A stretch of DNA of 64,000 bases from Crossaster papposus. Its lineage: Eukaryota; Echinodermata; Asteroidea; Velatida; Solasteridae. Positions 1 to 64,000 of the stretch are shown piece by piece. The notes below the pieces were generated by a model. The model searched no databases. It was not told where the DNA came from and was given only the letters and a program-made list of their open reading frames with translations. Location: positions 1-64,000 of the forward strand of contig JBAIAA010000893.1 in the NCBI GenBank assembly GCA_037893245.1, read 5' to 3'. The position numbers and the translations under genes are program-made. The first letter of the stretch is position 1; every line of letters starts with the position of its first letter.

Positions 1-77
1 ATATAGATTATCGTTCGTCTTTTTTGTTCAGTTTGTTACCATCTTTTTGTCTATAAACTTTCGTATTCCCTCGTGCC

Positions 78-245
78 GAGTTTGGCAATGACTGGATCTT
101 TAAACCGGTCGTCAAGCTCGTTATATGGCACTTCCCGAACGGTTTAAACCCCCTTTCTCCACGGGGATCGTCTGATCGTCTAGCGTATCGTGAGGTACGT
201 TTATAGGGACAGCTATGGACTTCAGGTTTGTGGCGCTATAAATAA
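78..245. repeat. CpG-rich core A1 of unit 1
   Basis: A block of about 170 bp, richer in CpG than its AT-rich surroundings, runs from CCGAGTTTGGCAATGACTGG to TATAAATAACG. It contains the inverted pair TTTAAACCG (99-107) and CGGTTTAAA (140-148). A near-identical block, A2, lies about 720 bp downstream, and a diverged relative, A3, lies near 2686-2880. A1 joins directly onto minisatellite sequence at its right end, so it looks like a local duplication placed inside the minisatellite. A function as promoter or RNA gene is possible but unproven. Confidence 0.75.
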
Positions 246-796
246 CGATTCGACTACCATGATGGTTCATCTACTTTATATTTCCTTCTAAAAATTATCC
301 CCCACCCAAAATGATTTGTACACTTCATGTTTCCTTCTAAAAAATATCCTCCAACCTGATAGTTAGTCTAGCCCCATAATTTCTTTATAAAAAATAAAAA
401 ATAAAAAATAAAAAATAAAAAATAAAAGAATTTATCTAACTTGATTGTTAGTCTAGCCCCGTGGTTCCTTATACAAAATATCCTCCAACTTTATAGTTAA
501 TCTAGCCCCGTACTTCCTTCAAAAAATATCCTCCGATTTGATGGTTAATCTAGACCCATAATTCCTTCTTAAAAATATCCTCTAACTTGATGGAACGTTG
601 AAGTACTTTCGTTTTATAATTATACCTTTATTTTCTACTCAAAATGTATATTACAAATGGCCCTGGTAATAACACGTCACATGTCCAGTTATAAAATTAA
701 AATAAATTAATGATTCCTGACAAATATAGATTATCGTTCGTCTTTTTGTTCAGTTTGTTACCATCTTTTTGTCTATAAACTTTCCTATCCCCTCGT

Positions 797-965
797 GCCG
801 AGTTTTGGCAATGACTGGATCTTTAAACCGGTCGTCAAGCTCGTTATATGGCACTTCCCGAACGGTTTAAACCCCCTTTCTCCACGGGGATCGTCTGATC
901 GTCTAGCGTATCGTGAGGTACGTTTAGGGACAGCTATGGACTTCAGGTTTGTGGCGCTATAAATA
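797..965. repeat. CpG-rich core A2 of unit 1
   Basis: This block is nearly identical to A1, apart from small indels such as TTTAGGG for TTTATAGGG. The inverted pair is conserved (TTTAAACCG at 822-830, CGGTTTAAA at 863-871). About 120 bp upstream stand CACGTCAC and GTTATAAAA, which resemble a CRE/E-box and a TATA box. The block ends in TATAAATAACAATG. Equivalent blocks occur in units 2 to 4 and at the truncated right end of the array. Confidence 0.75.
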
Positions 966-1238
966 ACAATGAGAGACAAGTCGAATGATTTGCACTGGCG
1001 TTCTTTCGTAATTCTCGAGAGTCTGCGGGGCCGTTCATCTATCTTTTTCTCTCTTCTGTTTTTCCCTTTCTTACTACAACTCTTTTCTTCTTTCTTTTCA
1101 CGAACGTTTTCTTAATTTGTCGACGCCTGTTTTTATTTACCATAATTAAGTTTTTTATATCTTTATAAATAATTAATCAAATATTTGTTATTTCGATAAT
1201 TCTTGAGAACGAGATACGTCTAATAGAAACAATTCATT

Positions 1239-1479
1239 AGAGAGGTTTCGCCTGCGAACGGATACGGTTAGCTTAACGGATACGTCATCAATTTTTGCGG
1301 ACTTATGACGTCACAGTTACTCACTACCCGCTAACCATAGACATGGAGTTTTTTCCTCCATGTCTATGCGCTAACCGTGTACAAGGCACGGATATCTCGC
1401 TCGCTACACGTAAGTATAAAACGCGTACGGATAGCTAAACGTACGCGTACGCCTATCCGTTCGTATGCGAAACCTCTCT
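1239..1479. mobile_element. 241-bp MITE present only in unit 1
   Basis: The element begins AGAGAGGTTTCGC and ends GCGAAACCTCTCT. Imperfect similarity of the two ends continues for about 26 bp (…GAACGGATA). Direct ATT copies flank it, and the empty site is visible in units 2, 3 and 4 (CAATTCATTATTAACC). This is a clean before-and-after view of an insertion. The 3-bp target duplication would suit a PIF/Harbinger-like source, but the termini alone do not prove the family. Confidence 0.9.
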
Positions 1480-3136
1480 ATTATTAACCTTATCGAATAC
1501 TTGTATTACTCTGATGCTGCGCCACACACCTTATTGATACGCGCCAACGATTGTTTTTAACACGCGCGCGTGTGGAGCGCACATGGCTAGAATGATGATT
1601 CAAATTCCTGCGTCACGTTCACACTTCGCTCCTAGCTGCCATCGATGTTATACGCCTTTCTCTGTATACTAGCGCTATAACGCAATTTGACCGACTGCAA
1701 GGTATTTTTATGTTTACACTTGGTTTTTCTCTCTCTCTAACACCACGTAAAAGTTCGTATGGGGTAGGTCGTGCAGTCTCGAGACGAAACCTACCCATGG
1801 TCTGAGCGAACTGCACCTGACGAGTTCTCGCTTTTTAGACATTTTTGTTTATGTCTCCTTGTTGAAATTTACTAAAATTGACTGGTAAGAACTTTTACAC
1901 GCCGGCATCTTTAATACCTATACTAACCTGAACTCTGTAAATATTCTTGTACTTTAATCAGTTTGTTTCTTTACTGTCCTGATAAATACCCGCGCTGCGT
2001 TCTTATGGCCCAATGTATTTTTTCCTCAATATTCCAAAGTTCCCTCCACTTCTCTATAAAACATTAAATCCCACAGATGTCATTCACTAACGCATCAAGG
2101 ACCATTAACAAGATGGCTGTTTCTAAACGCCTGAACGCTTGGAAGTTGGCCTACAGAAAGTCCTGCTCCACTCCATTCGGCAGATACATCAACCAAGTTC
2201 ACAAAGATCGCATTCGTATAATTATTTCTTTTTACCCTAGGACTCTCGGCATTATTTACTACTCTCGGCCTTATTTACCCTAGGACTCTCAACTCATTTC
2301 CCCAAGGACTCTGGGCTTTATTAACCCTAGGACTCTCGGCTTTATTGACCCTAGGACTCAGTAATTGATTTCCTGATAATAACACGTCACTGTACAGTTA
2401 TAAAAGTAAAATAAATTATTGATTCCAGATAAATACAGATTATCGTTCGTCTGTGTGTTTTAGTTTGTTACCATTTTATTGTCTATTAACTTTCGTATCC
2501 ATTCAATTATGCCCCATACATTTTTAGAATAAATGTTGTTTACGCTTTAAATAAACAAACAAACAAACTCCCCATCTAACTTGAACAAAATTAATTTCAA
2601 AAAAGGAATCTGGCCTATCTATAACCTTTGTCTGGTACGCATCTTTGTACTTACTAATAACCTGTTTTCCTACTATCTATCGCTTATTGCCGAGTATGAT
2701 ATATGACTAAATCTTTTATAATTGGTCGTCATGCTCATCTAAAGGCAATCCTAGAGAGGTTTAAAACTCCTTGCTTCCACGGTGATAGATTTAACGTTTG
2801 ATATATCGTGAGGTATATCTAGGATGTGTAAACCTTATGTTTACTCCGATCTTAACGACAACCAAGTTAACGATCAATAAATAATATGTATATGCTGGTT
2901 CTAGCGCAGCGTTTCTTCTGGTCATCGAGAGTAAGGAGACCTTTCCTCTTTATTTTTCCATCATTTCTACCCTAATATTACACTTCCTTCCTCATTACAA
3001 CCTACCTTTTTACTGTCCCTCCATCCACTTTTTTCTTGTTTCTCCTTCCATTTCTTAACTCACTTCTTTCAGCACAAACCAGATAACCATTTTTGAGTCC
3101 AACTACTTTAACTAAAACGCTATCGTAATAATAATA

Positions 3137-4362
3137 AATGGTTTCTAATAAATATCCCCCCAGCCAAAATGTTTTGTCCCCTCCATTCTTTCCTCCTAAA
3201 AATTATCCCCTAACCAAGACGATTCGTCTACCAAGATGGTTCATCTACCTTATAATCCCCTCTAAAAAATACCCCCCTAGCTAAATCGGTTTGTCCACTC
3301 CATGTTTCCTTCTAAAAAAATATTCCCTTAGCCAAGATGATTCGACTACCATGATGGTTCATCTACCTTATATTTCCTTCTAAACATTATCCCCCAGCCA
3401 AAATGATTTGTACACTTCATGTTTCCTTCTAAAAAATTATCCCCTTAGCAAAGACGATTCGACTACCATGATGGTTCATCTACTTTATATTTCCTTCTAA
3501 AAATTATCCCCCACCCAAAATGATTTGTACACTTCATGTTTCCTTCAAAAAATTATCCCCTAACCAAGACGATTTCTACCAAGATGGTTCATCTACTTTA
3601 TAACCCCTTCTAAAAAATATTCCCCTAGCCAAAATGGTTTGTCCACTCCATGTTTCCTTCTAAAAAAATATCCCCTTAGCAAAGACGATTCGACTACCAT
3701 GATGGTTCATCTACTTTATATTTCCTTCTAAAAATTATCCCCCACCCAAAATGATTTGTACACTTCATGTTTCCTTCTAAAAATTATCCCCTTACCAAGA
3801 CGATTTCTACCAAGATGGTTCATCTACTTTATAACCCCTTCTAAAAAATATTCCCCTAGCCAAAATGGTTTGTCCACTCCATGTTTCCTTCTAAAAAATT
3901 ATCCCCTTAGCAAAGACGATTCGACTACCATGATGGTTCATCTACTTTATATTTCCTTCTAAAAATTATCCCCCACCCAAAATGATTTGTACACTTCATG
4001 TTTCCTTCTAAAAATTATCCCCTAACCAAGACGATTTCTACCAAGATGGTTCATCTACTTTATAACCCCTTCTAAAAAATATTCCCCTAGCCAAAATGGT
4101 TTGTCCACTCCATGTTTCCTTCTAAAAAAATATCCCCTTAGCAAAGACGATTCGACTACCATGATGGTTCATCTACTTTATATTTCCTTCTAAAAATTAT
4201 CCCCCACCCAAAATGATTTGTACACTTCATGTTTCCTTCTAAAAATTATCCCCTAACCAAGACGATTCGTCTACCAAGATGGTTCATCTACTTTATATTT
4301 CCTTCTAAAAATTATCCCCCACCCAAAATGATTTGTACACTTCATGTTTCCTTCTAAAAAAT
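3137..4362. repeat. Minisatellite with 231-bp higher-order period, unit 1
   Basis: Short monomers of about 50-67 bp share TTTCCTTCTAAAAATTATCC followed by AAAATGATTTGTACACTTC, CAAAGACGATTCGACTACC or a similar block. Landmark GCAAAGACGATTCG recurs at about 3448, 3679, 3910 and 4141, a spacing of 231 bp, so roughly four monomers form one higher-order unit. The reading frame of 68 residues at 3756-3962 is only a translation of this repeat. Confidence 0.92.
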
Positions 4363-4737
4363 ATACTCCAACCTGATGGTTAGTCTAGCCCCATAATTCC
4401 TTCTTAAAAATATCCTCCAACCTGATAGTTAGTCTAGCCCCGTAATTTCTTTATAAAAAAATAAAAAATAAAAAATAATAAAAAATAAAATAATTTATCT
4501 AACTTGATTGTTAATCTAGCCCCGTACTTCCTTCTAAAAATATCCTCCGATTTGATGGTTAATCTAGACCCATAATTCCTTCTTAAAAATATCCTCTAAC
4601 TTGATGGAACGTTGAAGTACTTTCGTTTTATAATTATACCTTTATTTTCTACTCAAAATGTATATTACAAATGGCCCTGATAATAACTCGTCACATGTCC
4701 AGTTATAAAATTAAAATAAATTAATGATTCCTGACAA

Positions 4738-7700
4738 ATATAGATTATCGTTCGTCTTTTTTGTTCAGTTTGTTACCATCTTTTTGTCTATAAACTTTCG
4801 TATTCCCTCGTGCCGAGTTTGGCAATGACTGGATCTTTAAACCGGTCGTCAAGCTCGTTATATGGCACTTCCCGAACGGTTTAAACCCCCTTTCTCCACG
4901 GGGATCGTCTGATCGTCTAGCGTATCGTGAGGTACGTTTATAGGGACAGCTATGGACTTCAGGTTTGTGGCGCTATAAATAACGATTCGACTACCATGAT
5001 GGTTCATCTACTTTATATTTCCTTCTAAAAATTATCCCCCACCCAAAATGATTTGTACACTTCATGTTTCCTTCTAAAAAATATCCTCCAACCTGATAGT
5101 TAGTCTAGCCCCATAATTTCTTTATAAAAAATAAAAAATAAAAAATAAAAAATAAAAAATAAAAGAATTTATCTAACTTGATTGTTAGTCTAGCCCCGTG
5201 GTTCCTTATACAAAATATCCTCCAACTTTATAGTTAATCTAGCCCCGTACTTCCTTCAAAAAATATCCTCCGATTTGATGGTTAATCTAGACCCATAATT
5301 CCTTCTTAAAAATATCCTCTAACTTGATGGAACGTTGAAGTACTTTCGTTTTATAATTATACCTTTATTTTCTACTCAAAATGTATATTACAAATGGCCC
5401 TGGTAATAACACGTCACATGTCCAGTTATAAAATTAAAATAAATTAATGATTCCTGACAAATATAGATTATCGTTCGTCTTTTTGTTCAGTTTGTTACCA
5501 TCTTTTTGTCTATAAACTTTCCTATCCCCTCGTGCCGAGTTTTGGCAATGACTGGATCTTTAAACCGGTCGTCAAGCTCGTTATATGGCACTTCCCGAAC
5601 GGTTTAAACCCCCTTTCTCCACGGGGATCGTCTGATCGTCTAGCGTATCGTGAGGTACGTTTAGGGACAGCTATGGACTTCAGGTTTGTGGCGCTATAAA
5701 TAACAATGAGAGACAAGTCGAATGATTTGCACTGGCGTTCTTTCGTAATTCTCGAGAGTCTGCGGGGCCGTTCATCTATCTTTTTCTCTCTTCTGTTTTT
5801 CCCTTTCTTACTACAACTCTTTTCTTCTTTCTTTTCACGAACGTTTTCTTAATTTGTCGACGCCTGTTTTTATTTACCATAATTAAGTTTTTTATATCTT
5901 TATAAATAATTAATCAAATATTTGTTATTTCGATAATTCTTGAGAACGAGATACGTCTAATAGAAACAATTCATTATTAACCTTATCGAATACTTGTATT
6001 ACTCTGATGCTGCGCCACACACCTTATTGATACGCGCCAACGATTGTTTTTAACACGCGCGCGTGTGGAGCGCACATGGCTAGAATGATGATTCAAATTC
6101 CTGCGTCACGTTCACACTTCGCTCCTAGCTGCCATCGATGTTATACGCCTTTCTCTGTATACTAGCGCTATAACGCAATTTGACCGACTGCAAGGTATTT
6201 TTATGTTTACACTTGGTTTTTCTCTCTCTCTAACACCACGTAAAAGTTCTTATGGGGTAGGTCGTGCAGTCTCGAGACGAAACCTACCCATGGTCTGAGC
6301 GAACTGCACCTGACGAGTTCTCGCTTTTTAGACATTTTTGTTTATGTCTCCTTGTTGAAATTTACTAAAATTGACTGGTAAGAACTTTTACACGCCGGCA
6401 TCTTTAATACCTATACTAACCTGAACTCTGTAAATATTCTTGTACTTTAATCAGTTTGTTTCTTTACTGTCCTGATAAATACCCGCGCTGCGTTCTTATG
6501 GCCCAATGTATTTTTTCCTCAATATTCCAAAGTTCCCTCCACTTCTCTATAAAACATTAAATCCCACAGATGTCATTCACTAACGCATCAAGGACCATTA
6601 ACAAGATGGCTGTTTCTAAACGCCTGAACGCTTGGAAGTTGGCCTACAGAAAGTCCTGCTCCACTCCATTCGGCAGATACATCAACCAAGTTCACAAAGA
6701 TCGCATTCGTATAATTATTTCTTTTTACCCTAGGACTCTCGGCATTATTTACTACTCTCGGCCTTATTTACCCTAGGACTCTCAACTCATTTCCCCAAGG
6801 ACTCTGGGCTTTATTAACCCTAGGACTCTCGGCTTTATTGACCCTAGGACTCAGTAATTGATTTCCTGATAATAACACGTCACTGTACAGTTATAAAAGT
6901 AAAATAAATTATTGATTCCAGATAAATACAGATTATCGTTCGTCTGTGTGTTTTAGTTTGTTACCATTTTATTGTCTATTAACTTTCGTATCCATTCAAT
7001 TATGCCCCATACATTTTTAGAATAAATGTTGTTTACGCTTTAAATAAACAAACAAACAAACTCCCCATCTAACTTGAACAAAATTAATTTCAAAAAAGGA
7101 ATCTGGCCTATCTATAACCTTTGTCTGGTACGCATCTTTGTACTTACTAATAACCTGTTTTCCTACTATCTATCGCTTATTGCCGAGTATGATATATGAC
7201 TAAATCTTTTATAATTGGTCGTCATGCTCATCTAAAGGCAATCCTAGAGAGGTTTAAAACTCCTTGCTTCCACGGTGATAGATTTAACGTTTGATATATC
7301 GTGAGGTATATCTAGGATGTGTAAACCTTATGTTTACTCCGATCTTAACGACAACCAAGTTAACGATCAATAAATAATATGTATATGCTGGTTCTAGCGC
7401 AGCGTTTCTTCTGGTCATCGAGAGTAAGGAGACCTTTCCTCTTTATTTTTCCATCATTTCTACCCTAATATTACACTTCCTTCCTCATTACAACCTACCT
7501 TTTTACTGTCCCTCCATCCACTTTTTTCTTGTTTTTCCTTCCATTTCTTAACTCACTTCTTTCAGCACAAACCAGATAACCATTTTTGAGTCCAACTACT
7601 TTAACTAAAACGCTATCGTAATAATAATAAATGGTTTCTAATAAATATCCCCCCAGCCAAAATGTTTTGTCCCCTCCATTCTTTCCTCCTAAAAATTATC

Positions 7701-9575
7701 CCCTAACCAAGACGATTCGTCTACCAAGATGGTTCATCTACCTTATAATCCCCTCTAAAAAATACCCCCCTAGCTAAATCGGTTTGTCCACTCCATGTTT
7801 CCTTCTAAAAAAATATTCCCTTAGCCAAGATGATTCGACTACCATGATGGTTCATCTACCTTATATTTCCTTCTAAACATTATCCCCCAGCCAAAATGAT
7901 TTGTACACTTCATGTTTCCTTCTAAAAATTACCCCCTAACCAAGACGATTTCTACCAAGATGGTTCATCTACTTTATAACCCCTTCTGAAAAATATTCCC
8001 CTAGCCAAAAAGGTTTATCCACTCCATGTTTCCTTCTAAACAATTATCTCCTTAGCAAAGACGATTCGACTACCATGATGGTTCATCTACTTTATATTTC
8101 CTTCTAAAAATTATCCCCCAGCCAAAATGATTTGTACACTTCATGTTTCCTTCTAAAAATTACCCCCTAACCAAGACGATTTCTACCAAGATGGTTCATC
8201 TACTTTATAACCCCTTCTAAAAAATATTCCCCTAGCCAAAATGGTTTGTCCACTCCATGTTTCCTTCTAAAAAATTATCCCCTTAGCAAAGACGATTCGA
8301 CTACCATGATGGTTCATCTACTTTATATTTCCTTCTAAAAATTATCCCCCACCCAAAATGATTTGTACACTTCATGTTTCCTTCAAAAAATTATCCCCTA
8401 ACCAAGACGATTTCTACCAAGATCGTTCATCTACTTTATAACCCCTTCTAAAAAATATTCCCCTAGCCAAAATGGTTTGTCCACTCCATGTTTCCTTCTA
8501 AAAAAATATCCCCTTAGCAAAGACGATTCGACTACCATGATGGTTCATCTACTTTATATTTCCTTCTAAAAATTATCCCCCACCCAAAATGATTTGTACA
8601 CTTCATGTTTCCTTCTAAAAATTATCCCCTTACCAAGACGATTTCTACCAAGATGGTTCATCTACTTTATAACCCCTTCTAAAAAATATTCCCCTAGCCA
8701 AAATGGTTTGTCCACTCCATGTTTCCTTCTAAAAAATTATCCCCTTAGCAAAGACGATTCGACTACCATGATGGTTCATCTACTTTATATTTCCTTCTAA
8801 AAATTATCCCCCACCCAAAATGATTTGTACACTTCATGTTTCCTTCTAAAAATTATCCCCTAACCAAGACGATTTCTACCAAGATGGTTCATCTACTTTA
8901 TAACCCCTTCTAAAAAATATTCCCCTAGCCAAAATGGTTTGTCCACTCCATGTTTCCTTCTAAAAAAATATCCCCTTAGCAAAGACGATTCGACTACCAT
9001 GATGGTTCATCTACTTTATATTTCCTTCTAAAAATTATCCCCCACCCAAAATGATTTGTACACTTCATGTTTCCTTCTAAAAATTATCCCCTAACCAAGA
9101 CGATTCGTCTACCAAGATGGTTCATCTACTTTATATTTCCTTCTAAAAATTATCCCCCACCCAAAATGATTTGTACACTTCATGTTTCCTTCTAAAAAAT
9201 ATACTCCAACCTGATGGTTAGTCTAGCCCCATAATTCCTTCTTAAAAATATCCTCCAACCTGATAGTTAGTCTAGCCCCGTAATTTCTTTATAAAAAAAT
9301 AAAAAATAAAAAATAATAAAAAATAAAATAATTTATCTAACTTGATTGTTAATCTAGCCCCGTACTTCCTTCTAAAAATATCCTCCGATTTGATGGTTAA
9401 TCTAGACCCATAATTCCTTCTTAAAAATATCCTCTAACTTGATGGAACGTTGAAGTACTTTCGTTTTATAATTATACCTTTATTTTCTACTCAAAATGTA
9501 TATTACAAATGGCCCTGATAATAACTCGTCACATGTCCAGTTATAAAATTAAAATAAATTAATGATTCCTGACAA
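4738..9575. repeat. Array unit 2
   Basis: This is a full-length unit of 4838 bp without the MITE of unit 1. It shares TTCTTATGGGG near 6246 with units 3 and 4, where unit 1 has TTCGTATGGGG. Single-base differences from unit 3 are few, which means recent amplification or ongoing homogenisation. Confidence 0.93.
7630..9204. repeat. 231-bp-period minisatellite, unit 2
   Basis: This is the same minisatellite as in unit 1, longer by about 345 bp (roughly one and a half higher-order periods). The additional copies lie near 7920-8270 and carry private variants such as AAATTACCCCCTAACC. Confidence 0.9.
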
Positions 9576-12500
9576 ATATAGATTATCGTTCGTCTTTTTT
9601 GTTCAGTTTGTTACCATCTTTTTGTCTATAAACTTTCGTATTCCCTCGTGCCGAGTTTGGCAATGACTGGATCTTTAAACCGGTCGTCAAGCTCGTTATA
9701 TGGCACTTCCCGAACGGTTTAAACCCCCTTTAATTCTCCACGGGGATCGTCTGATCGTCTAGCGTATCGTGAGGTACGTTTATAGGGACAGCTATGGACT
9801 TCAGGTTTGTGGCGCTATAAATAACGATTCGACTACCATGATGGTTCATCTACTTTATATTTCCTTCTAAAAATTATCCCCCACCCAAAATGATTTGTAC
9901 ACTTCATGTTTCCTTCTAAAAAATATCCTCCAACCTGATAGTTAGTCTAGCCCCATGATTTCTTTATAAAAAATAAAAAATAAAAAATAAAAAATAAAAA
10001 ATAAAAGAATTTATCTAACTTGATTGTTAGTCTAGCCCCGTGGTTCCTTATACAAAATATCCTCCAACTTTATAGTTAATCTAGCCCCGTACTTCCTTCA
10101 AAAAATATCCTCCGATTTGATGGTTAATCTAGACCCATAATTCCTTCTTAAAAATATCCTCTAACTTGATGGAACGTTGAAGTACTTTCGTTTTATAATT
10201 ATACCTTTATTTTCTACTCAAAATGTATATTACAAATGGCCCTGGTAATAACACGTCACATGTCCAGTTATAAAATTAAAATAAATTAATGATTCCTGAC
10301 AAATATAGATTATCGTTCGTCTTTTTGTTCAGTTTGTTACCATCTTTTTGTCTATAAACTTTCCTATCCCCTCGTGCCGAGTTTTGGCAATGACTGGATC
10401 TTTAAACCGGTCGTCAAGCTCGTTATATGGCACTTCCCGAACGGTTTAAACCCCCTTTCTCCACGGGGATCGTCTGATCGTCTAGCGTATCGTGAGGTAC
10501 GTTTAGGGACAGCTATGGACTTCAGGTTTGTGGCGCTATAAATAACAATGAGAGACAAGTCGAATGATTTGCACTGGCGTTCTTTCGTAATTCTCGAGAG
10601 TCTGCGGGGCCGTTCATCTATCTTTTTCTCTCTTCTGTTTTTCCCTTTCTTACTACAACTCTTTTCTTCTTTCTTTTCACGAACGTTTTCTTAATTTGTC
10701 GACGCCTGTTTTTATTTACCATAATTAAGTTTTTTATATCTTTATAAATAATTAATCAAATATTTGTTATTTCGATAATTCTTGAGAACGAGATACGTCT
10801 AATAGAAACAATTCATTATTAACCTTATCGAATACTTGTATTACTCTGATGCTGCGCCACACACCTTATTGATACGCGCCAACGATTGTTTTTAACACGC
10901 GCGCGTGTGGAGCGCACATGGCTAGAATGATGATTCAAATTCCTGCGTCACGTTCACACTTCGCTCCTAGCTGCCATCGATGTTATACGCCTTTCTCTGT
11001 ATACTAGCGCTATAACGCAATTTGACCGACTGCAAGGTATTTTTATGTTTACACTTGGTTTTTCTCTCTCTCTAACACCACGTAAAAGTTCTTATGGGGT
11101 AGGTCGTGCAGTCTCGAGACGAAACCTACCCATGGTCTGAGCGAACTGCACCTGACGAGTTCTCGCTTTTTAGACATTTTTGTTTATGTCTCCTTGTTGA
11201 AATTTACTAAAATTGACTGGTAAGAACTTTTACACGCCGGCATCTTTAATACCTATACTAACCTGAACTCTGTAAATATTCTTGTACTTTAATCAGTTTG
11301 TTTCTTTACTGTCCTGATAAATACCCGCGCTGCGTTCTTATGGCCCAATGTATTTTTTCCTCAATATTCCAAAGTTCCCTCCACTTCTCTATAAAACATT
11401 AAATCCCACAGATGTCATTCACTAACGCATCAAGGACCATTAACAAGATGGCTGTTTCTAAACGCCTGAACGCTTGGAAGTTGGCCTACAGAAAGTCCTG
11501 CTCCACTCCATTCGGCAGATACATCAACCAAGTTCACAAAGATCGCATTCGTATAATTATTTCTTTTTACCCTAGGACTCTCGGCATTATTTACTACTCT
11601 CGGCCTTATTTACCCTAGGACTCTCAACTCATTTCCCCAAGGACTCTGGGCTTTATTAACCCTAGGACTCTCGGCTTTATTGACCCTAGGACTCAGTAAT
11701 TGATTTCCTGATAATAACACGTCACTGTACAGTTATAAAAGTAAAATAAATTATTGATTCCAGATAAATACAGATTATCGTTCGTCTGTGTGTTTTAGTT
11801 TGTTACCATTTTATTGTCTATTAACTTTCGTATCCATTCAATTATGCCCCATACATTTTTAGAATAAATGTTGTTTACGCTTTAAATAAACAAACAAACA
11901 AACTCCCCATCTAACTTGAACAAAATTAATTTCAAAAAAGGAATCTGGCCTATCTATAACCTTTGTCTGGTACGCATCTTTGTACTTACTAATAACCTGT
12001 TTTCCTACTATCTATCGCTTATTGCCGAGTATGATATATGACTAAATCTTTTATAATTGGTCGTCATGCTCATCTAAAGGCAATCCTAGAGAGGTTTAAA
12101 ACTCCTTGCTTCCACGGTGATAGATTTAACGTTTGATATATCGTGAGGTATATCTAGGATGTGTAAACCTTATGTTTACTCCGATCTTAACGACAACCAA
12201 GTTAACGATCAATAAATAATATGTATATGCTGGTTCTAGCGCAGCGTTTCTTCTGGTCATCGAGAGTAAGGAGACCTTTCCTCTTTATTTTTCCATCATT
12301 TCTACCCTAATATTACACTTCCTTCCTCATTACAACCTACCTTTTTACTGTCCCTCCATCCACTTTTTTCTTGTTTCTCCTTCCATTTCTTAACTCACTT
12401 CTTTCAGCACAAACCAGATAACCATTTTTGAGTCCAACTACTTTAACTAAAACGCTATCGTAATAATAATAAATGGTTTCTAATAAATATCCCCCCAGCC

Positions 12501-14417
12501 AAAATGTTTTGTCCCCTCCATTCTTTCCTCCTAAAAATTATCCCCTAACCAAGACGATTCGTCTACCAAGATGGTTCATCTACCTTATAATCCCCTCTAA
12601 AAAATACCCCCCTAGCTAAATCGGTTTGTCCACTCCATGTTTCCTTCTAAAAAAATATTCCCTTAGCCAAGATGATTCGACTACCATGATGGTTCATCTA
12701 CCTTATATTTCCTTCTAAACATTATCCCCCAGCCAAAATGATTTGTACACTTCATGTTTCCTTCTAAAAATTACCCCCTAACCAAGACGATTTCTACCAA
12801 GATGGTTCATCTACTTTATAACCCCTTCTGAAAAATATTCCCCTAGCCAAAAAGGTTTATCCACTCCATGTTTCCTTCTAAACAATTATCCCCTTAGCAA
12901 AGACGATTCGACTACCATGATGGTTCATCTACTTTATATTTCCTTCTAAAAATTATCCCCCAGCCAAAATGATTTGTACACTTCATGTTTCCTTCTAAAA
13001 ATTACCCCCTAACCAAGACGATTTCTACCAAGATGGTTCATCTACTTTATAACCCCTTCTAAAAAATATTCCCCTAGCCAAAATGGTTTGTCCACTCCAT
13101 GTTTCCTTCTAAAAAATTATCCCCTTAGCAAAGACGATTCGACTACCATGATGGTTCATCTACTTTATATTTCCTTCTAAAAATTATCCCCCACCCAAAA
13201 TGATTTGTACACTTCATGTTTCCTTCAAAAAATTATCCCCTAACCAAGACGATTTCTACCAAGATGGTTCATCTACTTTATAACCCCTTCTAAAAAATAT
13301 TCCCCTAGCCAAAATGGTTTGTCCACTCCATGTTTCCTTCTAAAAAAATATCCCCTTAGCAAAGACGATTCGACTACCATGATGGTTCATCTACTTTATA
13401 TTTCCTTCTAAAAATTATCCCCCACCCAAAATGATTTGTACACTTCATGTTTCCTTCTAAAAATTATCCCCTTACCAAGACGATTTCTACCAAGATGGTT
13501 CATCTACTTTATAACCCCTTCTAAAAAATATTCCCCTAGCCAAAATGGTTTGTCCACTCCATGTTTCCTTCTAAAAAATTATCCCCTTAGCAAAGACGAT
13601 TCGACTACCATGATGGTTCATCTACTTTATATTTCCTTCTAAAAATTATCCCCCACCCAAAATGATTTGTACACTTCATGTTTCCTTCTAAAAATTATCC
13701 CCTAACCAAGACGATTTCTACCAAGATGGTTCATCTACTTTATAACCCCTTCTAAAAAATATTCCCCTAGCCAAAATGGTTTGTCCACTCCATGTTTCCT
13801 TCTAAAAAAATATCCCCTTAGCAAAGACGATTCGACTACCATGATGGTTCATCTACTTTATATTTCCTTCTAAAAATTATCCCCCACCCAAAATGATTTG
13901 TACACTTCATGTTTCCTTCTAAAAATTATCCCCTAACCAAGACGATTCGTCTACCAAGATGGTTCATCTACTTTATATTTCCTTCTAAAAATTATCCCCC
14001 ACCCAAAATGATTTGTACACTTCATGTTTCCTTCTAAAAAATATACTCCAACCTGATGGTTAGTCTAGCCCCATAATTCCTTCTTAAAAATATCCTCCAA
14101 CCTGATAGTTAGTCTAGCCCCGTAATTTCTTTATAAAAAAATAAAAAATAAAAAATAATAAAAAATAAAATAATTTATCTAACTTGATTGTTAATCTAGC
14201 CCCGTACTTCCTTCTAAAAATATCCTCCGATTTGATGGTTAATCTAGACCCATAATTCCTTCTTAAAAATATCCTCTAACTTGATGGAACGTTGAAGTAC
14301 TTTCGTTTTATAATTATACCTTTATTTTCTACTCAAAATGTATATTACAAATGGCCCTGATAATAACTCGTCACATGTCCAGTTATAAAATTAAAATAAA
14401 TTAATGATTCCTGACAA
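9576..14417. repeat. Array unit 3
   Basis: This full unit is 4842 bp. A 4-bp insertion in core A1 (CCCTTTAATTCTCC, near 9731) and CATGATTTC near 9956 are shared only with unit 4, so units 3 and 4 are the most recently related pair. Confidence 0.93.
12472..14042. repeat. 231-bp-period minisatellite, unit 3
   Basis: This minisatellite is about 1.57 kb with the same monomer order as in unit 2. It serves as the long reference for the shortened copy in unit 4. Confidence 0.9.
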
Positions 14418-17400
14418 ATATAGATTATCGTTCGTCTTTTTTGTTCAGTTTGTTACCATCTTTTTGTCTATAAACTTTCGTATTCCCTCGTGCCGAGTTT
14501 GGCAATGACTGGATCTTTAAACCGGTCGTCAAGCTCGTTATATGGCACTTCCCGAACGGTTTAAACCCCCTTTAATTCTCCACGGGGATCGTCTGATCGT
14601 CTAGCGTATCGTGAGGTACGTTTATAGGGACAGCTATGGACTTCAGGTTTGTGGCGCTATAAATAACGATTCGACTACCATGATGGTTCATCTACTTTAT
14701 ATTTCCTTCTAAAAATTATCCCCCACCCAAAATGATTTGTACACTTCATGTTTCCTTCTAAAAAATATCCTCCAACCTGATAGTTAGTCTAGCCCCATGA
14801 TTTCTTTATAAAAAATAAAAAATAAAAAATAAAAAATAAAAAATAAAAGAATTTATCTAACTTGATTGTTAGTCTAGCCCCGTGGTTCCTTATACAAAAT
14901 ATCCTCCAACTTTATAGTTAATCTAGCCCCGTACTTCCTTCAAAAAATATCCTCCGATTTGATGGTTAATCTAGACCCATAATTCCTTCTTAAAAATATC
15001 CTCTAACTTGATGGAACGTTGAAGTACTTTCGTTTTATAATTATACCTTTATTTTCTACTCAAAATGTATATTACAAATGGCCCTGGTAATAACACGTCA
15101 CATGTCCAGTTATAAAATTAAAATAAATTAATGATTCCTGACAAATATAGATTATCGTTCGTCTTTTTGTTCAGTTTGTTACCATCTTTTTGTCTATAAA
15201 CTTTCCTATCCCCTCGTGCCGAGTTTTGGCAATGACTGGATCTTTAAACCGGTCGTCAAGCTCGTTATATGGCACTTCCCGAACGGTTTAAACCCCCTTT
15301 CTCCACGGGGATCGTCTGATCGTCTAGCGTATCGTGAGGTACGTTTAGGGACAGCTATGGACTTCAGGTTTGTGGCGCTATAAATAACAATGAGAGACAA
15401 GTCGAATGATTTGCACTGGCGTTCTTTCGTAATTCTCGAGAGTCTGCGGGGCCGTTCATCTATCTTTTTCTCTCTTCTGTTTTTCCCTTTCTTACTACAA
15501 CTCTTTTCTTCTTTCTTTTCACGAACGTTTTCTTAATTTGTCGACGCCTGTTTTTATTTACCATAATTAAGTTTTTTATATCTTTATAAATAATTAATCA
15601 AATATTTGTTATTTCGATAATTCTTGAGAACGAGATACGTCTAATAGAAACAATTCATTATTAACCTTATCGAATACTTGTATTACTCTGATGCTGCGCC
15701 ACACACCTTATTGATACGCGCCAACGATTGTTTTTAACACGCGCGCGTGTGGAGCGCACATGGCTAGAATGATGATTCAAATTCCTGCGTCACGTTCACA
15801 CTTCGCTCCTAGCTGCCATCGATGTTATACGCCTTTCTCTGTATACTAGCGCTATAACGCAATTTGACCGACTGCAAGGTATTTTTATGTTTACACTTGG
15901 TTTTTCTCTCTCTCTAACACCACGTAAAAGTTCTTATGGGGTAGGTCGTGCAGTCTCGAGACGAAACCTACCCATGGTCTGAGCGAACTGCACCTGACGA
16001 GTTCTCGCTTTTTAGACATTTTTGTTTATGTCTCCTTGTTGAAATTTACTAAAATTGACTGGTAAGAACTTTTACACGCCGGCATCTTTAATACCTATAC
16101 TAACCTGAACTCTGTAAATATTCTTGTACTTTAATCAGTTTGTTTCTTTACTGTCCTGATAAATACCCGCGCTGCGTTCTTATGGCCCAATGTATTTTTT
16201 CCTCAATATTCCAAAGTTCCCTCCACTTCTCTATAAAACATTAAATCCCACAGATGTCATTCACTAACGCATCAAGGACCATTAACAAGATGGCTGTTTC
16301 TAAACGCCTGAACGCTTGGAAGTTGGCCTACAGAAAGTCCTGCTCCACTCCATTCGGCAGATACATCAACCAAGTTCACAAAGATCGCATTCGTATAATT
16401 ATTTCTTTTTACCCTAGGACTCTCGGCATTATTTACTACTCTCGGCCTTATTTACCCTAGGACTCTCAACTCATTTCCCCAAGGACTCTGGGCTTTATTA
16501 ACCCTAGGACTCTCGGCTTTATTGACCCTAGGACTCAGTAATTGATTTCCTGATAATAACACGTCACTGTACAGTTATAAAAGTAAAATAAATTATTGAT
16601 TCCAGATAAATACAGATTATCGTTCGTCTGTGTGTTTTAGTTTGTTACCATTTTATTGTCTATTAACTTTCGTATCCATTCAATTATGCCCCATACATTT
16701 TTAGAATAAATGTTGTTTACGCTTTAAATAAACAAACAAACAAACTCCCCATCTAACTTGAACAAAATTAATTTCAAAAAAGGAATCTGGCCTATCTATA
16801 ACCTTTGTCTGGTACGCATCTTTGTACTTACTAATAACCTGTTTTCCTACTATCTATCGCTTATTGCCGAGTATGATATATGACTAAATCTTTTATAATT
16901 GGTCGTCATGCTCATCTAAAGGCAATCCTAGAGAGGTTTAAAACTCCTTGCTTCCACGGTGATAGATTTAACGTTTGATATATCGTGAGGTATATCTAGG
17001 ATGTGTAAACCTTATGTTTACTCCGATCTTAACGACAACCAAGTTAACGATCAATAAATAATATGTATATGCTGGTTCTAGCGCAGCGTTTCTTCTGGTC
17101 ATCGAGAGTAAGGAGACCTTTCCTCTTTATTTTTCCATCATTTCTACCCTAATATTACACTTCCTTCCTCATTACAACCTACCTTTTTACTGTCCCTCCA
17201 TCCACTTTTTTCTTGTTTCTCCTTCCATTTCTTAACTCACTTCTTTCAGCACAAACCAGATAACCATTTTTGAGTCCAACTACTTTAACTAAAACGCTAT
17301 CGTAATAATAATAAATGGTTTCTAATAAATATCCCCCCAGCCAAAATGTTTTGTCCCCTCCATTCTTTCCTCCTAAAAATTATCCCCTAACCAAGACGAT

Positions 17401-18797
17401 TCGTCTACCAAGATGGTTCATCTACCTTATAATCCCCTCTAAAAAATACCCCCCTAGCTAAATCGGTTTGTCCACTCCATGTTTCCTTCTAAAAAAATAT
17501 TCCCTTAGCCAAGATGATTCGACTACCATGATGGTTCATCTACCTTATATTTCCTTCTAAACATTATCCCCCAGCCAAAATGATTTGTACACTTCATGTT
17601 TCCTTCTAAAAATTACCCCCTAACCAAGACGATTTCTACCAAGATGGTTCATCTACTTTATAACCCCTTCTGAAAAATATTCCCCTAGCCAAAAAGGTTT
17701 ATCCACTCCATGTTTCCTTCTAAACAATTATCCCCTTAGCAAAGACGATTCGACTACCATGATGGTTCATCTACTTTATATTTCCTTCTAAAAATTATCC
17801 CCCAGCCAAAATGATTTGTACACTTCATGTTTCCTTCTAAAAATTACCCCCTAACCAAGACGATTTCTACCAAGATGGTTCATCTACTTTATAACCCCTT
17901 CTAAAAAATATTCCCCTAGCCAAAATGGTTTGTCCACTCCATGTTTCCTTCTAAAAAATTATCCCCTTAGCAAAGACGATTCGACTACCATGATGGTTCA
18001 TCTACTTTATATTTCCTTCTAAAAATTATCCCCCACCCAAAATGATTTGTACACTTCATGTTTCCTTCTAAAAATTATCCCCTAACCAAGACGATTTCTA
18101 CCAAGATGGTTCATCTACTTTATAACCCCTTCTAAAAAATATTCCCCTAGCCAAAATGGTTTGTCCACTCCATGTTTCCTTCTAAAAAAATATCCCCTTA
18201 GCAAAGACGATTCGACTACCATGATGGTTCATCTACTTTATATTTCCTTCTAAAAATTATCCCCCACCCAAAATGATTTGTACACTTCATGTTTCCTTCT
18301 AAAAATTATCCCCTAACCAAGACGATTCGTCTACCAAGATGGTTCATCTACTTTATATTTCCTTCTAAAAATTATCCCCCACCCAAAATGATTTGTACAC
18401 TTCATGTTTCCTTCTAAAAAATATACTCCAACCTGATGGTTAGTCTAGCCCCATAATTCCTTCTTAAAAATATCCTCCAACCTGATAGTTAGTCTAGCCC
18501 CGTAATTTCTTTATAAAAAAATAAAAAATAAAAAATAATAAAAAATAAAATAATTTATCTAACTTGATTGTTAATCTAGCCCCGTACTTCCTTCTAAAAA
18601 TATCCTCCGATTTGATGGTTAATCTAGACCCATAATTCCTTCTTAAAAATATCCTCTAACTTGATGGAACGTTGAAGTACTTTCGTTTTATAATTATACC
18701 TTTATTTTCTACTCAAAATGTATATTACAAATGGCCCTGATAATAACTCGTCACATGTCCAGTTATAAAATTAAAATAAATTAATGATTCCTGACAA
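14418..18797. repeat. Array unit 4 (exactly two minisatellite periods shorter)
   Basis: This unit is 4380 bp, which is 462 bp less than unit 3, and 462 equals twice 231. The rest of the unit matches unit 3, including the 4-bp insertion near 14573. The loss is confined to the minisatellite at about 17314-18422. Confidence 0.93.
17314..18422. repeat. 231-bp-period minisatellite, unit 4 (contracted)
   Basis: This is the same repeat as in unit 3 with two higher-order periods missing. The junction is seamless, as expected from unequal exchange or replication slippage in register. Confidence 0.88.
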
Positions 18798-19768
18798 ATA
18801 TAGATTATCGTTCGTCTTTTTTGTTCAGTTTGTTACCATCTTTTTGTCTATAAACTTTCGTATTCCCTCGTGCCGAGTTTGGCAATGACTGGATCTTTAA
18901 ACCGGTCGTCAAGCTCGTTATATGGCACTTCCCGAACGGTTTAAACCCCCTTTCTCCACGGGGATCGTCTGATCGTCTAGCGTATCGTGAGGTACGTTTA
19001 TAGGGACAGCTATGGACTTCAGGTTTGTGGCGCTATAAATAACGATTCGACTACCATGATGGTTCATCTACTTTATATTTCCTTCTAAAAATTATCCCCC
19101 ACCCAAAATGATTTGTACACTTCATGTTTTCTTCTAAAAAATATCCTCCAACCTGATAGTTAGTCTAGCCCCATAATTTCTTTATAAAAAATAAAAAATA
19201 AAAAATAAAAAATAACAAATAAAAGAATTTATCTAACTTGATTGTTAGTCTAGCCCCGTGGTTCCTTATACAAAATATCCTCCAACTTTATAGTTAATCT
19301 AGCCCCGTACTTCCTTCAAAAAATATCCTCCGATTTGATGGTTAATCTAGACCCATAATTCCTTCTTAAAAATATCCTCTAACTTGATGGAACGTTGAAG
19401 TACTTTCGTTTTATAATTATACCTTTATTTTCTACTCAAAATGTATATTACAAATGGCCCTGGTAATAACACGTCACATGTCCAGTTATAAAATTAAAAT
19501 AAATTAATGATTCCTGACAAATATAGATTATCGTTCGTCTTTTTGTTCAGTTTGTTACCATCTTTTTGTCTATAAACTTTCCTATCCCCTCGTGCCGAGT
19601 TTTGGCAATGACTGGATCTTTAAACCGGTCGTCAAGCTCGTTATATGGCACTTCCCGAACGGTTTAAACCCCCTTTCTCCACGGGGATCGTCTGATCGTC
19701 TAGCGTATCGTGAGGTACGTTTAGGGACAGCTATGGACTTCAGGTTTGTGGCGCTATAAATAACAATG
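18798..19768. repeat. Array unit 5, truncated
   Basis: The sequence follows the unit through core A1, the degenerate minisatellite and core A2, then stops at TATAAATAACAATG. The other units continue AGAGACAAG at this point, whereas here the second repeat family begins (TTAGTACACG). Confidence 0.92.
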
Positions 19769-20801
19769 TTAGTACACGTTCTTTTTTTATAATGATTAGA
19801 ATGGTATGAACTGGTTTCGATTCATTATTCCAATGGAGTCGATTGGGAACCAGCGCGTAGCTTCAAAATTATTATTATTTCTAGGAATACATACAAAGGA
19901 ACCGAGCTATACTTGTTTTTGCCTCCAGTTTGCAAATTGGTTTGTTATGGGGATTGGTTTTTTTTTTGACAATGGATGAAAACATTTTGCTGCTCCATAA
20001 TTGTTTTATTCACTGAAGCGCGCAGTGCCAAGAATGAACGATTAAAGAGCTTATTTTGTGTTCGTTACTCGTAAATATACGCGTAACCGTCAATCTAATA
20101 AAGGGAACGTATATATACTGTTTGCAACTATCCAAAAAGTAACCAACCAAATTATTGTTTATCAGCTTACATGATGTCAAGAATTAAAGACTCCCTGTGA
20201 AATTATTCCTTCTGATATGCTGTCATTTTGAAGAAAAAATCAAAGGAAGTCCAAAGATGCGTCTCTGAGACGCATTTTAAAAAAAATTCATAAGTAGTTG
20301 GTTACACTGCCGAAATCTTATAAATGTTATTTTCTTGGAATATATACAGCATTCGCAGAGCTAAACCTTTGTCAGGTCAGTTCGATTTGGAGAACTGTTG
20401 CTGCTTTAAAGTTAAACGATACACATTCACAACTGACAAATGCTACAACTTTAAGTGCAGTCAGTGACAGATAAATGTCAAGGGGGAGGGGGGGAGGGGG
20501 TAAATGTCGATGAAAAGGCCAAACATAAAAGTTTACCATTTTGATTTATAATTCAATATTCAATAGGGATAATTCACAAAAGAGCAACCATTAAAGATGG
20601 ACTACAACGGAATAATGATAAAGGCTGTGTTGCTGTTTTTGTTCGAGAAATGTATAATGATTACTAATATATCATTAGTATTCAATAAAACTTGTTCCTT
20701 CATGCAAAAAAAAATAAAAAAATTGATCGGCGTTCTACGACCCAGAAAAACTCAGTTTCAGCAAAAGCCCTTAACTCATGAATAATTCATACTTTGTGTG
20801 C

Positions 20802-20922
20802 GACGTACTACCCATGACGATTTACTCGGGTCGATCGTGTGCGTGCATTTTTACCGTACAATGCAATGCGGAATAACATGGCGTCTTTTGTTTACTCTCA
20901 GTTGCTCATGGGTAGTACGTCA
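20802..20922. mobile_element. 121-bp element with 16-bp inverted ends
   Basis: GACGTACTACCCATGA at 20802-20817 is matched exactly in reverse complement at 20907-20922. No convincing target duplication is visible. It may be a very small MITE or a regulatory inverted repeat. Confidence 0.5.
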
Positions 20923-21390
20923 TCACTTTTCGCTGGTTTACAAGTCCGCTGGTACTATATCGTGGATTTCATTGTGGTTTTCGGTGGATCTTTGCCGGGA
21001 ACCAGTACAGGGCGGGAAATTTCAAAATCGAAGAATCGAGGTCTAATTTTTTCGGTCAAATTGCAACAAAATTATTTAGAGAAAAACATGACCGTAACAA
21101 TAAAGTGTTACCTGAACACAACATAAACAATTTTTTGTTTTTAAGGAATACATTGATCCACGAGGCCACGCCCCTTTAAAAAGTGATCAATCACAGTGCA
21201 ACATTTCAGGTCCGACAAATTTTCGCCATTTTTCCCGACATAAATTACTTTAGCATTTTTGTTTGAAACTAATAGATTGTTGTGTATTAAATGTGAATAA
21301 AAAGCGAAACTGGTTCTAGTGTACGTTTAATGTGGTAATTTGCCGTCCAAAAATGTACCCTCTTCTTTTTAAATTTCGCAGCCACTCAAA

Positions 21391-21720
21391 ATGAGTGACG
21401 TAAACCGAGGCAGAACGCAACCGCCGGACAAATTCTCGATAGTCGGTACGCGAGGTCTAGGTACGAGACGGGTTCGCGTGGCCACGTACACCATTGATCC
21501 CCGTTATATAATGGAAATTCATAAATACCTGGGACAGTTTAGGCATTCCTATTGGTCGAGAGCCCGTCACGTGGCCGGTATTAAACGGACGATAAAGACA
21601 TGGCTAGAAGTGTTTAAAACCAGTTGGCAACAAAAGTGGCCTCTGCACATGGACAACTCAATGGACATCCTTCTCCGGGCACTTCACTGCTGCGCAGACC
21701 ATTGTTCTTATCTATTTTAA
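21391..21720 (+). CDS. Hypothetical 109-residue reading frame, possible exon
   Basis: An ATG at 21391 opens 109 codons. The first 80 residues are basic and of ordinary composition (motifs such as FSIVGTRGLGTRRVRV and HKYLGQFRHSYWSRARHV). Nine bases upstream stands a good 3' splice-site pattern, a pyrimidine-rich stretch ending in TTTCGCAG at about 21374-21381, so the frame could belong to an exon starting at 21382. I recognise no domain. The last part (CCADHCSYLF) is less gene-like, and the true exon might end earlier. It lies in repeat-rich DNA, so a chance frame or a transposon remnant is equally possible. Confidence 0.22.
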   Translation: MSDVNRGRTQPPDKFSIVGTRGLGTRRVRVATYTIDPRYIMEIHKYLGQFRHSYWSRARHVAGIKRTIKTWLEVFKTSWQQKWPLHMDNSMDILLRALHCCADHCSYLF

Positions 21721-22111
21721 ACCATTCGGGTGCAAAATCCTGTTTTCCTCCAAATATGACGAATTTAAGAAAAAAAAGTCTTCCACTTTTTAAAAAAATT
21801 CCATAAGTCGTGCACAAACGCAGTCGCGTCACGTTCGTTCTTTTCCCTTTGAAAAAAACACGCGCGCGTACGCCATTTAGACGCGGAGGCCTATCCAGTC
21901 TATATAATGGAGATCAATGGTAAATACGCTTTATTGCATGTATTGTGACGTAGAGCTAGCGACAGAGGCGGAAACATGTCATTTGACAGTGGCCCGTGAA
22001 CATGGATAGGGGAAAACACACAGAATGGCGAAACACCAAAATTTACTTGTGACAATTTTCCGTGATTTTCGGGGCTTTTTGGCTGAATTTTACAAAAAAG
22101 TATTTATGAAT

Positions 22112-22276
22112 GGGAATAAATATGTGTTCGGTCGGTATTAATCACTCTGTTTAATACCGCTTGGAGTCTGGGTGCTGATAATTACCCTCGCCTTCGGCTC
22201 GGGTAATTATCAGCACCCAGACTCCAAGCGGTATTAAACAGAGTGATTAAAACCTCTCGAACACATATTTATTCCC
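22112..22276. mobile_element. 165-bp foldback (hairpin) MITE
   Basis: The two arms, each about 80 bp, start GGGAATAAATATGTGTTCG and are nearly perfect reverse complements, meeting at a short loop near TCGCCTTCGGC (about 22190-22200). The flanks are TTATGAAT (22104-22111) and TTATTAAT (22277-22284), an 8-bp target duplication with one mismatch. An 8-bp duplication is typical of hAT transposition. No coding sequence is present. Confidence 0.85.
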
Positions 22277-22970
22277 TTATTAATGACGTACGCACACAAC
22301 CAGAGTGAACCTGGCCGCAATAAATTTGACACGAATTGCATTATATGTTAGTACACGTTCTTTATTATGATTGAAATGGTATGAACAGGTTTCCATTCAT
22401 TATTCCAATAGAGTCGATTGGAAACCAGCGGATAGCTTCAACATTATCATTATTTCTAGGAATACATACAAAGAAACCGAGCTACACCTGTTTTTGCCTC
22501 CAGTTTGCAAATTGGTTGTTGTTGGGTTTTTTTTTTTTGCAATGGTTGGACAAAATTTGCTGCTCCATAATTGTTCTATTCACTGAAGCGCGCAGTGCCG
22601 AGAAATACTGTTTTCAACTATCCCAAAAGTAACCAACCAAATTATTGTTTATCAGCTTACATGATGTCAAGAATTAAAGACTTCCTGTGAAAATATTCCT
22701 TCTGATATGCTGTCATTTTAAGAAAATAATCAAAAGAAGTCCAAAGATGCGTCTCCGAGACGCATTTCTTGAAAAATGTCATGATTACACTGTCAAAATC
22801 TTATCAATGTTATTTTTTTGGAATATATACAGCATTCGCAGAGCTAAAACTTTGTCAGGTCAGTTCGATTTGGAGAACTGTTGCTGCTTCGAACGAGAAA
22901 AATTCACAACACACAAATGCTACAACTGCAGTCAGTGACAATTAAATGCCAAAGGGGCAGTCGGGGAGAG

Positions 22971-22991
22971 GGGGGGGGGGGGGGGGGGGGG
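22971..22991. repeat. Poly-G run
   Basis: This uninterrupted run of about 21 G lies inside a unit of the second tandem family. The matching position in other units has a G-run of another length. Confidence 0.9.
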
Positions 22992-23663
22992 TGGGATGTC
23001 GATGAAAAGGCCAAACATAAAGTTTACCATTATGATTTATAATTCAGTATTAAATGGGGATAATTCACAAAAGAGCAACCATTACCAGCCTGCCATCTGC
23101 CTCGTCGTTTAGACAAAAATGATAAATTAATTTTCCATTAATTTGCTGCCCCATAATATTATTGTTCTATTCACTGAAGCGCGTAGTGCCGAGTAGAATG
23201 ATTTAAGAGCTTCTTTGTATTCGTTACTCGTTCACCTACGCGCGCGTAACCATCAATCGTCGCATCTAATAAAGAGGAACGTATAGGCCTATATGTTTTC
23301 AACTATCCCAAAAGTAACCAACCAAATTATTGTTTATCAGCTTACATGATGTCAAGAATTAAAGGCTCCCTGTGAAATTATTCCTTCTAATATACTGTAA
23401 TTTGAAAGAAATAATCAACTGGAGTCCAAAGATGTGTCTCCAAGACGCATTTTTTGAAAAATTTCGTAAGTAGTTGGTTACACTGTCGAAATCCTATAAA
23501 TGTAATTTTCTTGGAATATATACAGCATTCGCAGAGCTAAACCTTTGTCAGGTCAGTTATATTTGGAGAACTGTTGCTGCTTCGAACGAACAAAATTCAC
23601 AACACACAAACGCTACAACTGCAGTCAGTGCAGTCAGTGACAGATAAATGTCAAGGGGGCAGT

Positions 23664-23710
23664 GGGGGGGGGGGGGGGGGGGGCAGTGGGGGGGGGGGGG
23701 GGGGGGGGGG
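23664..23710. repeat. Double poly-G run
   Basis: Two G-runs of about 20 and 23 bases are separated by CAGT, inside the third block of the second tandem family. The length may be unreliable in the assembly. Confidence 0.85.
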
Positions 23711-24970
23711 TTGTCCATGAAAAGGCCAAACATAAAGTTTACCATTATGATTTATTATTCAGTATTCAATGGAGATAATTCACAAAAGAGCAGCCATTAC
23801 CAGCCTGCCATCTGCCTCGTCGTTTAGACAAAATTGACAAATTAATTTTCTAAGCATGAAACGAAATGAATTGATAGCTTTCATTCATCTATTCCATTGT
23901 CGCTGTGTTCTCCACAGAAGCGCTGGAAACGCAATGCACAATTAGAAGCGCGCAGTGCCGAGAATGAATAATTTAAGAGCTTCTTTGTGTTCGTTACTCG
24001 TTCACCTACGCGTAACCATCAATCGTCGCATCTAATAAGGGGAACGTATATACTGTTTTCAACTATCCCAAAAGTAACCAACCAAATTATTGTTTATCAG
24101 CTTACATGATGTCAAGAATTAAAGACTCCCTGTGAAATTATTCCTTCTGATATGCTGCCATTTTAAAGAAATAATCAACAGGAGTCCAAAGATGTGTCTC
24201 GGAGACGCATTTTTTGAAAAATTTCATAAGAAGTTGATTACACTGTCAAAATCTTATCAATGTTATTTTCTTGGAATATATACAGCATTCGCAGAGCTAA
24301 AACTTTGTCAGGTCAGTTCAATTTAGAGAACTGTTGCTGCTTCGACCGAGAAAAATTCACAACACACAAACTCTACAACTGCAGTCAGTGACAGATAAAT
24401 GCCAAGGGGGCAGTCGGGAAGAGGGGGGGGGGGGGATGTTGATGAAAAGGCCAAACATAAAGTTTACCATTATGATTTATAATTCAGTATTCAATGGGGA
24501 TAATTCACAAAAGAGCAACCATTACCAGCCTGCCATCTGCCTCGTCGTTTAGAAAAAAGATCAATTAATTTTCTAAGCATGAAAAGAAATGAATTGATAG
24601 CTTTCATTCATTCATCTAGGAATACATACAAAGAAACCAAGCTATACCTGTTTTTGCCTCCATTTTGCAAATTGGTTGTTGTTGGGTTTGTTTTTTGGGG
24701 AATGGAAGGACAAAATGTGCTGCTCCATAATTGTTTGATTCACTGAAGCGCGCAGTGCCGAGAATGAATGATTTAAGAGCTTCTTTGCGTTCGTTACTCG
24801 TTCACCTACGCGTAACCATCAATCGTCGCATCTAATAAGGGGGCTTAGCTGTCAACTAGGGGCCAAATTAGCAGCCAACTAGGCTTAGCAGGCTTTTATA
24901 AAGATCGGCCTAGGTCTCGAGACTTACAACACTGTTAACAATGCGATCATCTTTGGGTAAAATAGTTCTT

Positions 24971-25137
24971 AAAGGTAGGGTAAACCATTTACAGATATCG
25001 AACAATTTTACTACCGAATTATTAAGAAATATCTCTTTATTTGAAAGTAAATAATTTCAGGCATCCAGCAAAATGACTGCGCTAGATATCCTGTAATTGT
25101 TCCGAAAAATTGAATTACCTACGTGTATCCTACTTTT
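24971..25137. mobile_element. MITE family X, internally deleted copy
   Basis: The left end AAAGGTAGGGTAAACCATTT and the right end GTGTATCCTACTTTT match the ends of the full 370-390 bp copies at 32931, 33549 and 55979. Most of the middle is missing. Shared internal sequence includes GCGCTAGATATCCTGTAATT. Confidence 0.8.
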
Positions 25138-26284
25138 GAAATGATTTTTGATGAATATTGCTTTAGAAACGAAAGGTTCACACACAACAAAATGAGAGGG
25201 AATCAGGTTGGCGTAGCGGTCCCTGCCTGATTCCGTGGGTTTTTTCCCCACCTCCAAAGCTGTACCTTCTTCTCATTGTCTTTTCTCTACATATTTCTTC
25301 AGGCTTGCGAGCTACAGTGCCTAGGGCGCTTTTGAGGAATCCTTAGTTTCATGACCAGAACGATTTATTAATAATAACACACTACGTCCCTGATCCTGAT
25401 AGAGATTGTCTACAAATGCTCACAAACAGGTCAATGATTCGAGAAAATACCACATGTGACAGATAATACATCTTACCTGCCATTGTTGACAGCATCAGCA
25501 CCAAAGCTGCTGTTCCGTCCATTCTTCAAGATCAGTTAGGTGAATTCTGAGCACCAATCCGCTAGAATGTAATTGTCAACGACTCACACGCCAACGCCAG
25601 CCAACTAAAGTGATACTATACGCACGTTTATAACTCGACAACAATCGGGATGCGCCTCAACTATAAACTAAACCAAAGCTTTGCCCGATAATGCAAATAT
25701 CGAGATTTCGTTTTAGATTTATTCATCAGCGACTTCAACGATCGATACACCAACTTCGACTTTAATAGGCAGCTATGCAACGACGATCAGACTGACAGGA
25801 AAGAGACTAAATATATCGTAGCTCGAAACCGTATCTTATAGACGCCGGAAATGCTGAACACTTCGTTAGCGTTCATTGTACATCGGCAATAGGCCTACTC
25901 AAACGTACGTAGTTTGCCAAGTAGCCGCAGACCTCGACCACAGACCAGGCTGACGTCATAGCCAACCTACATCCAATCAAGAACGAGCCTGCGCTTGCGG
26001 GAAAAGTAGAAACATTTATAATTGGCGCAGGTTTACAGCATGGGTGGAGCTAACGCTAGAAGCGGGCAACGTAACAGCCAATGAGCATTCCCTGGTATTT
26101 ACAGTTTCTAGCTAAAGCAAAACACCGTATTTAAACTAACAAAAACATTACATTGAAGCTGAGCAATGAATACCATCTCGTTCGTAAACTTAGTCACGGC
26201 ACGAATCGTTATGAAACAGCGCGGCACTGCATACAGACGGACACGGCTTCTAGTAACAAACACAGACTCCTCATTACCAATAAT
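25138..26284. other. Unassigned sequence
   Basis: I see no gene, repeat or RNA here. Open frames are short and in several frames. The stretch has ordinary complexity and may be host intergenic DNA. Confidence 0.5.
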
Positions 26285-26683
26285 GGGTATTATGTCACAA
26301 AATAGTGAAATTAAGTTATATACATGGTTGGAAAGCCCACAGCCTAAGCTTCCGGTTGGTATATAATAGGCCCTATAGCTCTATAGCTACTCCCGTTCTG
26401 GAGATATGACATGTTTGCTTTTGATTACTTCCTTGGAGTTCAAATTACACAACTGAGAAAGCAGGCTTTGAAAGAGCCGGCTTTGTTGTAGAACAACAGA
26501 ACGATGAACACAAAATTTCCACTTTAATCATCAAAATCAACATTTCTTTAAATGAAAACTGAAAATATTGGTGTTAAAGATGTCATTAATGGCAAAAAAT
26601 GTAAATCACATTTTGATGAAATGTTTATCCTCTCAACATTGAGTAGTCCATTACATGATAGTGCACAGCGCGACTTAATACCC
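26285..26683 (+). mobile_element. MITE family T, copy 1 (399 bp)
   Basis: The ends are GGGTATTATGTCAC and, in reverse complement, GGGTATTAAGTCGC. The body matches an inverted copy at 50477-50871 over nearly its whole length, for example TTGTTGTAGAACAACAGAACG. There is no coding capacity. Confidence 0.85.
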
Positions 26684-27800
26684 TTTATTGCAGAGCCGGT
26701 CACAGTTGGACTAGGCAATTAACGAAAAAACGAAACGTACTCAGAGGGTCAAAATGATTAAAGATGATGCAACGAAGGCAACAAGTCAGTTGGCGTGAAA
26801 CAAATTACTCCTATGCCTTTTAAACTAATGGGATCCCCACGGTGTAGTCAGAAGAATTCGTTGTACCCAACATGATACCCTACGTCTTGCACCCGAGGGA
26901 CTCAACCTGTATCCTAGGTTTACTCGGCTATTTTGAAACATTTATTATTCAAATTCATCATATAGCAACTCTCACACTAAATTTCTTCAGTTTCACACGC
27001 TTTCACACAGTTTCACATGTATACAACATTTGCCAATACATATTTTTAAAAGCCTAAAATTATCACGAATTACTTTACTGAACTGCTAGAACTGAAGTCA
27101 ACTTATATATTTGAGCAATAACTTGAATAATTTCAATTCCGTTGTCGACCCAGCCCCCCAAAAATCAATAAGAAACAACTCCAGCTACCCGTACTTCACA
27201 TCAGTGGCCGATGTAAACAAACACTTTATGTGTGTGTACGTACGTACATGCGTTTGTTTATGGTGTAAATGGAGGACACATACCTGGCGACACGAAGGTG
27301 AATTGGTGTTAGGGTTAGAATCGAGGACGACCTCGATTGAGATTCGTGTATAAAACCAATGAGAGCCGTCGAAAAAGTTAGAGTACAAACAAAGGAAATT
27401 TTCGAGAGGAACAAAGGAAACTCCTCGATTTACACCATTAACAAACGTGTGTGTACATGTATTTCAATAGCGCGCGCTTCGCAGACAGATAATTGGTGCG
27501 CGCTATGTGTGTATAATTATTTTAAATGAGATAGCTGTTGCTGTTGAGAACCAGCAAAACCATATTTTTTTCTGCCGCGTATACAGCACTCGCTGCGTCG
27601 CGACGATGAAGAAAACTTAACGTTTTTCTTAAGCGTTTTCTATTAAATTACCAAAGTCCCAGAGTCCCCAGTAAGATTTTGTTATGTAAAATGTATGTGG
27701 TGACACGGTTTCGATGAATAAATGTCGTGGCTATGCTTTAATTGTTTATATTTGTGGGTTTTACAAAGTCATATTTTTCTCGTGTGTTCCAACACATCGA
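26684..27800. other. Unassigned sequence
   Basis: No feature is recognisable. Short open frames on both strands at 27111-27414 overlap one another and have no gene-like character. Confidence 0.5.
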
Positions 27801-27818
27801 TTGAATAAAGCACAAAAC

Positions 27819-27962
27819 AAATCTTCCGATTTTAAATTTACTCATATTTACTGGAAGCTATTGATAGATTCTGAGGTAGAAACTCGTATCAAAGGATTGC
27901 AGGGCTTAAGGGATCATTTGAATGATGATAACGTGTCAAATTTACAAGTTTTGTCACCGTAG
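27819..27962 (+). pseudogene. Possible MYBBP1A/Pol5-like exon or fragment
   Basis: The open frame ending at 27962 contains IYWKLLIDSEVETRIKGLQG followed by LRDHL. This resembles the start of the Myb-binding protein 1A / yeast Pol5 repeat region (pattern FFW-x-hh-x4-ETR-x8-LL). That protein acts in the nucleolus in ribosome synthesis. The match is recalled by eye, covers only some 35 residues and ends at a stop, with no clear neighbouring exon. It could be a first or last exon, a pseudogene fragment or chance. Confidence 0.17.
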
Positions 27963-29533
27963 TACTTGGCCGAGTAGCGCAAAGCTTACTGCACAATGGC
28001 GGCCCACGAACGTACGCGCATCACATGATTGGAGTACACACGAATAGCACAACAAACGAATTTCATAACTTGGCTAGCGCGTAACGCATAGCGCGTGAAA
28101 CAGCCGTGTGTTAGGGAAAGACGGTTTGAAACATCATGTAAAATCATGGCTCCTGGTGTGCTGACATTTTCAAGTAAAGTGGTATTTTTGTATTACATTT
28201 ATCAACGATTGGCAGTCTTTCAAATCACAGTGTTTCACAGTCTGTCAATCCTGGTCAGCTTGATGAATTGGGTGGTTTTTGTTTTTAAAGTAAGGGCAAC
28301 AGTTTGTAACTCGAACATTGAACTGCTCTGTGTGTCTTTCACAACATTATTTATCTACCAAGGGAATTCAATAAAGTTCACATCTTCCTCGCGTATATTG
28401 CACCGGTTATTTCTATCTGCGCAGGGACAAATTATAATTCGTCTCTTCGTGAAAACTGAAAATACGATTTGGGTGAATTTTCCCCCTGTATGATTTTTGT
28501 AATCTTAATGATTAAAACTAATTTTGACAATATTAAACCTCGCCAGAATGTACTTTGCTATCCATTTTTGCCAGGCCAAAAAAACTAATTTCGAAAAAAA
28601 TAATGGTTTGACCAAATTCGTCTTTTTGTGAATACGCTGACGATATGGTATATATTAAAATTAGACAATGACTTTAACCTATAGTCTTAGAGCTGTAACC
28701 AAAATCAATACTTGATTATTCAGCGAAGCGGCTGTACACCGCACGAAGGAAACTTAAGGCGCTCCATTCTGTAGTAACCCTGGAAACCTCTAGCGGGAAA
28801 CACAAACTGTGTGACGCGACCACCGCTATTAAATTAACCGACGTTCTCTCCGCCCCATTGCTTCATATGTATAGGCTTTAGGAGGCTGCATGGATATGCA
28901 GCGCCAGCACTACGATCCCGATTGTATAAACCAAGACCCAGTAAATTAACCATGACTGGTAAACAGTAATTGCGCCCTCTATTCAAATAAACGGCACTTG
29001 TATTGCTGAAATTCGATATACATGTACAGGTATTTATTTATTTACAGGAATGGTCGAGTCGCCCAAGTAATCGGAAGGACGCCACCGTGCGTTGGGTGAG
29101 TTGTTATGTTGGTTGCAGCTGTCTTCCTTGCGTGCGACCTTGACAGAAATACAAAACATTGAATGGACGTGTCGCTGCACAATAGCTACGGTTTAGCGTA
29201 AACTTTACAGTTTTGTATACAATCAGCAGGAAACACTAATACGCGCATTTATACGTGGATTCGGCGAAGCTTGGCCAGCGAGTTGAATTTTTGCTGTATA
29301 CATATAAATTCCCGACGCTTGCAGCAGATAAGTTGCAGTTCAAGTTGCACGCTCAGTGCGGTCCACTCAGCTGCCGAACGCGGGCCGGAGTCCGTCCTGT
29401 CGATGTCCACGGCCGGGCCGACTGATGACTGTTTGTCTAACTCTCATTCTCAACGTGGTCTGACCCTACCTCCATGGTCTGACCATTTCTACCCCCAATG
29501 GTCTGACTGAGGTTGGTTTATTCGTTTGTACAG
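27963..29533 (+). promoter_or_regulatory. Likely upstream region and candidate non-coding first exon of the receptor gene
   Basis: No repeat family is recognisable here, and the stretch is richer in CpG than the introns, notably 28730-28900 and 29340-29420. TGTACAG followed by GTGAGC at 29534 makes a good splice donor, so a 5' UTR exon could end at 29533 and join the acceptor at 29829. The 79-residue frame at 29271-29510 is then not needed to explain the sequence. No TATA box or start site can be fixed. Confidence 0.35.
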
Positions 29534-29829
29534 GTGAGCGAAGCGTGAACAACATTAACAAGGACATGAAAGGATTATCAAGTGAAAACAAAAGCCTAAA
29601 TCACGTTTTTTGTGCCCTTTCTTTCAGATCAAATTTTTTCGGGACTTTCTGCCTTTTTAATACATATGGCTGCTGTGCCCAGTATTTGAGCCACATTAAT
29701 GGGGCTGCTTATTATTATTCATATGTTTTCCGACAAGTTGCTTGGGCAAAAAATAACGCACGTTTGGAGAGATTTCTTACGATAGACAGTCTGTCTGATT
29801 TTTTTTTTTTTTTTTTTAATTTTTTTTAG

Positions 29830-30003
29830 TGGCACCGGGCGACCTTGTCAAAAAAATGGAGGTTGATGCGATGCTAGACGATGCTGAGCGACTGCCGGTC
29901 CGAATGGACATACCCTCGCCAACTAGCTTGCCGTCAAACAGCACGGAGAGCACGCCCAAGTCGCCCCTGGGACCCCACCGCACTGGAACTGGAAATCGAA
30001 TCG
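29830..30003 (+). CDS. Receptor exon with start codon (N-terminal A/B region)
   Basis: The acceptor is a long T-run ending TTTTTTTAG at 29829 and the donor is GGTAAGT at 30004. I choose ATG 29856 because it opens the frame ([13 protein letters not shown]) that runs into the zinc-finger exon. The frame is also open upstream to the acceptor without another ATG. The exon encodes 49 residues rich in Ser, Pro and Thr ([19 protein letters not shown]), plus one base of the Asp codon completed in the next exon. The two SP/TP sites could be phosphorylated, which is inference. Confidence 0.85.
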
Positions 30004-33000
30004 GTAAGTTTTCCAAACCGCAGCTTGGGCTGAACTTTCAACAATTTTCTTCAAAATGACCACGGTTAATTTCCGGGGTTGAAATTTGTAACATGTACAT
30101 ACCCTAACCCTAACCCAAACACTAAACCTAGTTTTTGAGTAAAATCTGTGAATATATTCAGTTAAAAAAACCTTGTGGAGACCTATTTATCTGTAGAAAT
30201 ATCCCCAGTGGGGACCTTTGGACACCCAATGTCCCCATTGTGTTCAGGGGCCAATTTCATAGAGCTGGTAAGCACAAAAATTTGCTTAGCACAACAAAAC
30301 GTCTTGCTCATTAAAACAAACAGGTTACCAGCCAAAATTCTACTGGTTTTTTCATTCTAAACCAAAAACCAGCTGATTATCAATCGAAAACAATAAAGAT
30401 TATGTACAAATTTGGTCTGTAACCTTGTTTTTCCCAATGACAAATTTTCATGCTGAGCAAATTATTGTGCTTAGCAGCTCTATGAAATTGGCCCCCGGTC
30501 ACCACAGAGTACCGAAATTAGGAACTGGGTACTGGAGTACCCGACCGCTCATGTCAGGAACCGATTCCAGATTATGGAAATAATCGAGTACTCGCAGCCA
30601 ACTTTACAAACTCCATAGTAATTTTTCAGACGTTGAATGCCTCATTTGCCAGGAATTTTTCTTAACCAGTTCGCGCCGGATGACGTATATGTAAACGCAA
30701 AGTTTTCCCCAAATTCAAAACGGATGACGTATAAACACGCCAAGTTCAAGTTCGGAAATGTCTGTCGGCATCGAGCAAGGCCAGAAATGCGTGGGTGTGC
30801 TTCCCGGCACTATCAGCCTGAACCCGCTTCGGATCGAGTTTCGTTAAACAAAAAAAAATCCAGCCCCTCGGCTCGGTGATGTTAAAATAATCGCGTCATC
30901 AGTTTTGAATTTCGGGAAAACTTTGCGTTTGTATACATCCTCCGGCGCGAACTGGTTAAAAACTCTTGCCGCAAAAATTAATCAAGGGAAAATGGCCAGA
31001 AATCACCTCAACATGCACAAATCATCTAGAAATCCAAAATTTCACGGGGCCCACCCCGCCGTAAGGGCACGTAACCGCGCATATGTGACCTGCTCCCACA
31101 AAAACAGACATAAGTGTTTTTTTGTTATTGTGAGATATTGTTATTTCTATTTAGTACACATCGTCAACTTTCATTTGGTACCAAAACCACCTTTATACCA
31201 TACATACTTCCAATTTTATGAAGATTTTATTTTGATGTATTTGAAAGATAAATTACATGTACCACTTTTAGGACACAGTTTGTCTCAATACATGCATGAT
31301 TTTTGTACTTTCTCATCAATAAAGTTGATTTTTACTGAGAGGTAAAGTATAAATATTAAAGAATAAAAAAAATCACGAAAAACAAAAATCGATGTCCGCC
31401 AGATTGTTCACCCCATTTCAACTTTAATGAGCTGTATCTCGAAATAGCCTGTGCGATTTATGTCGGGTTTTGTAGGAACGGGTCACATATAGAGACTTGT
31501 GGGGAAGACCTTTGTTACCCTCTTTTGTTTTCATTTGTCCTATTGTAATATTTAACGCTTTGGCATTTCCACTCTGGGGTAAATAGATTTCTAAGGATTT
31601 TAGCTCCACGCTCGCATTGTTGTCTAGCATCAAGCTAAAATGCCTACATGTATAATTTCAACCTGGCTAGAAAACTGTACATGCAGATCATTCAAGCATG
31701 TGTATACATTTACATGTACTGTTGAATGGCATATTGCATGATTGCTCCATGGGTTATGAGCAACCCAGTTACATGCCTGGGTTCATGTACTGAAATGTAG
31801 GTCACATACTTGTAGGGGCATTATCTAAAACCACATTTGAAGCTGCTTGGAGCATTTATTCCTCCATGCTTCGAGTATTAATGACAGCTCTTCTGGGAAC
31901 TTGAAGGAATATTTACAATGTATTGTAATTTTTTTTAGGAATGGGTGGATTAACGGGTTATTATTTTAGGGCCAATGAAAAAAAAAAGTAGTTTCCTGTC
32001 CGCATCGCAAGCATGTCGCAATAAAGAATTATAATTTGTTTTTTTTTTCATTTTTCAAAATTAAATCTTAAATTTAAACTGTCGAGTTTACTATTACAAA
32101 TGTATGTGACCCGGCACATCAAAATCAGGAATAAGTCGTGAAAGTCGATACATCACAAGCCTGTTGCTGGAAGTAATTGGGTTATAGGTACGGGCCTGGG
32201 AGGGATATCATTGTAAAGCTTATAATGGAATTTCTTTTGACTTATTCCTGATTTTGATGTGCCAGGTCTCATGGTGTTGGATTGGTGTGGTTCCTAGTAA
32301 AATACGCTAGCAGTACTAGTAAAGAAGTTTACGTGTCAACTGTACATAGTATACAGGGTTCGTCATATCCTGAATTACTATAAAGGCCTCACATTTTACT
32401 AGTCTAAGGGAAATTACTCGGGTTTTTTTATCTCAAAACACGATAAGAGATTCTCATTTGATGACAAAAGCCAGAAATTTGGCACCCAGTCAGAGCCACG
32501 TCATAATGAGGAAGATTTTTGGCTGCAGGGCCATCCCAGATTTGTCCTTTGAAAAAAGTATCTAGGTAGAATAACAAGCAATTTCCAACATTTTCTAAAT
32601 GGCTGCCATCATCATTGAACAATATTTACACAATTCTGTTGCTATTGAATGTAAATATACATGTAATACATGCACAGTGTATACAGCCACATGTAGTTTG
32701 TATACTGTTGTATCAGTTCAGCTACAGTACAGTTAAGTTCAAGGCAACCAGTAGGCATGTACACTATGTATGTACTTGTAGGGTCACTAAATTGACCTAC
32801 ATTTCTCTCCTACATGTAGCTCCTTATTGGTTATAATTGGGTCACTGCATGTCCATGCACGCACCTGCGTACATGTACATTGTACATGTACATGTACATC
32901 AAGTGTTGAAAAAAAAGAGGCTTTGGCCTTAAAGGTAATATACATCATTGGTAATTGCTTGAATTATCATGAATGGGTAGATTTGGGGGGGTTGTATTTT

Positions 33001-36000
33001 ATAGTAAATATCGTTTAACTGACCTGTCCGAAGTTTTACAATCATGGATGACGAGAAAAGCACAAAAAAACGGCGTTTGTTTTCAACCGGCGTCGAGCAG
33101 TTATTCTTATGTTATCTTATGTTATCTTCGCGATCGCCGGACGGCGAGCGCAAATTTTTATTTATAAAATTCATTTTTTCAGAATAATCACAGGATATCT
33201 AGCGCAATCATTTTGCTGGATACCTAGAAGTAGAATCATTATTTACTTTCAAATGAGTAAAATATTTCCTAATAATTCGGTAGTAAATATTTTCGATATC
33301 TGCAAATGGTGTATACTACCAGTTCGCGCCGGATGACGTATATATAAACGCAAAAATTTCCCAAAATTCAAAACGGATGACGCATAAACACTTCAAGTTC
33401 GGAAATGTATGTCAGCAGCGCGCAAGGCCGGAAATGCGTGGGTGTGCTTCCCGGCACTATCAGCCTGAACCCGCTTCGGATCGAGTTTCGTTAAAAATAA
33501 TACCGCCCGTCGGCTCGGTGTTGTTAAAATAATCCCGGCGCGAACTGGTTAAAGGTAGTATACACCATTTGCAGATATCAAAAATATTTACTACCGAGTT
33601 ATTAAGAAATATCTTACTCATTTGAAAGTAAATAATGATTCTAGACATCCAACAAAATGATTGCGCTAGATATCCTGTAATTATTCTGAAAAATAGAATT
33701 GTATACAGGCGATCGCGAAAGAACACAATTAACATAAGAATAACTGCTTGACGCCGGTTAAAAACAAACGCTGTTTTTCGTGCTTTTCTCGGCATCCATG
33801 ATTGAAAAACTTCGGACAGGTCAGTTAAACGATGTTTACTATAAAATACAACCCCTAAATATACCCATTCATGATAATTCAAGCAATTACCAATGGTGTA
33901 TCCTACATATACCTTTAAACTATTGGTTCCTTTCTCTATGGTTGTATACACCATTTGCAGACTTCGGACATTTTTACTACCGAATTATCAAGAAATATCT
34001 TACTTATTTTTAAAGTTAATAATGATCCTAGCATCCAGCAAAATGAAAACAAATTCAGACAAGTCAGTTAATTACACTGTAATGGTTTGACCGCACAATA
34101 TATGTAATTTTTTTTTTTTTTTTTGTATTTTTAGTTCTAATTCCTAGCAATCGTGTTATTCACCATGTAGTCTAGGGGGGGGGGGGGGGGGGGGGGCTCT
34201 TTAATTAGTTTGGGAAATTACTTTTCCCCTTGGAAAGATACCGGTACATCAAACTGAAAAGGAAAATTCAACGGAAGTGCTGTGATTTTTTGTTTGTTTG
34301 ATTATTTCTCCAGAGTTTGAAAGATTGGCCGAGGCCAAACAAAATAAATGGTGTGTTTAGAGTAACGAAAATAACCAGTTCGCGCCGGGATTATTTTGAC
34401 ATCACTGAGCCGATGCGCGGGGTTTAGGCCGATAGTACCAGGAAGCACACCCACGCATTTCCGGCCTTGCTCGCTGCTGACGGACATTTCCGGCCTCGCT
34501 CGTGGCGTGTTTATGCATCATCCGTTTTGAATCTGGGGAAAAACTTTGCATTTATATACGTCATCCGGCGCGAACTGGTTAAAAACAAAATTCAGGTACA
34601 TGTTGGTAGGGAAATAATAAGTGTGAGAACAAAAATTACGTTTGTGGGAAATAATTGAAACTAGTGTTTATATTATCAACTTGCAAAACGTCAATAACAA
34701 AAAGTGAGGTCCCCCCAACAAATTCAGGTAGGTCGAAGTTACCGTAAACACACAATGTTTTTTGTTTGGCTTGACGTCGGACAATAATTTGGCTGTGGGC
34801 ATGTTTTTTCGTATGCAAAAGAATGCATATGTGTGGCTTTTACTTATATTTCTAATTTGTGTAATTGATTTAATCATCTGTTTACTCTCACTTATTCTTA
34901 AATATGTAATGCGCTCTCGAACAGGCTGGTCCTGGAGAGAGCGCAATAAAAATGCAATAATTAGGAACAAAATACATGTACATGTACACATGAATAATAG
35001 AAGTGTACAAATGTACAACATCTACTTGTTGAAGACATCGATACGACGTATGTGGCTCAATTTCAGCAAACTTGTGCAATGGTTCTGTGAAAACGAGTGC
35101 ATTTAATAAAGTCGCGTACGTACCTGTCCGTACATGGGTCACTCCATGAAGTTGGGGCACAAAGTGTGACATGAAGGTCAAAATTTCAAAAGGTTTTTTT
35201 TCCTCTAGTTTTTTTTAATTTTAGGTACTCCAAGTGTTCGTGTTTAAGAAATAAAAAGAGATAAATCTCTAACATTTAAATCAAAATGACCATAGTTAAT
35301 ACAAAAATGCACGTTATTTCCAGAAATACTGATGCTACATGGACACCATTTCATATTTACTTATCATTTGCTTATTAAAAAGTAATTTTTGTTGGTAATG
35401 TTTTTGTTGACTGATGAACTACCTGGGACCATAAACGCATGAAAGTAAATTATTATATCATGTCTTGACATAAATTACAATAATGAGACATCACTTCTTG
35501 ACTATTTGATGCTCTGACTCATCAGAAATTGACAAAGGATTTTAAAGTTTTAATTAAAAGGTTAATATGAACAGACATCAACTGTCAAGTGTTGCACAGT
35601 ATTAAAGAAACTACAAACATCAACATTGTTTAACCATTAACTATGTATGAGGAACACATTGATACATGCTTTGTATAATAAAAGTGGTTGATGATGCTAC
35701 ATGGACACCGTGTCCTGTAGCATCGGCACTGCAACATGTATAAGACCTATGCATTCTGATAAGTATGAAATACACTGTCCAGTTTATCAATGTTATAAAA
35801 AGTAAAGATAGTGCAATGATTTACACTTGGTTTTACACCACTGTTATTAGACTTTACCCCAACTGTGCTGCAGATGCTACATGGACACCGTGTCCCGTAG
35901 CATCGGGACTATAAGACCTATCCATTTAGATAAGTATGAAATACCATGTCCAGTTTATCAATGATACCAACAGTAAAGATAGTGCAATGATTTACACTTG

Positions 36001-39000
36001 GTTTTACACCACTGTTAATTTAATTTATCCCAATTGTGCCTGCAGATGCTACAGGGATACCGTATCCTAAACTTGCGGCGATCTCATATTTATCGTTTTT
36101 GAAATGTACAATGCACTGTCTAGTTATCAAGTTCATGAGACAGAATATTGTTAAAGCTAAGAATATTGTATTAGGTAAAAATAAAAATATTGAGTATTTT
36201 GCTTTGTCTCTCCCTTAGTTGTGGCATCTTCAGCTTCAGTGCAGCAAGTAAATCCTCGCAGTTGTACCGGTAGCTTGAAGTTTTTGGTGGGGGGTTGCCA
36301 CTGTTGTCGGGTGTCAATTCTGTGAAAAGAAACAAATATATCATTGATTGATTATTAAGTAAAATGTTGACAGACTGAACACTTTTCCAATGATAGGCCA
36401 ATACCTTTATGGAAATGTTGGTAAGAACGGTGCACCATCAGATTTTTCTTTAACCAAAATTTGGCTTTCTATAAATCACCGCTCAGTAATAATTACAAGG
36501 TACATTTATACTACTATTGGTGGTACAAAGCGCGTACCAATGGTGTTCAGAAAGGTTTTTTTTTTTATAAAAATGTGACGGCGAACATTTACCATTATAG
36601 GCATTAATACCAAAATATCAATTTGTTTTAGAATTCTGAATTTAGAGTAAAGAAAAAATTGTTTAGCATCCCCACCCAAGTTTGTGAAAGGACCACAGCA
36701 ATTGTTTTACTTTTAATAATAAATGTATCTTAAAAACCTTGAAAGTTGAAATTCAAAATGATACTAATTATTTTCTTGCCAACCCCCCCCCCCCCCCCCC
36801 CCCCCCCCCCTTATATTGCATAACGAATAAGCATTCACAGGCAAATATTAAAAATTATAATAATAGGGGCCTGGCCTAGGCCCCTATTTAAAAAAAAATA
36901 TAAAAAAAAAAAAAAAAAAAAAAATACATGTAGGCCTATGGGGGACAACTCGGTGGTCCCGACTCGAAACGGGACAACTCGACCGGTTAAACAACTCGAC
37001 CGTGCACGGTGCGCCGCGCCATGTACATGTACGTCGCCTGTTCTCTGTGACCACGTGCGGGCGCACCGCCTCACTAGCACTACGCGCGCGCTGTATATGT
37101 ACACGTCGAAGAGTCGAGTTGTCCAAAGGCGACATTTGATGTCAGACATGTTCCCCGAAAGCCGAAATCAACCCAAAACTCTTTTTCTTATAGCATAACA
37201 CATTTTAAGTGTATCTACAGTAAGACGCGCATAAAACAATTGACATTTCTGAGCGTCTATCGAAGTCCTAATCGACTACAGTATCGTTCAGTGCCTCCGA
37301 CAGGTCCGATGCTACGACATGTACGATGGACGGCCAGCGTCCCCGATAAAAGAAGGCCCAAAACATTGTATTCGAGTCTTTCTCTACAAAACGTGGCATA
37401 ATTTTAATACTCAAACATAAACACACACGAAATAAATACTCACGTTCGACGGTAAAAGCCATGACTTGAAGCAGGGTCCCCTAATTCCCGGAAATTCCCG
37501 TTCGATGCTACACATCGAGCATCGATGTTACTTACGGACGCCATTGTTCGCGCCGAAAGAACTTGACACATTACTTTTTGTTTGCTGAATAAGCACGCGT
37601 TTACAGAATGACCCTTGACCCTAGAAACAATATCCAGGCATGTACCATTTCTGTAGGGGGTAGATTCGACTGGGGGACACGGATTTGTACCTCGACGCCA
37701 CATTTTAAACATTGGACACCATCACGTAAGCTTCTCATTCATCAGACAAAAACACACAGTTTTGGTGAAGGAATTTTATTGTCACTTTATCATACATTTT
37801 AAGTGTTTTACTCCGGCAAATTCTGAATATAATTAGTAGATGTACAATTCACCCTGGTCCATCCATTCAACAGCATTCCCGATGCTATAACCGACAAATT
37901 TATGGATACCGCCGTAGCGTTGAGTTGGGTATTTTTTGCGGTGCTATAGAACAATAAGTTCAATCGTAACAAACTTTTTGGATGTGCTGACAATGACTAC
38001 GTGTCTGGTATAAATTAGTGTGGGTGAAATAGTGTTCAGTCTTTTTTCCCCGTGAAAAAATAATGGCTTATAAAATGTACTTAATGGATGTCACATTTTC
38101 GAGTGAGAAGTGGTCATGGACACTACTGATTTTTTGTCAATTATTTTTTGTGTGAAAAAGTTTAGAAGTTATAACTTTTTAAACCGAATTTAGCTTCAGT
38201 TATTGTTCATTTTGAGACAAAAATTATTCATACGAACAGAACATTTAATACAAAAAACTTGATTGGAAATGTCTGATCAGCAGTACTCTTCAATTGCCCG
38301 AACTTCATGGAGTGACCCACATGTAAAGAAACATTGGTAATGAACCGGAACGGTGGGAATTCAGTTTCAGAAAAATAAAGATAATAGTATGAGATAGTAC
38401 AAATTAAAGTCAAGTTCTTCCATATGAAATGATGGGCCCAATTTTATAGCGCTGCATAAACACGTCACAAGCAAGGCCGGAAATGTCTGTCAGCAGCGAG
38501 CAAGGCCGGAAATGCGCGGGTGTGCTTCCCGGTACCATCGGCCTGAACCCGCCTTGGATCGAGTTTCATTAAAAATAATCCCGCGCCTCGGCTCGGTGAT
38601 GTTAAAATAATCCCGCCTAGCGCGAACTGGTTAACCCTAACTACCCTAAACCCATCCAACTCTAACTGCTAGTTTTGCTAGGTTTTGGCAGGTTTGGTCT
38701 CAAACATTAGCAACTTGTTGTTGGACTTTGTTTGACTCGATACAAAAACGAACAGAAAAACAATCAGAATTTTACGTAAAATACGGAATTCCATATTAAC
38801 TGCCTAAAAAAATGCATGAAATTTGAAAAGGAACCTAATAAAAAGTTGTTGTAGTGTCGTCGTCTTTTCTTTCTTACCAAATATGCACATCGTACCGGTA
38901 CTGAAGCAATCGCTGGCCAAACACGCGCACGTACATTGCGGCATCACTGGTAACAAGGCAGTATGATGTATGTACTGTTAAGATTCCTACATGTATTTCA

Positions 39001-42000
39001 TTGGGAACCGGCTGAATTAGTATCAAAATGCAAATTGAAGTCTTGCTTCCGAGACGTCTCAAATGGCGCCGTGCTTCTGCCGTACTAATTTGATTAAGTT
39101 GTGCCGAAAATCAATTGGCCGGGCCGAATTGGTTTCAAACGTTATTTTTGTGCCGTGTCGAATACAAAAATCCTTAAAAAAAATTCAAATTGAACTGTAT
39201 TAGACACGATACAATCGCGACGTTTGAAACGGGTCTTACTTAGTCTTACTTAGACCTGGAGCCAATTTCGTGGAGCTGCTGAGCACGAACAAAATTGCTT
39301 AGCATGAAAACATTTCCTTGGCAAACAAAACAGGGTTACTAACATTTTCAGGTGATATATTGTTTGTGCTCTATGGTGACAGGTACTCAGCTGGTTTTGC
39401 TTAGCATGATTTAAGCGCATGGAGTTTTGTCTTGTCCCTCCTAAAAGATTGAACAGTTGTTTTTTCATTTGATGCATCAATTTGAATATAACAAATGAAC
39501 CTGTGACATTTACCTTGCCATCCATGTCCATCATACTCAGTTTGTTGTGCAGTATGGTGTTTCAAGGATACTCAAATGTCTGCTGAAGTACTTACTATTC
39601 AGGGGACAGTTGTGTAAGGTTTTATCAAAGTCGTGCACCAGTAAATTGCCATGATATACCGGTAGGCTAATATACATGGGTGCACTAGCCTAATCCAGGT
39701 CCCGTTGAAAACAGTGTAAAATCAACAATGTTCAGGACCAAGTTTCATGCACACCGACATCACTGGGGTTTCTCAAACAACAATCAGATTATTGTCTTGG
39801 TCTTTATCTTTCCATTTCTTTTTCAATTTTTAGTGGGTTAGCCAATTACATTTTTTAATATTCACACCAAAAGAAACTCGCCTCCCGAAAAGTGATACTT
39901 CCCGAGCTTGCAAGCAGCCATTTTACAAATGGCATCCTCCACGTTCTAGGGCAATTAGGACCCGTTTTTTAACCGTACTTTTGTCAAGTCTGCCCTCAGA
40001 TTGAAGCTCAAAAACCAGGGAGTTGATCCCATGCTATATTTACACAATCCCACCATTTTATTTTTACCAAACGGCCTCCTTTTATCAAAAGAAAATGTGG
40101 GGGCACATTTCATGCTAATGAAACCGCATAGAAATTCTCTCTTCAATTAGGTCGGTGCACCCACATGGTCATCTTAAATTTTGGTTGGGTTTTCCCCCCA
40201 CCCAGGCCAAAAATATTACCATATGGAACTGTAACATACATAAGTACCGTAGAAACGTGCAGAGTTGTATTAGAGTCTCTCCAAGTCCTTTCACAGGTCC
40301 AGTCATGCGGCACCGACTTTTAACTCTAACCCCTTCGGTATATCTTTGCTAGAGAGTATCCTGAATCTGCCAAATTCTACCAATTTTGTCAGCCACAAAA
40401 ATGATGGGGACTGCTCAATATGGAGGTATCCTGAATCCATCAAAAAACTGCAGTACATTGTACCTTTAGACTTACAATCCTCAATCCATTAAAATCTCAC
40501 AGTTTTCAATATGAAGGTATCCTAAATCTGCCGAAATTCTCCAAAACAGGGGTACGTGTGGGTTTTGATGGATTCAGGTACACAATGTAGGTTAGGGATA
40601 ATTTTCAAAGTTGTAGAACACTGGTTAACCAGTTCGCGCCGGGATTATTTTAACATCGCCGAGCCGACGGGCGGGATTATTTTTAACGAAACTCGATCCG
40701 AAGCGTGTTCAGGCCTATAGTGCTGGGTAGCACACCCACGCATTTCCGGCCTTGCGCGCTGCTGACATACATTTCCGAACTTGAACTTGGCGTATATATT
40801 CGTCATCCGTTTTGAATTTGGGGAAATTTTTGCGTTTATATTCGTCATCCGGCGCGAACTGGTTAAAGTATACGTTTGGTAATTGGAACCCACCGTTTGT
40901 TTCAATCCTATTTAGTTATAGATATGTATACCATAAAACTAAGCGATTTTGAGATATTGCCTAAAATCTGGAGTGGTTATGTCCACGCAGGAAGAATAAT
41001 CTGCATTGGAATACACAATCTGAGAAACGTCACTGCAGTAATGCTTATCAGATTCAAATTTTTGGGAATAAAAAGTGATATCTTTTTTCATAACCGCAGT
41101 ACTTCAAAGTGAACAGTTTCAAAAAATGCATTATACTATCCAAAGCTGCTGTACTTCTCATCAAGTATACATACGATCCTTTTAAATTGTTTTTTTTGAC
41201 CTAAAACTTTGTTTGTTTTTTTATTCTGCAGATTTTCCTACAATAGCTTGTAAAGTTTGTGGGGATCGGTCCTCCGGCGTTCACTACGGCATCATCTCCT
41301 GTGAAGGTTGTAAGGTAAGAAAGTGATTTGTTTTTTCTTCAATTGACGGTAAAGTTTATCTTTCTTTTTTAGCGTGTTTAGCAGAGTTGTAATAAGTTCA
41401 GTCAATGACTCGACTCAAATCACAATTCGAGCGATTCACAATACCTAGAAGCTGCCGTTGGAGGCGCAAATCCTGCTATACCCACAGTGCATCATGGGGA
41501 AAAGTCGGCATCAGTTTTTAAAACAGTATTCATTTTGCATGAACTCCTCAGTTTTTACGTCTTTTTGGACGCGCACGATTAAAGTTTTATTATTTTTCTG
41601 CAAATAACAATGTTTTAATTAACGCCGCTGCCGGATACATTTTCGTTTGTGTTAAACCTCGCATGAACAATGAAGAATAGAAATTTCACTACAGTATGAT
41701 ATATGGCTGTGTATACAAATTTGGGGTCCAGTGAGCTTTTAACACATTGTTCATCTTTAAGTGCCATTATTAATTATATAGAAAATTGTCAACTCTGAAA
41801 GTTTTCTTGCATAATATGCCCCAATGTCATATGATGTTCAAACTGTATTAGTTTGATCCTAATTGTGGTTAACATTTTTTCTGCGATACAAAATGTCTGC
41901 CTGTCCCATGGTAGTTTCAACCCCCAAAGTGTGACATGAGGACACCGACCCACTAATACATGTTTTCTTATAATAGACAAATAAATTGAACCAATTAAAA

Positions 42001-45000
42001 CCCACTCATAATCATCACCATGATTGACTTAATAATCCATGAAAGTATTGACATTTCACAAACAATGCATTTCAAGCACAGGCCTGTTGAATTCGGCAGT
42101 ACCGGCGTAAATTTTTCTGTCCCACGCGTTACGCTGGTTGTGCACAATTCAGTGCAGCTCTACCCAGAACAGCTTGTTTTTTTCCACGTAAGAACCATCA
42201 ACATATCTTGGCTCGAGTTTTCTGAACAAGATAAATAACTTGCGTGATAATTTTTTCACTTTCATGCAAAGATGTGCGTGGAGAATTGAAAGCGCGATCA
42301 ATTCCTGTCCCCGGGAGCGTGTTACGTCGAGCATGTTGAATTGTTCATAAAACTTGGAAAACCCAAACGTATGTGAAAAGGATAGAGTTACCCTGATGTG
42401 CATACACGTGCACTTTCTTGTCGCCAACGAAGTGCCTCTTGCGCTATTTTCTATCGTGTGTGACTGGCTGGCAAAGTTTGACCGTCCCAAATTTGTTGTC
42501 CGTTTCGTCGGTCGATTTCGTTACGCTGGCAGCTAGTATTTGATTCATTTAACAAAAACCGAGTGCATAACTGTCACATTTGTTACTGAAATTTCGAATA
42601 TCGGTGGAAGGGAAATTTGTGGTGACACTGAGAAAGTTGAAGTTAGTGAAACTTAACTAGATCAGGATGGAAGTCTTCGGTGGACGTTAAAGGATTTCCC
42701 GTCCCGTGTTACCTCGGTCATTCGGAGCCTTTTTCAGGTAAGTTTTAACATATCATGTACGATTGTATTAGGTCATGACTAGTCTACAGCTTTGTTTTGT
42801 TCGATTTATGAATATTTTGTTTGTCACACCTTATATAATTATGATTAATTCTATAAAAAACATCATCTCTGTAACGACGTAATCAAATCGATTGGGACAT
42901 GAATACTTTTGTTGTCCCCGATACGCCGGCCAGGTTCGTGATTTTGTTGGCTTTGTTTCCAATCACACGTTGAAATCACAGTTGTTTCTTTCTTTAGATA
43001 CATGCAATGTTTTTAAACCTAAAAACCTACACCCATAATGTTACTTTATAATGTAAGTTTCTGAATAATACGGGTACATTCAGGTCAGCGTAACCTGGGA
43101 CAGTAATTTTCTCTTGTCCCCGATACGCCGTGATTTTTCATACGCCGGCCACCATAAGCAATTTTGTCGCCATTGTTTTAAATCACACCTCGGCTCGGAA
43201 TCACCGTTGGAGCTTTCTTAAAATACTTGTATCATCGATAGTTGTTTCTAAAAGTAAAAGCCTGGACCAATAATATCACTTTTTAAAGCAAGTTTGCGAA
43301 TAATTAATACGGTAAACAAAATATATATCGCGACAAACGCGAAAACAAAATGGCGGAACAAGTCTGCGCAGGCCACTGACCTCAACACCTGGACGGATCA
43401 TTGTCCATATTCTGCTGTGCTAACACTTGAAGTCGGCGCGAACTGGAAGTGCAACATGGCGTCACTGCTGTGAGCCAATGAAATGTCCAGTTGTAGAGGT
43501 CAGTGGATTTACCAACCAACTGAACTCTACACCTGGACATTTCATTGGCTCACAGAGTGACTTCGTGGGTCCGCCATGTTGCACTTCTCTGCATGCCGAC
43601 TTCAAAATGAAATAATGGATGATCTGTCCATGTATAGAGGTCAGTGGCGCAGGCGTGCACAGCTTGTTGCACCGAACAACAGAGGGCGCTCTACTAGCGC
43701 GCACAACAGTTAATGCTGAACAATACTGCAGAGCTGTGCACGCCGCGCCTGCGCAAATTGGTTTCGCCATATTTTTGTTACGTTTATCGCGAATTGTTTT
43801 AAATTTACTTTAGATCGCAGATTTAGAGACAAATTACAACAGACGAAACCATGGAAACCATGCCGAGTTTAAGATTAAATGATTTCCATGAAAAAAAGGG
43901 GGAAAATCTGGACTGATCATGGTATGGCCTACAGCACAGAGTAGTGCGGGGTTAGAATAATTGAGTTAGAAATTATATTATAATTATAACTTGAGTTAGA
44001 ATAATTATTTGGGTTTGTAAAGTTGTTCAGTCAATGGCGAGACCCCACCCCAACCCGAAACCCCCCCCCCCCCCCCCCCCCCCCCCCGCCGCCGCCGGAA
44101 CCCACCCCACCCCCCCCCCCCCCCCCCCCCCCCCACCCAAAAAAAAAAAAAAAAATAAAAATTGCTGAAGAAGATCCCTAAAAATATTTAATTGACAGAA
44201 CACACAGCCTACTAAATATATTCTTTTGGGTTTACTAAATTGCAGGTGACCAACTTGCAAGCTGCAGCACAGTACAGTTGGTCTGAAGTTCATAAACAAA
44301 CGTGAAGATATTACTGGACAGAAGGAAGTGAACACATCCATCCCCTGGATGATGTACATGTAGTTGAAGTCTTTTCACCTCCAACTATGCTGTTTAAAAA
44401 CAAAAACAAATTATGAATTTTCTGAACAAAACTTCAAAGAGTAATCAAGAACCAGTATTGTTGCAGTGAATTAAATGTAATATTAAAATGATTATACACC
44501 CCTTCCCAATAAACAAAACAAAACAAAACACAGTTAATTATTCCACAGAAAAGCGAAGCTTTTCTCAGCCGAGTGACACACAAAGGTTGAATTTAAAGTG
44601 TTGGTTCATTTAAACAATGTTTACCAAGTTGAACTTGTTGAAGAAAACAAAGTAGATGAATACGTTCTCTTACAACTGTGGCTTTTTGCCAACCAAGCCT
44701 CCTTTGCTTAACAAGAACTGCTTGAGGGCATATTTTGAGTGAGGCACAGCAAAGCGCTTAATTAGCACCTTACAACATTGTACAACTAACACACCACACT
44801 CAGAATTAAACAGCATGTCAAGTGGGAACACAGTTTGATGAGCAAATGGCCCTTGTGTAACTAGATACTTTATTATTGACATTTTGTCCAACTTTGTTGC
44901 ATAAGTGTGTTAAAGATGTGCTTAGAAATTGGGAAAAAATACAAGTACGGTGTAATTATAGGAGACTATGAATGTCTTTAGGAGACATTTGTTTCTTGAA

Positions 45001-48000
45001 AACCACCCCATTTTCACTTACCTCTGACATGCAAGGATGGCCTGATATAAATAAAGAGACCTGGATAACAATGGATTTTCAGCTTTGCTGAAAAGGGAAA
45101 CGAGCTATTGTGTTTTGTAAATATTGTTCCAATTTATAGTGTTTCCCGTCCCAGTTACCTCTGACATATATGTTTCTGTAGAATCCAAGGAAACTACTTA
45201 AATGCTTTCAATTTAAAATGAGTAAATATTTAAAGCAAACTAAATAACCAACAGTAACATTTCAAGATAATTTAACTCGTATATGAGAGGGTTTGTAAAC
45301 AAAACAAAATTTAATACAAAAGTTAACAAACCCGTCTTCTTTTTTTTACCCGTCGCATAATTAGGTATGCCTTAACAAACATTTTTGCTTTTTTATACCC
45401 TTTCCACATATTATATTTATTAATTCCCATATGAAACTCTGCCTAATGGTTGAAAAAGGCATCTTAAAATAGTCAAGCTTCATCCTTTTACATGGGTGGG
45501 CATTGCAAATTTTCCCGTCCCTGTTACCTTGGTAATATTTAGGCTGCCCTTTAATTCAAACGGCTGACAAATTTTCATACATAAAGCTGTTCACTAATGA
45601 TAATTAAATCATAAATATTGATACTTGGGACTAGGTAAAAATGCGTTTAAACTGTCAATTAAAGCAATTTAAAATTTGAACCCCCATGTCACACCTTGGA
45701 CCCCAAATTGATAGAATGAGCCATATACGAAAGAAGTCGACTGTAAAATTTAAAAGTGGCTCTTTTGAGTCAAACGCTTGGTGGCGCACTGCATTGTGAA
45801 TCGCCCGAATTGTTGGCGACTCAACTCAGCTCAAGTCCCGATGAGTAAATTACTTGACTTGGTTACTAAGGGGGAAATGACTCGACTCGACTCGAGTCCC
45901 TTATGCTGCAGTTACACTGTGGCGAATATTCTTGCGAATATGAATATTTAAATTTCGCGGTGAATTCGCCAAAAAATTGCGATTGGATAGTGAATATTTT
46001 CATCTCGGTCACCCGTCGGTCGTCCTCGGTCGTCCCTCGACCTCTCTACGAATATATTACGAATGCTTACCAACGCTTGCCAATCCTTTCCAATGCCTTA
46101 AAAATGCCTTTACAAACGTTGCCAACGCTTACGCACGCTTTACCAACGTTACCAATGGCTTACCAATGCTTACGAAAATCGACGGCGAATGACCGTCTTC
46201 ACCAACATTCGCTGAAATTTAGGAAGCGCTTTCTAAATTGACCGATCTTTGTAAGGAGGTGGAGAATGACTTGTGAACGTTCCGACTTTGTTACCAACGC
46301 TTACGAAGACACAGCGAATGTTGCGAAGTTTGAGCAATTGTCAAATATTTCCATTCGTAAGCACATTCGCTAGCATATCGCCACAGTGTGAGAGCAGCAT
46401 CATCAGAATGACTCGACTCGACTCGACTTGAGTGAAGGTTAATAAGACTAGAGTCCCCAAAAATAAGTCCTCCGGGCCCAAATTCAAATCAGAAAGTATT
46501 CAAAAAGAACTTTGCCAAAACGAATGCAAACGCAAATTTGTGACGTGTGGGGGGAGCCTTTTCACAGCAAATTTGCAAAAGTTTAACACATTTCACAAAG
46601 TCTCTGAAGATCTTGTTAAGATCGAAATATTAGGCCCTCTTAATTTATTAGATTTGTATATTTCAGGTCATTCCAGCCAGTAATAAGCAGTTTGCAGCAG
46701 TTTTATCCTTATTCACATTTCAACTCTGGCGAATTTTAAACAGCAAAAGTTTCACGAACGACAAATTTGCATCGTATGTGCTTTGGCGTAAGGTAAAATC
46801 CGGCCTTTACTTGTGACTGGCTTTATGAAAGGACTTGTGAATTTGGTCTTGCGAAAGGAATTGCAGGGACCCGACTAACCAAAAAAAAATTAAAATCATG
46901 AGTAATAATACCAGGGGCCAATTTCATAGAGCTCCTAAGCACAATTGGCCTAGCATGACAATTTGTCCTGGGCAAAATCAAGGTTACAGACCAAATTTTC
47001 ACCTGATCTTTATTGTTCTGGATTGATATTCAGCTGTTTTTTTTTGGCTTAGCAGGTCTATGAAATTGGCCCCAGGAGGATCAAGAACTTCTTCCGGTTC
47101 TTTCATATCAGATTACTGCTATCCCAGTATACCCCCAGTGTGCCACCTTTACGCACGATGTGTCAGACTATTTTGTCACTACATTTTTGACATTTGATGA
47201 TAAGTTGTTGATGTTATTTCAATTAAACAAGAAGCCAGGAAAAAACTTTGCGTGTATACGTCCTCCGACGTGCTTAAGCTTGCGCGCGCTACGAGATTGT
47301 TATTGTTACGTCACTGATTTTAGCAACATTTTTATCCGTGGTTAAACATTCTTCTTTTGAGCTTACTGTTAATACTAGTCTCTGTGAAATGACAGAGGCT
47401 GTGTTGAGCACAAAATAGCTAAGCAGCATTATAAAAATCAGGGCCAGGTAATAAATAATAAGGTTTAGTCCCGTTATCATTTATTAAACATGTCAAATAT
47501 TTGTGTGTTTGCTAAACCACCGATCCAAATATTTTCCTGATCTGCCCCACTTATGTACATGTACGGTACTCAAACAAAAGTCTGGGCTCAAACTATTTTT
47601 TTTTTTTACCTGTACTTGTTTTGCTATTATAGTACAACTACATGTACTTGTCACAATTTGCTGACTGGCGTTTTTTTGTTATGATTTTTTTTATTGAACC
47701 CTGGATTTTTCTGGGCGATGGGTCAGCTAGAGTCATCGTTGGCATTTGGCGTTTATCTTTGTGTTTTTTTCTTCATATTTTTATCTAGGGTTATTATTCC
47801 TGAGACGCTCTATTGCTTTTTTTTATCTGTCACCTTTTGTGAGTGTGTCTGGGAAATTATTCTGTTTTCCTTTCTTTTCTTTTTTTTTCTTTTTTTTTTT
47901 CCCCTTTTTTTATAAAATCTACATACCGGTAGTACATGTCCTTTGCTTTTTTTTCTCAAGCACTTTTTTATGTTAAGAGCTGGGTTCATCGGTGCACACT

Positions 48001-51000
48001 GTATGGGGTGAATCTACTTTAACCCTGATCTGATCTCTACTGTCTTTTATTAATTATAATTGGACCAAATCTGCCAAAATTACTGGGTCTCCCTGTTTTA
48101 TGTACATGTACAATGGAACCACTACTAAATTGGTGGTCGATGTTGACTTGGGGCCTTTTCGATTCGCTGGCTTCGTCACCGTTTTTGGCTTATAAGGCGA
48201 TTTTAGGCTTCCAACTGCAGAAACTTCAACAACATTTTGACGCCTGTTGTGCTTTACGAAGTACATCCAATCGGTTGATATGAACCTAAATGTTTCTATT
48301 GTCTCCCATTTCTAAAGAAGATCTTGTTAAGATCAAAATATTAGGCCCTCTTAACTTATTTGATTTGTATATTTCAGGTCATTCCAACCAGTAAGCAGTT
48401 TACAGCAGTTCAGTTTAATCTTATTCGGGTCTCCTATTTGTATTAGCTTGTCCGTGATTCCGAAGTCAGAGCCAAAGACAAAGCATAGGTTTCGAAAACA
48501 AAAACGTATAGTTTGTACACGTACATACGTACGTATACGGTACATGTACCGGTACATATACCATACACGTGTACATGTACATGTACATGATACGTGGTAC
48601 TGCATTGTGGGCAAAATCAATCCGATTTCCCCCAGCAGTTCTTTGGGCCTCCTGTCCCAAGTCCATCATAATCCGTCAACATCCGCCTCATTGGGCCCTG
48701 GAAATTGAGTTTTCAAGTTGGCAATTCAATGGATGACTCTACAGACACCTTTGGGGCGGATTCCTAAACAAAGTTTGAGTTCTGAAAAAAAAAAAATCCT
48801 GTGTCAAATAGTGGCCACATTTGACGGGTTTTTAATTTTGTTTACCATGTTCTTGGTAAAACCTTCAGTGCAGACACCCTTTAGTAAGCTTTATGCAAGA
48901 TAGCCAGGGGAATTGTGTAAGTCACTTGAGTAAATGATGAGACACCCTTGTCATTCAAGCCTGGCTCTCTAGAAAGTGAGCACTGTCAACATATTAAACT
49001 GTGGAGTCATAATATCTCCAGGCTATTGGTGATAAGCAGAGGTGACACAACAGTGCAAGAAATGCCAGGTGATAGGCACTTTGATGGGCATGGGAGTAAT
49101 GAGAAGCGATGAGTTGTTGACCTGTGTTGACCCACGGAGGAAACTTCCTCAATGGTTGAACTTGTTTTTCTAGCCTGTTCCTATAGCTTGCAACTTGTCC
49201 TTGTTGTAAAATGGACTTGCAATAATCGCTATAAATATGAACCCCCTTAAAGGTAGGATACACCATTAGTAACTGCTTGAATAATCATGAATGGGTATAT
49301 CTGGGGTGTTGTATTTTATAGTAAATATAGTTTAACTGACCTGTCTAAAGTTTTACAATCATGGATGCTGAGAAAAGCACGAAAAACGGCGTTTGTTTTT
49401 AACCGGCGTCAAGCAGTTATTCTTATGTCATCTTTGTTTTTTAAAGGATATCTAGCGCAATCATTTTGCTGGATGCCTAGAATAATTATTTACTTTAAAA
49501 TAAGTAAAATACATGTATTTCTTAATAATTCGGTAGTAAATATTTTTCTATATCTGCAAATGGTGTATACTACCTTGAACCAGTTCGCGCCGGGATTATT
49601 TTAACATCACCGAGCCAGGACGCAGGATTATTTTTTAACGAAACTCGATCTGAGGCGGGTTCAGGCCGATGGTATCGGGTAGCACACCCACGCATCTCCG
49701 TCCTTGCTCGTCACGCGTTTATGCGTCATCCGTTTTGAATCTTTGGGGAAAACTTTGCGTGTGTACATACATCCTCTACGGCGAACTGGTTAGCCCATTA
49801 ATTTTTTTAAATAAACAGCAAGAACAAATGGTGTACATGTATACATGTACCGTTAGTACTTTAAAGTTTTTTTTTAAAAGTGTCTACGAACACAAACCTT
49901 TAAACAAGCCAGCTTAACAATATTTGCTATACAATACTAACTCCTCCCCCCTCCCTCCCCCCCCCCCCCCCTTCCCTCAAAAAAAGTGTAAAAAAATTTA
50001 AAAATTAATGTTGAATCTTCTCTTTAACGACATGTTTTTTTGGTTTTTTTGTTTTTTTCTGCAGGGGTTTTTCCGTCGTTGCCTCAGAAGACAAAAAGAG
50101 TATGTATGCGTGCGAGGCGGGAAATGCGAAGTCAGTCGGAACCAGCGCAATCGGTGCCCGGCCTGCCGATATACGAAATGCGTGGAATTGGGCATGTCCA
50201 AAGATGGTGAGTTCATCGGGCATTCTTAAACTTTGCCCGGCTAAACCCCGCTGAATCCAACAAGATCCTCCAACAGAGTCCAACCAGTTGACACTTTTTT
50301 GTTGGCACCTGTTGGATTTTCAGCAAGTAGGGTAAGTCATTTGATAAATATTCCAGAGCACATTCAGAATCACTTTTTTCAAACAGTTTTGCTCTCCCCA
50401 CCGTCGTCAGGAAACTGATGAGGGATTCCAACTGTGAACCGGGGTTAAATTAATGTGACCGGCTCAACAAAAAAAAGGGTATTAGGTCGTGCTGTGCAAT
50501 ATCATGTAATGGACTACTCAACGTTGAGAGGATAAACATTTCATCAAAATGTGATTTACATTTTTTGCCATTTAATGACATCTTTAACACCAATATATTT
50601 TCAGGTTTCATTCAAAGAAATATTGATTTTGATGATTAAAGTGGAAAACACGCCCATCGTTCTGTTGTTCTACAACAAAGCCGGCTTTTTCAAAGCCTGT
50701 TTTCTCAGTTGTGTAATTTGAACTCCAAGGAAGTAATCAAAAGCAAACATGTCATATCTCCAGAACAGTAGTAGCTATGGAGCTATATTATACACCAAAT
50801 GGAAGCTTACGCTGTGGGCTTTCCAACCATGTACATGTATATAACATGTATATCACTATTTTGTGACATACATGTCATTTCGTTAAAGATAATTCCGCCC
50901 GTTGGCTCGGTGATGTTAAAATAATCCTGGTTAAGAGTGAAATCATTGGAAAGATAGGCATAGATAGTGAAATATGAATAATATATATGGTGTTTTTTTG

Positions 51001-54000
51001 GGTGGCAGCGGTACGGATAGGGAGAATACCTAACAAGCAAAAAGAGACGGAATTTGTCGACATCAAACCCTTCACGGTCGAGACATTGGAGGACCGCAAT
51101 GCGGACAAGTCCACGGCGTTGATAGAGGCGGACCCCGAGACCCAGCAGCTGATAGACTACGTGGTCAAGGCCCACTTGGAGACCTCCAAGAATTACGTAA
51201 GGTTCCCGCCGAGAATTATGCAAGGTTCCCGCCGAGAATTATGCAAGGTTCCCGCCGAGAATTATGCAAGGTTCCCGCCGAGAATTATGCAAGGTTCCCG
51301 CCGAGAATTATGCAAGGTTTCCGCCGAGAATTACGTAAGGTTTTCGCCCCGAGAATTATGTAGGGTTTTCGCCCCGAGAATTATGCAAGGGTTTTCGCCC
51401 CGAGAATTATGCAAGGGTTTTCGCCCCGAGAATTATGCAAGGGTTTTCGCCCCGAGAATTATGCAAGGGTTTTCGCCCCGAGAATTATGCAAGGGTTTTC
51501 GCCCCGAGAATTATGCAAGGGTTTTCGCCCCGAGAATTATGCAAGGGTTTTCGCCCCGAGAATTATGCAAGGGTTTTCGCCCCGAGAATTATGCAAGGGT
51601 TTTCGCCCCGAGAATTATGCAAGGGTTTTCGCCCCGAGAATTATGCAAGGGTTTTCGCCCCGAGAATTATGCAAGGGTTTTCGCCCCGAGAATTATGCAA
51701 GGGTTTTCGCCCCGAGAATTATGCAAGGGTTTTCGCCCCGAGAATTATGCAAGGGTTTTCGCCCCGAGAATTATGTAAGGTTTCCGCCGAGAATTACGTA
51801 AGGGTTTCAGACCCGAGAATTACGTAAGGGTTTCAGACCCGAGAATTACGTAAGGGTTTCCGTCCCGAGAATTACGTAAGGGTTTCCGTCCCGAGAATTA
51901 CGTAAGGGTTTTCGCCCCGAGAATTACGTAAGGGATTTCCCCCCGAGAATTACGTAAGGGATTTCCCCCCGAGAATTACGTAAGGGATTTCCGACCCGAG
52001 AATTACGTAAGGGATTCCGACCCGAGAATTACGTAAGGGATTCCGACCCGAGAATTACGTAAGGGATTCCGACCCGAGAATTACGTAAGGGATTCCGACC
52101 CGAGAATTACGTAAGGGATTCCGACCCGAGAATTACGTAAGGGATTCCGACCCGAGAATTACGTAAGGGATTCCGACCCGAGAATTACGTAAGGGATTCC
52201 GACCCGAGAATTACGTAAGGGATTCCGACCCGAGAATTACGTAAGGGATTCCGACCCGAGAATTACGTAAGGTTGAAGCGCGTTTTTTAAGAGGGATGTG
52301 CTCTATAAAGTGCCTTCGTTTTTTGGGGGGGTTTTTAAAAGTTTTTTTTAGATAGATTAATTCTTTGTTAACATTGAGTTTTCTCCGGTTCTTTACAGAA
52401 CCATACAAACTGATCTCAACTGGAAGATTGACTACATAGTGCTATCGCAAACTCCATTAGCTTATCGCCTATTCACCGCGAAAAATCTATCAACTCTCAA
52501 AAGAAATGTTGTCTCTTTTTTTAACTCTCGCTTTCCGCAGGCGGAGTTTGATGAGTTCTTGAAGGGCAACTTGAAGCTGCCGTGTCGAGTCCATGACTGC
52601 AAGGACCTGAAGTCAGACATGGATCTAAACAGTAAGGAGTCTAGGGGTGCGGGAGGGGGAGGGGGAGGGGGAGGGGGAGGCGGCGGCGGCAGGGGGAGGG
52701 GGGAGGGGGCACACAGCACACGCACACACTGACACAGGCCTTAAAGGTATATGTAAGATACACCATTGGTAATTGCTTGAATTATCATGAATGGGTGGAT
52801 TTGGGGGTTGTATTTTATAGTAAATATTGTTTAACTGACCTGTCTGAAGTTTTACAATCATGGATGCTGAGAAAAGCACGAAAAACAGCGTTTTTTTTCA
52901 ACCGGCGTCGAGCAGTTATTCTTGTGTTATTGTTGTTCTTGGTTTTGTCGCGATCGCCATCTGGCGATCGCAAATTTTCTGTTAGAAAATTATATTTTTC
53001 TGAATAATTACAGGATATCTAGCGCAATCATTTTGCTGGATGCCTAGAATCATTGTTTACTTTCAAATGAGTAAGACATTCTTGAATAATTGGTTAAAAA
53101 AAATCAATCCAATTATAAAAGCATAAAATTTGACACAATCAAAGTTTGTCGTGAGATTGATATTTGGCTATACATGTAGGAAAATCGCATCCTGTAGATG
53201 TTATAACAAGCAATTTTCAAACATTTTCATAAATTTTCAAAATGGCTGCTATTGCTTGTTAATCCATGGCCACCTACTTTTTTTTTCAAAGGTTAAATCT
53301 GCAATTGCCCTATATTGCTAAAATATCTCTCCTGACATATTCTGAGTGTGTGCCAAATTCCATGCTTTTATCAAGTGAACAATTCTATCAAATTGTGCAG
53401 TGATCTGTGTTAAAAGGCAGTTTGACTGAACACATCTGTTCCTGTTTGGGTAAATATTTTAAGTGGTCGGGAAAATATTTCTGATGTTCTAACCTTTAGT
53501 ATAAACAGGGTGATCCTCTTTTTAAAAAAAAAAACACCACTTTTGTGTTGAGGGCCATTTTCCTCTTAGGAAAATGTCTGTTGGCCTAAGCTTTAGATAC
53601 AACATCATTCTATCTCTCCATCAAATTCTAACCAAAATAAAAAATAACTTTAGTTCAGTTCAGTTCAGTTTATTTCCACAGTACCAAAAACATAGAAAAA
53701 CATTTAGAATAAAAAAAACCTGTAGATAAAGCAAAACATAAGTACATTGCTTAAAAGATGGATGATACTGCGAAGGAGCCCATAAAGAAGCAAAGCTTGT
53801 AAGCAATGGGCTCCTGGAAGTATGCATGTACATTGAGCCGAGTAGATGTGGGTTTGTTGACTAGGAAACAAGTGTACAAGAAATCGCATACTCGTAATTG
53901 ATCCCGAGAATATGGGCTCAATGTACATGCTGCTAACAATAGACATAACACAAAAGTGACAAATAACAACGGACATAAACAGTATACTACAACAGGTCAG

Positions 54001-57000
54001 CAATACAAGTACAGTGTACATGATAAACAAATTAAAATCATCAAATTAATAATCTCTTCCAACAAAGTAGACTTATGTTTAAATGCGGGAAGATTTTTCG
54101 AAGTTTTAAGTTGGTCATTAAACGAATTCCAAAGCTTGGGTCCCTCAAATTTGACTGGTTTTTTTTGCGCAAGAGAAGTACGAGCATATGACACGTGAAA
54201 CTTGAATTTGACAACTCGAAAAACCCAATTTGTAACATTCTTCCTTTATCGTGTCAATGTTTGACATTCCTGTGTGGTCAATATTTGGTATGTCCCAAAC
54301 GATGTGTACATGTACACCCTGAAAATTTGGTTTGTAACTCTGTTTTTGCGAAGGAAGAGTTTTCATGCTGATGAGCATTTGTGCGTTTGTGCTGAGCAGC
54401 TTCGTGGAATATGTGACCTTGCACCACGAAATGAGTGGAAAGTCGCGAAATTAAAGTTGACATAACATTTCTAGAAAGAAAAATTTCTAAGCTTTCAAAT
54501 GATGTATTGTGTGTTGCTGTAGCTTATTCCTAGCCGCCGCTATACTCTTTTGAAATAGCTGAAGTCATGCTCCCTTGTTTTGAGAAAACGGGGTTTAAAG
54601 TTCGTGAACCGTGCTAACTATACTACCAATCGGTGCAATTCAGCCACAAAAAAACACACTTTAGATTTTTAATTGAGCTATAAAATTTTGCGATATTATA
54701 AAGGTTTTTTTTTTTTTTGTATGTAAAAACGTTAACAAATCTAAAACGACCTCCCACTTAAAAAAAAATGACATTTCGGCCAATAACTCGTTTTGGCAAT
54801 GTGCAACTTTCCGCTCATTTCGTGGTGCCAGGTCACGTATGCCCCAGGTCTGCATAGCAAAACTGTTTATAAAATGAACATGGATTACAGTGCTGACTGC
54901 CTTTTAGTTTGTATTGGATCTGGAAATCTCATCTGCAAGGTTTTTCTCGATCTACATTGTACATGTACTGGTATATGAAACTGTTAATTAAGGTGCGTAA
55001 CCTTCATGCTCTAGTGATCCTTGTGAACAGTCTCATTGATAGAGACCTTTGGGAGGCAGGTTTCATACGAAACCCGGACAAAGTTGACAATTTAAGTTTT
55101 TTCGATTTCTTTTTTTTTCAAATTCTTTAGGTTCTCGGTTTTAAAATGATTTATCATTTGTGACCCGCTCTGCAAGTTTTACAGTTGGAATTAAGCTTTC
55201 ATTTGACATATGGCACAACTCTGTAGTGTAATGCATTGGTCTTTTAAAATTGTTTAAAATTAGCTTTTTCTCAGTTATATTAAAAATGTCTTTGAACAGA
55301 AATGAAGATTTATAATTTTAGTGCTCCATTAGATGCTATGGTTAGAGGATGACAAAAACCTTGATTAAATCTACTTTAGGGATCAAAACAACCTTTTCAA
55401 ACAATCAGTTCTGAAAAAAATAGGTGTCGGAGAAACCAAAATTCCTTAAAACCAAAAAATAAAATTGCTGAAAGAAAAATCACCTCTGAGACAATGAGCA
55501 GTCCTTTACGTGAAAATGTATTATGCGACATCGGACTCATTTTTGCAGAGCGGGTCTCATTTACATATGTACCCCCACCATATCTCTCCTGGAGGAAGGA
55601 TTTAGTGATAAAACACCCTGACAACCAAATTATGAGAAAAACAGCTTTAAAGTTCAGAAAAAAAACACTTTTATTTCTATACACAATTGTTTCTCAAAAT
55701 CGACCAAAAAACACAACACTTCTGGGTGATGGATTATTTTCAAATTTTTGAGATTGAAGATTAATAGCTAGTGATTCAGAAAAACTCAAAATGGTAAAAT
55801 CCACCCCGAAATGACTTCACGAGTACATTGTAATTTAAAACACATTGTGTGACTTTGTCCGGGTTTTGTTGGAACAGGTCACATCTTGAAAGTTTGGTTT
55901 GCTTGTTTTTTCGCTGGTTGGGGGAGGAGTTGTATGGTGCATTATTTATCGATACTTTTATTATTGTTTTTGAGGTACCGGTAGGATACACCATTTGCAG
56001 ATATTTTTACTACCGAATTATTAAGAAATACCTTACTTATTTGAAAGTAAATAATGACTGTAGGCATACAGCAAATTGATTGCGCTAGATATCCTGTAAT
56101 TGTTCCAAAAATTGAATTTTATAAAAAACAAACATTTGTGATTGCCCATGGGAAAACAAAAACAAAATAAGAACAACTGCTCGACACCGGTTAAAACCGA
56201 ACGCTTTTTTTTTCTGGCTTTTCTCAGCATCCATGATTGTAAAAATTTGAACAGGTCAGTTAAACGATATTTACTATAAAATACAACCTTCTAAATTCAC
56301 CCATTCATGATAATTCAGGCAATTACCAATGATGAATCTTACCTTTTTAAAGTGAACTTCATCTTTGATATGCACATAATTTTTTTGTGTTGGAACGCAC
56401 GACAGTTAAGAAAAAAATAAGATTACAACAAAAACATTAATAGACCCCTCCTACTTTGAGAGGAATAAAAGGTGAAAACCAGAAACAAGAACAAATAAAA
56501 AATTAAAAATTGTACAAATCTGTACAAACAAGTTTCTTGTTAACAGGATTTGTGTAAAAAATTTAAAAAAATTGAAAATCAAAAAAACAATTTGTTTTTC
56601 TGATGAAAAAAACCAATTGGATTGTAGCTATAGGTGAATGACATGTAGGTTAAAAAAAAAAAAATCGGAAGTGGGAATTTTGTTTTTGGTCTGCACTTTT
56701 TTTATTTTTTTTATTTTTTTATTTGCAAACACAATGCATAATGCAACCTACAGTGTAATACCAGTAGGATTACAAAATCGGATTGCAGGGTTTAATGCTC
56801 CTCAAACTGAGTATATTGACACACTTTAAATATTCATTGCTTGTCCACACTACAAAAATTGGATGCAAAGCAGAACTTGTTTTGAAGATGCATGTATTTC
56901 CAACCTCATTCCCCAGGAGTTTTAATCGTATCGCAATCCTCTTGGGAAAAAAAAATTGCATTAAAAAAACATCTTTAGTCTACATTATAATAGGGACAAA

Positions 57001-59345
57001 TTTGAAAGTATTGGCAGCCAAATCCTTTTAAAGGGATCGTATACGTTTGGTAATTGGAACCCACTGTTTGTTTCAATCCTATATAGTTATAGATATATAC
57101 CATAAAACTAACCTGTAAAAATTTCATTTCAAAAGGTGGTAGCGATTTTGAGATATTGCCGAAAATCTGGAGCGGTTATGTCCACGCAGGAAGAATAATC
57201 TGCATTGGAATACATAATTTGAGAAACGTCACTGCAGTAAAGCTTCTCAGATTCAAATTTTTGGGGATAAAAAGTGATATCTTTTTCCATAACCACAGTA
57301 CTTCGAAGTGAAAAGTTTCTAAAAATGCATTATACTATCCAAAGCTGCTGTACTTCTTACCAAGTAAGTTTTTATTGCCATTAATTTTTGAAGTAATTAC
57401 CAAACGTATTCGATCCCTTTAAATTTTCCATTAACAAATAAAGCATTGCGGCGTGAATTGCATCGTTTTGTGGCGTGATTCAGTGCCTGCAATTTTGCCC
57501 ACAATAAAAAATATGGTGGATGGTACCCCGAGTTATCCTGATTGACTCATGGCATGCATGAGGGTCAGGAGCCCTGCTGATATCCCTCAACCTGATGCGC
57601 ACGGGACAAAATCAATTATTTATCAAGTTTTTATTAAATACCCTCAAACAAAAACACTTTAGATCTGAAAGTAATATCTATGACGAATTCAAGGACTTTA
57701 TTTTTAAGACAAATGTGACAAATCCGGTAGAAATTGTGAGAAAATGGCTTTCTTTGAACCCCTGTACAACCCCTGGCGATTTCGCTTCCTGCCTTCAGGC
57801 CTATTGTATATGCACATGCATGCATGAATTAGTGTAATACAGTCAAACCTTGATATAGCGGCCATCGACGGTGCCGGTTTTCGTGGCCACTATACGCAAG
57901 TGGCCACTATAGCAAGACGTACACATGTACACACACACATACATGTACATGTATGAAGCCCAGGAACCAAACAGGGGAGATTTCAAAGTCAACAGAGGGC
58001 GCACTTAAGAAACTGGTCCATGCGCATGTAATAAAGTCAACACGATCGTTTAGAGACGAATCGTATGGTGCCGATGTTGTTTTGCATATTTCAAAAAGTC
58101 TCGCCATCTCAGTGGCCCAGTTTCTCTCACATTTGACATTTTCAAAAGAGTTATCTCGTTTTAAGGCGCTTCACGAAGTGACTTATCGTCTTGGAGTGCT
58201 TTATGAAGTGACTTATCGAGGACATTGGGTCGTATGAATTAAAAACTATTAAATGCTATGAAGTACAAGCAAAAAGTAAAAGCATTTACTTCGAAGTAAA
58301 AGCATTAAGGAAAAGCAAATGCTTCAATTCGTATGAATAAAATTAAGTTTTACTGTTTAGCATTTACTGGCTGAAATAGCAGTAAATGCTTTTTACTTGC
58401 AATTGATTTCACAGCCGAATGGTTTATAACAATAGTCTCTATTGTGTGTACGATGCACACCCACGCATAGACGCTCGTACACTGACAGGGGTGTTTGAAT
58501 GAAATCGGAACCTCGAGTTACTGCTTCGCAGTCACGATGCCGTTTTCTGTCTCGCCACTAAAATATTGCAAGAAATTATCGGCCATCTACGTCTCATTTC
58601 CTTGCCCAAAATCAGTACAACTGCTTGTATTTTAATCCTAGACAATCCATCTTCCATGTTCATAACTTTTGCTGCCTAACCACATAAAAGCTCCTATTTT
58701 TTCATATTAGTATTTGCTTCTCTTTTTTTCAAGGTAGCCCCGACCCAACCTTGAAAAATTACGAGTAAATACTGCAAATCTGAAGCATTTACTCATTTTT
58801 ATTCATACCAAATGAAGCAAATACTAATATTCTAGCAAATGCTGGAAATTAAAAAGTAAATACTTTTAGTCTTTAGCAAATACTTTCCAGTAAAACCTTT
58901 TGCTTCATTTTTATTCATACAGATTCCAGTAAATGCTTGAAAATTGGTAGTAAAAGCAAATGCTAGTTTTTATGTATACGGCCCATTATGTCGCTTTAGT
59001 GGGATTTGTGCAATCCCGAACTAACTTGAAGTACTTGGCATATTGTGACTGCTCACTTTGTATTCTTTGTATTCGTGGAGTGTCGTGGTCGGGCGGTTAA
59101 GAACTCGGTTTTCTGTTCCGCAGAGCGTGGGTTCGAGTCCCGGTGTCGACACGTGTGTCCTTAAGCAAGGCAATTAAACCACTATTGCTTCATCCTTCGG
59201 ATGGGACGTAAAGCTGTAGGTCCCGTGCGTTGTGTAATGCACGTAAAAGAACCCAGTAACACTCTTCGCTAAGAGAAGGGGTTTGCCCCGGTGTTCCTGG
59301 CAGCGCCTTGGAATAGGCAACTAGATAGATGGCGCTTTACAAATG

Positions 59346-59411
<66 letters not shown>

Positions 59412-62400
59412 ATTCTCTATAATTTTACGGAATCATTGTGTGAGATTTGTGAAGTTTTCTGATCAACCAAATCTTGCTTTCTTGGCCGATTCTTTAATTC
59501 CTTGACGACGGAAATGGCTATTGCCGCAGCCCGCTAATCCAGCCAGAATGCTCAGTCCATTGTGCAGTGCAGCTACTGGGACATTGGTAATACAGTCAAA
59601 CCTTGATATAGCGGCCATCGACGGTGCCGGTTTTTGTGGCCACTATACGCAAGTGGCCACTATAGCAAAACGTACACATGTACACACACACAGTCGTGAA
59701 CCACATAACGACCGAGGATCGATATTGTGTTTTCCTTTCTTCCTTTACTTAACCCAATCCCCATTGCTTTGCGCTTGCACCGTCGATCGAGGACAGAATT
59801 CGGACAAGCAAACCGTCGATCGAGGATCCTTTGTTCCCTTTGTTCTCTTTTGTGTTTCGATCCTCGATCGTAATGCAAGACAACAACACCCATACATGTA
59901 CATGTATGAAGTCCAGGAACCAAACAACAGGGGAGATTTCAAAGTCAACAGAGGGCGCACTTCATTTCTGCGGCCGGAGTACACAGGTTTCACGGCAATG
60001 TAATTGCACACATTTTATTTCCTGTGGGCTAATATGGGTTGGCCACTGGCCGCGTTACGCAGTGGCCGCATTAGCAGAAATGGTTATGGTATGTTTATGC
60101 AAGAATCAAACTGGGACCAAGCAAAGGTGGCCAGTTAAGCCAGGTGGCCGCTGTATCAAGGTGGCCGCAATGGCAGGTTTGACTGTACCAGCGTCAAGGG
60201 ATTTAACCAATTGTAACCCACTCTGCAAAAATGAGTCTGATGTCGGAAAATACATTTTTACGTAAAGGGCCGTTTATTGTCTCGGAGGTGATTTTTTTTT
60301 TTTTTTTTTCAACAAATAATATTTTTGTTTTAAGGCATTTTGGTTTCTCTGACACCTATATTTTCAGATCTGATCGATTGAAAAGATTGTTTTGATCCCT
60401 AAATTAAATTTAATACAGGTTTTGTCATTCTCTTACCATAGCATCTAATGAAGCACTACAATTGTAAATCTTCATTTCTTTTCAAAGACATTTTTGTATA
60501 TAACTGAGAACAAGCAAATTTCCCAAAATTGTAAAAGACCGATGCATTACACTACAGAGTTGTGCCATATATCAAATGGAAGTTTATTTCCTGTTTTTTC
60601 TGACCAACTGTAAAATTGAAAACAAATCAACATTTTTAACACATCAGACTTATTTTTGCAGAGTGGGTCACAATTGTGTACTACTTGTAAAAACAGCTAG
60701 ATTAACTTTGTTTTGTATTCTGTCATTTTTCAATTGATATATATTTTGGGGGTTTATTTTTGTCCAGGTATGAATGGCCTCACCATGTGGTGTTCTGTTG
60801 TGACACAGATGCTGTCATTATTCATTAAGAGAATTGTCACCTTCTGCAAGTATATTCCAGGTAACGAGACATACAATATCCTGGCTTTCAATTGTTTGAA
60901 CTTTTTCTATTTTTTTTTTTAAAGATTTTTGGTACCTTTTTTTTTTAGGTACATGTAGTATGCACCATTTGCTTCTGCTGTGATTTTCAAAAATGGATGG
61001 GTTCTGGGACCGATTTCACGAAACTCGTCTTAACTTACGACTCATCTTAGGACTTAGGACGAGTCCTAGATCAAAGATCGATCTTGGCTAAGACGTGTCC
61101 TAGGATCGATTTCACTAAACCCATCTTACCAAAGACGCATCGCAACTACCAATTTAATGGCTGTTTCGTGTTTGTTTTTACCGCTAGAGGAAACAGTTGT
61201 TGAAAAGAAACCGCAAACCAACTCCCAGCGTGCGCGTGCGAGAACACAAACTTTTTCTAATCTGTTCAGTACCATCACGTACGGTAGTTCTGCATGTTCT
61301 ATATACGGCAGAGTCGACTAGTTGGCGTATAAATAATTAGTTTTTAAAACTATACACACATAGCAAAATATTAATCAAATCTGTTTCTTCTTCGAAACTA
61401 AAACTCTAGGCCGACATTTGTCTTATAACGAGAAGATAATGCAATGGTTTTCAAACAATATACAGACAATATTCAGACAATATACAGACAATATTCAGAC
61501 AATATACAGATTAACGTACGTAAAAATGAGAGAAGACGACCCTCGGACTGATTCTAAGTTAAGACGAGTTCAGCTCGTTGCTATGGAAGATAGGACGTGT
61601 TGAACGTGTCTTAACTTTAGTGAAATCGATCCTAGGCCGAGTCGCGAGTTGGGACGAGTTACTCTTCCTAAGACGCGTCTTAGCGTTCTTTGAAATCGGC
61701 CCCTGGATTCATATTTTGTGGTAAATATTGTGCCGCTGACCAGTTTTTGTTTGTTTTGTGTTTATGAGAGATGGAAAAACTGAGAAAATGGTGCTGTTCA
61801 TGCAGTCTGGTTCCTTAGACGAATTCAATAAATTGGGAACAGTGCTTGAAAATAGTCAGGTTTTTACAACGATTGCCGGCCGGCAATTGTTTAATCGTAG
61901 ACAGCATCAAGGAACAGTTTCTGTCATCAACAGTTTAGTTTTTGGGTGCCCGGTTCCGATATATTACCTCTTTCTTTTTCTTACGTTCACCTTGAGCAGG
62001 TTTCGCCGTCCTAGACCAACAGGACCAGATGGTCCTGATCAAAGGCGGCTGCTTCGAGATCCTGACGGTGCAAGACAGCATCGAGCTGGTTCTCTACGAT
62101 GCCTTCATGCTCAACAAGGAGCTGCTGATCACCCGGCCCAACATGCTGAAATTCATGCCCCAGGAGCTAGTAGAGTCGCTCTACGATTTTGCCCAGCGGC
62201 TGCACCGCCTGCGGCTGACGCTGACCGAGCTGGCGTTGCTGTCGGCTATCGTTCTGTACGCGGACGGTACGTGTCTACCTCGGGTTTTAGAGCTATAAAC
62301 ATCATAATAACAATGTAAAGGAATCAAATAAAAATGTAACCCGCTCTATCGAAATTAGGAATAAGTCTCAAAATGACTTTTTGAGATATGCACATGGTGA

Positions 62401-63539
62401 GAAAGGGAATTTCATAAGCTTTCTAATGATACCCATCACAAGTGTGTATCTGTTTAGGTTAACGAGTTATGGTCTGATGAAGATGACAGGTGGATATATT
62501 ATTGGTCGAATCCACATTCCGAGAAAAGCAGCTTTGAAATAAACAAAATTGACAAAAATCATACGGACAGCGCACACAAATCCTTTTCATTTTTATTGAT
62601 CGTTTTTAAATACAAGACATTAATGACAATAATTTTTGATAACTACACTTCCTAAAAATACAATGTTCAGAAAATTGACTTGGTCACGATTTTCACCCAT
62701 GCGTTCAATTTAACGGCCGATTGCGTAAAACGGCCCCAGCGACTTATTCCTGATTACGATGGAGCAGGTCACAAATGTGTAAAGCACTCATCTCTCTACC
62801 AGTGTGGCCCAGGTTTCATTCCCGGCTTGGACCAAAACTGGAGCATCAAAACCTTTTGTACTACTGGGTTTAGATGATGGAGCCTTTCCTTTCATGGTTC
62901 TTTGGGTTGTTTTTTATTTAATTTTTTACAGACCGGGAGAATTTGATAGATCGAAAGGCCATCGCCGCCATGCAAGCGAAGCTCCTGATGGCCCTCAAGG
63001 TGGAGGTGCAACGCAACCACCGCTCAGACCCCCATATGTTCGCCAAGATTCTCCTGCGTCTACCCGAACTCCGCACGGTGGACAACCTCCACACCCAGTT
63101 CATCGTGAAGCTACAGCTGGGCGTCGGCAGCGGGGACCTGCCCATTCCAGCCCTGTACAAGGAGGTGTATGACCTGGGCATAGCCGGCTTGCAGACCAAA
63201 GAGAACCCCGCGGACGACGGTGGCAGCGGCGGCAACGACGATGGTGACAACAGTGGCGGTGACGACAGTGGCAGAAGTGCCGACGGTGATTGGAAGTCGG
63301 CCGGCAATCCACCCATCAAGAAGGAGGCGGATCAAAACTGTTCGTCTCTGGCGGACGGGGTTGACGAGTTGAATCCGCAGGTGCAGGGGACAGAGCTTGT
63401 GAAAGAGGCTGCTACGGAGACGAAACTAGACAGGCATCAAAAGGACCTTGAGCAGATTGCTCTCATTGGCCCCGACGGCGTGGCTAGGCTCGGGCGCAAA
63501 AGGTCACAGGTCACCCAGGTGGATGCTGGGAGATGCTGA
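29856..63539 (+). CDS. Nuclear receptor of the NR1 type, eight coding exons, 539 residues
   Basis: This is a ligand- or constitutively regulated transcription factor acting in the nucleus. Coding exons are 29856-30003, 41232-41314, 50065-50206, 51009-51196, 52541-52631, 60768-60860, 62000-62266 and 62932-63539. All junctions are GT-AG and all phases fit, giving 1620 nt. Residues 56-121 form the two zinc fingers (C56/59/73/76 and C92/98/108/111) with P-box EGCKG. Residues 125-135 are a GRIP-like extension ([11 protein letters not shown]). The ligand domain runs from helix 1 (about 173-187) through FCKYIPGF-x6-DQ to AF-2 ALYKEVYDL (411-419). Charge-clamp candidates K245, K263 and E415 are present. 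An acidic Gly/Asp/Ser-rich tail (420-539) carries a SUMO-type IKKE. The first finger, the MW start of helix 3 and the LYKE AF-2 recall ROR/HR3. Other parts recall Rev-erb/E75 or PPAR, so I give no ortholog name. Confidence 0.93.
30247..30496. mobile_element. MITE family Z, copy 1 (250 bp)
   Basis: The ends GGGGCCAATTTCATAGAGCT and the reverse complement of AGCTCTATGAAATTGGCCCC match over about 30 bp, continuing into TAAGCACAA. Other members in the window are at 46914-47073 and, degenerate, at 39250-39425 and 54318-54410. Confidence 0.88.
30666..30955. mobile_element. MITE family Y, copy 1 (TTAA-flanked, palindromic ends)
   Basis: TTAA, CCAGTTCGCGCCGG, body, CCGGCGCGAACTGG, TTAA. The TTAA duplication and CC-starting inverted ends are characteristic of piggyBac-type transposition. 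Unlike the other copies, about 75 bp of the left end, including the AAAACTTTGCGTTT block, is repeated in inverted form at the right end. Confidence 0.85.
31084..31497. mobile_element. MITE of the TGTGACC superfamily (414 bp)
   Basis: The ends TGTGACCTGCTCCCACAAAA and, in reverse complement, TGTGACCCGTTCCTACAAAA are followed by similar sequence with (R)ACATAA. It is flanked by TA-rich bases. A 146-residue frame across it (30905-31345) is not a gene. Confidence 0.82.
32105..32271. mobile_element. TGTGACC-superfamily MITE, short (167 bp)
   Basis: TGTGACCCGGCACATCAAAA with ATCAGGAATAAGTC is matched in reverse complement by GACTTATTCCTGATTTTGAT then GTGCCAGGTCTCA. The ends resemble those of the 439-bp element at 62335-62773, which also has AGGAATAAGTC. 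Confidence 0.85.
32931..33320. mobile_element. MITE family X, copy 2
   Basis: It begins AAAGGTAATATACATCATTG and ends TGCAAATGGTGTATACTACC, with a body of about 390 bp shared with the copies at 33549, 49249, 52741 and 55979. Its right terminus runs directly into a family Y element. Confidence 0.88.
33319..33548. mobile_element. MITE family Y, copy 2, between two X elements
   Basis: CCAGTTCGCGCCGG to CCGGCGCGAACTGG. The right end is followed by TTAAAGGTAGTATACACC, the terminus of an X element, so this copy sits on the TTAA of that terminus. Confidence 0.88.
33549..33918. mobile_element. MITE family X, copy 3
   Basis: TTAAAGGTAGTATACACCAT to ATACCTTTAA, inverted with respect to copy 2. The two X copies flank Y copy 2 like bookends. 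The 164-residue minus-strand frame at 33460-33954 is only a translation of these repeats. Confidence 0.88.
33940..34085. mobile_element. MITE family X, deleted copy 4
   Basis: GTATACACCATTTGCAGA, then the family body with a middle deletion, then CAAGTCAGTTAA. The far end is lost. Confidence 0.7.
34174..34197. repeat. Poly-G run
   Basis: This run of about 22-24 G is in intron 1. Confidence 0.9.
34375..34578. mobile_element. MITE family Y, copy 3
   Basis: ATAA-CCAGTTCGCGCCGG to CCGGCGCGAACTGG-TTAA, 204 bp, with the body in the orientation opposite to copy 2. The left flank differs from TTAA by one base. Confidence 0.85.
34910..34945. other. Short perfect-stem hairpin
   Basis: TGCGCTCTC pairs with GAGAGCGCA across a loop containing AGG-CTGGT-CCT. 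It is a strong 36-nt hairpin with no assigned role. Confidence 0.45.
35136..38318. mobile_element. 3.18-kb non-autonomous DNA transposon with palindromic tandem repeats
   Basis: GGGTCACTCCATGAAGTT starts the element and its reverse complement ends it (24-bp ends with one mismatch, continuing SGGGCA). Direct ACAT copies flank it at 35132-35135 and 38319-38322. Inside are repeats of about 171-180 bp near 35693, 35873 and 36044 carrying GATGCTAC…GTAGCATC palindromes, a run of some 27 C (36784-36810) and CpG-rich ACAACTCG repeats near 36945-37000. No transposase frame is present. The 4-bp duplication would suit several superfamilies and I do not name one. Confidence 0.85.
35693..36065. repeat. 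Tandem ~171-180-bp repeats with 32-nt palindrome
   Basis: GATGCTACATGGACACCGTG, then TCCYGTAGCATCG, starts each unit and forms a near-perfect hairpin. The remainder (GTAAAGATAGTGCAATGATT and so on) is also shared. A weaker copy of the palindrome start lies at about 35330. Confidence 0.88.
38448..38630. mobile_element. MITE family Y, truncated copy
   Basis: The body with GGTGTGCTTCCCGGTACCAT and the right end GCGCGAACTGG-TTAA are present. The left terminus is missing. Confidence 0.8.
39131..39230. repeat. 100-bp imperfect palindrome
   Basis: GGTTTCAAACG at the left and CGTTTGAAAC at the right, with further pairing of GTGTCGAATACA and TGTATTAGACAC. It is probably a degenerate foldback element. 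Confidence 0.6.
39250..39425. mobile_element. MITE family Z, degenerate copy
   Basis: GGAGCCAATTTCGTGGAGCT followed by GCTTAGCATGAAAA resembles the family Z left end. The right end is recognisable only as CTCAGCTGGTTTTGCTTAGCA. Confidence 0.6.
40629..40862. mobile_element. MITE family Y, copy 4, next to family W
   Basis: TTAA-CCAGTTCGCGCCGG to CCGGCGCGAACTGG-TTAA, 234 bp. The right TTAA belongs to the terminus of a family W element that follows directly. Confidence 0.88.
40863..41186. mobile_element. MITE family W, copy 1
   Basis: TTAAAGTATACGTTTGGTAA to ATACGATCCTTTTAAA. The body is shared with 57028-57424, for example GGAGTGGTTATGTCCACGCA. It ends about 45 bp before the first zinc-finger exon, close to where a branch point would be expected. 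Confidence 0.82.
41232..41314 (+). CDS. Receptor exon: first zinc finger
   Basis: The 83-nt exon follows TTATTCTGCAG and ends AAG before GTAAGA. It encodes [16 protein letters not shown] then SCEGCK, with spacing C-x2-C-x13-C-x2-C. The intron between the fingers, after EGCK, is at the position used in many NR1 genes. The [15 protein letters not shown] stretch is close to ROR/HR3, whose version has SSGIHYGVITCEGCK. Confidence 0.95.
43327..43794. mobile_element. Foldback element with a second palindrome nested in it
   Basis: The outer arms ATCGCGA…AAAATGGCGGAACAAG-TCTGCGCAGGC and their inverted match end at about 43794. Inside, 43376-43650 is another long imperfect palindrome (CCACTGACCTC outside, AAGTGCAACATGGCG and TGAGCCAATGAAATGTCCAG within). 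The 102-residue frames here are repeat translations. Confidence 0.75.
44057..44155. repeat. Poly-C runs and adjoining poly-A
   Basis: Two C-runs of about 30 each are separated by GCCGCCGCCGGAACCCACCC and followed by about 17 A. The glycine-rich minus-strand frame over it is an artefact. Confidence 0.9.
45903..46400. mobile_element. 498-bp MITE with ATGCTGC ends
   Basis: ATGCTGC, then ACACTGTGGCGA at the left, is matched in reverse complement at the right (TCGCCACAGTGTGAGAGCAGCAT). The body repeats GCTTACCAACG and CCAATGCTTA. (GACTC)n runs flank it on both sides (45880-45897, 46410-46432). Confidence 0.8.
46606..46714. repeat. Direct repeat, copy 1 (with 48317-48426)
   Basis: GAAGATCTTGTTAAGATC through TATTTCAGGTCATTCC and GCAGTTT recurs 1.71 kb downstream at high identity. 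It is not flanked by inverted ends. A local duplication is the simplest reading. Confidence 0.75.
46914..47073. mobile_element. MITE family Z, copy 2 (160 bp)
   Basis: GGGGCCAATTTCATAGAGCT at the left and TAGCAGGTCTATGAAATTGG then CCCC at the right. Confidence 0.86.
48317..48426. repeat. Direct repeat, copy 2 (with 46606-46714)
   Basis: It has the same sequence as copy 1 with a few substitutions. Confidence 0.75.
49249..49576. mobile_element. MITE family X, copy 5
   Basis: AAAGGTAGGATACACCATTA to AAATGGTGTATACTACCTT. It is followed after three bases by a family Y element. Confidence 0.86.
49580..49789. mobile_element. MITE family Y, copy 5, next to family X
   Basis: CCAGTTCGCGCCGG to CGGCGAACTGG. 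The flanks (TTGA, TTAG) are decayed TTAA. It abuts X copy 5. Confidence 0.84.
50065..50206 (+). CDS. Receptor exon: second zinc finger
   Basis: The exon follows TTTTTTTCTGCAG, ends with one base of the next codon before GTGAGT at 50207, and encodes [15 protein letters not shown] up to CVELGMSKD. The four cysteines are spaced C-x5-C-x9-C-x2-C. The D-box VRGGK is unlike the D-boxes I know for ROR (PRQKN), PPAR or Rev-erb. GMSKDAVRIGR across the next junction is the usual NR1 extension. Confidence 0.95.
50477..50871 (-). mobile_element. MITE family T, copy 2
   Basis: It is inverted relative to the copy at 26285-26683. It begins GGGTATTAGGTCGTGCTGTG and has lost the last bases of the other terminus after CACTATTTTGTGACAT. 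Confidence 0.85.
50878..50930. mobile_element. Family Y fragment
   Basis: CGTTAAAGATAATTCCGCCC to AAAATAATCCTGG-TTAA corresponds to one end of family Y. Confidence 0.65.
51009..51196 (+). CDS. Receptor exon: DNA-binding extension, hinge and helix 1
   Basis: The acceptor is TTTTTTGGGTGGCAG. The exon is 188 nt and encodes [16 protein letters not shown], a hinge, and [16 protein letters not shown], which resembles helix 1 of ROR/E75-type receptors. The donor GTAAGG at 51197 is chosen because it gives phase 0, which the next exon requires, and ends the similarity. The same frame runs on without a stop to 51775 because the adjoining minisatellite is open, so the annotated end could be variable. 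Confidence 0.88.
51191..52272. repeat. Minisatellite built from the exon's own splice donor, 43 copies
   Basis: The array starts with the last six exon bases (AATTAC) and the donor GTAAGG. Every unit repeats AATTAY-GYARGG followed by a spacer ending in GAG. Units 1-6 are 23 bp, the next two are 25 bp, and fifteen central units (51379-51768) are 26 bp. After one 23-bp unit at 51769 come units of 26-27 bp to a last core at 52261. By my count 21 cores read ACGTAAGG, two read ATGTARGG and 20 read ATGCAAGG. The GC type fills units 2-6 and the central block. Confidence 0.95.
51197..52540 (+). other. Intron 4 of the receptor
   Basis: Of its 1344 bp, the first 1076 or so are the donor-derived minisatellite. 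The remainder is T-rich and ends CGCTTTCCGCAG. Confidence 0.85.
52541..52631 (+). CDS. Receptor exon: start of ligand domain, between helix 1 and helix 3
   Basis: The exon follows CGCTTTCCGCAG and encodes [15 protein letters not shown] then [15 protein letters not shown], plus one base, before GTAAGG at 52632. The region between helices 1 and 3 varies between receptors, so there is little sequence to compare. It is supported mainly by phase 0 entry, phase 1 exit and the clean fit with both neighbours. Confidence 0.82.
52741..53092. mobile_element. MITE family X, copy 6
   Basis: TTAAAGGTATATGTAAGATA starts it and the right terminus is lost after TTTACTTTCAAATGAGTAA. Confidence 0.82.
53645..54240 (-). 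mobile_element. LINE 3' fragment (CR1/L2/Jockey-like end)
   Basis: The minus-strand frame at 53997-54194 contains [19 protein letters not shown] then [12 protein letters not shown]. This is the pattern found at the end of reverse-transcriptase proteins of such LINEs (hh-GPKhWNSLP-x-L-x12-FK-x-Lh). On that strand the element ends in ATAAACTGAACTGAACTGAA, a short AACTG tandem tail. The 5' part is missing, as is usual for truncated insertions. Confidence 0.72.
54318..54410. mobile_element. MITE family Z, partial copy
   Basis: AAAATTTGGTTTGTAACTCT through TGCTGAGCAGCTTCGTGGAA matches the right half of family Z. Confidence 0.6.
54412..54837. mobile_element. TGTGACC-superfamily MITE (426 bp)
   Basis: TGTGACCTTGCACCACGAAA with TGAGTGGAAAGT is matched in reverse complement at the right (ACTTTCCGCTCATTTCGTGG then TGCCAGGTCACG). 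Confidence 0.85.
55159..55559. mobile_element. TGTGACC-superfamily MITE (401 bp)
   Basis: TGTGACCCGCTCTGCAAG to GCAGAGCGGGTCTCA. The element at 60212-60672 is an inverted relative sharing ACAACTCTGTAGTGTAATGC. Confidence 0.83.
55979..56350. mobile_element. MITE family X, copy 7
   Basis: GGTAGGATACACCATTTGCA to ATGATGAATCTTACCTTTTT, 372 bp. Confidence 0.85.
57028..57424. mobile_element. MITE family W, copy 2 (about 397 bp)
   Basis: TTAAAGGGATCGTATACGTT at the left and AAACGTATTCGATCCCTTTA at the right, both TIRs continuing with ACCAAACGT. This is the complete copy used to define the family. Confidence 0.88.
57840..58008. mobile_element. Tc1/mariner-type MITE, left part only
   Basis: TA-CAGTCAAACCTTGATATAG and the following 170 bp match 59593 onward, but without the right end. 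It lacks the extra hairpin segment seen in the longer copy. Confidence 0.78.
58227..58984. mobile_element. 758-bp MITE rich in AGTAAATGCTT repeats
   Basis: GGGTCGTATGAATTAAAAAC at the left pairs with the right end GTTTTTATGTATACGGCCC. Flanking ATT copies are at 58224-58226 and 58985-58987. The subterminal parts are made of scattered AAGTAAAAGCATTTACT-type motifs in both orientations. Confidence 0.83.
59075..59410 (+). mobile_element. tRNA-derived SINE with (ATC)n tail
   Basis: The head has a tRNA-like A box (TGGTCGGGCGG at about 59087) and a B box (GGTTCGAGTCC, 59130-59140), the two internal RNA polymerase III promoter parts. The body includes CCTTAAGCAAGGCAATTAAA and CGCCTTGGAATAGGCAAC. The element ends GATGGCGCTTTACAAATGC followed by about 20 ATC units (59347-59410). 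Confidence 0.85.
59593..60185. mobile_element. Tc1/mariner-type MITE with nested hairpin
   Basis: The ends CAGTCAAACCT and AGGTTTGACTG, each next to TA (59591-59592, 60186-60187), are typical of Tc1/mariner. A segment absent from the shorter copy at 57840 lies inside and has CGACCGAGGATCGA (59709-59722) inverted at 59857-59870. The 160- and 144-residue frames here are not genes. Confidence 0.87.
60212..60672. mobile_element. TGTGACC-superfamily MITE (461 bp)
   Basis: TGTAACCCACTCTGCAAAAA to TTTTGCAGAGTGGGTCACA. It ends some 95 bp before the helix-3 exon. Confidence 0.85.
60768..60860 (+). CDS. Receptor exon: helix 3
   Basis: The exon follows TTTTTGTCCAG and encodes [16 protein letters not shown] followed by [16 protein letters not shown] serine codon is completed at its start and a glycine codon is split at its end (GTAACG at 60861). 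K245 in FCK-YIPG matches the helix-3 lysine of the coactivator charge clamp (K301 of human PPAR-gamma by position). MW at the beginning matches ROR helix 3. Confidence 0.92.
60861..61999 (+). other. Intron 6 of the receptor
   Basis: Borders are GTAACG and TTGAGCAG. Most of it is the nested MITE pair listed next. Confidence 0.85.
61006..61703. mobile_element. MITE with a same-family MITE inside it
   Basis: The outer ends are GGGACCGATTTCACGAAACT and …TTTGAAATCGGCCCC. The inner ends CCTAGGATCGATTTCACTAA and its inverse lie at 61099 and 61636. The inner and outer termini resemble each other. A 24-bp-type repeat (ACAGACAATATTC) occupies 61455-61510. Confidence 0.78.
62000..62266 (+). CDS. Receptor exon: helices 4 to 8
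   Basis: The 267-nt exon follows TTGAGCAG. It encodes [17 protein letters not shown], the ligand-domain signature, through [20 protein letters not shown] to VLYAD before GTACGT at 62267. K263 is the second charge-clamp lysine. The exon is much more GC-rich than the introns. A 186-residue frame overlapping it in another frame (61758-62318) is a shadow. Confidence 0.95.
62267..62931 (+). other. Intron 7 of the receptor
   Basis: Borders are GTACGT and TTTTTTACAG. Two thirds of it is the next element. Confidence 0.88.
62335..62773. mobile_element. TGTGACC-superfamily MITE (439 bp)
   Basis: TGTAACCCGCTCTATCGAAA with TTAGGAATAAGTC pairs with the right end GACTTATTCCTGATTACGAT then GGAGCAGGTCACA. 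Confidence 0.85.
62932..63539 (+). CDS. Receptor last coding exon: helices 9 to 12 and C-terminal tail
   Basis: The exon follows TTTTTTACAG. It encodes [31 protein letters not shown] (helices 10/11) and AF-2 ALYKEVYDL, whose pattern matches LYKELF of ROR and LLQEIY of PPAR. The receptor therefore looks able to bind coactivators. The tail of about 120 residues contains an acidic low-complexity stretch ([20 protein letters not shown]), IKKE (a SUMO-site pattern) and GRKRS near the end. The stop is TGA 63537-63539. Such a long F domain is unusual for NR1 receptors. Confidence 0.94.
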
Positions 63540-63629
63540 CAGAAACGTCTCCTGGATGTGCTCGGCGTGAGATAAAATGGGGTTTGGTCGGAGGTCAGGT
63601 TACGACAATGGAAAGCATGCAGCTGAGAG

Positions 63630-63754
63630 TTAGGCCGTGTCCGAAACGGGCTTCTAGAGCTACGGCTACGTCTATTGTCAGCCTGCTCACGTGTATTTGT
63701 AATGGGCGAACACCTAGACAATAGCCATAGACAAGAGATTCGGACGCGGCCTAA
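63630..63754. mobile_element. 125-bp MITE in the 3' untranslated region
   Basis: The ends TTAGGCCGTGTCCGAA and, in reverse complement, TTAGGCCGCGTCCGAA match with one difference. Inner parts also pair (GGCTACGTCTATTGTC with GACAATAGCC). There is no coding content. Confidence 0.8.
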
Positions 63755-63978
63755 GTTAGAATGGGGGTTGTCAGAGGTTGAGGTTCAAAGTTAATGGAAA
63801 CCAAGTTCGTAGTTCAAGACATAACAACAGGGAAAGATGTGCAGCTTAGATTTGAGGGTTGGTTAGAGAATGGGGTTGTGGGTCAAAGGTTGGGGTTGAA
63901 AGTTCACGGTAACTGAGTTTATGGTTCAAGACGAGTAATGAAAGGGAAAATCATCATGCAGCTGAGAGTCGGAGGTTG

Positions 63979-63984
63979 AATAAA
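63979..63984 (+). promoter_or_regulatory. Candidate polyadenylation signal AATAAA
   Basis: This is an AATAAA some 440 bp after the stop codon. The cleavage site would lie at or just beyond the window edge. As it sits in a 3' UTR repeat, it might not be the one used. Confidence 0.4.
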
Positions 63985-64000
63985 ATGAGGTTTAGAACTA

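Follow-up and report, generated by a model that had tools for sequence, protein, structure and literature searches.

A mirage-like minisatellite at the predicted 5' splice site of an exon in an apparently intact nuclear receptor gene

We identified a tandem array of 42 complete units and a partial 43rd that adjoins a predicted nuclear receptor exon in a 64-kb stretch of DNA (the window). Each unit consists of six to eight exon bases, a donor site and intron bases, and the first unit is the edge of the predicted exon with its own donor. By analogy we file the array as mirage-like, since arrangements of this kind have already been described in amphioxus. In the reading that we consider likely, it is a mirage-type minisatellite that arose from the exon edge and expanded locally, with the first donor still in use and the array spliced out together with the intron. 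The coordinates of all features are listed in Table 1.

Table 1. Predicted exons and array features in the window (a slash marks the exon-intron boundary or its counterpart in a repeat unit)
Feature	Position	Strand	Basis
Exon, first zinc finger of the DBD	41232-41314	+	zf-C4 on joined exons, E 4.4e-28
Exon, second zinc finger of the DBD	50065-50206	+	zf-C4 search, in-phase joining
Exon of 188 nt: end of DBD extension, hinge, start of LBD	51009-51196	+	Splice sites, phases, alignments
Tandem array, 42 complete units and partial 43rd; unit 1 = exon edge and its own donor	51191-52274	+	
5' splice site of unit 1, GTAAGG, likely the donor used	51197-51202	+	In-frame join to 52541-52631
Units 2-6, 23 bp, TAT/GCAAGG, GC replacing GT	51214-51328	+	
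Unit 7, intact TAC/GTAAGG, offset 138 bp	51329-51353	+	Frame table
Units 9-23, 15 identical 26-bp units, TAT/GCAAGG	51379-51768	+	
Unit 24, 23 bp, TAT/GTAAGG; contains TAA 51776-51778	51769-51791	+	
Units 25-43, all TAC/GTAAGG; units 33-42 are 10 identical units; all 19 past the in-frame stop	51792-52274	+	
Next exon, phase 0 in, donor ACA/GTAAGG	52541-52631	+	Splice sites, phases
Exon with LBD helix 3	60768-60860	+	Splice scans; within Rev-erb beta match
Exon, middle part of LBD	62000-62266	+	Hormone_recep, E 9e-07
Last coding exon, end of LBD and C-terminal tail, stop 63537-63539	62932-63539	+	Hormone_recep, E 0.0034 (below the curated cut-off)

The host gene is apparently an intact nuclear receptor gene, whose predicted product is nearest to ROR and Rev-erb among solved structures. 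Seven predicted exons with AG/GT at every internal edge join in phase to an open frame of 490 residues that ends in a stop codon; the gene model covers the exons from the first zinc finger onward. The C4 zinc-finger DBD carries the motif CEGCKGFFRR and has ROR-gamma as its best solved-structure match (1.1e-29). For the ligand-binding domain (LBD), the nearest solved structures are Rev-erb beta (3.5e-26) and ROR-beta (9.8e-24). The helix-3 exon was the sole candidate in a strict scan of phases and splice sites and one of nine in a looser scan. A classification by NCBIfam gave a chance match only, and scans of the window with Rfam and for tRNAs gave no matches. The exon next to the array has the acceptor ggcag/CGG and the donor TAC/GTAAGG and leaves in phase 0; its phases fit both neighbors, and in alignments its end corresponds to the beginning of the ROR-beta and VDR ligand-binding domains. 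Its assignment to a receptor in the preliminary description fits the acceptor, the donor, the phases and the 490-residue frame.

Several other repeats are present in the window. A repeat of about 300 bp, found at 40868-41167 and 57039-57366 (about 94% alike), stops some 65 bases short of the exon for the first zinc finger and is probably a transposable element. A dispersed family of about 350 bp, with 81-93% identity, occurs in both orientations at 32935-33281, 33554-33906, 49249-49574, 52753-53100 and 55980-56346. Positions 1-19800 are occupied by tandem units of 4.4-4.8 kb (marker at 438, 5175, 10017, 14859 and 19235), within which lie 231-bp arrays of 4.8-6.8 copies. A GGGAGG repeat (52651-52709) starts about 20 bases past the donor (52632) of exon 52541-52631, so that two successive introns of the receptor gene begin with tandem repeats.

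The array contains 43 cores of the form AATTA[CT]G between positions 51191 and 52261 with a period of 23-27 bp, beginning at the 3' edge of the exon. The nine bases from core position 4 read TACGTAAGG (TAC/GTAAGG) in 21 of the 43 cores (units 1, 7 and 25-43) and TATGCAAGG (TAT/GCAAGG) in 20 (units 2-6 and 9-23). Unit 24 alone reads TATGTAAGG (TAT/GTAAGG) and unit 8 alone TATGTAGGG (TAT/GTAGGG). The splice signal is thus kept as GT in 23 of the 43 cores, and the other 20 have GC instead. The preliminary description had counted the same 43 repeats of exon edge and donor in units of 23-27 bp, and its figure of 21 copies with the full AC-GTAAGG core was reproduced as well. The complete units are 23 (n = 7), 25 (n = 2), 26 (n = 32) or 27 bp (n = 1) long; the partial unit 43 comprises 12-14 bp and is followed by unique sequence. 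Tandem Repeats Finder reported 41.7 copies with a period of 26 at 51209-52272 (96% matches, score 1307). The exon ends with ACCTCCAAGAATTAC and is followed by GTAAGG, which places the boundary at 51196/51197 and the array in exact contact with the exon. Only eight exon bases, AGAATTAC, are common to the units, and the last of these positions is C or T.

Thirteen types can be told apart among the 42 complete units, and they succeed one another as A BBBB C D E F(15) G HH II J KK L M(10). Of the 41 neighboring pairs, 29 are identical, compared to 7.6 on average and never more than 16 in 10,000 shuffles, which argues for growth by local duplication. Unit 1 is singular, homogenized blocks of 15 and 10 units follow, and the 3' end is formed by the 10 identical units and the partial unit. 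Within core positions 1-12 the 13 types vary at positions 6, 8 and 10 only. The unit end CCGAG is invariant in all 13 types, and the stretch between core and CCGAG varies in length as well as in letters. An assembly artefact in the copy number appears extremely unlikely to us. Rows of 15 and 10 identical units are indeed hard to count, and the same window holds the long tandem repeats of 4.4-4.8 kb; however, a simple assembly loop would not be expected to yield 13 unit types that follow an order and differ by degrees, and the window is free of any N.

The motif TTAYGYAA has 74 matches on both strands of the 64-kb window, a count that takes the palindrome TTACGTAA twice, against a mean of 15.6 and a maximum of 28 in 100 shuffles; nine further sites lie outside the array. 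Pairs of units compared by BLAST with the window gave only matches of 10-24 bases outside the array (E 0.24 or worse). A two-unit pattern had no match in a genome-contig and a viral-contig collection, neither of which is built of animal genomes and which may omit the contig of the window itself. Within the scope of the window and these two collections, the array as a copy of a dispersed element was rejected, as neither yielded a further copy.

Where the array came from bears on the earlier claim that the exon edge itself had been copied. The exact abutment and the lack of another copy in the window are in line with this claim, and the terminal tyrosine of the exon stands opposite a tyrosine in both VDR alignments shown (E ~1e-6 for the whole 126-residue stretch). 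In three ROR-beta alignments (E ~1e-6, again for 126 residues), however, the same tyrosine stands opposite a threonine, and a gap covers the two residues that follow. The part comprising helices 1-3 alone matched no receptor among the solved structures, only an unrelated hydrolase (E 0.74). Since the tyrosine is unmatched in ROR-beta and this part alone matches no receptor, the argument for a seed in the exon is only moderate. Judged from the sequence, the exon edge with its donor is the favored, though not proved, native seed of the array. The reverse order of events, in which the array was inserted first and the exon captured a donor from it, is disfavored by the match to the VDR tyrosine and by the absence of other copies in the window.

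Based on these data we propose the following history of the array. The eight-base exon edge together with about 15 bases of the adjoining intron would have been duplicated, probably via repair or slippage. Local tandem duplication would then have expanded the array to 42 complete units.

In terms of U1 pairing, the donor of unit 1 is modest. It pairs over five bases with -5.1 kcal/mol, compared to -14.0 kcal/mol for the consensus, so that the "strong U1 match" of the preliminary description goes too far. The two zinc-finger exons have donors at -9.5 and -9.2 kcal/mol, the exon after the array has one at -5.0 and the sixth exon one at -7.0 kcal/mol. All 21 TAC/GTAAGG copies share the value of -5.1, and the U1 match alone therefore does not single out unit 1; the other two GT copies have -4.5 and -4.8 kcal/mol, and copies with GC reach -4.1 or -3.5 kcal/mol. 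U1 had also been proposed to bind anywhere along 1 kb. This proposal is borne out in part only, given GC in 20 of the 43 cores and the pairing of the intact site over no more than five bases.

The reading frame is more selective: among the 23 GT donors, it stays open into the next exon from units 1 and 7 only, unit 7 adding 46 codons. Units 8 and 24 shift the frame. All 19 distal GT donors (units 25-43) lie 3' of the TAA in unit 24, the first stop in the frame that leads from the exon across units 1-23. Six GC units (4, 11, 14, 17, 20 and 23) would also leave the frame open. The competition between donors that was suggested to give exons of variable length is hence limited by the frame to units 1 and 7 as far as GT units are concerned. 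Use of units 27-43 as donors would place the stop codon 74-491 nt upstream of the junction. Transcripts with a stop that far upstream of a junction should be destroyed by nonsense-mediated decay, and this fate is expected for the products of units 27-43. The decoys should therefore do little harm: 20 of the 43 cores carry GC, unit 7 is the sole in-frame GT decoy and the 19 distal donors lie past the stop.

The mature mRNA would most likely use the donor at 51197, leaving the array as part of the intron to be removed. Unit 1 would be favored because it is transcribed first and lies at the edge of an exon of normal size. If unit 1 is used, the gene provides a clean natural test of donor choice by the spliceosome, with 21 identical candidates in a span of 1.1 kb.

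The predicted accessibility of the donors was calculated in three folding settings. Unit 1 ranked top of the 43 in two of them and 20th of 43 in the third, the widest. Its accessibility ranged from 0.002 to 0.064, compared to medians of 0.0003-0.0009 for the GT decoys, and amounted to 73 and 78 times the decoy median in two settings. Masking of the decoys driven by the palindrome was rejected: when the palindrome was disrupted, unit 1 remained above the median of the decoys in all 25 draws in either setting. After shuffling of the spacers it was above that median in 25 and 19 of 25 draws, respectively, with a much smaller gap (medians of 0.0233 for unit 1 vs 0.0035 for the decoys, and 0.0104 vs 0.0015). 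Both controls cover two folding settings and leave out the widest one, in which unit 1 has rank 20 of 43. By these controls, much of the gap is due to the spacers, and accessibility lends weak support to unit 1. As RNA, the GC-type units form folds between neighboring units that are somewhat more stable than in shuffles, with z-scores of -1.97 (51431-51534) and -2.68 (51170-51305); RNA of the GTAAGG block at 52079-52182 folds no better than shuffles (z -0.29).

The same data bear on regulated use of alternative donors, in which unit 7 would extend the beginning of the LBD by 46 residues and the distal donors would yield nonsense transcripts that tune receptor dosage (poison splicing). Unit 7 with its intact TAC/GTAAGG and its open, in-frame offset of 138 bp would suit such a scheme, as would the position of all 19 distal GT donors 3' of an in-frame stop and the equal U1 energy across the 21 TAC/GTAAGG copies. 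We nevertheless regard it as unlikely. One in-frame GT decoy would be expected by chance, as about one third of the offsets fit, the GT decoys are predicted to be poorly accessible, and the mirages studied by others were reported as regularly spliced (PMC3087553). An isoform that retains the intron is very unlikely. Such a receptor would have the DBD, but in place of the LBD a repetitive tail encoded by 23 units and ended by the stop at 51776-51778. The frame is open from 50978 to 51778, but a unit that lacks stop codons in each of the three frames would provide an open frame for free, and a variable copy number would alter the tail.

A different function of the repeated core is suggested by its likeness to D-boxes. 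In 42 of the 43 cores the octamer is one of those on a D-box list from mouse: TTATGCAA (20 cores), TTATGTAA (one core) and TTACGTAA (21 cores). The octamer of unit 8, TTATGTAG, is the sole one off the list. In PMC6687812, which ranks mouse D-boxes by ChIP-Seq of DBP and E4BP4, these octamers are first, second and last of 18, respectively, and the D-box is stated to have been first defined from sites in the Per, Rev-erb alpha/beta and Ror alpha/beta genes. The array could thus be a homotypic cluster of D-boxes for PAR-bZIP/E4BP4 factors that serves as an enhancer within the intron or for titration, where the likeness to splice sites would reflect its origin and the factor sites its retention. 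Besides the octamers, the closeness of the receptor to ROR/Rev-erb among solved structures and the restriction of variation in core positions 1-12 to three sites would fit. We consider such a cluster quite improbable, however. TTAC/GTAA would simply fall out of an exon edge and a donor, and the two common changes would be plain transitions. Conservation is confounded by homogenization, and the octamer does not stand out in this respect, since the unit end CCGAG shows no variation at all among the 13 types. Furthermore, the list stems from mouse with the palindrome in last place, unit 8 departs from it, and the motif was spotted only after the sequence was seen.

More improbable still is the boldest form of this idea, namely the conversion of a splice-site minisatellite in a Rev-erb/ROR-related gene into a D-box enhancer array of 42 copies. 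The palindrome TTAC/GTAA formed by exon edge and donor would then be a candidate PAR-bZIP/E4BP4 site. The change to TTAT/GCAA would lose the GT of the donor and give the top-ranked mouse D-box, so that one change would both silence decoy donors and strengthen binding of clock factors. If this were true, a splice-site repeat would have been co-opted as a transcriptional array. The D-box list is derived from mouse liver, the array was matched to it by sequence, and the examined text of PMC6687812 contains no such array.

The mirage-type reading has precedents. Mirages were described in amphioxus as minisatellite-like duplications of exon-intron boundaries in Adh3 and in the globin genes BflGb6 and BflGb9 (PMC3087553). 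In that paper, regular splicing is suggested from the Adh3 data and from RT-PCR of the globins, and mirage lengths are reported as unstable. By analogy with these known mirages, we expect the copy number of the array to differ between individuals. The preliminary description knew of no nuclear receptor gene with such an arrangement. In a limited search of open-access texts, we likewise found no splice-site array in a nuclear receptor gene; the type of arrangement itself, however, is known from the amphioxus mirages.

Repeats in introns or at splice sites are known from other genes. Intronic minisatellites occur in earthworm metallothionein, where the text examined reports no splice-site repeat (PMC12783039). 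Human internal tandem repeats lie in segmental duplications, some of them at exon-intron boundaries, and such boundary minisatellites may cause new introns, sometimes through cryptic splice sites (PMC2812944); they are found in recent paralogues and have on average four units of 30 bp. Tandem repeats of lancelet PGBD5 coincide with 5' or 3' splice sites, and TnC is cited likewise (PMC3902484). The PGBD5 units measure 60 and 108 bp in two to seven copies, compared to 42 units of 23-27 bp here.

The closest likeness is to the mirages. The array shares two of their structural features, a unit that spans the boundary of a predicted exon and a splice signal in many of the units. Its unit length of 23-27 bp lies within the range of 10-72 bp given for Adh3 (Canestro et al. 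2002, as cited in PMC3087553). If the host is not a cephalochordate, mirages extend beyond the group described in the cited papers. The gene class differs, the present case being a nuclear receptor known from genomic sequence. BflGb6 has six and three units in two haplotypes, compared to 42 complete units here, and its array boundaries are reported as diverged and exempt from the homogenization of the inner units, whereas the present array runs at its 3' end into 10 identical units with no diverged edge.
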